This document shows, one piece after another, positions 1 to 36,266 of a stretch of 36,266 bases of DNA (positions are counted from its first letter, which is position 1; each line of letters opens with the position of its first letter). The notes below the pieces were generated by a model, which was given only the letters and a program-made list of their open reading frames with translations, searched no databases and was not told the origin of the DNA. This DNA comes from Rhodospirillaceae bacterium (lineage in GTDB: Bacteria > Pseudomonadota > Alphaproteobacteria > Rhodospirillales > Rhodospirillaceae): NCBI GenBank assembly GCA_020852595.1, contig JADZAK010000056.1, positions 1 through 36,266 on the forward strand. Reading direction: 5' to 3'. Made by a program: the position numbers and the translations under genes.

Positions 1-456
1 TATATGCTGCCGAAGGGCAACCTCCCATCCGTTGCGCCACCAGGCAGCCCGCTCGGGGTCATACCGTAGCGCTTTGAGATCGCTTAGCGCCTCTTCACGC
101 GCGGGTCCGTCCGGCATTTCCCGATAGAGCCGATGGCGCTCGGTTTCGTAGGCACTTTCATTGAGCGCCGTGTCCCGCTTCCGAAGATCATCATCAAGCG
201 CAATCCTGTAGGCGAGGTCTGCGGCTCCGGCCACGTCCTCCGCGGTGGGCGTGCGGCGGCTACGATGCGCCTGGAACTCGGCAAAAATTTCGTTCAGGGC
301 CGCGTGCTTTCGGACTTCCGCCTCTTTCGGATCGGTTGTCCCGAGCGCCTTCATGATCTCCTTCTGGCTGCCATAGAAGGACCGAACGTCTTTCGGGATC
401 ATGACGCGAACTGAATAGCTATCGCCTCGACGTACCAAGTAGTCACGTTGCTTCAT
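1..456 (-). CDS. Tyrosine recombinase/phage-type integrase, N-terminal part (runs off left edge)
   Basis: Reading the minus strand from ATG at 456 gives 152 codons without a stop up to the window edge. The protein begins MKQRDYLVRRGDSYSVRVMI and continues with IPKDVRSFYGSQKEIMKALG, then TTDPKEAEVRKHAALNEIFA. This is the pattern of the DUF6538-type N-terminal domain found on many proteobacterial site-specific integrases ('region X is read along Y, with a K/R-rich strand and TxD..EA repeat'). The C-terminal catalytic domain with its R..HxxR..Y residues would lie beyond the left edge and is not seen. By family, such proteins cut and rejoin DNA to insert or excise genomic islands. A GTGAG sequence lies a few bases before the ATG. 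The 5' end faces the toxin-antitoxin region, and repeats in its leader may be recombinase or regulator sites. The family call is from the N-terminal domain only. Confidence 0.8.
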   Translation of the reverse strand, partial: MKQRDYLVRRGDSYSVRVMIPKDVRSFYGSQKEIMKALGTTDPKEAEVRKHAALNEIFAEFQAHRSRRTPTAEDVAGAADLAYRIALDDDLRKRDTALNESAYETERHRLYREMPDGPAREEALSDLKALRYDPERAAWWRNGWEVALRQHI

Positions 457-496
457 CTATCACTCACAAAAATGTGCCGACCTCCCTCCCCGCGTT

Positions 497-518
497 AGTC
501 ACCCGTGACTTAACTATA
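497..518 (-). promoter_or_regulatory. Possible integrase promoter with overlapping inverted repeat
   Basis: On the minus strand TATAGT (518-513) is a good -10 match. It is followed directly by AGTCAC-2 bp-GTGACT (510-497), an inverted repeat lying about where transcription would start, so a protein bound there could block the integrase promoter. No convincing -35 was found, so this is tentative. Confidence 0.35.
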
Positions 519-631
519 GCCAGCGAAAATTTGTACGACGGCCGTAGCGACGCGGCGTAGCAAGTGATAGGACGAAAAATGTAGCCATTCCAAGGAAGTA
601 CAGGCCGAAAAAATATTTTCGTCACCCGTGA
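498..631. repeat. Two direct copies of GTCACCCGTGA upstream of the integrase
   Basis: GTCACCCGTGA occurs at 498-508 and again at 621-631, in the same orientation and 123 bp apart, in the integrase leader. Short repeated sites next to an integrase gene may be arm-type recombinase sites or operators; the sequence does not distinguish these. Confidence 0.5.
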
Positions 632-752
632 TCTACTTCTGGAGACCTCCTAGTCCCCCAGCCAACTTCTCGAAATCCAATGGAATGAAGGGCTTCCGTT
701 CTGGGGAGGGCGGCCGCAACGGAGCACGCCGCAACAATGCGGCGGGACAGGG

Positions 753-1243
753 TTAAGCCCGGAGTTTCGGATTTCGCGAATAGTCCCCAGCTTTAGACTT
801 TCGGCATCTTTTCCGACAAACGCTCCCTTCACACAGCCTGTCGTAGCGCCGTCGCATATCGTAAGCATGACGCTTAACCGTCAGGACGGCCTTGGCGCCG
901 AACGGGTCCTGCATGCCCTCGGACCACAATGTATCGCAATCGGCATGGAGCGCCGAAGCGGCGATCATGGCGTCATAGATGGACAGCCCATAGCGCTGTG
1001 CGAGGGCAGGCCCGGCTTCGTGGATCTCCAACGTGAGCGGATGAACAGTGAGCAAATTGCGTAGCGTATCCAGAAAAGCCTTCGTCTCAGTCCACGTCAT
1101 CCGCACCTTGCGCCGCGCGACGTGAGCGAGTTCGTTGAGAATCTGAACGCTGATGGCTCCCCGCCGGCTATCGCCGCCTCGGCCCGATCAGCCTTCGCGG
1201 TATCGTCGCACGCGATATAGACAACGCCGGCGCGCTTGGGCAT
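753..1243 (-). pseudogene. vapC: vapC-like PIN-domain toxin, frameshifted remnant
   Basis: Two minus-strand frames join to give a VapC-like PIN protein. From about 1225 the first frame reads VVYIACDDTAKADRAEAAIA. The second reads ISVQILNELAHVARRKVRMT and later RYGLSIYDAMIAASALHADC followed by DTLWSEGMQD, the usual C-terminal half with the YDAxIxASA and DTLxSEDMQ motifs of VapC ribonuclease toxins. The switch falls at a G4 tract (1162-1159): adding one G would restore AGGGAISVQ in one frame. The start is also lost. The expected N-terminal FxDTNV strand with the first catalytic Asp is absent and replaced by sequence matching the end of the TonB receptor gene. The C-terminal tail after MQD is longer than usual and unlike the family. 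No VapB partner is visible. The gene is almost certainly non-functional. Confidence 0.75.
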
Positions 1244-1272
1244 GGAACCAGCCGCCGCCCGGCGCGTGGACG
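1223..1272. repeat. Orphan copy of the TonB receptor gene 3' end (direct repeat, copy 1)
   Basis: This 50-bp block matches 2105-2154 at 46 of 50 positions, in the same orientation. Read on the minus strand it encodes VHAPGGGWFHAQARRR, against VHAPAGGWFHAQARRR in the intact receptor. Three of the four differences are silent third-position changes (CAC/CAT, CAG/CAA, CGC/CGG), so the copy seems to derive from a once-functional related gene rather than a very recent duplication. Confidence 0.8.
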
Positions 1273-1300
1273 AGGCCCTCTTAGCTGCGAAAGGATCGAT

Positions 1301-1741
1301 TCATTTTTCGGCGCGAGATATGACCCGTCCCGTCCGCGCCTTTTGTCGCGCAAGGATACCATTGCGGAGCTGCTGGAAGAGTCCCGGCGGTAGCATGCCG
1401 TAGTCATATCGGCCCGGCGTGGCGGGAATGGGTCGCAAGTCAAATCCTGGCCACGCAAAGCGATTTAGTTCATCGAGCCGAAGCCAATGCCGAGCAGCAT
1501 CGACGCCCAGATTCTTACACGTCGCGGCCGGAATTTCGATCGAGGCCGCGGCATCTTCCGGAGGCCGGTGCGTGATGGGCGCAACGATGGTGTCGATCTC
1601 GCCGTCGGGATCGCGCCGCACTGCGACGACAATCGCGCACGGGCGATCCTTGGCGCCCTCAGTTGCGCCTTTCGCCTCTTCGCTGCTCCACAGAAAACTG
1701 TAACGGATCACCAAGCCCGGTTTCGGGATGGGAAGGTTCAT
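1301..1741 (-). CDS. PemK/MazF-like type II toxin
   Basis: A 146-residue protein starting MNLPIPKPGLVIRYSFLW. It carries KDRPCAIVVAV at residues 31-41 and later the segments IVAPITHRPP, IEIPAATCKNLGVD and LNRFAWPGFDLRP, the pattern of the alphaproteobacterial PemK-like growth inhibitors. By family, these toxins are usually endoribonucleases of the MazF/Kid fold that cut mRNA when the antitoxin is degraded. Its ATG overlaps the antitoxin stop in an ATGA arrangement (1741-1738), so the two are translationally coupled, antitoxin first. It has no signal peptide and acts in the cytoplasm. The pair is intact, unlike the neighbouring vapC remnant, and is bracketed by 50-bp direct repeats, which suggests acquisition as a cassette. 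RNA cleavage itself is inferred from the family. Confidence 0.85.
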   Translation of the reverse strand: MNLPIPKPGLVIRYSFLWSSEEAKGATEGAKDRPCAIVVAVRRDPDGEIDTIVAPITHRPPEDAAASIEIPAATCKNLGVDAARHWLRLDELNRFAWPGFDLRPIPATPGRYDYGMLPPGLFQQLRNGILARQKARTGRVISRAEK

Positions 1742-1992
1742 TTAGCCTCAACGCCGTACTCTGCCGCTTCAATCGCAGAAACCACGTCGCTCGGAAGTTC
1801 GCCGACAATGAGGGATTGCCTTTCCCGGCGCTTGAGCTGCTCGTAGTGCGCGGCTTCGCTCGCCGAGAGATAAGCACCAATCACCCGGCCATGGCTGGTC
1901 ACATGAATGATCTTTTCCGCGATCGCTTCTTCACGATAGCGCGCGAAATTGCGAGAAAACTCGGTGGCAGGCACGTCGCGGGAATGCGCCAT
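1738..1992 (-). CDS. Phd/YefM-like antitoxin
   Basis: An 84-residue protein, MAHSRDVPATEFSRNFARYR then EEAIAEKIIHVTSHGRVIGA. This is the Phd/YefM pattern: an ATEF..NF..Y helix region that binds DNA as a dimer, then a TxHGRxxG strand and a charged C-terminal segment (KRRERQSLIV) that would wrap the toxin. The ATG at 1992 is chosen because AAGGA lies just upstream. An in-frame ATG at 2034 would put the start inside the operator palindrome and upstream of the probable transcription start. It neutralises the toxin encoded immediately downstream and probably represses its own promoter. Confidence 0.85.
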   Translation of the reverse strand: MAHSRDVPATEFSRNFARYREEAIAEKIIHVTSHGRVIGAYLSASEAAHYEQLKRRERQSLIVGELPSDVVSAIEAAEYGVEAK

Positions 1993-2008
1993 TTGGGGTT
2001 CCTTATTT

Positions 2009-2042
2009 ATGTGTAAAATACGAATTTTACACATTTTGTCAA
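2009..2042 (-). promoter_or_regulatory. Toxin-antitoxin promoter with perfect palindromic operator
   Basis: On the minus strand TTGACA (2042-2037) is a consensus -35, with TATTTT (2020-2015) 16 bp downstream as -10. An inverted repeat with perfect 11-bp arms, ATGTGTAAAAT (2009-2019) and ATTTTACACAT (2024-2034) around a 4-bp centre, covers the spacer and -10. This is where an autoregulating antitoxin or toxin-antitoxin complex would bind. Confidence 0.8.
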
Positions 2043-2075
2043 GGGCCGCGCATGGGCCGATTCAAGCTGCCGCTC

Positions 2076-4052
2076 CTAAAAATCCACCGACAATGACGCC
2101 GAATAACGGCGGCGCGCCTGGGCGTGGAACCAGCCGCCGGCCGGCGCGTGGACGTGCCAGTTATAATCGTTGGTCACGTTCTCGACGCGCACGCGCAGGC
2201 TGGCGGGCGACTCGCCGACCTCGAACCGGTAGCGGCCGCCGAGATTGAGCGTGGTTTCGGCCGGAACCTTGAACGTGTTGCGGCGATCGGCGAAGTAGTC
2301 GCCGCGGTTGGTCACTTCAGCTTCCACCGACAGGCCGTTCCAGGACTTGGGTCCGTATTGCGCGTTGAGGCTGAGCACGCGCGACCAAACGCCCGGCGGG
2401 ACTTTTCCGATGAGGCCGTTATCCACCGTCAGGCCCGAAACGCGCGATTGGATCAGCACCGCGCCGGCGACAACGGTGAGATCGGCAAACGGCGTTCCGG
2501 TGACCGAGGCCTCGACGCCTTGATTGCGGATCCGCCCCACGGCGCGGAACAAGTTGGCCGCATCGCGGTCGAGGAACGGTTTGCTCACATCGAACACGCC
2601 GGCCACCGCGCGCAACGCCGGGCTGAACTCATAACGAATGCCGGCGTCGGCCTGGCGGGTGATGTTGGCGGACAGCGCTTCGCCGCGGTTGGTCGCGTTG
2701 TCCGGCGCCACGGCGGAGTTCTCGAGGCCGCGCGTATAGCCGGCGTAGACGACCAAGGATTTGCCGGGCGAAATCGCCGCCGTCGCATTGTAAAGCCAGG
2801 GGCTGCTGGTGGACTTGGTCAGCACCGCACCGCCCGTCGCCGGCATCAGCTCGCGGGTATAGTGAGTCTTCTGGAGGCCGGCGCTGAATTCGCCGATGCC
2901 CAGCCACTTGACGCCGTAAGAGAGCCCCGCCGTGCCCTGCTTGACGATATCCTTTCGCTGCGGGCCGAAGTTGAACACCGGCTCCGGCATCGGTTTATAG
3001 ACCGCTATGAAACCCGGTCCGAGATCGGCGCTGGCGCCGCCGCCAAAAACACGCCGCGCATCGCGCGCGCGGACCGCGATATGGAACGTGTGCGCGCGGT
3101 CGCCCTCGATCAAGCGGCGCGAAAGGCGCACTTCACCCGAGTATGAGCCGGCGTACGTCGGCGGATCGGCGAGCGCGTCGATGTTGGCCGTGCCGTCGGG
3201 CGCCGTCAGACGATACGCGATCACATGGTTTTCCGGCACGCTGGCGCGCGAGCGGAATACACCCGCACGCAAGGTCCAGTCCGACGACGGCGTGAGCGTT
3301 GAAATGACCCCGAAGTTGGTGTCGCGTGCCGCCGTATCGGCCCATTCCTGACTGAAATAGGCGCTGCGGTCGAAACGCGGCGGGAGCGCGCCGTTGGTGT
3401 AGATCACGGGGCGCGCTTCCTGATCGCTCATTTGCGAGCGACTCCAGAAACTGGTGACGGTCATGATATCGCTGGGCTGCCAGTGCAGGAGCGCGCCGCC
3501 GGTCCAGGTGATGGAATCGGCCACCCACTCGCGCGGCGCATCGTGACTGATGCTCGCGCCCGCGACCAACCCGAGCTTGGAATCGATCAGGGGAACCTGG
3601 CTGACGAGGTCCAAAGACAGATAGTCGTAAGGCCCCGCGCTCAGCACCGCGCTGTGAACCACCTCGTCGCCCGGCAAACGCAGACGGTAGTCCGCGATGC
3701 CCGTAGGTGCGGGAAACGGATAGGCTTGCGCGGTGACGCCGACGCGCACCGTCGATCCACGTATGATCTGGCTGCCGAGGCCCGCCTTCTGATCGAAATA
3801 GAGACCTTCGATCCGCACGTTGCCCGCGTCCACCGGGCTGAACCCGCGCGCCATGCCGACACCGTAAAGACCGACGCTTTCATTGCCGACCGAGGTGCCG
3901 AACGCGTCCTCGGCGGCGGCGAGCGCATTGTCGTTCGCGCGCTGCGCGGCGGCTTCGCGCGCCGGCAGGAGCGCCATACACATAAAAATGGGCAATAAAG
4001 ATTTGATGCACGCGCCTTTGTTACGCGCACGATATCCGCCGCACTGCGACAT
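2076..4052 (-). CDS. TonB-dependent outer-membrane receptor
   Basis: An outer-membrane receptor of 658 residues from ATG 4052, chosen for the GGGAG upstream; ATG 4073 is an alternative that adds 7 residues. A long signal peptide ends near LLPAREAAA|Q. The plug region contains SVGLYGVGMARGFSP and VRIEGLYFDQ, and about the last 450 residues are a beta-barrel rich in alternating aromatic strands. The chain ends SASLSVDF with the C-terminal Phe used for BAM insertion. A clear TonB box was not seen and the plug looks short. By family it would import an iron complex, vitamin or carbohydrate using TonB-ExbBD energy; the ligand cannot be read. No transporter or regulator partner lies beside it. Its 3' end is the source of the repeat flanking the toxin-antitoxin cassette. 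Confidence 0.88.
   Translation of the reverse strand: MSQCGGYRARNKGACIKSLLPIFMCMALLPAREAAAQRANDNALAAAEDAFGTSVGNESVGLYGVGMARGFSPVDAGNVRIEGLYFDQKAGLGSQIIRGSTVRVGVTAQAYPFPAPTGIADYRLRLPGDEVVHSAVLSAGPYDYLSLDLVSQVPLIDSKLGLVAGASISHDAPREWVADSITWTGGALLHWQPSDIMTVTSFWSRSQMSDQEARPVIYTNGALPPRFDRSAYFSQEWADTAARDTNFGVISTLTPSSDWTLRAGVFRSRASVPENHVIAYRLTAPDGTANIDALADPPTYAGSYSGEVRLSRRLIEGDRAHTFHIAVRARDARRVFGGGASADLGPGFIAVYKPMPEPVFNFGPQRKDIVKQGTAGLSYGVKWLGIGEFSAGLQKTHYTRELMPATGGAVLTKSTSSPWLYNATAAISPGKSLVVYAGYTRGLENSAVAPDNATNRGEALSANITRQADAGIRYEFSPALRAVAGVFDVSKPFLDRDAANLFRAVGRIRNQGVEASVTGTPFADLTVVAGAVLIQSRVSGLTVDNGLIGKVPPGVWSRVLSLNAQYGPKSWNGLSVEAEVTNRGDYFADRRNTFKVPAETTLNLGGRYRFEVGESPASLRVRVENVTNDYNWHVHAPAGGWFHAQARRRYSASLSVDF
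2105..2154. repeat. TonB receptor gene 3' end (direct repeat, copy 2)
   Basis: This is the in-gene copy of the 50-bp repeat, lying within the last codons of the TonB receptor. It is 882 bp from copy 1, and the toxin-antitoxin pair occupies most of the space between. The arrangement resembles an element that integrated at the 3' end of a gene while preserving its reading frame. Confidence 0.8.
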
Positions 4053-4182
4053 GTAACCCCGTCTCCCCAGCATGAAGCGGCATGTTTACTTGGTGCGGAG
4101 CGCTTAATCCAGACGGGAGCGACGGCGCCGCTTTTTTGGGCGCGCACCGGGCCGACGGCGCCACATGCGCGGACGCATGGAA

Positions 4183-4473
4183 TTATGAAAGAGACGACTT
4201 GCGGCGTAAGGCGCGGACGACGGTATAAACCACAGGTCCGGTGACGAGCCAGGCAAAGAGGTAAACACCGCCATGATCGACGGCGCCAACGCCGACGGCG
4301 CCCAAGGCGTAGACAATCGCAAGCGCGCCAAGCCAGGGCGCGGGCTTCTTTTTCCGCTTCCGCGACCGCGCAGACGTAGGCGCAGGTGTCGGCGTAGGAC
4401 GGCCCGGCGGCGCTTGAAAGGGAACCTCACCGTCATCCAGCGACGGCGGCTCAAGCTCAGGAATGTCGGGCAT
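4183..4473 (-). CDS. Small membrane protein of unknown function
   Basis: A 96-residue frame beginning MPDIPELEPPSLDDGEVPFQ. It has three visible parts: an acidic, proline-rich N-terminus, a basic linker (ARSRKRKKKP around residues 35-44), and two hydrophobic helices (roughly residues 48-64 and 69-87) followed by a basic tail VRALRRKSS. The likely topology has both ends in the cytoplasm. It is not recognised as a named family. The composition suits a real protein, but no good Shine-Dalgarno sequence precedes the ATG, so the start is uncertain. It lies between the TonB receptor and an exported methyltransferase on the same strand, without overlap. Confidence 0.6.
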   Translation of the reverse strand: MPDIPELEPPSLDDGEVPFQAPPGRPTPTPAPTSARSRKRKKKPAPWLGALAIVYALGAVGVGAVDHGGVYLFAWLVTGPVVYTVVRALRRKSSLS

Positions 4474-4611
4474 CGTGAGAGCCGGTCAGCCGAATCCTCG
4501 CGGAAGGAGCCGTAGAGTGCAACACGCCGCGGCGGGAGCATTGACGAAGATCAAATTCGCCGCCGAAATCGATCGCGCCAGCGGAGTTGGAAGGGTCGCG
4601 GCGCTGGGAGG

Positions 4612-4638
4612 GGGCCGCGGCGTCTGGCGCCACGGCCC
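4612..4638 (-). terminator. GC-rich hairpin after the exported methyltransferase gene
   Basis: Arms of 11 bp (4612-4622 and 4628-4638) enclose a 5-base loop, starting 11 bases past the methyltransferase stop. The only non-Watson-Crick position is a U-G wobble in the minus-strand RNA but a C-A mismatch in the plus-strand RNA, so it fits the minus transcript. There is no T-run, so it may be only a transcript-end stabiliser. Confidence 0.45.
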
Positions 4639-4649
4639 GCCCGCTCACC

Positions 4650-5468
4650 TTAGGCCTTGTTCGCGCTCCACGCCGCGCCGCCCTGAACGTTGCCCTTCAT
4701 GGAACCGCCTTCGACGCGGCCCGTGTACTTCTTGCCGCCGGCGGTGAAGGAGATATTCACGCCGTCCATCTTGGCTTCGCTGATGGGCTGCGGCTTGCCG
4801 TCGACGGTCAAGGTGCCGTCGAGCTTCTGATAGGTCTGCTTCAACGCGAGCTGGCCATTGCCGAGCTTCCAGTTGCCGTCGACCTTCGCGGGGATGATCC
4901 ACTTATAGGCGGTACACCAGCTGGTGCAGTCGGCGGTCGCCATGATCGTCTCGTCGGGCTCCCAATCACCCATGTTGAAGGAGTTGGAGACCACGCGCGT
5001 GCCCGGCTTCATGTCGAGCAAGATCGGGCGCAGCTTCACGTTCAGCTGCGGCAGGAGGAACAGGGTGATGACGGTGGCCTTGGAAAAATCGGAGGCGAAG
5101 ATGTCGGCCTGCGCGAACGAGGCTTTGTCCGTGACCTTCTCCTGCTCGGCATTGAACTGCGCGAGCTTGACCATGTCGGGATTATATTCGATGCCGTGCG
5201 CGCGCACGCCGCGCTTGGCCGCGGTGATGACCGTGCGGCCGTCGCCGGCGCCGAGATCGATGAGATAGTCGTCCTTCGTGACCTTCGCCATATCGAGCAT
5301 GCGGTCGACCAATGCCTGAGGGGTCGGCACCCACACCACGTCCTTACCCGCCTGGCCGGACTGCGGCTTGAACGGCGCTTCGGCGGCGAAAGAGGTCTGG
5401 CCAACGGCGCTCGTCAGCGCGAAGGCCGATACGGCGCAAACAAGAGTAATGTTACGCAAGTTGATCAT
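4650..5468 (-). CDS. SAM-dependent methyltransferase-fold protein with signal peptide
   Basis: 272 residues, starting at ATG 5468 with GGGAG upstream. Residues 1-29 look like a cleavable Sec signal (hydrophobic stretch to SFAAE). Residues 44-165 form a class I methyltransferase core: VVWVPTPQALVDRMLDMA, motif I LIDLGAGDGRT at 69-79, GIEYN at 92-96 and an acidic post-II segment ADIFASDF. Residues about 165-272 form a beta-rich C-terminal part with a possible disulfide pair (CTSWC). This VWVPTPQALVDRML family is common in Proteobacteria, but its substrate is unknown. An exported methyltransferase is odd because SAM is not normally found in the periplasm; the signal may instead be a membrane anchor, or the fold may serve another ligand. 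A GC-rich hairpin follows the stop. Confidence 0.82.
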   Translation of the reverse strand: MINLRNITLVCAVSAFALTSAVGQTSFAAEAPFKPQSGQAGKDVVWVPTPQALVDRMLDMAKVTKDDYLIDLGAGDGRTVITAAKRGVRAHGIEYNPDMVKLAQFNAEQEKVTDKASFAQADIFASDFSKATVITLFLLPQLNVKLRPILLDMKPGTRVVSNSFNMGDWEPDETIMATADCTSWCTAYKWIIPAKVDGNWKLGNGQLALKQTYQKLDGTLTVDGKPQPISEAKMDGVNISFTAGGKKYTGRVEGGSMKGNVQGGAAWSANKA

Positions 5469-5646
5469 GGCGGATCTCCCGGCTTTTTTTTGGACGTGGG
5501 GCTTAAAGACGATAAAGCGCTAGGTCGAGCGTGAATGACGCCGCGGATCATAGCCCAGCGCCGAGGCTTGCGGCGATTCCCAAATCAACTCAAGGACCTG
5601 ACGAATTGTAACAGGCCGCGCGCAGCGGACCGCACCCTTTGGCCGA

Positions 5647-6903
5647 TCAGCCGGCGTCCTTTTGCGCGGGGCAATGGCGCGCGGAAAGCGGGAACCGCAA
5701 CAAAACCGCCTCGGCCTCGGCGCGCGCTTCGAGGGTTGCGACGGCGCCCAGCGCCGCGACGAATTGTTTGATGAGAGAAAGGCGTCCACGCGCGTCGCCG
5801 GCGAGGTCGTCGCCGGACATGAGCGGCGGTGTCGTGATGCTGAGCATCGCGGCCGGGCGCGTTTCCATGTCGTCGGATTTCAACGTGACGATTATGGGAT
5901 GGCCGCTCAGCGGCGCGCGCAACGCCGGACCGAGCAGATCCTCGAGAATCGTCCGCACGAAATCCACGCGTCCGTCGATGGTCAGACCCTGTGCGATATC
6001 CGTTTTCAACTGGCCGCCGTCGGCGCCGAGTTTCACGCGCGCCGCGTCGGTGTAGGCAATCACGGCCGCGGAGAGATCGACCACGCTTCGTTTGAGGTCG
6101 AGAATCTGCGCCGAGGCCGGCTCCGGACCCGCCGGCAAACTTGCGGCCGCTTCATCGTTCGCGGGAGGCGGCAGAAGCCCGGGATCGGGACCGGCGGTGA
6201 TTTCGGCAAAGGTTTGCGTGAAGTCGCCGAGCTGGCGCAGCCGCCGTGTTTGCGCGAGCGCCAGGACCGCGGCGGCGATCATGAGCACCGCGGCCGCCGC
6301 CGCGGCAAGGCCCGTGCTTCGGATCGGCGGTAATGCGAGGAAGGTGGTTCCGGCCCCCACAACACCGCGGCTTGCGACCAGGCGCCAGCAGCCGGAGGGA
6401 CTGGCGACGGGCGTGACGGCCCACAATGAGGCGCCGTGCCCGTCCGACGCCGGGCGCGCGGGCGTGCAAGCGGCGGTGAAATCGCCGAGAGCGCCGCCGG
6501 TGACGATGCGCCCCGCTTCGCTCTCGGTCTGCGCCACCGCCTGGACAGGCGCGCCGGCGATGAAGAACACGCCCCGCGCGCCGCCTTCGGCCGGCGTGAA
6601 GAACAGCCGCAACGCGCGGTCCGTGGACGCGTATGGGGTCATGGCCTCGGTGAGCAGCGCCGCATCGCCGGGCGTCGCGGCGCGCAGCACCGGCGCCAAG
6701 GCATCGGCGATGGTCGCGGTGGAATGGTCGAGTTCCTCGGCCAGAAGCGCGCGCCCGCGCTCGTCGGCGGCGCGAATGAGCAAGAAGGCGAGAAAGGACA
6801 CGAGTCCGACCAGCACCAGTCCGCCCATCACAACGAGGCGCACGGAGATCGCCAATCGCCGCATCAAGCTGTGGGGCAGCGCGGGATCGCTATCGTGAGG
6901 CAC
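5647..6903 (-). CDS. Membrane sensor with degenerate histidine-kinase-like C-terminus
   Basis: About 418 residues from GTG 6903, chosen because GGAG lies 8 bases upstream and the start then overlaps the lipoprotein stop by 14 bp; ATG 6864 is an alternative. TM1 spans about residues 18-44 and TM2 about 197-217, enclosing a periplasmic domain of about 150 residues with two Cys (in TAAC and SGCW). After TM2 come a proline/alanine-rich linker and a region that resembles a worn histidine kinase: LKRSVVDLSAAVIAYTDAAR, an N-box-like DFVRTILEDLLGPALRA, and a terminal LSLIKQFVAALGAVATLEAR segment like the G2-box helix. No H-box (HE/DxRTPL) and no intact DxGxG glycine box are seen, so it probably binds or signals without phosphorylating. 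It is coupled to the BamE-like lipoprotein gene upstream. Confidence 0.65.
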   Translation of the reverse strand: MPHDSDPALPHSLMRRLAISVRLVVMGGLVLVGLVSFLAFLLIRAADERGRALLAEELDHSTATIADALAPVLRAATPGDAALLTEAMTPYASTDRALRLFFTPAEGGARGVFFIAGAPVQAVAQTESEAGRIVTGGALGDFTAACTPARPASDGHGASLWAVTPVASPSGCWRLVASRGVVGAGTTFLALPPIRSTGLAAAAAAVLMIAAAVLALAQTRRLRQLGDFTQTFAEITAGPDPGLLPPPANDEAAASLPAGPEPASAQILDLKRSVVDLSAAVIAYTDAARVKLGADGGQLKTDIAQGLTIDGRVDFVRTILEDLLGPALRAPLSGHPIIVTLKSDDMETRPAAMLSITTPPLMSGDDLAGDARGRLSLIKQFVAALGAVATLEARAEAEAVLLRFPLSARHCPAQKDAG

Positions 6904-7435
6904 GGCGCACGCTCCGTTCACAGGCTTCGCGCGCGGCGCCGTCGGCCCCCATGACTTTCTGCGAGAGCGCGGCATAAGCGCCGGCCGTTACGTCGCGAAA
7001 GAAGGTGACCTCCACCCGGCAACCGGCGCCCGTATAGGTCCAGATCCTGCGGCCGCCCCGCGCGCTGCGCTGCTGCGGCTCACCCATCACGCCGAGGACG
7101 TCCGCCTCGCTGAGACCGGCAACGGAAACGACAGGGGCAGGTACGACAGGACGCGGCTCAAGCACAGCGGGCGCGACGGATCGACGCGGGGGAACGCGGA
7201 CAACGCGCTCGGTTACGGGAGGTTTGGAGGCCGGCGGAGGAAGCGCGAGCCTCGCCGACAGCGGCGCTTCGGGTCCGGGCGCCGCGCGCGGCGAGACCAC
7301 CACGACATCCTCGTCCTCTTCGTCCGGGGGGCCAAAGAAGGCGCGCAGGGCGCCGCTGCTGCACGCGGAAAGAGCCGCGGCCGCGAATACGCTTCCGGCG
7401 AGTATTCGCCAATGTTCATGCAACCGCGCGACCAT
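6890..7435 (-). CDS. BamE/SmpA-like lipoprotein of unknown role
   Basis: 181 residues from ATG 7435, supported by GGGAGG five bases upstream; an upstream in-frame ATG at 7477 lacks this. A lipoprotein signal ends in the lipobox LSAC with the lipidated Cys at residue 25. Next come an acidic patch (PPDEEDEDVVVV), a long proline/valine-rich linker, and a small domain with GLSEADVLGVMGEPQQR, then IWTYTGAGCRVEVTFFRD. That pattern (helix, G.P......W.Y....C.....F) is shared with SmpA/BamE-like domains. The likely site is the inner leaflet of the outer membrane, or the inner membrane facing the periplasm. The stop overlaps the degenerate sensor gene downstream, so the two are probably translated together and may act as a pair. 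Confidence 0.7.
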   Translation of the reverse strand: MVARLHEHWRILAGSVFAAAALSACSSGALRAFFGPPDEEDEDVVVVSPRAAPGPEAPLSARLALPPPASKPPVTERVVRVPPRRSVAPAVLEPRPVVPAPVVSVAGLSEADVLGVMGEPQQRSARGGRRIWTYTGAGCRVEVTFFRDVTAGAYAALSQKVMGADGAAREACERSVRRASR

Positions 7436-7551
7436 GCCGCCTCCCGGACCGTTCACCGGGAAAACGCGCAACGTCACGGAAAAGGTTCACGCGGAAAAAA
7501 GGAACGGCGCGAGCCGCGAAAGCGGCCCGCGCCGGAAAGTTGCAGCGCGTA

Positions 7552-7648
7552 CTAGAGCGAAATCCGAATCGGATTTCGCTCTAGATTCATAGAAGTTGTC
7601 GCGTGTTCTGCGACGAACCGGTTTCCACTTCGTCGGAAAACGCTCTAG
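7552..7648. repeat. Intergenic palindromes (CTAGAGC...GCTCTAG type) after the Sel1 gene
   Basis: A palindrome with perfect 16-bp arms around one central base occupies 7552-7584, bounded by CTAGAGCG and CGCTCTAG. A second, imperfect hairpin follows: CGACGAA (7611-7617) pairs with TTCGTCG (7629-7635) around ACCGGTTTCCAC-like sequence, and the block closes with another CGCTCTAG at 7641-7648, directly before the Sel1 stop codon. No T-run follows on the minus strand. It is probably a REP-like repeat that also limits read-through. Confidence 0.7.
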
Positions 7649-8368
7649 CTAAAGCGCGCAGTTCTTGTAGTTCGCGGCCATGCACTTGCTGGCGGCTTCG
7701 CGGGCCGTCTTCACCTGCTCGGGCTTCAGCGCGGCCGCGACGCGATTGCGGCTCGCCGTGGCGGTTTCGGCTTCCTTGCCGGTGGCCTTGGCGACGGCAA
7801 GAGTGAAGTAGGTGTAAGCCTTGGTCTTGTCCTGCGGCACGCCCTTGCCGGCCTCATAACGCTCGCCCATGGAGGTCATCGCCGGCGTGTAGCCCTGCGC
7901 GACGGCCTTCTTGGTCCAATCGACGGCGTCCTTCTCGGACTTCGTCACGCCTTCGCCACGCTCATAAAGACCGGCGAGTTCGGCTTGGGCTTCGGCGCTG
8001 CCGAGATCGCCCGCCTTGCGCAGCCACTTGGCGGCTTCAGCGGGGTTCTTATCGACGCCGTCACGGCCCTGGCCGAAGGTGCGGCCGAGCTGCAGCGAGG
8101 CTTCGGGGCTGTTCTTGTTGGCCGCCATGGTCCAGAACTTCACGGCTTCCTTGTAGCTCTGGTCGGCGCCGAGGCCTTGCGCGTAGAGCAGGCCGACATT
8201 GTACTGGGCCTTCACGTCGCCTTGCTCGGCGAGCGGCTTCCAGTTCTTCATCGCGGTGTTGAAGTCGCGTTTGTTATACGCCTTCGCGCCTTCATCGTAG
8301 GACTGCGCCAGCACCGATGTCGAAAATAGAGCCGCGCCGACGGCCGCGCAATAAAACAGCTTTCTCAT
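7649..8368 (-). CDS. Sel1-repeat (TPR-like) exported protein
   Basis: 239 residues with a Sec signal peptide (MRKLFYCAAVGAALFSTSVLAQ). A first TPR-like helix pair follows (YDEGAKAYNKRDFNTAMKNW), then about four Sel1 repeats from residue 48 to 198. Each has the pattern A...LG..Y..G.G...D...A..W..KAA, for example AQYNVGLLYAQGLGADQSY and AEAQAELAGLYERGEGV. The C-terminal tail has two Cys (SKCMAANYKNC) that could form a disulfide. Sel1 solenoids are periplasmic or surface protein-binding scaffolds; no partner can be named. GAGGAACG sits upstream of the ATG. The gene is monocistronic in appearance, separated from the efflux operon by 168 bp. Confidence 0.85.
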   Translation of the reverse strand: MRKLFYCAAVGAALFSTSVLAQSYDEGAKAYNKRDFNTAMKNWKPLAEQGDVKAQYNVGLLYAQGLGADQSYKEAVKFWTMAANKNSPEASLQLGRTFGQGRDGVDKNPAEAAKWLRKAGDLGSAEAQAELAGLYERGEGVTKSEKDAVDWTKKAVAQGYTPAMTSMGERYEAGKGVPQDKTKAYTYFTLAVAKATGKEAETATASRNRVAAALKPEQVKTAREAASKCMAANYKNCAL

Positions 8369-8535
8369 CCACGTTCCTCACTGAAACAAGACAACGAAAT
8401 AGAACTCAGGCACATAGAAACTCTGGCCCGCGAATGTGGTCTTTTGGTGGACCGACAATGGCGAGCCCATGGTAAGCGCGGGCACCTATAGGTTGAGGGG
8501 CGCCCGTGAGCAAGCGCGGCACATCCGGTCCGGGT

Positions 8536-9807
8536 TTAACGGGCTAGGCTGTCGGTGTGGCCAGCTTCGTCATGTTCGTCGTGGGCCTCGGCCCAGATTT
8601 CATGGGAGTCGATGAGCAGCTTGAGAACGGCGCGGGACGCGGCCGCGCGCGCGCCGATCTCCGCCCGGCGGGCATCGTTCGCCTGCTTCTGCACAAAAAG
8701 AACGTCCGCGAGATCGATGGCGCCAAGCTGATGACCGCGCTCGGTGCGTTGCGCCGCGCTCGCGGCGCTGCGCGCGGATTGGGCGGCGCTGTTCCAGGAC
8801 GCGATGCGGGTGCGCACGTCGGCGGCGTCGGCGTCCGCCGTCGCCTGGATCTCCCGCTTCACCACCTCGCGCTCAAATCCGGCCGCGCTGGCCTGCGCGG
8901 ACGCCTTCGATGCCGCGGCGCTGCGATGACTGAACCCGAGCGGGATCGAGAGCTGCAGGCCGACGCCGTTCTCGAGGCCGCCGCGCTCGCGGAAGGTCCG
9001 TATCCCGACGGTGGGATCGGGAATCCGGTCCGCGTGGGTGCGGCGGGCGACAAGGGACAGACGCTCCGCCTCGTTTTCGGCGGCGCGTATCTCGTGACTG
9101 CGCGCGATCACGAGATCGCGTAAGCGCTCGACGCCCGCGACAGGCATTTCCGGCGCCGGCAAGCGGGGGGGCTCGGCGGCGAGGGGGATTTCCGGAAATG
9201 TCGCCGCGAGCGTCACGCGCGCCTTCTCAAGCATGGCGCGCGAATCCGCGACCTGGGATTCCACAAGCGTTTGGGCGGCCACCGCCTGATCGAGATCGAG
9301 CTGGGCGGCGTCCTTCAAGCCGGCGCGGCGGCGAACGGCTTCCGTTGCGGTCTTTTGCATCTCCAGCGCCTGCTGATCGCTTGCCAGCAAATCGCCGGCT
9401 TCGAGCCAGTCGTGCCAGAGTTGCGACAGAAACAAAGCGGCGTGATGACGCGTGTCCTCGCGCATATTCTCGGCGACTTCAACGCCGAGCGCGCCGGCCT
9501 TGCGGTCGAGGCTGCCCTTCCAGGGCAAGCGGACCCCGCGGGACAACATGACGTCGGTTTCCTTGAAACGTCCCTCGCGCTCCACGTCGCGGCGGACATA
9601 GGACCCGGACAGGATAAATTCGTAAGGGCCGGCGCGGAGCATGTCCCGGTCGGCCAGGGCCTCCTCAACGCGCGCGCGCGCGGCGGCGACACCCGGGTAA
9701 GCGTTGAGCGCGGCGGAAACCTGCTCGTCGGCCGGAAAACCCGCGGGCAGCGATTGCGCCTGGGCCGACGCGGCAAACAGGACGCCGATTGCAATCAAAA
9801 GCCTCAC
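8536..9807 (-). CDS. TolC/CzcC-family outer-membrane efflux channel
   Basis: 423 residues from GTG 9807. This start is set by GGGAGGA five bases upstream and by a GTGA overlap with the stop of the preceding gene. The signal peptide is LLIAIGVLFAASAQAQ. The mature chain has the two-fold TolC repeat of long Ala/Arg/Glu-rich helices: YPGVAAARARVEEALADRDM, and in the second half ARSHEIRAAENEAERLSLVA. By family it trimerises in the outer membrane and docks to the RND pump and adaptor encoded upstream to carry metal ions out. The C-terminus is His/Glu/Asp-rich (EIWAEAHDEHDEAGH), which may help bind metal. It is the last gene of the metal-efflux operon. Confidence 0.87.
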   Translation of the reverse strand: MRLLIAIGVLFAASAQAQSLPAGFPADEQVSAALNAYPGVAAARARVEEALADRDMLRAGPYEFILSGSYVRRDVEREGRFKETDVMLSRGVRLPWKGSLDRKAGALGVEVAENMREDTRHHAALFLSQLWHDWLEAGDLLASDQQALEMQKTATEAVRRRAGLKDAAQLDLDQAVAAQTLVESQVADSRAMLEKARVTLAATFPEIPLAAEPPRLPAPEMPVAGVERLRDLVIARSHEIRAAENEAERLSLVARRTHADRIPDPTVGIRTFRERGGLENGVGLQLSIPLGFSHRSAAASKASAQASAAGFEREVVKREIQATADADAADVRTRIASWNSAAQSARSAASAAQRTERGHQLGAIDLADVLFVQKQANDARRAEIGARAAASRAVLKLLIDSHEIWAEAHDEHDEAGHTDSLAR

Positions 9808-10103
9808 GCGATCCTCCCATGGGCCACCACCGGCACCGCCATCCACCGCACCGGGTGAGCCCGCCGCACCGCGGCGACGGCGCCGGTCAACGCCGCCATG
9901 CGATCGCGCGTGGTCAAGACTTCGACGGCGGCGCGCATGAGCATGCCCGTCACCTGCTCGCCGACCTTGGCGTCGCTAAAGTCGCGGCCATGCACAGCCT
10001 CCTGCCGCACATGAATCGGAAGGCGCGTTTCGGCGCGCAGGCACTGAGCGATCGCGTCGGCTTCGGACGCCGCGCAATGAAAAGTCAGCACAATCTCATC
10101 CAT
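9804..10103 (-). CDS. DUF3240-like small protein of metal-efflux operon
   Basis: 99 residues from ATG 10103, starting MDEIVLTFHCAASEADAIAQ and ending RWMAVPVVAHGRIA. The shape is that of the DUF3240 family, which is often found beside heavy-metal RND pumps: a ferredoxin-like alpha/beta fold similar in size to PII proteins, ending in a ...W.LPVLEHGR-like strand. It has no signal peptide, so it would be cytoplasmic. It overlaps the pump gene by 8 bp at its start and the channel gene by 4 bp at its end, so all three are translationally coupled. His15, Cys16 and other His residues could bind metal, but this is inference. Function in the family is not established to my knowledge. Confidence 0.72.
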   Translation of the reverse strand: MDEIVLTFHCAASEADAIAQCLRAETRLPIHVRQEAVHGRDFSDAKVGEQVTGMLMRAAVEVLTTRDRMAALTGAVAAVRRAHPVRWMAVPVVAHGRIA

Positions 10104-13100
10104 GGGTCGGCACAATCTCATCTTCCGGGTTGCTGATCACATCCTCGGGCCCCTCACCGAACCGCGCGAACAGGATGGGCAGAAGCACGAGGGTCAGGAG
10201 AGTCGACGTAATAAGCCCGCCGATCACCACGATCGCCAAGGGACGCTGGATTTCCGACCCGGGCCCGGTGGCAAGCAGCAGCGGCACAAGACCGAAGGCG
10301 GTAATGCAGGCGGTCATGAGCACCGGACGCAGACGCCGCTCGGCGCCGTGCTTCACCGTTTCCATCATGTCGCGGCCTTCAGCGCGAAGCTGCAGGAAGT
10401 AAGCCACCATGACCAATCCGTTGAGCACGGCGATGCCGAGCAGCGCGATGAACCCAACCGAGGCCGGCACGGATAGATATTGGCCGGAGATCCACAGGGA
10501 AATGATACCCCCGACCATCGCGAAGGGAATGTTGACGAGGATGAGGACCGAAGCGCGCAGGGAGCGAAGAGTCACATAAAGCACGCAAAAAATCAGACCG
10601 AGCGCCACCGGGATCACAAGCAGCAGACGCGCCGCGGCACGCTGCTGGTTTTCAAACTGACCGCCCCAGACCATGGAATAGCCCTGCGGCAATTTCACCT
10701 TCGCCGCCACGGCGGCTTTGGCGTCGTCCACATAACCGACCAGATCGCGGCCGGAGACAAAGGCCTGGACGAGAGCATAGCGCAGGCCGTTTTCGTGGTT
10801 CAGACGCACCGGCCCTTCGACCTTCTGAATGCGCGCCATGTCGCTCAGCCGGGCGAGCGTGCCCTGCGGCGTGCGAAGCTGAACATCGGAAAAGAGCTCG
10901 TGATTGTCGCGGATTTCATCGCCGCCGCGCACCACCACCGGAACGCGGGCCTGGCCCTCGATGATGACGCCGGCGTTAATGCCATCAACCTGCGCACGCA
11001 ATGCATCGACCAGCGTGTCGAACGGCATGCCGTAGCGGCCGGCCGCCGCGCGGTCGAGGTCGAGCCGCAGATAATCCAAGGTGTCGTTGGCGGCGGTCAT
11101 GACTTCGGCCGCGCCGCGGACGCCCGATAAAACCGTCTGAACCTGACCGGCGAGATCGGAGAGCACGGCGTTGTCGGGACCAAAGATCTTCACCGCCAGG
11201 TCGCCACGCGCACCGGTGAGCATTTCAGACACACGCATCTCGATGGGCTGCGTGAAAGACGCCTCCATGCCCGGGATCGTCTCCATGACCTTGCGGAGCT
11301 CGTCGGTGATGAAGTCCTTGTCGCCGCGCCATTCGCCGGTCGGCTTCAGGACCATAAAAACATCGGTTTCATTGAAACCCATCGGATCGAGCCCGAGTTC
11401 GTCGGAGCCCATACGCGCGACGATCTGCTCGACTTCGGGGACAGCCGCCTTGATGGCGCGCTGCACCGCGAGGTCGGTCTGTACCGACGCTTTGAGGTTC
11501 ACGGAGGGAAGCTTGATCGTCTGCATGACGATGCTGCCTTCATCCATCGAGGGCATGAAGGTTTTTCCCACCAGAAGATAAGCACCGACCGCGGCCGCCA
11601 AACCGACACCCGAGACGATATAGACCACACGCTTATTGGCGAATGAGCGGTCGAGAAGCTTCTTGTACGCCGGCGCGATCTTGCGCATCAGCCAGGGCTC
11701 GCCGTGGCCGCCCGTCAACGCATAGGACGACAGTACGGGCACAAGGGTGAGCGCGATGACCAGGGATCCGACCAGCGCGAAGACGATGGTCAAGGCGACG
11801 GGCGAGAATAATTTTCCTTCAAGCCCCTCCAAGGTGAGCAGAGGCAGAAAGACCAGGGCAATGATCGCGATGCCGGCCGAGACGGGAACGATCACTTCCG
11901 CCACCGCCCGGAAGACCACGTTCAAGCGGGGGTGCTCTCCCTTGTGTTCATGCGTGAGGCGTTCGACCACGTTCTCAACGACGACGACGGCGCCGTCGAC
12001 GAGCATGCCGATCGCGATCGCGAGACCTCCCAGGCTCATGAGGTTCGCCGAAAGACCCGCCGCGCCCATGACGAGGAAGGTGATAAGCGCCGCCATGGGC
12101 AAGGTCGTCGCGACGATGGCCGCGGCGCGCCAATCGCCCAGAAATAGAATGAGAAGAATGACGACAAGGATCGTGGCCTCGATCAGCGCATGCTCGACCG
12201 TGGAAACGGCGCGCTCGATGAGATCGGACCGGTCGTAAAACACCTTCAGCGTCGTTCCCGGCGGCAAGGCCGGCTCAAGCTCCTTGATCCGCGCGCGTAA
12301 GCCGTCCACGACTTGCCGCGCATCCGTGCCGCGCAGGGATACGACCAGTCCCTCGACCACCTCGCCCTCGCCGTCCATTGTGACGGCGCCGTAGCGCGTC
12401 AGGCTGCTGATGCCGACAGTCGCCACGTCCCCCAGGCGGATCAAAGCGCCGTCGCGCGCCGCCAAGACCATATTCTCAAGATCGGCGGCGGACTGCGCCG
12501 CACCGACCGCGCGGACGATCAACGATTCCTCGCCCTCGTTGAGACGCCCCGCGCCGTCATTGCGGTTGCCGCGTTCGACGGCGTCGCGAAGGTCGCCGTA
12601 TGTCAGGCCCGTGACCGCCAGGGCGCGGGGATCGGGCTTGATCTCGAAGGTCTTGGCAAGGCCGCCGAGAGCGTTCACGTCGGCCACGCCGGGAACCGTG
12701 CGCAAGGCCGGACGGATCGTCCAATCGAGAAGCGTTCGCTTTTCGGTCAGGCTGAGAGGCCCTTCAATGGAGAACATGAACATTTCCGAAAGCGGCGTGG
12801 AGGCGGGCGCAAGTCCCCCGTCGACGACGCTCGGCAGGCTGCCCATCACGCCGGCGAGACGCTCACTCACCTGGGAGCGCGCCCAATAAATGTCCGTGCC
12901 GTCCGTGAAATCGATCGTGATGTCGGCGATGGCGTACTTGGCCATCGAGCGCAGCACCGTTTGCCGCGGGATGCCGAGCATCTCCATTTCGATCGGTGCG
13001 ATGACGCGCGTTTCAACTTCTTCCGGCGTCATGCCCGGCGCCTTCAGGATCATCTTGACCTGGGTCTGGGCGATATCCGGATAGGCGTCGACCGGAAGCC

Positions 13101-13197
13101 TCAGAAAAGACCAAAGCCCCAGCCCCGCCACGATCATCGTGAGCAACAGGACAAACAGGCGCGACGAGAGCGAGAGTTCGACCAGACGACGCAGCAT
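10096..13197 (-). CDS. Heavy-metal efflux RND pump (CzcA/CusA family)
   Basis: 1033 residues, the full length expected for a heavy-metal RND pump. It begins MLRRLVELSLSSRLFVLLLT (TM1) followed by the first periplasmic loop (VDAYPDIAQTQVKMILKAPG). TM2-6 lie between about residues 335 and 490, TM7 near 530, the second large loop follows, and TM8-12 lie at the end (about 860-1015). The TM4 motif reads AIGMLVDGAVVVVEN. The Asp-Gly pair is like the divalent-cation exporters (CzcA type) rather than the Asp-Ala of Cu/Ag CusA, so zinc, cobalt, cadmium or nickel are more likely, though this is inferred. The pump uses proton flow to move metal from periplasm or cytoplasm into the TolC channel. It lies 6 bp after the adaptor gene with AGGGG before its ATG. 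Confidence 0.93.
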   Translation of the reverse strand: MLRRLVELSLSSRLFVLLLTMIVAGLGLWSFLRLPVDAYPDIAQTQVKMILKAPGMTPEEVETRVIAPIEMEMLGIPRQTVLRSMAKYAIADITIDFTDGTDIYWARSQVSERLAGVMGSLPSVVDGGLAPASTPLSEMFMFSIEGPLSLTEKRTLLDWTIRPALRTVPGVADVNALGGLAKTFEIKPDPRALAVTGLTYGDLRDAVERGNRNDGAGRLNEGEESLIVRAVGAAQSAADLENMVLAARDGALIRLGDVATVGISSLTRYGAVTMDGEGEVVEGLVVSLRGTDARQVVDGLRARIKELEPALPPGTTLKVFYDRSDLIERAVSTVEHALIEATILVVILLILFLGDWRAAAIVATTLPMAALITFLVMGAAGLSANLMSLGGLAIAIGMLVDGAVVVVENVVERLTHEHKGEHPRLNVVFRAVAEVIVPVSAGIAIIALVFLPLLTLEGLEGKLFSPVALTIVFALVGSLVIALTLVPVLSSYALTGGHGEPWLMRKIAPAYKKLLDRSFANKRVVYIVSGVGLAAAVGAYLLVGKTFMPSMDEGSIVMQTIKLPSVNLKASVQTDLAVQRAIKAAVPEVEQIVARMGSDELGLDPMGFNETDVFMVLKPTGEWRGDKDFITDELRKVMETIPGMEASFTQPIEMRVSEMLTGARGDLAVKIFGPDNAVLSDLAGQVQTVLSGVRGAAEVMTAANDTLDYLRLDLDRAAAGRYGMPFDTLVDALRAQVDGINAGVIIEGQARVPVVVRGGDEIRDNHELFSDVQLRTPQGTLARLSDMARIQKVEGPVRLNHENGLRYALVQAFVSGRDLVGYVDDAKAAVAAKVKLPQGYSMVWGGQFENQQRAAARLLLVIPVALGLIFCVLYVTLRSLRASVLILVNIPFAMVGGIISLWISGQYLSVPASVGFIALLGIAVLNGLVMVAYFLQLRAEGRDMMETVKHGAERRLRPVLMTACITAFGLVPLLLATGPGSEIQRPLAIVVIGGLITSTLLTLVLLPILFARFGEGPEDVISNPEDEIVPTHG

Positions 13198-13203
13198 GAG
13201 CCC

Positions 13204-14262
13204 CTACTTCGCGAGCGCGAGAGATTTCAGTTCGCTGAGGCTGGTGACCACAACGTCTTCGCCGGCCTTGAGGCCGGACAGAATCACGATTTGCGCGCCC
13301 GCCGCGGTAGTGGCCTCGACTTTGCGGACAAGCACCCCGCCCTCCGCGCGCACAAAAACATATGTGTCGTCACCCAGTTCGGTCACGGCCGCGCGCGGAA
13401 CGCTGACCGCGGCGGTTTTGGACGTCGCATAAATCGCCGCGGATGCGGTACGCCCCGCGACAAGTTCGGTTCCCTTGGCGACCGCCGCTTTCAGCGCGGC
13501 CGAGCGCGTCTCGGGGTTCAGTACTTTGCCGACCGATGTCACCGTGGCCTCGATCTTCCCATCCACGACAACACGCATGCCCGGTTCGATCTTTCCGATC
13601 AGGCGTTCGGGCACCTGCGCTTGAATTTCGTACCGGTCGGTCGCGTCGACAACGAAGGCCGGCGCCATGCCGTCGACCGGCGCTCCGGTTTCAAGCCTGG
13701 CGGCAGCCACCACGCCGTCCAAAGGCGCGCTCAGCGTGTATGTGCCCTTGACGCCGTCGGCATTGACCGCGGCGAGCATGCGGGATTTTTCGTCCACCTC
13801 GGCGCGCGCCTGCTGATGCACGGCGTCGGCTTCTTCCGCGCGCGCGCCGGAGACAATTCCTTCTTCACTCAAGGTCGATTGGCGCTTTGCATTGGCGCCG
13901 GCGGCGGCGAGCCGGGCGCGCGCGCCCGCGAGCTCGGCCGACAATGTGAGAATTTCACGGCTGGCGATAATCGCGAGCGGTTGGCCCTTCTTGACCGCAT
14001 CGCCTTCGACGGCGAGAGTCTGCAACACGGTTCCGGGGAAGGTGGCCGCGACCGCGATCCGCGCATCGGGCGGCGGGGCAATCATCGCGGGCAGAGTTCC
14101 GACGAGATAGGCATCGGCCTTTTCCGCGGCCGCGAATTTGAGCGCCAGTCCCTTGACCTGCGCCGCCGAAAGCTCGAGCAAATCGGCCTTTTCCGCCGCC
14201 CGCGGCGCGCCGGCCCAAAGCGCCACGAGAATCGCCGATGTAATAAGTAATGTTCTTTTCAT
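13204..14262 (-). CDS. RND periplasmic adaptor (CusB/CzcB-like, HlyD family)
   Basis: 352 residues with an N-terminal signal (MKRTLLITSAILVALWAGAP...RAAEK). Domains follow the usual order: a barrel-sandwich/lipoyl half near residues 65-100 (GTVLQTLAVEGDAVKKGQPL), an alpha-hairpin with LSAELAGARARLAAAGANAK about 105-160, the second lipoyl half (YTLSAPLDGVVAAARLETGA), a beta-barrel (VPERLIGKIEPGMRVVVDGK) and a membrane-proximal domain ending LKAGEDVVVTSLSELKSLAL. It bridges the inner-membrane pump and the outer-membrane channel. No obvious His/Met-rich metal-binding N-terminus is present. The ATG follows AAGGGG. It is the first gene of the operon and diverges from the two-component regulator genes. 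Confidence 0.9.
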   Translation of the reverse strand: MKRTLLITSAILVALWAGAPRAAEKADLLELSAAQVKGLALKFAAAEKADAYLVGTLPAMIAPPPDARIAVAATFPGTVLQTLAVEGDAVKKGQPLAIIASREILTLSAELAGARARLAAAGANAKRQSTLSEEGIVSGARAEEADAVHQQARAEVDEKSRMLAAVNADGVKGTYTLSAPLDGVVAAARLETGAPVDGMAPAFVVDATDRYEIQAQVPERLIGKIEPGMRVVVDGKIEATVTSVGKVLNPETRSAALKAAVAKGTELVAGRTASAAIYATSKTAAVSVPRAAVTELGDDTYVFVRAEGGVLVRKVEATTAAGAQIVILSGLKAGEDVVVTSLSELKSLALAK

Positions 14263-14297
14263 GGTGCACCCCTTGGGCGGTTTTATAGCTGGCTAAT

Positions 14298-14351
14298 CCT
14301 GACAGCCGCCTGACAATTGTCAGCGGTTCTTCAGGAAGAGGTGCATATAAT
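14298..14351. promoter_or_regulatory. Divergent promoter and likely response-regulator box
   Basis: CCTGACA occurs at 14298-14304 and 14309-14315, an 11-bp step typical of OmpR/PhoB-type regulators. The second copy is part of a perfect 14-bp palindrome, CTGACAATTGTCAG (14310-14323). TATAAT at 14346-14351 is a consensus -10 for the regulator genes, but the matching -35 is poor, as in activated promoters. TATAAA (minus, about 14287-14282) could serve the efflux operon. TGACAA..TTGTCA resembles the CusR-type box, but here the half-sites abut. Confidence 0.65.
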
Positions 14352-14383
14352 AGTGATTATTAGTCGTTACGAGCGGGCACGGC

Positions 14384-15037
14384 GTGCGCATACTTGTCGT
14401 CGAAGATGAAACGGAACTCGCGACGCGCCTTGTCGCAAAGCTCGCGCAGCACGAGATGAATTGCGAATGGGTATCATCCGCAGAGGACGCGAAGCTGCTC
14501 GATGCCGGCGCCTTCAACGCGCTTGTGATCGACCTTGGGCTTCCCCGCGCGAGCGGACTCGATCTGATTCGTCATGTGCGCGCGCGTGGAGCGGCGACGC
14601 CAATCCTTGTGCTGACGGCGCGCAGCAGCTGGCAGGAAAAGGTCGAGGCCCTGAACGCCGGCGCCGACGATTATCTGGTGAAGCCCGCGCACGTCGAGGA
14701 ACTGGTGGCGCGCATGCGCGCGCTGGCGCGGCGCGCGGCGGGCCAAGTGCAACCGCAGCTCGTGGCCGGCCCGCTCACGCTCGATCCGTCCCTGAAGCAC
14801 CTGACCGTGAACGGAGAAGAAGTCAGCCTGACCGCCAACGAGTTTCGTCTGCTGTCGCTGTTCATGTACAAGCCGAAGCAGACTTTTTCATTGAATGAGA
14901 TTCTCGAGCACCTTTACCCGTTGGATCAGGACCGCGACCGTAATGCCGTGGAAGTCCTGATCGGACGCTTGCGGCGCAAGATCGGGCGCGAACTGATCGT
15001 CAATGTGCGCGGCCTCGGCTATCGGCTCATGGATTGA
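14384..15037 (+). CDS. OmpR/PhoB-family response regulator
   Basis: 217 residues from GTG 14384. The receiver domain (1-115) has the acidic pair E7/D8-E9, the phospho-acceptor D50 in LVIDLGLP, the Thr of LVLTARS and the Lys of DYLVKPAH near 100. The winged-helix domain (about 125-217) has LTANEFRLLSLFMYKP, LEHLYPLDQDRDRNAVEVLI and the RGLGYRLMD ending of the QseB/PhoP group. Phosphorylated by the kinase encoded just downstream, it would bind DNA as a dimer. Its place opposite a metal efflux operon suggests a metal- or envelope-stress-responsive switch like CusR, CzcR or CopR. The start has only a weak ribosome site. Confidence 0.92.
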   Translation: MRILVVEDETELATRLVAKLAQHEMNCEWVSSAEDAKLLDAGAFNALVIDLGLPRASGLDLIRHVRARGAATPILVLTARSSWQEKVEALNAGADDYLVKPAHVEELVARMRALARRAAGQVQPQLVAGPLTLDPSLKHLTVNGEEVSLTANEFRLLSLFMYKPKQTFSLNEILEHLYPLDQDRDRNAVEVLIGRLRRKIGRELIVNVRGLGYRLMD

Positions 15038-15039
15038 AC

Positions 15040-16401
15040 ATGACCATGCTTCTTCCTCAGTTCAAAAGCCTGCGGGTACGCTTCCTGTTCGCCGCGCTGT
15101 TGTGGGTGAGCGTCGCGACCGCCGTCGCGGGCGTCGTGATTTCGTACCTCTACCGCTCGCACCTCACCGATCAATTCCATAACGAACTCGATATCCATCT
15201 GGTGGAACTGATCCGCCTGTCGGAAACGGATGATAGGGGCAATCCCACATTGGACCGCCCTTTGTCCGATCCGCGTTTCCAGATGGAGAACAGCGGCTTC
15301 TATTGGCAGATCGAACGCGCCGGCTATCAAACGCTGAAGTCTTCGACCCTTGGCGAACAAAATCTCGACGGCCGTTTCGCGCGCGGCATCCAGGAGAAGA
15401 TGGACTGGGCCGACGGCCCGAACGGTGAAGTCCTGATGTGCGGTATTTCGGCGCCGTCGCGGACCGGCGGACCGGCGTTGAATTTCACCATAGCGGTGGA
15501 ACGCCGCATCCTTGATGAAGCCATCGCGGGGTTCAATCGCGACCTCACGGTCTCACTGACCGTCTTCGCGCTGTTGATGCTGGCCGGCGCGACCTTGCAG
15601 ACTATTTACGGTCTACGGCCCGCGCAGCGCATCGCCGACGACATCGAACGCCTGCGCCGGGGCGACGTGCCCAGGCTTTCCTCCGACGCGCCGGCGGAAT
15701 TCAGCGGCATCGTCACACGCCTCAACGCCCTGCTCGACAATCAATCGGCCCTCGTGCAGCGCGCGCGGGTGGAAGCGGGTAATCTGGCCCATGGTCTCCG
15801 TACGCCGCTGGCCCTCATCGCGGACGAAGCCGAGCAATTGGCGCGCAAGGGCGACGACACGGCGGCGGCCTTCATTCAGGCGCAATGCCGCAAAATCAGC
15901 CGGCAGGTGAACTACCACATGATGCGCGCCCGCGCGGCGGGCACACGCATGACCAGCTTCGCGGCGGGCATTCAGACCGTCGTGCAGAACATCGTCGGCG
16001 CGATGCGGCGCCTGCACGCCAGCCGCAATCTTTCCTTTGTCGTCGACATCCCCACGGGGCTGACCGTGAACTGCGACGAAGGCGATCTTTCGGAGATCCT
16101 TTCGAATTTGATCGACAACGCCTGCAAGTGGGCCCGCACGAGCATCAGGATCGCGGCGCGGCACGGCGAGGACGGCATTGTGATCGAAGTCACCGACGAC
16201 GGTCCGGGCATCGCCGACGACATGCGCGATAAGGTGTTCGACGTGGGCGCGCGGCTCGACGAGGGCAAAGCCGGGAGCGGGCTGGGTCTCGCCATCGCGC
16301 GCGACCTCGCGCGGCTTTATGGGGGCGATCTCGAACTCGAGAAAGCCTTCAGCGGCGGCCTGCTGGCACGGTTACGTTTCCCGGACGTCAGCGCCGCATA
16401 A
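15040..16401 (+). CDS. Sensor histidine kinase, PhoQ-like
   Basis: 453 residues from ATG 15040, 2 bases after the regulator stop. TM1 spans about residues 12-36 and TM2 about 165-190, bounding a periplasmic sensor of about 130 residues rich in Asp/Arg. A HAMP-like segment (GLRPAQRIADDIERLRRGDV) precedes the H-box AGNLAHGLRTPLALI with phospho-accepting His251. The N-box is NLIDNACKWA, the G1 box DDGPGIADD and the G2 box GSGLGLAIA, so the kinase looks active. The HGLRTPLA form is that of PhoQ-type kinases. Its periplasmic part lacks an obvious metal-binding motif (no His/Met cluster), so the signal is not certain; metal is inferred from the adjacent efflux operon. Confidence 0.9.
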   Translation: MTMLLPQFKSLRVRFLFAALLWVSVATAVAGVVISYLYRSHLTDQFHNELDIHLVELIRLSETDDRGNPTLDRPLSDPRFQMENSGFYWQIERAGYQTLKSSTLGEQNLDGRFARGIQEKMDWADGPNGEVLMCGISAPSRTGGPALNFTIAVERRILDEAIAGFNRDLTVSLTVFALLMLAGATLQTIYGLRPAQRIADDIERLRRGDVPRLSSDAPAEFSGIVTRLNALLDNQSALVQRARVEAGNLAHGLRTPLALIADEAEQLARKGDDTAAAFIQAQCRKISRQVNYHMMRARAAGTRMTSFAAGIQTVVQNIVGAMRRLHASRNLSFVVDIPTGLTVNCDEGDLSEILSNLIDNACKWARTSIRIAARHGEDGIVIEVTDDGPGIADDMRDKVFDVGARLDEGKAGSGLGLAIARDLARLYGGDLELEKAFSGGLLARLRFPDVSAA

Positions 16402-16436
16402 AGGCGTGACCGGGAGATAGGACTTCCCCTAGACTT

Positions 16437-16459
16437 CCCCCCGTCATCGATTCGGGGGG
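16437..16459 (+). promoter_or_regulatory. Hairpin covering the ribosome-binding site of the MFS gene
   Basis: CCCCCCG (16437-16443) pairs perfectly with CGGGGGG (16453-16459) around a 9-base loop. The G-run is the Shine-Dalgarno region, 4 bases before the ATG at 16464, so the stem would hide it. It could damp translation or be a coincidence of GC-rich DNA. Confidence 0.4.
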
Positions 16460-16463
16460 ACTC

Positions 16464-17738
16464 ATGACGGATGCGGCTTTGGACGAGACCACGCAGCGCG
16501 CGGTGCGCAAGGCGGCGTGGCGGCTGATCCCCCTGCTCTGTCTCGCCTACATCATCAGTTACATCGACCGGACCAACGTCGGTTTCGCCGCCCTTGATAT
16601 GAACGCGGCGCTGGGACTGACGGCAAAGCAATTCGGCTTCGCGGCCGGCATGTTCTCCATCGGCTACTGTCTGTTCGAGCTGCCGAGCAACGTCGCGCTG
16701 CAGAAATTCGGCGCGCGGCGATGGCTGGCGCGCATCATGGTGACCTGGGGCTTGGCCGCCGCCGCGACGGCCTTCGCGACCGGGCCCGTCAGCTACAGCG
16801 TGATCCGCTTCATCACCGGCGTCGCCGAAGCCGGCTTCTATCCCGGCGCGATCTTCTACATCGCGACATGGTTCCCGGTGGCGGTGCGCGGGCGCATCCT
16901 CGCCTGGTTCGTGGTGGCCGTGCCGCTGTCGTCGGTGATCAGCGGCCCCGTCTCGACCGCGCTATTAAAGATCGAAGGCTACGGCCTCGTCGGCTGGCAG
17001 TGGCTGTTCATCATCGAGGGTTTGCCGGCGTGCGTCATGGGTGTGATCACGCTGCTCGCCCTGGCGGACCGGCCGGAAGATGCGAGATGGCTGACGGAGG
17101 ACGAGAAGCGGGCGCTGCGCGCAAAACTCGATTCCGAAGCGCATCCGGACCTCAAAAAGGACCTGTGGTCCGCCTTAAGCGATGCGCGCGTGCTGATCCT
17201 GTCGCTGGCCTATTTCTTCTTCGTCACCGGCTCGATCGGCGCGGGCATCTGGCTGCCGCAGATCCTGAAGCCGTTCGGCCTTTCAAATCAGGAAGTCGGC
17301 TTCGTCTCGGCGATCCCCTACATCGCCGGATCCATCGCGCTCATCCTGTGGTCCTATGTGCTCGACCACTCGCGCGCCTACCTCAAAAACTATGTGATCG
17401 GCTGCGTCGTCTCGGGCCTGGGGTTCCTGTTCTCGGTGCTGTTCGACAATCTGTGGCTGGCCGTGGCGGGGGTTTCGGTCGGTCTCATCGGCATGAGCGG
17501 CGCGCGGCCGGCGATCTTCTGCATCCCGCCGCGTTTCCTGTCGGGCGCCGCCGCGGCCGGCGGGATTGCGCTGATCAACTCGTTCGGAAATCTCGGGGGA
17601 TTCATGGGCCCCTACGCCATCGGATGGCTGCGCGAAACGACGGGGTCGTTCAACGCCGCGCTGTATTTCCTCGCGGGATCGATGGTGCTCTCGGCGCTGC
17701 TGGCGCTGTCTGTGCGCCTCCTGAAGGTTAAAGCTTAG
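16464..17738 (+). CDS. MFS transporter, ACS family (organic/sugar-acid uptake)
   Basis: 424 residues with 12 predicted membrane helices. The N-terminus (AAWRLIPLLCLAYIISYIDRTNVGFA) and the following AGMFSIGYCLFELPSN are the signature of the anion:cation symporter (ACS) family of MFS proteins, which take up hexuronates, galactonate, tartrate, phthalate and similar anions with protons. Other family marks are TGVAEAGFYPGAIFYIATWF in helix 4 and a cytoplasmic central loop (LADRPEDARWLTEDEKRALR). It converges on an IlvD/EDD-type sugar-acid dehydratase gene and lies near an SDR gene, so sugar-acid uptake is a reasonable inference. A GC hairpin covers its ribosome site and a repeat-type palindrome follows its stop. 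Confidence 0.9.
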   Translation: MTDAALDETTQRAVRKAAWRLIPLLCLAYIISYIDRTNVGFAALDMNAALGLTAKQFGFAAGMFSIGYCLFELPSNVALQKFGARRWLARIMVTWGLAAAATAFATGPVSYSVIRFITGVAEAGFYPGAIFYIATWFPVAVRGRILAWFVVAVPLSSVISGPVSTALLKIEGYGLVGWQWLFIIEGLPACVMGVITLLALADRPEDARWLTEDEKRALRAKLDSEAHPDLKKDLWSALSDARVLILSLAYFFFVTGSIGAGIWLPQILKPFGLSNQEVGFVSAIPYIAGSIALILWSYVLDHSRAYLKNYVIGCVVSGLGFLFSVLFDNLWLAVAGVSVGLIGMSGARPAIFCIPPRFLSGAAAAGGIALINSFGNLGGFMGPYAIGWLRETTGSFNAALYFLAGSMVLSALLALSVRLLKVKA

Positions 17739-17746
17739 ATTCTTTT

Positions 17747-17794
17747 GGGCCTGTTCTTATCGGAAAACCGCTCACACTTTTCCGGAACAGGCCC
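17747..17794. terminator. Palindromic repeat between convergent genes (probable two-way terminator)
   Basis: GGGCCTGTTC (17747-17756) pairs with GAACAGGCCC (17785-17794), and inside it CGGAAAA (17761-17767) pairs with TTTTCCG (17778-17784). It lies between the MFS and dehydratase stops, and its right arm encodes the last residues (ACSGKV) of the dehydratase. The inner core matches the palindrome at 27239-27288. Confidence 0.75.
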
Positions 17795-19526
17795 CTACGC
17801 CTTCTTTCTTGAGAAAGCTGAAGTCGAAGCCCTCTTCCGCCTGGGTCATGAACTGATCATGCAGCCACGAGTGGCCGCGCACGGCGGGCGGCGGCGCGGG
17901 CGGGAGTTTCGCGCGCCGGGCGGCGAGCGTTTTTTCATCCACCAGCAGTTCGAGCGAACGCTTTGAGACGCTGAGGCGGACCTTGTCGCCGTTCTCGACC
18001 AGCGCCAGCGTGCCGCCGGACGCGGAGTCCGGCGAGACGTGCAGGATGACGCTGCCGAACGCCGTGCCGCTCATGCGCGCGTCGGAGATGCGCATGATGT
18101 CCTTCACACCGGCGGCGGCGAGTTTTTTCGGAATGGGCAGGTAGCCCGCCTCCGGCATGCAGGCTTCGCTCATGGGGCCGGCGTTCTTGAGCACCAGAAT
18201 ATCGTCCGCCGTGACGTCGAGGTCCGGCGAGTCGATACGGTTGGACAGGTCCTCGAGCGATTCGAAGACCACGCAGCGGCCTTCTTTTTCGAACAAGGCG
18301 GAGTCCGCGGCGGCGCGCTTCAGGATCGCGCCGTTGGGGGCGAGATTGCCGAACAGCGCGACGAGACCGCCCACGGCCTGCAAAGGTTCCTTGAGCGGGC
18401 GCACAACGTTGCGGTCGACCCACGGCTCCCATGCGTCGATGCGCTGACCGATGGTTTCACCCGTGATGGTGATGCAGTCGAGATGAAGCAGCGGCTTCAA
18501 CTCGCGCATGACGGCGGGAATACCGCCGGCGGCGGCGAGGTCTTCCATGTAGCCCGATCCGCTGGGCTTAAGATCGACGAGCACCGGGGTCGTATCCGAC
18601 AGTTCGTTCAAGCGCTTCAAATCGATCTTGATGCCGAGGCGGCCCGCGATGGCGGTGAGATGGATGATGGCGTTGGTGGACCCGCCGATGGCGAGCAGCA
18701 CGCGCAGCGCGTTCTCGACGGATTTCTCCGTGATGATTTTGCTGGGGCGCATGTCGCTGCCCATGAGCGAGACCGCGAGCTTGCCGCTGGCCTCGGCGAC
18801 ACGCAGGCGGTCGGCATCGACCGCGGGGATCGCGGCGGCCCCGGCGGGCATCATGCCAAGCGCTTCGGCAAGCGAGGCCATGGTGCTCGCGGTGCCCATC
18901 ACGGCGCAGGTGCCGGTGGTGGAGGCGAGACGGCCTTCAATTTGGTCAATCTCGGCATCCGAGATTTTTCCGGCGCGATAGGTCGCCCAGAAGCGGCGGC
19001 AATCGGTGCAGGCGCCGAGGCGTTCGGACTTATAGCGGCTGGTGGACATCGGGCCCGTGACGACCTGCACGGCCGGGATATCGGCCGACGCGGCGCCCAT
19101 GAGCTGGGCGGGCACGGTCTTGTCGCAGCCGCCGATGAGCACCACGGCGTCCATCGGCTGCGCGCGGATCATCTCCTCGACGTCCATGGACATGAGGTTG
19201 CGGTACTTGAGGCTGGTGGGCGTGAGGAAGGTTTCGCCCAGGGAAATGGTCGGGAAATCGATGGGCAGCGCGCCGGCGGCGAGCACGCCGCGTTTCACCG
19301 CCTCGATCAACGCGGGCATGTCGCGGTGGCAGTTGTTGTATCCGCTGGCGGAATGGCAGATGCCGACGATGGGCTTGTCGAGCATCTCGCGGCTGTAGCC
19401 CATGGAGCGGGCAAAGGACCGGCGCAGATAGATGCTGAACTTCGGGTCGCCGTAGTTGGTGAGTCCGCGTCTGAAGCCCAGGCCGGCTGGAGAAAGACTG
19501 GGCGCTTTCTTGTCCTGCTCGCTCAT
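17772..19526 (-). CDS. IlvD/EDD-family sugar-acid dehydratase
   Basis: 584 residues, the length of L-arabinonate-type dehydratases. Family marks are GICHSASGYNNCHRD near residues 55-69, GGCDKTVPA at 132-140 and TGTCAVMGTASTMAS at 205-219. The probable [2Fe-2S] ligands are C66, C134 and C207, with K136 the lysine expected to be carbamylated. Spacing of these Cys matches sugar-acid dehydratases. DARMSGTAFG and the Ser-rich ending are also family-like. By family it removes water from an aldonic acid to give a 2-keto-3-deoxy acid. Which acid is not readable. It lacks a signal peptide. The last six residues are encoded inside a repeat palindrome, which may be a later extension. It diverges from the SDR gene over 76 bp. 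Confidence 0.9.
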   Translation of the reverse strand: MSEQDKKAPSLSPAGLGFRRGLTNYGDPKFSIYLRRSFARSMGYSREMLDKPIVGICHSASGYNNCHRDMPALIEAVKRGVLAAGALPIDFPTISLGETFLTPTSLKYRNLMSMDVEEMIRAQPMDAVVLIGGCDKTVPAQLMGAASADIPAVQVVTGPMSTSRYKSERLGACTDCRRFWATYRAGKISDAEIDQIEGRLASTTGTCAVMGTASTMASLAEALGMMPAGAAAIPAVDADRLRVAEASGKLAVSLMGSDMRPSKIITEKSVENALRVLLAIGGSTNAIIHLTAIAGRLGIKIDLKRLNELSDTTPVLVDLKPSGSGYMEDLAAAGGIPAVMRELKPLLHLDCITITGETIGQRIDAWEPWVDRNVVRPLKEPLQAVGGLVALFGNLAPNGAILKRAAADSALFEKEGRCVVFESLEDLSNRIDSPDLDVTADDILVLKNAGPMSEACMPEAGYLPIPKKLAAAGVKDIMRISDARMSGTAFGSVILHVSPDSASGGTLALVENGDKVRLSVSKRSLELLVDEKTLAARRAKLPPAPPPAVRGHSWLHDQFMTQAEEGFDFSFLKKEGVGACSGKV

Positions 19527-19559
19527 CGCGTTATCCTATATGCTATCAGACGAAGATCG

Positions 19560-19578
19560 TGCATTTACTATAAGTGCA
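19560..19578. promoter_or_regulatory. Possible operator between dehydratase and SDR genes
   Basis: TGCATTTA (19560-19567) and TAAGTGCA (19571-19578) form an inverted repeat with one mismatch around CTA, in the 76-bp spacer between divergent genes. It is the kind of site a GntR- or LacI-type repressor would use, but no regulator gene is nearby in this window. Confidence 0.4.
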
Positions 19579-19602
19579 GATCGAGTGGGGAGGACTATTT
19601 AG

Positions 19603-20349
19603 ATGGCGAAGGTCGCGATTGTCACCGGCGCGGGTTCGGGGATCGGCCGTGAGGTGGCTTTGGCCTTCCTCAAACACGGTTATGCCGTCGCCCTCGCCGG
19701 CCGGCGCATCCCCGAGATGGAAGAGACCGTGGACCTCGCCGGGGGCAAGGGCCAGGCGCTGATCGTCTCCACCGACGTGAGCCAGCCGGCGGCCGTCGAC
19801 AACCTGTTTGCCCAGACCCGGCGCAAGTTTGGCCGCTTGGACGTGTTGTTCAACAACGCCGGCATCGGCGCCCCGCGTGTCCCCTTCGACGAAATCACCT
19901 ATGACGCCTGGAAGCAGGTGGTGGACATCAACTTCACCGGCGTCTTCCTGTGCGCGCAAGCCGCCTGGAAGATAATGAAGGCGCAAACCCCCCAAGGCGG
20001 GCGCATCATCAACAACGGCTCGGTATCCTCGCAAAAACCGCGCCCGCACGCCGCGCCCTATACCGCGACCAAACATGCGGTGACGGGCCTGACCAAGCAG
20101 CTGGCGCTCGATGGACGCCCCTTCAATATCGCCTGCGGCCAGATCGACATCGGCAATGCCGCGACGCCCATGACGGCGCGCATGGCCAAGGGCGTGCCGC
20201 AGCCCAACGGCGCCATCGCCGTGGAGCCGACGATGGATGTCGCCGATGTCGGTAAAGCGGTGTTGATGATGTCCGAGCTGCCGCTGGATGCGAATATCCT
20301 GCGCATGACGATCATGTCGACCCAGATGCCGCTGGTCGGACGCGGCTAA
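19603..20349 (+). CDS. Short-chain dehydrogenase/reductase (SDR)
   Basis: 248 residues, classical SDR. The nucleotide-binding motif TGAGSGIG is at 8-15, NNAG at 84-87 and the active site comprises N110, S140, Y153 and K157 (YTATK). Ser is 13 residues before Tyr, as in active enzymes. The cofactor choice is not certain; after strand 2 the sequence AGRRIPEME has two Arg, which often favours NADP. By family it oxidises or reduces a hydroxyl or keto group. It diverges from a sugar-acid dehydratase gene and sits upstream of two binding-protein genes (12 bp gap), so a sugar or sugar-acid step is inferred. GGAGGA precedes the ATG. Confidence 0.9.
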
Positions 20350-20361
20350 CAGGAGGCTCAT

Positions 20362-21111
20362 ATGAAACGCCGGACACTTCTCACGACGGCTTTGGCGTCG
20401 CTGGTATCTTCGCGCGTATTCGCGGCGGATATGTTGCCATTGAAGGTGCTCTCGTCCATGGCCGCGCAGGGCGCGTTCAAGGAGATCGAGCCCATGATCC
20501 GCCGCGCGGGCGTGGCTATGAATATCGAGTTCTCGGCAACCGTCCCGATTTCCGAACGGCTGCAGAAAGGCGAGACCGCCGACCTGGTGGTGATCGGCAA
20601 AGCGGGCGTCGACCGCCTGGTGAAAGAGGGCAAGGCGATCAAGGCCGTGGATCTGTTCGTGAGCGAAGAAGGCCTGGCCGTGGCCGACAACGCGCCCACA
20701 CCCGTCATTCGCAATCTCGAGGACTTCAGGAAACTCGTGGCCGGCACGCCGTCCATCGCGGTCACCGCGCGCGGCGTGAGCGGCCTCCGGCTACAACAGA
20801 TGATGCGCGACTTAGGCCTCAACGAAGTGCTGGAGAAGCGCACTGTACTCGTGGACGAAGGTTTCACCGGCACGCGCCTTTTGAAAGGCGAAGTGGCGAT
20901 GGCCGTGCAGCAGCTGTCCGAGCTGCAAGCCTCGGGCGCGAAGAACTTCGTGCGCTTCCCCGACGAGATGCAGGTGCCGACCACCTTCAGCGTCGCGATC
21001 ATGCGCAGCACCGTGCAGAACAAAGCCGCCGAGAACGCCGTGCGGATCATGTCGTCCGCCGAGGCCGGCCCGGCGTGGGAACGCTCGCTGGTAAAGCCCT
21101 TGAGAAAGTAG
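20362..21111 (+). CDS. Orphan periplasmic substrate-binding protein, ModA-like (first of pair)
   Basis: 249 residues. The signal peptide (MKRRTLLTTALASLVSSRVF) has a twin Arg that could also make it a Tat substrate. The mature protein is a type 2 periplasmic binding protein with a ModA-like pattern: LKVLSSMAAQGAFKEIEPMI, ERLQKGETADLVVIGKAGVD and the C-terminal EVAMAVQQLSELQ. No ABC permease or ATPase gene is near, so its transporter is elsewhere or it has a scavenging or signalling role. AGGAGG precedes the ATG. The next gene encodes a paralogue 9 bp away. The ligand is unknown: despite the fold, molybdate is not implied because there are no mod genes. Confidence 0.85.
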   Translation: MKRRTLLTTALASLVSSRVFAADMLPLKVLSSMAAQGAFKEIEPMIRRAGVAMNIEFSATVPISERLQKGETADLVVIGKAGVDRLVKEGKAIKAVDLFVSEEGLAVADNAPTPVIRNLEDFRKLVAGTPSIAVTARGVSGLRLQQMMRDLGLNEVLEKRTVLVDEGFTGTRLLKGEVAMAVQQLSELQASGAKNFVRFPDEMQVPTTFSVAIMRSTVQNKAAENAVRIMSSAEAGPAWERSLVKPLRK

Positions 21112-21120
21112 GAACGCCCT

Positions 21121-21849
21121 ATGCGCCGTTTTGCCGCTGGTCTATGCCTCCTGCTGCTTGCGGGCCCTTCGTTCGCGGCGGACGCGCCGCTCAAGATCCT
21201 CACACCCGGATATGGTCAGCTCGCGATGCAGGAGTTGGAGCCGCTGATCGAAAAGACGATCGGCGGGCCTGTGGACATCGAGATCGTCGGCACGGGCGGA
21301 ATCCCGGAGCGTATCCTCAAGGGCGATAAGGTCGATTTCGTGCTGACCTACCGGGAGTCGCTGGCGCCGGCAAAAGACCGCATCCAGGCGCAGACCGATG
21401 TCGCGGTTTCCAATGTGGCGATCGCGGTCGCCGACAACGCGGTCCCTCCCGTCTTCAAGACGCACGCCGATGTCGCGGCGTTCCTGAAAGCCACGCCGTC
21501 CCTCGCCCGGTCCACCAGCCTCAGCGGTCAGCATATGGCCGCGGTGATCGAGAAACTGGGCCTGACGGAGGAAATGAAGCCGAAAGTCCAAACCAGCGGC
21601 GGATTGCCGGGCAATTTGCTGAAAGACGGAAAGGTCGCGGCGGCGGCCCAGCAGGTGAGCGAGTTGAGACTCGCGGGCCTCAAGAACATCGTGCCCCTGC
21701 CGGACGGCCTGCAGACGGATCTCGTGTTGACGGCCGCCACCATCCACGGCACCACGCGCGCCGCCGATACGAAGAAGATCGTCGCGCTGCTTCAATCCGC
21801 CGAAGCGGCGAAGGCTTATGTGAACGCCGGCCTCAAGCCCGCGAAATAG
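21121..21849 (+). CDS. Orphan periplasmic substrate-binding protein (second of pair)
   Basis: 242 residues with Sec signal MRRFAAGLCLLLLAGPSFAAD. Like the upstream protein it is a type 2 periplasmic binding protein: PLKILTPGYGQLAMQELEPL, IPERILKGDKVDFVLTYRES, and KVAAAAQQVSELRLAGLKNI, which parallels the first copy segment EVAMAVQQLSELQASGAKNF. The two are clearly paralogues but diverged, so they may bind different ligands or form a pair. Its stop codon TAG (21847-21849) abuts the stop of the convergent methyltransferase gene, making a perfect palindrome across both stops. No transporter genes are present nearby. Confidence 0.85.
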   Translation: MRRFAAGLCLLLLAGPSFAADAPLKILTPGYGQLAMQELEPLIEKTIGGPVDIEIVGTGGIPERILKGDKVDFVLTYRESLAPAKDRIQAQTDVAVSNVAIAVADNAVPPVFKTHADVAAFLKATPSLARSTSLSGQHMAAVIEKLGLTEEMKPKVQTSGGLPGNLLKDGKVAAAAQQVSELRLAGLKNIVPLPDGLQTDLVLTAATIHGTTRAADTKKIVALLQSAEAAKAYVNAGLKPAK

Positions 21850-22536
21850 CTATTTCTTGAAGCGCAAAAAGAAGCTGCTCTTGAAGCCGGAGATTTTCAC
21901 CTCTTCCGGCGGCTGAAATCCCGCTTTTGTGACCTCCGCGATCACGGTCTTCTTGTCGGTGCGCCCATGCTGCAGCATCGAGGGCGCGGTCACGCCGGGG
22001 ACATGATCGTAATCCACAACGATGAATTGACCGCCGTCTTTTAGCGCGGCGCGGATGTTGCCAAGGATCGCGTCGGGATATTCGAAGTGGTGGTAGACAT
22101 CCGACGTGAACACCACGTCGACGGAGTTCGGCGGTAAGTTGATGGTCTTGTCGCTTCCGACCACCGTCGTGACATTCGTGATGCCCGCCTCTTTCATGGA
22201 TTTGTCGATGAAGGCGAGAAGCGGCTTCGAGATATCGACCGCATAGACCTTGCCCGAGACTCCAACCGCTTTGGAGAAGACCGGCTCATAGATGCCGGTG
22301 CCCGCGCCGACATCCGCGATGGCCATGCCGGGCTTCAGCCCGATGGCGGCGGCGACCTCCATGCGATTGGCGAAGGTCTCGCGGTTCTCGGAGGTGAAAC
22401 CTTTGTTCTGCGCCTCCGGATTTATATCCGGACTCAGATAGGTGTCGTTGATACCCGGGCGGACGCTCTGCGCGGCGGCGCATACGGGAGCGGCCAGAGC
22501 GATCGTAACGGCGAAAAGCAAAATGCGCATGGTCAT
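21850..22536 (-). CDS. Exported class I SAM-dependent methyltransferase-like protein
   Basis: About 228 residues from ATG 22536; GTG 22539 or ATG 22530 are equally possible. A signal peptide (MRILLFAVTIALAAPVCAAA) precedes a class I methyltransferase core. Motif I is ADVGAGTG near 74-81, followed by VYAVDISKPLL, the acidic motif VDVVFTSDVYHHFEYPDAIL and QFIVVDYDHVPGV. A region GFTSENRETFANRMEVAAAI at the start is common in this family. The target is unknown. It is the second signal-bearing methyltransferase in this window, which is curious because SAM is not known in the periplasm. It converges with the SBP gene with no gap and diverges from the cyclase gene. Confidence 0.8.
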   Translation of the reverse strand: MTMRILLFAVTIALAAPVCAAAQSVRPGINDTYLSPDINPEAQNKGFTSENRETFANRMEVAAAIGLKPGMAIADVGAGTGIYEPVFSKAVGVSGKVYAVDISKPLLAFIDKSMKEAGITNVTTVVGSDKTINLPPNSVDVVFTSDVYHHFEYPDAILGNIRAALKDGGQFIVVDYDHVPGVTAPSMLQHGRTDKKTVIAEVTKAGFQPPEEVKISGFKSSFFLRFKK

Positions 22537-22618
22537 CACCCGACTTTTCGGTTCATTCCAGAGCCGCCGCTATCCTATGCTACCCCCCGTCACGGGCCAC
22601 CGGTGGAGGGGACTGAAA

Positions 22619-23623
22619 ATGCGCAAGGCATTCGGAGTTGCGGCGATCACGGGGATGCTGATGGCGGCCCAACCGATCTTAACGGGGCCCGCGATTGGCG
22701 CGGACACGCCCGATGTTACACAGGCCCAATTCGATAAATGGAAAACCGAGCTGTCCAACTGGGGCCGCTGGGGCAAGGAAGATCAGAAAGGCACCCTCAA
22801 CCTGATCACGCCCGAAAAGCGCAAGCAGGCCGCCGCGCTGGTGAAGGACGGCGTGACCGTCTCCCTGTCGCGCAATCTCGATACCGAGAAATCGGTCGAT
22901 AACAGCTCGCCTTTCGAGCGCACCATGAACCCGATCCGCCCGGCGGCGTCGAGCGACCGGTTCACCATCAATTTCCACGGCAGCGCCCACACCCATATGG
23001 ACGCGCTGGGCCACCACTTCATCGGCGGCAAGATGTACAACGGCTTCGATCGCGATCAATTCGTGACCGAGGCCAAGGGCGCCGAGCGCGGCGCCATCAC
23101 CACGGCGCAGGACGGGGTGATGACGCGCGGCATCCTCATCGATATCCCGCGCTTGAAGGGCGTGGACTATCTGGAACCGGGTGTGCGCATCGGGGTGGCC
23201 GACATCGAGGCCTGGGAGAAGATGGCCGGTGTAAAGATCGGCGCGGGCGACGCGATCTTCGTGCGCACGGGCCGCTGGGCCCGCCGGGCAAAGACCGGCC
23301 CATGGAACGTCAATGAACAGATGCCGGGCCTCGCGCCCGAAGTCCTGCCGTGGCTGCGCGCGCGCGAGATCGCGCTGATGGGCACGGAGTACGCGGTGGA
23401 TGCGACCCCGATCCCGAAGACCATCGTCAATCCCGACGATTATCTGCCGGTGCACAATTTCGTGCTGGTGATCCTGGGCATGCCGCTGATCGACAACACC
23501 AATCTCGATGCTCTGGCGGCCGCCGCCGCGCAACGCAAGCGCTGGGAATTCATGGTGACCATCGCGCCGCTGCGCATCGAGAACGGCACGGGGTCGCCGG
23601 TCAATCCGATCGCGACGTTCTAA
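22619..23623 (+). CDS. Exported cyclase-family (kynurenine formamidase-like) hydrolase
   Basis: 334 residues from ATG 22619, supported by GGAGGGG upstream and a signal peptide (MRKAFGVAAITGMLMAAQPI...). It has the PF04199 putative-cyclase metal motif: HTHMDALGHH at residues 124-133, i.e. H124-x-H126-x-D128-x3-H132. SAHTHMDALGHHF stands in for the usual GTHxDxxxH. Family members bind Zn or Mn and cleave amides or lactones (kynurenine formamidase, isatin hydrolase, cyclic-ester hydrolases). Additional conserved-looking segments are WGRWGKEDQKGTLNLITPE and GDAIFVRTGRWAR. It is followed by an amidase gene 15 bp later, also exported, so the two could act in sequence outside the cytoplasm on an amide-containing compound. 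The substrate is not determined. Confidence 0.87.
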   Translation: MRKAFGVAAITGMLMAAQPILTGPAIGADTPDVTQAQFDKWKTELSNWGRWGKEDQKGTLNLITPEKRKQAAALVKDGVTVSLSRNLDTEKSVDNSSPFERTMNPIRPAASSDRFTINFHGSAHTHMDALGHHFIGGKMYNGFDRDQFVTEAKGAERGAITTAQDGVMTRGILIDIPRLKGVDYLEPGVRIGVADIEAWEKMAGVKIGAGDAIFVRTGRWARRAKTGPWNVNEQMPGLAPEVLPWLRAREIALMGTEYAVDATPIPKTIVNPDDYLPVHNFVLVILGMPLIDNTNLDALAAAAAQRKRWEFMVTIAPLRIENGTGSPVNPIATF

Positions 23624-23638
23624 CGTCCGGGGGACGCC

Positions 23639-25900
23639 ATGGGGCTGCGCGCATCGCTTGGCATTCTGTTGCTGGCGGGCGCGCTGACCGCGCCCGCAGG
23701 GGCGGCAGACTCTTTTCGCATTGAAGAAACGACCATCGAAGGCATTCAAGGCGCCATCCAATCCGGCGCGGCGACATGCCGGGACGTGGTGAAGGCCTAC
23801 ATCGCGCGGGCGAAAGCCTATAACGGCATCTGCACTAATTTGGTGACCCCGGACGGAAAGGCCGTACGTACCGGCGCCGGAGCGGTCCGCGCCGGAACGC
23901 CGCTGAAGTTTCCAGCACAGACGAAAGCCGCATCGAGCTATCTGCCGGACCTGGACCAATATGAGGGACCGCCGCTCGATTTCGGACGCATGGAAAACAC
24001 GGCCTCGGATCCCGGCGTGCAGCAACAATATGGAATGGTGGTCGGCCGCAAGGACGCCGGCGCGGTCAATGCGCTGGAGACCTTGAACATCCGCGGCGAG
24101 CGGTCGGTGGCGTGCAAAGCGGCCTGCGACACGGCCCCAAGCAAAGGCGCGAACCCCGCGCATTGCCCCGCGCAATGCGACGCCTTCCGCAATTACCCCG
24201 ACGCGCTGGAGCGCGCCGCCGAACTGGATGCGCAATACGGGCGTAAGCCGGATCTCGCGAAACTGCCGCTCTACTGCACCGTCGTGACCGTGAAGGACTG
24301 GTACGACGTCAAGGACATGCGGTCCACCGGCGGCAATGACGTGGCCTACGCCATGGATGCCGCGCCCCGCGATTCCACCGTCGTGCGTCAGGTGCGCGAA
24401 AAGGGCGCGATCGTCTTTGGGGTGAGCATCGCCGCCGAGGTCACGCATCTTGCCAGCGGCCCCGAAACGCCGAAACGGACCTTCTTGGGCGGCGGCGGAA
24501 GCATCCGCAGTTCCTGGGCCGGGCATGTGTGCAATCCCTATGACACCGAGCGCTCGGCGGGACCGTCGAGCGGCGGCGCGGGCGCGTCGGTGGCGGCGAA
24601 CCTTGCGACCTGCTCGATCTGCGAAACCACCAGCGGATCCTGCCGCGAGCCGGCGGGACAGAACGCGGCTGTGAGTTTCGTGACGACCAAGGGCCTCACG
24701 TCGGAAGACGGCACCGCGACGGCGCAGCATATCAATCACCGCCCGGGCGCGATCTGCCGCACGCTGGGCGACGCCGCACGGGTTGTCGACGCGATGAAGG
24801 AGGAGGACGGGCGTTCGTACGATCCGCGCGACATGTTCACCGCGCTTCCGGCGGCTTTAAAGCCCAGCGCATCCTACGCGAGCTTCACAAGCCCGAACGG
24901 CGCGAAACCGCTTGCCGGCATGCGCATCGGCATCGTGCGCGAATATATGGTGAAGCATGCCGCCAACGACGGCGCGATCACGGACCTGATCGATGCGGAA
25001 GTGAAGGCCGTGCTGCAGGGCAAGCTGGGCGCACAGATCGTGGAATCCGTCGATCCGAAATGGCCGGACGATACCGGCGTGCCGAACATGACGTACACGT
25101 TCCAGGACGCGCTGGCCGAAGTTCTGCCGGTCAACGTGCCGGAATATTTCCATCAGATGGACGGCGATACGCCGGAGTTCGCGGTGCCGGGCTACGACGT
25201 ACGCACGCGCGACTATCTTGTCGCGCTTTCACTCCGTAAGGCGCCGTTGTCGCCGAAGCTGAATTTGCGCCGCCTGACCGCAAACCTCGACAACACCGAA
25301 CGCGACGCCTTCATGATGGCGCGTTACCTGGCCGAACGCGGCGACGCCAAGATCAAGACCTGGGCGGACTACGCCGCCAACTCCAAATGGCGCGCCGAAG
25401 ACATTGCCGCCGGTTCGCGCAATGCGGCCACGCGCAACCCGCAGGACCTGCGCGCGACGCAAGGCATCGACCGGATGAAAATGCAGACTGTGATCCGGAT
25501 GATCGTCACCAAGGTCATGCGCGAGAACAAGCTCGATGTCCTGGTGCATCCCAACATGGGCGTGCCGCAGTGGAAGATCGGCACGGACCGTGAGCCGGTG
25601 ATCGACGGACGCGCCGCGGCGGGGCCGTGGCTGACCGACACCATGGGCGGGCCGGAGATCGCGGTGCCGGCCGGCTACAACCAAATTGTCTATGACGCGC
25701 GTTACGTGCTGAGCGCGGACAAAAAGAGCTACAGCCTGGTCACGGGTACGGAAAAGGGCCTGCTCAATCACCCGATGCCGGTGAGCTTGCTGTTTTGGGC
25801 CGGCCCCGGGGAAGAGGCTGCCGTTCTGAAAGCCGCCGGCGCTTATGAGGCCGCGAGCAGGCACCGCGCGCCGCCGCCGCAGTTTGGCCCGCTGCGATAA
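23639..25900 (+). CDS. Exported amidase, amidase-signature family
   Basis: 753 residues with signal peptide (MGLRASLGILLLAGALTAPA). The amidase-signature triad is visible: Lys219 in CTVVTVKDWYD, the cis-Ser in GPSSGGAGASVAANL (about residue 310) and the nucleophile Ser334 in TSGSCREPAGQN. The usual GTDxGGSIR is changed to ETTSGSCRE. The protein is much longer than typical amidases (about 450-500 residues): residues 60-210 hold a long insertion with several Cys (VACKAACDT, HCPAQCDAF), fitting disulfides of an exported protein. It lies 15 bp after the cyclase-family hydrolase gene. By family it hydrolyses an amide to acid and ammonia. Which one is unknown. Confidence 0.88.
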   Translation: MGLRASLGILLLAGALTAPAGAADSFRIEETTIEGIQGAIQSGAATCRDVVKAYIARAKAYNGICTNLVTPDGKAVRTGAGAVRAGTPLKFPAQTKAASSYLPDLDQYEGPPLDFGRMENTASDPGVQQQYGMVVGRKDAGAVNALETLNIRGERSVACKAACDTAPSKGANPAHCPAQCDAFRNYPDALERAAELDAQYGRKPDLAKLPLYCTVVTVKDWYDVKDMRSTGGNDVAYAMDAAPRDSTVVRQVREKGAIVFGVSIAAEVTHLASGPETPKRTFLGGGGSIRSSWAGHVCNPYDTERSAGPSSGGAGASVAANLATCSICETTSGSCREPAGQNAAVSFVTTKGLTSEDGTATAQHINHRPGAICRTLGDAARVVDAMKEEDGRSYDPRDMFTALPAALKPSASYASFTSPNGAKPLAGMRIGIVREYMVKHAANDGAITDLIDAEVKAVLQGKLGAQIVESVDPKWPDDTGVPNMTYTFQDALAEVLPVNVPEYFHQMDGDTPEFAVPGYDVRTRDYLVALSLRKAPLSPKLNLRRLTANLDNTERDAFMMARYLAERGDAKIKTWADYAANSKWRAEDIAAGSRNAATRNPQDLRATQGIDRMKMQTVIRMIVTKVMRENKLDVLVHPNMGVPQWKIGTDREPVIDGRAAAGPWLTDTMGGPEIAVPAGYNQIVYDARYVLSADKKSYSLVTGTEKGLLNHPMPVSLLFWAGPGEEAAVLKAAGAYEAASRHRAPPPQFGPLR

Positions 25901-25994
25901 AACGGCTTTTGCCATGTTGTAAGACCGGAATAGCCGCTTTCGACGCGGCGGAAGTTAGGGTATCACCCTCGCCCCTTCGCGCGTTGTGGTCCCA

Positions 25995-27227
25995 ATGACG
26001 TCGTCCGCCCCCTCTCGTCCGCTGCTCGGCCCGGAACTCGGTTTCCGGGAGTTCGTGGCGCTGATCGCCGCCCTGATGGGCGCGAATGCGCTGGCCATCG
26101 ACATCATGCTGCCGGCGCTGCCGGTCATCGGCGACGCGGTCGGGATTCCGACCGAAAACGACCGTCAGTGGATCATCACCGCTTTCATGCTGAGCTTCGG
26201 CGTGGGGCAAATTCTGTATGGCCCGCTCTCGGACCGGTTCGGGCGCAAGCCGATCCTTCTGACCGGTCTCGTGATCTACACCCTGTTCGGCATCCTCGCG
26301 ACCTTCGCCTATTCCTTCGAAAGCCTGATCGTCGCGCGCGTCGGGCAGGGTTTGGGTGCAGGCGCGACGCGCGTGCTGGCGGTGTCCATCGTGCGCGACA
26401 GGTTCGCCGGCCGCCAAATGGCGCGGGTGATGTCGCTGGTGTTCATCGTCTTCCTGGCCATTCCGGTGATCGCGCCGTCCGTGGGGACCGCGATCCTGCT
26501 GATCGCGCCGTGGCGCTGGATCTTCGGCCTGCTCGCGATCTTCGGCGGCATATTGTTGATCTGGTCGATATCGCGCCTGCCCGAGACGTTGCATCCGGAA
26601 GACACCCGGCCGTTCTCGATCGCGGCCATCGGCAGCGCGTTCCGCCTGACCTTGAAGACGCGGCAGTCCGTGGGCTACATGGCGGCGATGAGCCTCGCGT
26701 TCGGCGGATTGCTCGGCTTCATCAATTCGGCGCAGCAGGTGTTCGCCGGACCGCTGAACGCGGCGAAACTTTTCCCGATCATCTTCGCGGGGACCGCCAT
26801 CTCGCTCGCGATCGCCTCATTGCTCAACGCGCGCATCGTTGAGCGCCTAGGGATGCGCGTCGTGTCCCACACCGCGATCCTGGGTTACCTGTTCTTCACC
26901 GGCGCGCATGCCGCGGTGTCATGGTTCGGTTATGAGACCCTGTGGACGTTCGCGGTGCTGCAAGGCGGCATGATGTTTTGCTTCGGCCTGATGGGACCGA
27001 ACTTCGGCGCCCTGGCCATGGAGCCGATGGGGCATATCGCGGGAACGGCGTCCTCGGTGCAGGGGTTCTGCTCGACCATCGGCGCGGCGCTGGTCGGCTT
27101 CGCCATCGGACAACAGTTCGACGGCACGACCGTGCCGCTGACATTGGGCTACTTCGGAAGCGGGATCGCCGTGCTGACCATTGTGCTGATCACCGAAAAG
27201 GGCCGCATCCTGCGGCCTTCTCACTAG
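25995..27227 (+). CDS. Bcr/CflA-family drug-efflux MFS transporter
   Basis: About 410 residues from ATG 25995; an in-frame GTG at 25986 is an alternative and neither has a good ribosome site. Twelve membrane helices. The DHA1 motif A reads GPLSDRFGRKP, and helix 1 has NALAIDIMLPALPVIG, typical of the Bcr/CflA subfamily. Helix 4 VGQGLGAGATRVLAVSIVRD is also family-like. It expels drug-like molecules using protons. The 94 bp before it holds no clear promoter. A repeat palindrome follows its stop, and it converges with tamB. The substrate cannot be read. Confidence 0.9.
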   Translation: MTSSAPSRPLLGPELGFREFVALIAALMGANALAIDIMLPALPVIGDAVGIPTENDRQWIITAFMLSFGVGQILYGPLSDRFGRKPILLTGLVIYTLFGILATFAYSFESLIVARVGQGLGAGATRVLAVSIVRDRFAGRQMARVMSLVFIVFLAIPVIAPSVGTAILLIAPWRWIFGLLAIFGGILLIWSISRLPETLHPEDTRPFSIAAIGSAFRLTLKTRQSVGYMAAMSLAFGGLLGFINSAQQVFAGPLNAAKLFPIIFAGTAISLAIASLLNARIVERLGMRVVSHTAILGYLFFTGAHAAVSWFGYETLWTFAVLQGGMMFCFGLMGPNFGALAMEPMGHIAGTASSVQGFCSTIGAALVGFAIGQQFDGTTVPLTLGYFGSGIAVLTIVLITEKGRILRPSH

Positions 27228-27238
27228 TCTATTTATTT

Positions 27239-27288
27239 GTCGCGCGGCCGGGCGGAAAACCGGTTTCCGCTTTTCCTGGCCGCGCGAC
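27239..27288. terminator. Long palindrome between convergent genes (repeat family, probable two-way terminator)
   Basis: GTCGCGCGGCC (27239-27249) pairs perfectly with GGCCGCGCGAC (27278-27288), and inside it GGAAAA (27254-27259) pairs with TTTTCC (27271-27276). Five more pairs of AT-rich sequence extend the stem past a mismatch. It lies after the Bcr/CflA gene and includes part of the tamB stop codon. The inner GGAAAACCGGTTTCC core matches the other palindromes. Confidence 0.78.
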
Positions 27289-30200
27289 TAATAATCCTTC
27301 CGCCAGAACACGCCGATATCGGCGCCCGTAACGTCGCTGGTCGTGGACTTCAGCGAGAATGAGCGCGAGAGCCGCCATTCCACGACAATCTCGCGTTCCT
27401 GTTCGGTCAGGCTCTGCCCCACGCTGACATAGAGATTGCGGCCGATCTGGCGGCCCACCATGACTGAATTGCCTTCGGCTCCGGCGCTGACGTCGACACC
27501 CAATGTGCGGCGAAGAACGCCGTTGATGCCGCCGTTTGAAATGCCCGCAAGGTCGGACGCCGCGCTCGCGAGCTGAATGGACTCGATGGGGCCGAGCTCG
27601 CCGGTGCCTTTGCGGAACAGAAGGCGGGCGAGGATTTCGTCGCGCGGCAAGGCGGGGCGGGACGTGAGCTGAACCGCGGGCGCGCGGGCGCGGCCTGTGA
27701 TGTTCACGGTCGCGGTAATGTCGGAAGCTTCGCGCACGGCGACGATATTGAGCTGTGGATCGATGGTGCCGCCGCCGGTGAAGGTGACCGTGCCGCTATC
27801 CAAGGTGAACGACTGGCCGAGGAACGAGAACGAGCCGCGATCAAGGGTGAGCGTACCACGCACGTCCGGGACCGAGAGAGAGCCGACGACATTCATCTGG
27901 CCGCGCCAGAGGGAATCGAGTCCCTGGCCCTCGATGCGCATGGGATTCGAGGTCGTGACCCCGATGTCGAGGGTGATCCCGGCGAACATGCCGTCGTTGC
28001 GCACCGGCTCGAACCCGGGCAGCGCGCGCAGCAGCGGGATGTCGGGCATATAACTGCCGCCAAGCCGCACGAGCGAATTCACCATCTGGACATTGCCTTT
28101 GAATTGGCCGGCGGCGAAGGGACCGGTATAGGTGATTTTGCCGGTGGCGGCGGCGATCACATCGTCGCGGTGCAGAACATCGAGGCGCGACATGTCGGCC
28201 GTGATGTCGGCGGTGAGTTTCTCGTCGTTGGCGATACGGCCCGACAGCGTGACGTTGCCGTCGTTCATGTCCTGCGCCTTCATGAAGAGCGTGAAGCCGC
28301 CCCTTTCGTCGCCGCCGATCGCGGCTTCGATGTTGCGCAAGGCGGTGCCGCCGACCAGGCTCTCATACGTGCCGTTGGTGAGGTTGAAGGCGCCTGCGAG
28401 CACGGGAGCGTCCAGTGTGCCCGACAGCGAAGCGTCGATCGTCACATCGCCGGCGAGAACGTTCACATCGGACGGGATGAGCCGCCAAAGCGGCGTCAGA
28501 CTTCCTGCCCACTTCAACGTCCCGCTCACGGGCTCGGTCGTGATCAGCGCGAAACGCGCCGCCGCGAGGTCGAGCCGCGCGGGCACATCCGCGGTCAGGA
28601 AGGCCGGCTCCCTGGAAAGCCCGCCGGCCGTCGCATTCACCCTGGCCCGCCCATTGTTGAGCGCGAGGACGGCCGAAAGCGCGAGGGGCGGCTGATCTTT
28701 CGTGCCGGGAAGCGTGCCGGTGAGATTGGCCGCGCCGTTCACGGCGTTCATCGGGCCGGCAAGCGTCACATCGCCGCTCACGATCATGGATGTGGTCTGG
28801 CCGGGGATCGCCGTGAAGGCGGGCAGCGAAACCTTCTGCGCGTGGAACGCGCCCTCGAAGATGTCCGTGACCTTGTTCCAGGTGAAGCCGGCTTGCAGTT
28901 CGCCATCGTTGACCGATACACGCGTCGGCGCGAGGGTCATGGCGTCGGCGCTCACGGTGAGCTGCGTGGGCGCCAGGAGCGCGACTTTGAGATCACCGTC
29001 CTGACCCGCGAGGCGCTGGAAGGCGATGGTCGTGGACGCGCCGAAGGCGATGTCCGTGGCCGATGTCAGCGCGAACGGCGTATCGCCGGCGCCCCTGGCC
29101 TCGGCGACGACTTTGAGCGCATTCAGATCGCCGTCGGCGCGCGTGTTGAAAGCGGCAAGCGGGCGGTCGAACAGCCGCGCGCCCGTGGCCGTCGCACGGG
29201 TTGAAATCCTTACATCCCCAAAGAGGTCGTCGAAACGTCCCGTGAAACTGAGAGTCTCGGCGACCAGCGCCGCATTTTCGACCTTGTGGCCGGCCAGGGT
29301 CACATCGAGGCGCTGGTCCTTGGCGGCGCTGAAGGCCGCGGTGACATCGGCGCTGCCGGCGGACGCGGCGCCGAAAGCGGTGGTAAGCGGCACGAGATCG
29401 CTGACGGGGCCGTTGAGACCACCCGTCAGGTGTCCCGTCTCGGTCGCGATTTGAAGACCGCCTGAAAGGTCCGTGGCCGGGCTTTTCCAGGTGATCCCGG
29501 CGACGTCGATAATCCCGGCTTCGGTTTGAGACACTTTGGCCGAGAAGGCGAGCGGGCCGTCGATCCACTGACCGTTTCCGTCGAGGGCCGCGGCGAAGCC
29601 CGCCGGTGTCCGGTCGAGCGCCACCGCAACGACCGCATCGCGCACGGGGGCGCGGGACAGGAGGATCACGGGCGCCGTGGCGGAGATCTCCGCGTGAAGG
29701 GTGGCAAGCGGCCCCTTGAGAGTCACGTCGGCCTGCGTGGGTTCAGGCAGGATCGTGGCCCCGGGGGGAAGGATGACGGTGAGCGCCGAGCTCGTGTGAT
29801 CGAAGCGCGGTGCGCGCGCCCAGGCGCTGGCGCCGCGGATTGCCGCACCGCCGGAGCGCGCCGCGATATTGGTGAAACTCACTTGGCCGGCCCCGAGCGC
29901 GATGTCGGCTTCGAGGTTGAGATGATCTTGCAGCAGCGGCCGGATGCCGGCGGCGGGCGGAAGTCCCGTCAGGACGAGCGAAAGATGTCCGGCGCCCACG
30001 CCGCCTTCGTCCAACCGATCGACGCGCAAGCTGGCGTCGGTCCGCGACACGGAATCGCTCAACCCGAGGAAACGCCCGCCGCCTTTCAGAGAAAGTTTGA
30101 GAGTTGCCGGAGTCAGCTTGGGCGTGAGACCGAGCCCGGCGATCTGCGCGCTCGCATCTCCCGTTTCCAGGGCGGCGGCGTCGAGCACAAGCGTGCCGTC

Positions 30201-31211
30201 AGGTGAACGCGAAAGGCCGAAGGACCATTTGCCCGCCTCGCCCACGAGCGGGCGGCCTTCCGGCAAAGCTTCCGGCACGCCCGTCGCCGTACCCGCGCCG
30301 GTGATGGCGATGACACCTTGCGGCGCTTCGGCCTTGGGGCGCGCGCTGATTTGGCCTTCCAGGGCCGTGAGTTTGCGCGCGTCGAAGGCGAGATCTTGCG
30401 CGCGGAAATCGATCCGGCCTTCAGGGGATTGCAGCGTCCCCGCCAGCGCAAGGTCGGCGGTGACCGCGCCGATCCGGCCGCTGGGCCAGGCAAAACAAAC
30501 CGTTTCACCGCGGCAGTTCAATTTCAACGCGCCCGAGAGTGCGTTGCTACGGTTATTGATGGTGATGGCGCCGGCGGCGGTGACGGTCTCCGCCGCGGCA
30601 TTCACCTGAACGACCGCGGCATTGCGGCCGGCGGCGAACTTGAGCGCGATCGAACCCGGCTCGCTGCGCAGGCGGCCGTCGAGCGAGAGTGTATGCAGCT
30701 TGCTGGCAGGATCGTCTTGAAGGCTGGCGGTGAGAGTCGCGTCGACCTGGCGGCCCATCACCGGGGGATCGAGAAGGAGAATGCCCACGCGCGCCTCGCG
30801 CACGGTGATTCCCTTGAGCGCACGCGCGATTGCGTCAACCGTGGGCGGCGGCGACGGCGCACGGTTGGGCGTGCCGGCCGGTTGACGCAGCATATGCGCC
30901 GTACCGGCGACAGCGCTGTCGATCTCGGCACCGCCGGTGAGGAGCGCTCCCGGCCGTAAACGCAGCTCCAGGCGATCAAGCGTCAGCCAGACGCCTTCGC
31001 GGTCGCTGACGGCGATGCCTGTCCAGATGATGTGGAACGGCCATTCGCCGCCCACTTCCTTCACGGTGATCGTCTGATCGCCTCCGCCAAGGGCCCGCGT
31101 GATGCGATCCGTGAGGAAACGTTGGCCGCCGGGCGCGGAGACAAGGAGCCCGGCGCCCGCACCCAGCAAAGCGAGGACGATCAGGACCGCGGCGATAACC
31201 TTCATACGCAT
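27288..31211 (-). CDS. tamB: TamB, inner-membrane-anchored bridge of the translocation and assembly module
   Basis: 1307 residues starting MRMKVIAAVLIVLALLGAGA, an N-terminal membrane anchor. The rest is a long series of short beta strands (a beta-helix or taco-like groove) seen as repeated L.L.G/A.V....L patterns with few charges. It ends in a conserved TamB C-terminal part: GTLTLDRGSFSFLGQSFTLD, FTGGGTIDPQLNIVAVREAS, and the final FWRKDY. By family it spans the periplasm, helping outer-membrane protein or lipid transport with TamA. Its ATG overlaps the tamA stop (TGATG) by one base, so the two are coupled. Its stop codon falls inside the palindrome at 27239-27288. Confidence 0.92.
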   Translation of the reverse strand: MRMKVIAAVLIVLALLGAGAGLLVSAPGGQRFLTDRITRALGGGDQTITVKEVGGEWPFHIIWTGIAVSDREGVWLTLDRLELRLRPGALLTGGAEIDSAVAGTAHMLRQPAGTPNRAPSPPPTVDAIARALKGITVREARVGILLLDPPVMGRQVDATLTASLQDDPASKLHTLSLDGRLRSEPGSIALKFAAGRNAAVVQVNAAAETVTAAGAITINNRSNALSGALKLNCRGETVCFAWPSGRIGAVTADLALAGTLQSPEGRIDFRAQDLAFDARKLTALEGQISARPKAEAPQGVIAITGAGTATGVPEALPEGRPLVGEAGKWSFGLSRSPDGTLVLDAAALETGDASAQIAGLGLTPKLTPATLKLSLKGGGRFLGLSDSVSRTDASLRVDRLDEGGVGAGHLSLVLTGLPPAAGIRPLLQDHLNLEADIALGAGQVSFTNIAARSGGAAIRGASAWARAPRFDHTSSALTVILPPGATILPEPTQADVTLKGPLATLHAEISATAPVILLSRAPVRDAVVAVALDRTPAGFAAALDGNGQWIDGPLAFSAKVSQTEAGIIDVAGITWKSPATDLSGGLQIATETGHLTGGLNGPVSDLVPLTTAFGAASAGSADVTAAFSAAKDQRLDVTLAGHKVENAALVAETLSFTGRFDDLFGDVRISTRATATGARLFDRPLAAFNTRADGDLNALKVVAEARGAGDTPFALTSATDIAFGASTTIAFQRLAGQDGDLKVALLAPTQLTVSADAMTLAPTRVSVNDGELQAGFTWNKVTDIFEGAFHAQKVSLPAFTAIPGQTTSMIVSGDVTLAGPMNAVNGAANLTGTLPGTKDQPPLALSAVLALNNGRARVNATAGGLSREPAFLTADVPARLDLAAARFALITTEPVSGTLKWAGSLTPLWRLIPSDVNVLAGDVTIDASLSGTLDAPVLAGAFNLTNGTYESLVGGTALRNIEAAIGGDERGGFTLFMKAQDMNDGNVTLSGRIANDEKLTADITADMSRLDVLHRDDVIAAATGKITYTGPFAAGQFKGNVQMVNSLVRLGGSYMPDIPLLRALPGFEPVRNDGMFAGITLDIGVTTSNPMRIEGQGLDSLWRGQMNVVGSLSVPDVRGTLTLDRGSFSFLGQSFTLDSGTVTFTGGGTIDPQLNIVAVREASDITATVNITGRARAPAVQLTSRPALPRDEILARLLFRKGTGELGPIESIQLASAASDLAGISNGGINGVLRRTLGVDVSAGAEGNSVMVGRQIGRNLYVSVGQSLTEQEREIVVEWRLSRSFSLKSTTSDVTGADIGVFWRKDY

Positions 31212-33055
31212 CAGAAGGCCTGCCCGAAGCTGACGTAGAACTGCCAGGACTTGTCGACACCGTTTCGCCGGTTCAGCGGCATCGCGAAGTCGACGCGCAA
31301 GGGGCCCGCGCCGGTGTAGTAGCGCGCGCCGATCCCGGCGCCGACGCGGATATCGCCGTCGCCGCCCGGAAGGCCGCCGCGCGAGACCATGCCCGCGTCG
31401 ACAAACGGTACGACGCCGATGGTGTCGGTGATGCGGATCCGCGCCTCGGCGCTGGTTTCAATCAGCCCGCGCCCGCCCATCGGTGCGTTATCGGCGTCGA
31501 GCGGGCCGACGAGCTGATAGCCGAACCCGCGGATGGACCCGCCGCCGCCGGCATAGAAGCGTTTATTGGCCGGAATATCGTCGGTGCGCTCGCCGAGCAG
31601 GCTGCCGACTTTGACCCGCCCCGCGAGGATCAGGCGATCACCGCGCAACATCGGCCAGTAGCCGTCCACCTCGGTTTCCAGATGCGCGAAGGTCACCGTG
31701 CCGGCGTAACGGCCGACATAAGGCGTGATATTGGTGCGCAGACGCCAGCCGCGTGTCATTTCGACCACGAGGCGCTCGTCCACGGCGCGCGAGACGCCCA
31801 CGGGGAGGCCCACGAGGTAGGAATTGCGCTCGACGCCGTCCTCGGTGAGCGCGGCGAATTCGAACGTCGCGCCGCCCGCGACGCGCCAGAGATCGTTCAG
31901 CTTGCGTTCGACAGCGCCGCGCAGGGCGCCGCTGTATTCGGTGAAGGCTTCAGTGTCTTCATGATGGCCCGTCGCGCCAAGCTTCAATATGTTCCGGCGG
32001 TCGAGGAAACCCGGTTTATCGAGTGAGAGTTCGGCGGTCTGGTCGAGCTTGTTGCCGTCGAGATTGGCTTCGAACCGCTCGCCGTTGCCGAAGAGATTGC
32101 GGTGACGCCAATAGGCCGACCCGCCGATGCCTTTGTCGCGCGCGTACGTCACACCCGTCCCGATGGAGCGCTGCGGCCCTTCGGCGACAACGACATTCAC
32201 ATCCAAGGGCGAGCCGTTCTCCGGCACGCTCATATCGGCGGGTTCGACGCGCACGGAGGTGAAGAGAGACGCGAGAATCAAATCTTGGCGGAATGCGTCG
32301 AGCGCCTTGAGGCTGAAGATATCGCCCGCCGGCCAAGGCACGAGGCGTTGCATGTGGGATTCGTTGACGCTCTCGAGGCCCGAGAAATGCGTCGCGCCAA
32401 AAAACGCCTGATGTCCCAACTCCACCGGCAGATTGACCGCGACCGTGTGCGCCGCGTGGTCCACGTCCAGCTGACGGTCGCCGCGTTTGGCGAACGGAAA
32501 GCCTTTCGCGCGAAGGAGATCGAGCGCCGTGTCTTCGGCCAGGATGACGTCGGCGGCGCGCGCGGGCCGGCCGACAATATCCTTCAGCGGCGTTTCGTAG
32601 TCCTCGGGCTTGATGAGCGCGACGGTCCCGGGCTCTTCGCGCGCGAGGTCGAAAACGACCGAGGTCACCGCGTAGCGCGGACCGGGATCGACCGTGACCG
32701 TAACGGCCACACGCCCCTTCTCGTCCTTCGTCGACGTGATGACCGTGGCCGCATAGTAGCCTTCGGACTCCAAAGCCGCCCGGAAGCGCTGCTCATCGCG
32801 CATGATGCGCTGGCCGAGGGCCGCGAGAGTCATCGGCGGACTACTACGTAAGCGGACGAGTTGCGAGGATTCCTTCAAGAGCGATTCAACCCCGCCGCCG
32901 GGCGCGCCTTCGATAGCGACCGTGTAGGCGATCGGGCCCTCGGCCGACGTGATCTCGGCCGGCGGCGCCTCGGCGGCAAAGACCGGGCCCGACAGCATCG
33001 TCGTCACGAGGAGGGCCGCCCAAAACAATCGCGATAACTTCTTCGGTGGGATCAT
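31211..33055 (-). CDS. tamA: TamA, Omp85-family outer-membrane assembly protein
   Basis: About 614 residues from ATG 33055, chosen because it gives a clean signal peptide (MIPPKKLSRLFWAALLVTTM...GPVFAAEA); frames further upstream have no such signal. About three POTRA domains (residues 30-260) precede a 16-strand barrel. The Omp85 RGF motif is present in GGSIRGFGYQLVGPLD, and the chain ends QFYVSFGQAF with the C-terminal Phe. ATHFSGLESVNESHMQRLVP is a POTRA-like strand-helix. It inserts in the outer membrane and works with TamB. The gene order tamA-tamB is the usual one. It diverges from the pterin-like cluster over 163 bp, where I saw no strong promoter. Confidence 0.9.
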   Translation of the reverse strand: MIPPKKLSRLFWAALLVTTMLSGPVFAAEAPPAEITSAEGPIAYTVAIEGAPGGGVESLLKESSQLVRLRSSPPMTLAALGQRIMRDEQRFRAALESEGYYAATVITSTKDEKGRVAVTVTVDPGPRYAVTSVVFDLAREEPGTVALIKPEDYETPLKDIVGRPARAADVILAEDTALDLLRAKGFPFAKRGDRQLDVDHAAHTVAVNLPVELGHQAFFGATHFSGLESVNESHMQRLVPWPAGDIFSLKALDAFRQDLILASLFTSVRVEPADMSVPENGSPLDVNVVVAEGPQRSIGTGVTYARDKGIGGSAYWRHRNLFGNGERFEANLDGNKLDQTAELSLDKPGFLDRRNILKLGATGHHEDTEAFTEYSGALRGAVERKLNDLWRVAGGATFEFAALTEDGVERNSYLVGLPVGVSRAVDERLVVEMTRGWRLRTNITPYVGRYAGTVTFAHLETEVDGYWPMLRGDRLILAGRVKVGSLLGERTDDIPANKRFYAGGGGSIRGFGYQLVGPLDADNAPMGGRGLIETSAEARIRITDTIGVVPFVDAGMVSRGGLPGGDGDIRVGAGIGARYYTGAGPLRVDFAMPLNRRNGVDKSWQFYVSFGQAF

Positions 33056-33218
33056 CAGCGAAAAGGTAAAAGCCCTGCGCCGGGCTGAACAGCTACTGGG
33101 GTTTTTTGTGACAGAACGCCCGGCAACCAGCAATGGCCCGGTGAGCCCTGGATTTTTTTACACCTGTTACTTGCGCGCCTGAACCCTTAGCTTCGGGGCC
33201 CTTCGAGGAGCGGTGCCC

Positions 33219-34181
33219 ATGTCTCATAGCGATGCCCTTTGGTACACGGCCCCGGGCCGGGTCGAGCGCCGGACGGTCGAACTCCCGGCTGCGGGCGACG
33301 TGACCCTTGAGGCGCTTTACTCCGGAATCAGCCGCGGGACCGAAACCCTGGTGCTGCACGGCCGGGTCCCCCCCAGCGAGCATCTGCGCATGCGCTGCCC
33401 CCTGCAGGAAGGCGATTTCCCCTTCCCGGTCAAATACGGCTACGCGCTGGTGGGACGGATCGTGGAAGGCCCGGCGGAGTTGAAGGGCGAGACTGCGTTC
33501 GTGCTACACCCGCACCAGCGCACCGCGCGCGTGCCGCTGTCTTTCGTGCGGCCGCTGCCCAAGGGCCTGCCGCCGAAGCGCGCCTGCCTCGCGGCCAATA
33601 TGGAAACCGCACTGAATATCACCTGGGATGCGCAGCTGACCCCGGGGCAGAAAGTGCTGATCGTCGGCGGCGGCGTGCTGGGCCTTCTGACGGCGGCGGT
33701 CGCGGCTCTTGTGCCGGACACGAAGGTCACGGTTGTCGATGTGCTGGCGACACGCGCCGACGTTGCGCAAAAAATGGGCGCAGGTTTCTCCTTGCCGGCA
33801 ACAGCGCCGACGAACCAGGATGTGGTGATCCACACCAGCGCAACCGAGGATGGCCTGCTGCGCGCCCTGGAATGCGCCGCCTTCGAAGCGAAGATCGTGG
33901 AAGCGAGCTGGTACGGCGCGCGCAAGGTCACCCTCCCGCTCGGCGCCGCCTTTCACGCGCAGCGCTTGCAGATCGTTTCCTCGCAAGTGGGCAGCGTCGC
34001 GCCAAGCCATCGCGGCAGCGTCAGCCATGCGGAGCGGATGGCGCGCGCCCTCGATCTTCTGCGGGACGAAAAATACGACACCCTTATCACGGGCGAGATC
34101 CCGTTCGACGACGCGCCAAAGCGATTGCCCGCCGTGCTGAGCGGTGATAGCTCAGACCTCATGACAGTCCTGCGTTACTAA
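33219..34181 (+). CDS. Zinc-less MDR-family dehydrogenase, BchC-like
   Basis: 320 residues from ATG 33219. GAGGAG lies 8 bases upstream; GTG 33213 is too close to it. It is a medium-chain dehydrogenase/reductase with a GroES-like half (LEALYSGISRGTETLVLHGR at 31-50) and a Rossmann half (VLIVGGGVLGLLTAAVAALV at 147-166, then the acidic VVD near 172-174 that selects NAD). The usual zinc Cys of SGICGTD is Ser36 or Ser39 in SGISRGTE, and the GHE motif is absent, so no catalytic zinc is expected. The SGISRGTE form resembles BchC-type bacteriochlorophyllide dehydrogenases, but no other pigment genes are here. It begins a compact four-gene run with PTPS-like, glycosyltransferase and methyltransferase genes, so it likely oxidises or reduces a hydroxyl on their common product. 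Confidence 0.85.
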   Translation: MSHSDALWYTAPGRVERRTVELPAAGDVTLEALYSGISRGTETLVLHGRVPPSEHLRMRCPLQEGDFPFPVKYGYALVGRIVEGPAELKGETAFVLHPHQRTARVPLSFVRPLPKGLPPKRACLAANMETALNITWDAQLTPGQKVLIVGGGVLGLLTAAVAALVPDTKVTVVDVLATRADVAQKMGAGFSLPATAPTNQDVVIHTSATEDGLLRALECAAFEAKIVEASWYGARKVTLPLGAAFHAQRLQIVSSQVGSVAPSHRGSVSHAERMARALDLLRDEKYDTLITGEIPFDDAPKRLPAVLSGDSSDLMTVLRY

Positions 34182-34191
34182 AGGAAAATCC

Positions 34192-34611
34192 ATGTACTTC
34201 GTTGAAGTCCGCGATCATGTGATGATCGCCCATAGCATCCCGGGCGAGGTTTTTGGCCCGGCCCAGAAGCTGCACGGCGCGACCTATGTGATCGACGTCT
34301 GTTTCATGCGCGAGAAACTCGATGAATACGACATCGTGGTGGACATCGGCCTTGCGACGGACACGGTGAAGCAGATCCTGTCGTCGCTCAATTTCAGCAA
34401 CCTCGACGAACACCCCGACTTCAAGGGCCGCCGTTCGACGACCGAAGCCGTGGCGCGGTGGGTGTTCCTGCGGGTGCAGGACGCCATCAATGCGGGCCGC
34501 CTGGGCCCCTCGGCCGCGGGGCTCAAGCGCCTGAGGATCATGCTGCATGAATCCCATGCGGCGCGCGCCGGCTTTGAAGCCGACTTATCTTCCCAGGCGG
34601 TTCATGCCTGA
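34192..34611 (+). CDS. PTPS/QueD-fold protein with altered active site
   Basis: 139 residues from ATG 34192, with AAGGAAAATCC upstream. The T-fold of 6-pyruvoyl-tetrahydropterin synthases is clear: IAHSI near 12-16, KLHGATYVIDV, VVDIGLATDTVKQIL, TTEAVARWVF and the closing LHESH. The pterin-anchoring Glu (E120 in LHESH) and E85 are present, so a pterin or purine-like ligand could still bind. By eye alignment to E. coli QueD, the catalytic Cys is Ala24, the Asp-His pair is Asn67-Phe68, and the zinc motif HGH is HGA, leaving only H14 and H28. It should therefore not be a classical PTPS or 6-carboxytetrahydropterin synthase. The end overlaps the glycosyltransferase gene by 8 bp. Confidence 0.87.
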   Translation: MYFVEVRDHVMIAHSIPGEVFGPAQKLHGATYVIDVCFMREKLDEYDIVVDIGLATDTVKQILSSLNFSNLDEHPDFKGRRSTTEAVARWVFLRVQDAINAGRLGPSAAGLKRLRIMLHESHAARAGFEADLSSQAVHA

Positions 34612-35659
34612 GGTCTGGTTCGCCATACCCGGCGACCCAGAGACCCTCACGGGCGGATATGTCTACGCGCGCCGGCTGATGGACGCGCTGCCGGGCGCCG
34701 GGTGGACGCCGCGGCGCCTGTCCTGGCCGGGCGCGTTCCCGTATCCCAGCGAAGAAGACCTCAAGGCCGTCCGCGCCAGCCTGGAAGCGCTGCCGCCGCG
34801 CGCCACCGTTTTGATCGACGGCCTTGCCTACGGGGCGTTGCCCACGTCCGTCCTCGATGGATTGAATGTGCGCATCGTCGCGCTGGTGCATCATCCGCTG
34901 GCGCGCGAAAGCGGCATTGCGTCCGCTGAAGCCGCGCATTTCGAAAAGACCGAGCGCGCCGCGCTGACATTTGCGCAGCGCGTGGTGGTGACAAGCCCGG
35001 CGACCGCGCAAACGCTCACGCAGGACTTCGGCGTTCCCCAAAACAAAATTCACATCGCCTTGCCCGGAACGGAGCGCGCGGCCCGCGCGCAGGGCGCCGG
35101 AGACGTTCCGCTCATTCTCACCGTCGGCACACTGACGCCGCGCAAGGGTCACGACGTGCTGATCGCGGCGCTGGCGGAGGTCGCGGATCTTCCGTGGAAA
35201 AGCGAGATCGTCGGCAGCAGGGAGCGCGATCTCGCGACCACGGCGCTGCTGCGCAAACTCATTGAACATCACGATCTGGGCCGGCGCGTCACCTTGGCCG
35301 GCGAGATGAACGGCGATGCGTTGCGCGGCGCCTATGGCCGTGCGGACATCTTCGCGTTGGCTTCGCGTTATGAAGGTTACGGCATGGTGTTCGCCGAAGC
35401 CCTTGCTCATGGCCTACCCGTCGCCGCCTGCGCCGCCGGGGCGGTGACCGAAACCGTGCCGAAAGACGCCGGCCTTCTGACGCCGCCCGACGATGTGCGC
35501 GCCTTTGCCGGTACGTTGCGGCGGATGCTGAACGACTGCGCGCTGCGCGCAAAGCTGGCGGACGCCGCTTGGCGTCACGGACAGGCGCTGCCGCAATGGA
35601 GCGACACCGCCCATGCCGTTGCAAACGCGCTGAACCTGACCTTGGAGGCCGCGGCATGA
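34604..35659 (+). CDS. GT4-type glycosyltransferase
   Basis: 351 residues from ATG 34604, overlapping the PTPS-like gene. Two Rossmann-like halves (GT-B fold): the acceptor side with [20 protein letters not shown] and [11 protein letters not shown], the donor side with [20 protein letters not shown] near 171-190 and the EX7E motif (E257...E265) in [18 protein letters not shown]. That motif holds the nucleotide-sugar donor in GT4 enzymes. No membrane segment, so the product is probably a soluble molecule made in the cytoplasm. It is translationally coupled to its neighbours, which points to a small acceptor handled by the same pathway, such as a pterin. The sugar is unknown. Confidence 0.88.
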
Positions 35660-36266
35660 GCGGCTTCTCGCCGGAATGGTTGGCTCTGCGCGAGCCCGCC
35701 GATCTTACGGCGCGCAATCGCCAGGTTCTTACGGCGTGCGGGCGCGCCTTCGAGGACAAGGACAGCATCGATGTCTGCGACATCGGCGCGGGGACCGGCG
35801 CTTCCGTCAGGGCGCTGGTGGATCTGTTGCCGCGCCGCCAGTTCTGGACTCTGGTCGACAGCGACGCCGACAATCTGTCGGCGGCCTATCAGCAACTCGC
35901 GCGCTGGGGCAGCGACGTGAAAGCCTATGACGGCGGCCTGATGCTGCGTAAAGGCGGGCGTGAGCTTTATATCCGCACGCATGTCTGCGACCTCGCCGCG
36001 ACACCGGCCTGTTGGCCCAAGGGCACGGACCTCGTCACCGCGTCGGCCTTGTTCGATCTGACCTCGGCGCGCTGGCTGGATGCGTTTGTCGCCCTGCTCG
36101 CGGCGCAGAAGGTTTCTTTATTGAGCATGCTGACGTTCGACGGCTTGATCGCCGCCGAACCGGAGCATCCGCTCGACCGCGCCGTGGCCGATGCGTTTTG
36201 CGGCCATCAGCAACGCGACAAGGGCTTCGGCCCCGCCGCCGGCCCGCGCGCGGCCGAGGTGCTGGA
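35656..36266 (+). CDS. SAM-dependent methyltransferase, partial (runs off right edge)
   Basis: At least 203 residues from ATG 35656, which overlaps the preceding TGA (ATGA). It begins [20 protein letters not shown], and motif I is [20 protein letters not shown], followed by [11 protein letters not shown] and [20 protein letters not shown]. This resembles the trans-aconitate-methyltransferase-like class I group without matching a characterised substrate. No signal peptide. As the fourth tightly coupled gene of the set it would methylate the same small molecule that the dehydrogenase and glycosyltransferase handle. The 3' end and any further genes lie outside the window. Confidence 0.82.

Follow-up and report, generated by a model that had tools for sequence, protein, structure and literature searches.

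A conserved operon built around a PTPS-IV protein in a Rhodospirillaceae bacterium, probably part of a GTP-derived pathway to a pterin-like molecule

The end of a contig of a Rhodospirillaceae bacterium (GenBank assembly GCA_020852595.1, contig JADZAK010000056.1, here C56) raises the question of what a PTPS-fold protein might make in the company of a dehydrogenase, a glycosyltransferase and a methyltransferase. An earlier note had described four same-strand genes joined by an 8-bp overlap, an ATGA overlap and a 10-bp gap, and the ORF coordinates agree with this description. The window, by which we mean the whole stretch of 36,266 nucleotides that was analyzed, is the entire contig, one of 259 in the assembly. 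The four genes are:

33219..34181, + strand, MDR-family dehydrogenase, 320 aa (ORF and domain search)
34192..34611, + strand, PTPS-fold protein of the PTPS-IV type, relative of SCO6650 (PF01242, motif and PDB match)
34604..35659, + strand, GT4-family glycosyltransferase (PF00534)
35656..36266, + strand, class I SAM-dependent methyltransferase, first 203 codons (model of the relative in locus L021)

Ten bases separate the dehydrogenase gene from the PTPS gene, which overlaps the GT4 gene by 8 bases, and the last two genes share an ATGA. An upstream ATG at 34547 provides an alternative start for the GT4 gene.

The remainder of the cluster in the source genome

Since the window is a whole contig, the operon that was said to run off the window in fact reaches a contig end: the methyltransferase gene is cut there, and its remainder (77 codons and a stop) was found at the end of contig C154. 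C154 also carries genes for a GTP cyclohydrolase II (GCHII, RibA), a RibD-type reductase, a creatininase-family hydrolase, a CDP-alcohol phosphotransferase, an LtaS/EptA-like enzyme and cytochrome b561. In L021, from a genome of the same genus, the operon and the C154-type genes are contiguous in one locus, and the methyltransferase is 91% identical to that of the window. A search for RibA- or FolE-type GTP cyclohydrolase genes downstream, as advised by the earlier note, returned an enzyme of type II (RibA), rather than of the FolE type, with a RibD-type reductase on the abutting contig. The envelope-type genes lie past the contig end and were therefore out of sight of the earlier note. The C154 RibA and RibD are extra copies, as the source genome has a riboflavin operon on C47 (gene names assigned by eye) and another GCHII on C78. 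On C94, QueE- and QueC-like genes (also named by eye) flank another PTPS gene.

Conservation of the cluster and related systems

We compared 102 loci comprising 6 of 21 plasmid matches, 20 of the 22 non-own close-genome matches, the source genome's own contig C154 and 75 genome loci, the latter taken from the best 80 of 569 matches after five copies of loci already included had been dropped. The order dehydrogenase-PTPS-GT4-methyltransferase was found on one strand in 82/101 loci. Because of how they were selected, these loci lean to close relatives, and an even draw of Pseudomonadota is the fairer test; there the same order was found in 23 of 26 loci, at least two of which (L138 and L143) may repeat HMM training loci (L069 and L116). 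The GT4 and methyltransferase genes are absent after the PTPS gene in the even-draw loci L151 and L153. The four-gene arrangement, recurring as it does on one strand in other loci, is not due to chance. The predicted conservation of gene order was therefore borne out, and a failure of the four homologues to co-occur, which would have spoken against the earlier reading, was looked for and not found. Among the 73 loci with full flanks (at least 7.5 kb before and at least 8.5 kb after the PTPS start), the dehydrogenase (72), GT4 (71), methyltransferase (69) and RibD (60) form a near-constant core.

PTPS-IV is present in 27 of the 398 Pseudomonadota species of the even draw (about 7%, source genome included). 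Cluster-type RibD (E <= 1e-50) was detected in 24 of these 27 genomes and in 0/371 others (Fisher p 1.5e-35, uncorrected for phylogeny); in one drawn genome it lies about 62 kb away from the PTPS gene. It is missing from G126, whose locus lies close to the end of its contig, and from G422 and G432. NF006456 was tried as a marker of the cluster RibA and rejected: it matches 41/398 genomes (E <= 1e-80), including four of genus f62/g151 without PTPS-IV, in which the RibA surroundings contain none of the other cluster families except a weak GT4 match (32 bits) 7 kb away. Records labelled Actinomycetota, Acidobacteria and Gemmatimonadetes also yielded PTPS relatives, and Methylosinus trichosporium OB3b is one of the strains with the cluster. 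Among the 21 plasmid matches, the one from Haloarcula shows 25% identity and may be of another type.

Part of this neighborhood is already in print. PTPS-IV was described with AGeNNT (PMC5445326) as a COG0720 subfamily (cluster-node 62, 561 sequences) with an FGPAQ motif and neighbors of families PF00925 and PF01872; the window cluster shares the motif and both neighbors, which the source genome carries on the abutting C154. In section 19 of that paper no product is given, and the neighbors named include none of the dehydrogenase, GT4, methyltransferase, phosphotransferase and hydrolase types; PF00925 is called GTP cyclohydrolase I / FolE2 there, whereas the enzyme of the window-type cluster is of type II. 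Our finding therefore extends a known orphan cluster.

The sole PDB match of the window PTPS (E <= 0.001) is 3d7j, which is SCO6650 of Streptomyces coelicolor (139 bits). SCO6650 in turn matches, with 267 bits, the PTPS of a plasmid cluster of Streptomyces fungicidicus that combines the dehydrogenase-PTPS-GT4-methyltransferase set with CDP-alcohol, creatininase and RibA genes. The two clusters differ in that the window type has cytochrome b561 and the LtaS/EptA-like enzyme, and in that its RibA shares the Tyr of E. coli RibA, which is replaced by Met in the Streptomyces fungicidicus protein. According to Spoonamore, SCO6655, with Met, reportedly makes a formylamino product, and SCO6650 is said to lack zinc and PTPS activity.

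Conserved residues and family assignments

The window PTPS scores 74.5 bits against PF01242 (cut-off 22.4) and carries the PTPS-IV motif FGPAQxxHGAT. Of 128 PTPS sequences, 127 share the signature [FY]GPAQxxHGAT, the window protein among them, the exception being L084, which reads FGPGQ. HGH is replaced by HGA in all 128, which also retain His14, His28 and Glu120 (numbering of the window protein); Gly22 is equally invariant, the CxxxxxHGH motif of PTPS-II (biopterin type) is lacking, and Ala occupies the cysteine position of CxxxHGH in 127/128. In PTPS enzymes this Glu anchors the 2-amino/4-oxo edge; PTPS-IV keeps it and has lost one zinc histidine. With HGA and without the QueD or PTPS-II cysteine, those reactions are unlikely for a PTPS-IV protein. 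The window protein remains below the QueD cut-off (41.8 vs 89.25 bits) and likewise below that of 6PTHBS. A QueD/queuosine role was rejected on account of the motif, these cut-offs and the existence of a separate PTPS with QueE-/QueC-like neighbors on C94.

The dehydrogenase scores below its Pfam cut-off (22.1 vs 31.8). Its best NCBIfam family is TIGR01202 (bchC), matched by 22/22 members, yet the window protein reaches only 54.2 bits against a cut-off of 291.25 and is not assigned to BchC. Ser38 and Tyr73-Gly74-Tyr75, invariant in the 22 aligned members, occupy the positions at which the catalytic zinc ligands of MDR enzymes are usually found, and with these replaced the enzyme is probably zinc-less. 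The GT4 protein is a clear PF00534 member (97 bits vs 26.4) whose best solved relative is the Tll1590 protein (92.8 bits), followed by D-inositol 3-phosphate glycosyltransferase and phosphatidylinositol monomannoside mannosyltransferase (52-54 bits). The methyltransferase scores below its Pfam cut-off (22.2 vs 27); the predicted model of its L021 relative (pLDDT 97) has a class I methyltransferase fold, and sequence and fold comparison gave general class I relatives only.

The C154 RibA scores 179 bits against PF00925 (cut-off 23.3) and exceeds the NF001591 cut-off (226 vs 148), and falls just under TIGR00505 (203.4 vs 205.85) and under NF006456 (395 vs 464). The zinc cysteines are kept, with the C-x10-C-x-C motif in 49/49 cluster RibA proteins, and 46/49 have the same Tyr as E. 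coli RibA. RibA lies inside the fetched stretch in 38/73 full-flank and 11/26 even-draw loci; as it is often outside, a GCHII encoded elsewhere may serve. The C154 RibD-like protein has a RibD_C domain (109 bits vs 24.1), the domain search reported no deaminase domain on it, and scores under TIGR00326 (89.8 vs 156.35) and TIGR00227 (106.7 vs 150.15) set it apart from riboflavin RibD; its best solved relative is 2,5-diamino-6-ribosylamino-pyrimidinone phosphate reductase. The C154 hydrolase belongs to the creatininase family PF02633 (208 vs 31.3) and scores far below the ArfB family NF033501 (27.4 vs 180). We rejected, as a general rule, the idea that it is a deformylase required by a RibA that goes no further than the formyl stage: 22 loci with creatininase and 24 without have the RibA Tyr. 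Creatininase presence does not track loss of this Tyr.

The envelope-type neighbors are variable. The CDP-alcohol enzyme is present in 43/73 full-flank and 12/26 even-draw loci, the LtaS/EptA-like enzyme in 32/73 and 5/26, and OpgH in 22/73 and, with the short loci L148 and L154 left out, 12/24. Such variation means that an envelope step may be a lineage habit. LPG_synthase_TM was found only together with the CDP-alcohol enzyme (21/21 among the 73 loci, 10/10 among the 24), and Alphaproteobacteria, Gammaproteobacteria and Actinomycetota all have clusters with adjoining CDP-alcohol genes. In the 73 loci, OpgH and the CDP-alcohol enzyme appear to exclude each other (both, OpgH only, CDP-alcohol enzyme only, neither: 1/21/42/9, p 2.4e-10) and do not in the 24 even-draw loci (4/8/7/5, p 0.41), so that the exclusion is probably a lineage effect. 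The model of the LtaS/EptA-like protein, a 'sulfatase' by label (pLDDT 90.6), shows N-terminal helices and an alkaline-phosphatase-type domain. Its best Foldseek matches are MCR-1, LtaP, GacH and LtaS, at modest query-normalized TM-scores of 0.36-0.48, with PbgA/YejM, a sulfamidase and an alkaline phosphatase lower down; a search of the PDB with its sequence profile gave no useful match. As modeled, with a membrane part, a phosphatase-type domain and phosphotransferases as nearest folds, the protein is by fold of the LtaS/EptA phosphotransferase type. Its relatives share an invariant Ser in GGxSW and an invariant GDH; the usual catalytic nucleophile of LtaS/EptA-type phosphotransferases is Thr.

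A candidate pathway and its alternatives

The four window genes are probably the tailoring half of a dedicated GTP-derived pathway. To judge from family membership and conserved residues, the cluster GCHII would open GTP to 2,5-diamino-6-(phosphoribosylamino)pyrimidin-4-one, and the RibD-type reductase would reduce the ribosyl chain of this or a related intermediate. As the RibD-like protein has no deaminase domain, the 2-amino group would stay, making the product pterin-like rather than lumazine- or flavin-like. The PTPS-IV protein may then bind the pyrimidine or a derived pterin for a zinc-independent ring or side-chain step, the dehydrogenase may oxidize a side-chain hydroxyl, and the GT4 enzyme and the methyltransferase would add a sugar and a methyl group. 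Depending on the lineage, the CDP-alcohol phosphotransferase, the flippase-like LPG_synthase_TM protein and the LtaS/EptA-like enzyme could place the product in the envelope or attach it there; alternatively a neighboring OpgH could do so. In the envelope, electrons may pass between the product and cytochrome b561. The pterin product proposed earlier gains from the nearby GTP cyclohydrolase and RibD. It loses from a PTPS unlikely to perform QueD or PTPS-II reactions and from a riboflavin-type cyclohydrolase, with which an open diaminopyrimidine is possible. Riboflavin synthesis shares the RibA and RibD families and the expected starting nucleotide with the cluster and differs in its RibD and, in the source genome, in its separate operon. 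In the part of PMC7109123 considered here, the 8-azaguanine ptn cluster likewise builds a secondary product on a GTP-derived diaminopyrimidine; it starts from a GCH I homologue and an NO synthase, and PTPS, GT4 and RibD are not named.

On these grounds we lean towards an orphan GCHII branch whose product is a 2-aminopyrimidine or pterin bearing a sugar and a methyl group, perhaps one that serves the envelope. The product could instead be a soluble cofactor or pigment of the same chemistry with the phospholipid- and glucan-type neighbors unrelated, which we regard as rather unlikely: the core enzymes are near-constant and every envelope-type gene is variable, as a soluble product would have it, but the tie of LPG_synthase_TM to the CDP-alcohol enzyme and the recurrence of CDP-alcohol genes at the cluster in three lineages argue otherwise. 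A bolder form of the envelope proposal, a new class of envelope-anchored pterin made via GCHII instead of FolE, glycosylated and methylated, linked by a phosphodiester to lipid or to periplasmic glucan, and serving there as redox carrier for cytochrome b561, is speculative and in our estimate unlikely.

The remaining readings carry still less weight. RibA and RibD might supply a ribitylamino-pyrimidine from which an F420- or flavin-like compound is built; such a precursor fits both neighbors, and a passage of PMC5041015, citing unpublished data, says that PTPS-IV acts in archaeal F420 synthesis. The lack of a deaminase domain, together with the absence of lumazine synthase and FO synthase among the recurring families identified, which cover about half of 28 clusters, makes a flavin or deazaflavin analogue improbable. 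Slightly less probable again is a locus for an envelope glycan or phosphoglycan, with the PTPS-fold protein, RibA and RibD serving a ribitol-type sugar-alcohol precursor rather than a pterin: GT4, the CDP-alcohol enzyme, the LtaS/EptA-like enzyme and OpgH would suit it, whereas the RibA cysteine motif and the PTPS-IV Glu120 are kept although a pure sugar route has no need of them, and neither OpgH nor the CDP-alcohol enzyme is constant. A duplicate queuosine, folate or biopterin route has in its favor the PF01242 domain and the name 6-carboxytetrahydropterin synthase given to most annotated plasmid relatives (among the 21 matches); with the sub-cut-off scores, the HGA and Ala substitutions, the separate PTPS on C94 and GCHII- and RibD-type neighbors, it is hardly credible. 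An already known compound as product, which would also have undone the earlier reading, was not found.

The cluster probably represents a widely conserved pathway from GTP to a pterin-like compound that carries a sugar and a methyl group and may end up in the cell envelope. Annotation mostly labels its key PTPS protein as a queuosine-type enzyme. A solved structure of the PTPS-IV type exists (3d7j), and with a defined, portable gene set and GTP as the expected precursor the product can be looked for directly. Should it turn out to be an envelope pterin, bacteria would have a cofactor of a new kind.

The four-gene operon and its probable other half

Four genes on one strand make up the operon at the 3' end of the window:

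33219-34181, same strand as the other three: dehydrogenase (Pfam match under the curated cut-off)
34192-34611, same strand: PTPS-fold protein (well supported by Pfam)
34604-35659, same strand: GT4 glycosyltransferase (well supported by Pfam)
35656 onward, same strand: methyltransferase (Pfam match under the curated cut-off)

Both the shared strand and the spacing described in the earlier note are borne out by these coordinates. The window is the entire contig C56 (36,266 bases) of a genome assembled in 259 contigs. The methyltransferase gene is completed on another of them, C154 (12,165 bases), whose end carries its final 77 codons and stop codon on the minus strand. Before this end C154 carries genes for cytochrome b561, a RibD-type reductase, GTP cyclohydrolase II (GCHII), a creatininase-family hydrolase, a "sulfatase" and a CDP-alcohol phosphotransferase; a GTP cyclohydrolase gene, which the earlier note proposed seeking downstream, was thus present. 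In a same-genus genome, G002, the C56 operon and the C154 genes form a complete set in one locus, L021. Given this arrangement and the position of the methyltransferase end, C56 and C154 very likely abut; a search for an exact overlap between their ends found none longer than 5 bases.

Divergent from the operon, on the minus strand (27288-33133), lie genes named by eye as TamB-like (1307 aa) and TamA/BamA-like (640 aa). Among the collected loci, tblastn matched the TamA-like gene only in L004, L006, L021, L023 and L052, all same-genus, so that its pairing with the operon looks local. The window also holds an apparent RND efflux set of the heavy-metal type (8536-16401), made up of an outer membrane factor, an RND pump of 1033 aa, an adaptor and a sensor-like protein, all named by eye.

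Conservation across genomes

The PTPS gene was present in 23 of 41 genomes (the source genome and close relatives), in 21 plasmid records (Alphaproteobacteria and Actinomycetota, a single gammaproteobacterium and, as a weak match, an archaeon) and at no fewer than 569 places in a species-level genome collection. The order dehydrogenase-PTPS-GT4-methyltransferase, whose conservation the earlier note proposed checking, was recovered, on one strand, in 82 of 101 loci with PTPS and in 23 of the 26 loci, other than our own, from evenly drawn Pseudomonadota genomes. The exceptions among the 101, several of which are short contigs, lacked the fourth gene (10), the GT4 gene (5) or a called dehydrogenase (3), or were arranged otherwise (1).

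Loci with each gene (full-flank loci, n=73; even-draw loci, n=26)
Core: dehydrogenase 72, 26; GT4 71, 25; methyltransferase 69, 24; RibD 60, 22
Variable: CDP-alcohol 43, 12; RibA 38, 11; LtaS/EptA-like 32, 5; cytochrome b561 26, 7
Further: creatininase 23, 6; OpgH 22, 12; LPG_synthase_TM 21, 11; FkbM-type 18, 8

OpgH (MdoH), where in the stretch, is mostly immediately upstream and divergent (e.g. L015 5079-6881, L093 7038-8840).

The even draw yielded PTPS-IV, the subfamily of the window protein, in 27 of 398 genomes including our own (cut-off E ≤ 1e-20; all 27 at E ≤ 3e-54), and the other 26 cover 11 families. Cluster-type RibD, searched at E ≤ 1e-50 in all 398, was found in 24 genomes, all among these 27, and in 0 of the 371 without PTPS-IV; G126, G422 and G432 have PTPS-IV without RibD at this threshold. 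In G056 the RibD gene lies ~62 kb from PTPS, which argues that the link is more than proximity. By this co-occurrence, a GTP-derived core of the pathway is well supported.

The PTPS-fold protein and the proposed GTP-derived core

In PTPS enzymes a Glu anchors the pterin and zinc is bound by three histidines. All 128 PTPS sequences compared share His14, His28, Asp51, Asn70-Leu71-Asp72, Glu85 and Glu120, and every one of them reads HGA where QueD has its HGH motif. The only PDB match of the window protein at E ≤ 0.001 is SCO6650 of Streptomyces coelicolor (3d7j). PMC5445326 gives the FGPAQ motif as the signature of PTPS-IV. A second PTPS-family gene of the source genome, on contig C94 (L168 1020-1391), is flanked by QueE- and QueC-like ORFs (neighbours named by eye); its QueD-like product has Asn at the Cys position of the CxxxHGH motif.

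A Pfam domain search saw no deaminase domain in the RibD-like enzyme, whose closest solved relative, at 78 bits, is a 2,5-diamino-6-ribosylamino-pyrimidinone phosphate reductase; together these features suit a product retaining the 2-amino group. In the cluster GCHII (RibA) the GCHII domain is preceded by ~185 residues in which Pfam found nothing at E ≤ 0.01, and the position of the E. coli Tyr is occupied, in 49 such proteins, by Tyr (46), Met (1, Streptomyces) or Ile (1), with one unread. Three genes of the source genome are of the GCHII type: one in the cluster, one in the C47 riboflavin operon and one on C78. In the C78 stretch L051 3631-7085 this GCHII, 43% identical to the cluster RibA, is encoded near another cytochrome b561. 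In the RibBA-like protein of C47 (L050 4655-5791) the GCHII part looks degenerate by eye, with no zinc-cysteine motif visible, and the C78 enzyme may therefore be the housekeeping GCHII.

Envelope-type genes and known systems

The predicted structure of the "sulfatase" (the LtaS/EptA-like protein of the counts above) comprises a membrane domain and a second domain that, among solved folds, most resembles phosphoethanolamine and phosphoglycerol transferases, though the TM-scores are modest; sulfamidase ranks lower. Together with the CDP-alcohol phosphotransferase and LPG_synthase_TM it points weakly to a role in moving lipid head groups within the envelope, but these genes vary among loci. MacAB-like ABC exporter genes (L049 2807-6219, named by eye) adjoin the CDP-alcohol gene, likewise in several same-genus loci.

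Full-text searches of open-licence papers turned up no description of this gene set. The cluster extends both the SCO6650-type cluster and the PTPS-IV neighbourhood known from network analysis, and for neither do the texts examined name a product. Compared with the riboflavin route, it would work like a side branch. The gene cluster is real, widespread and genetically coupled, and a pterin is a plausible product of the pathway.
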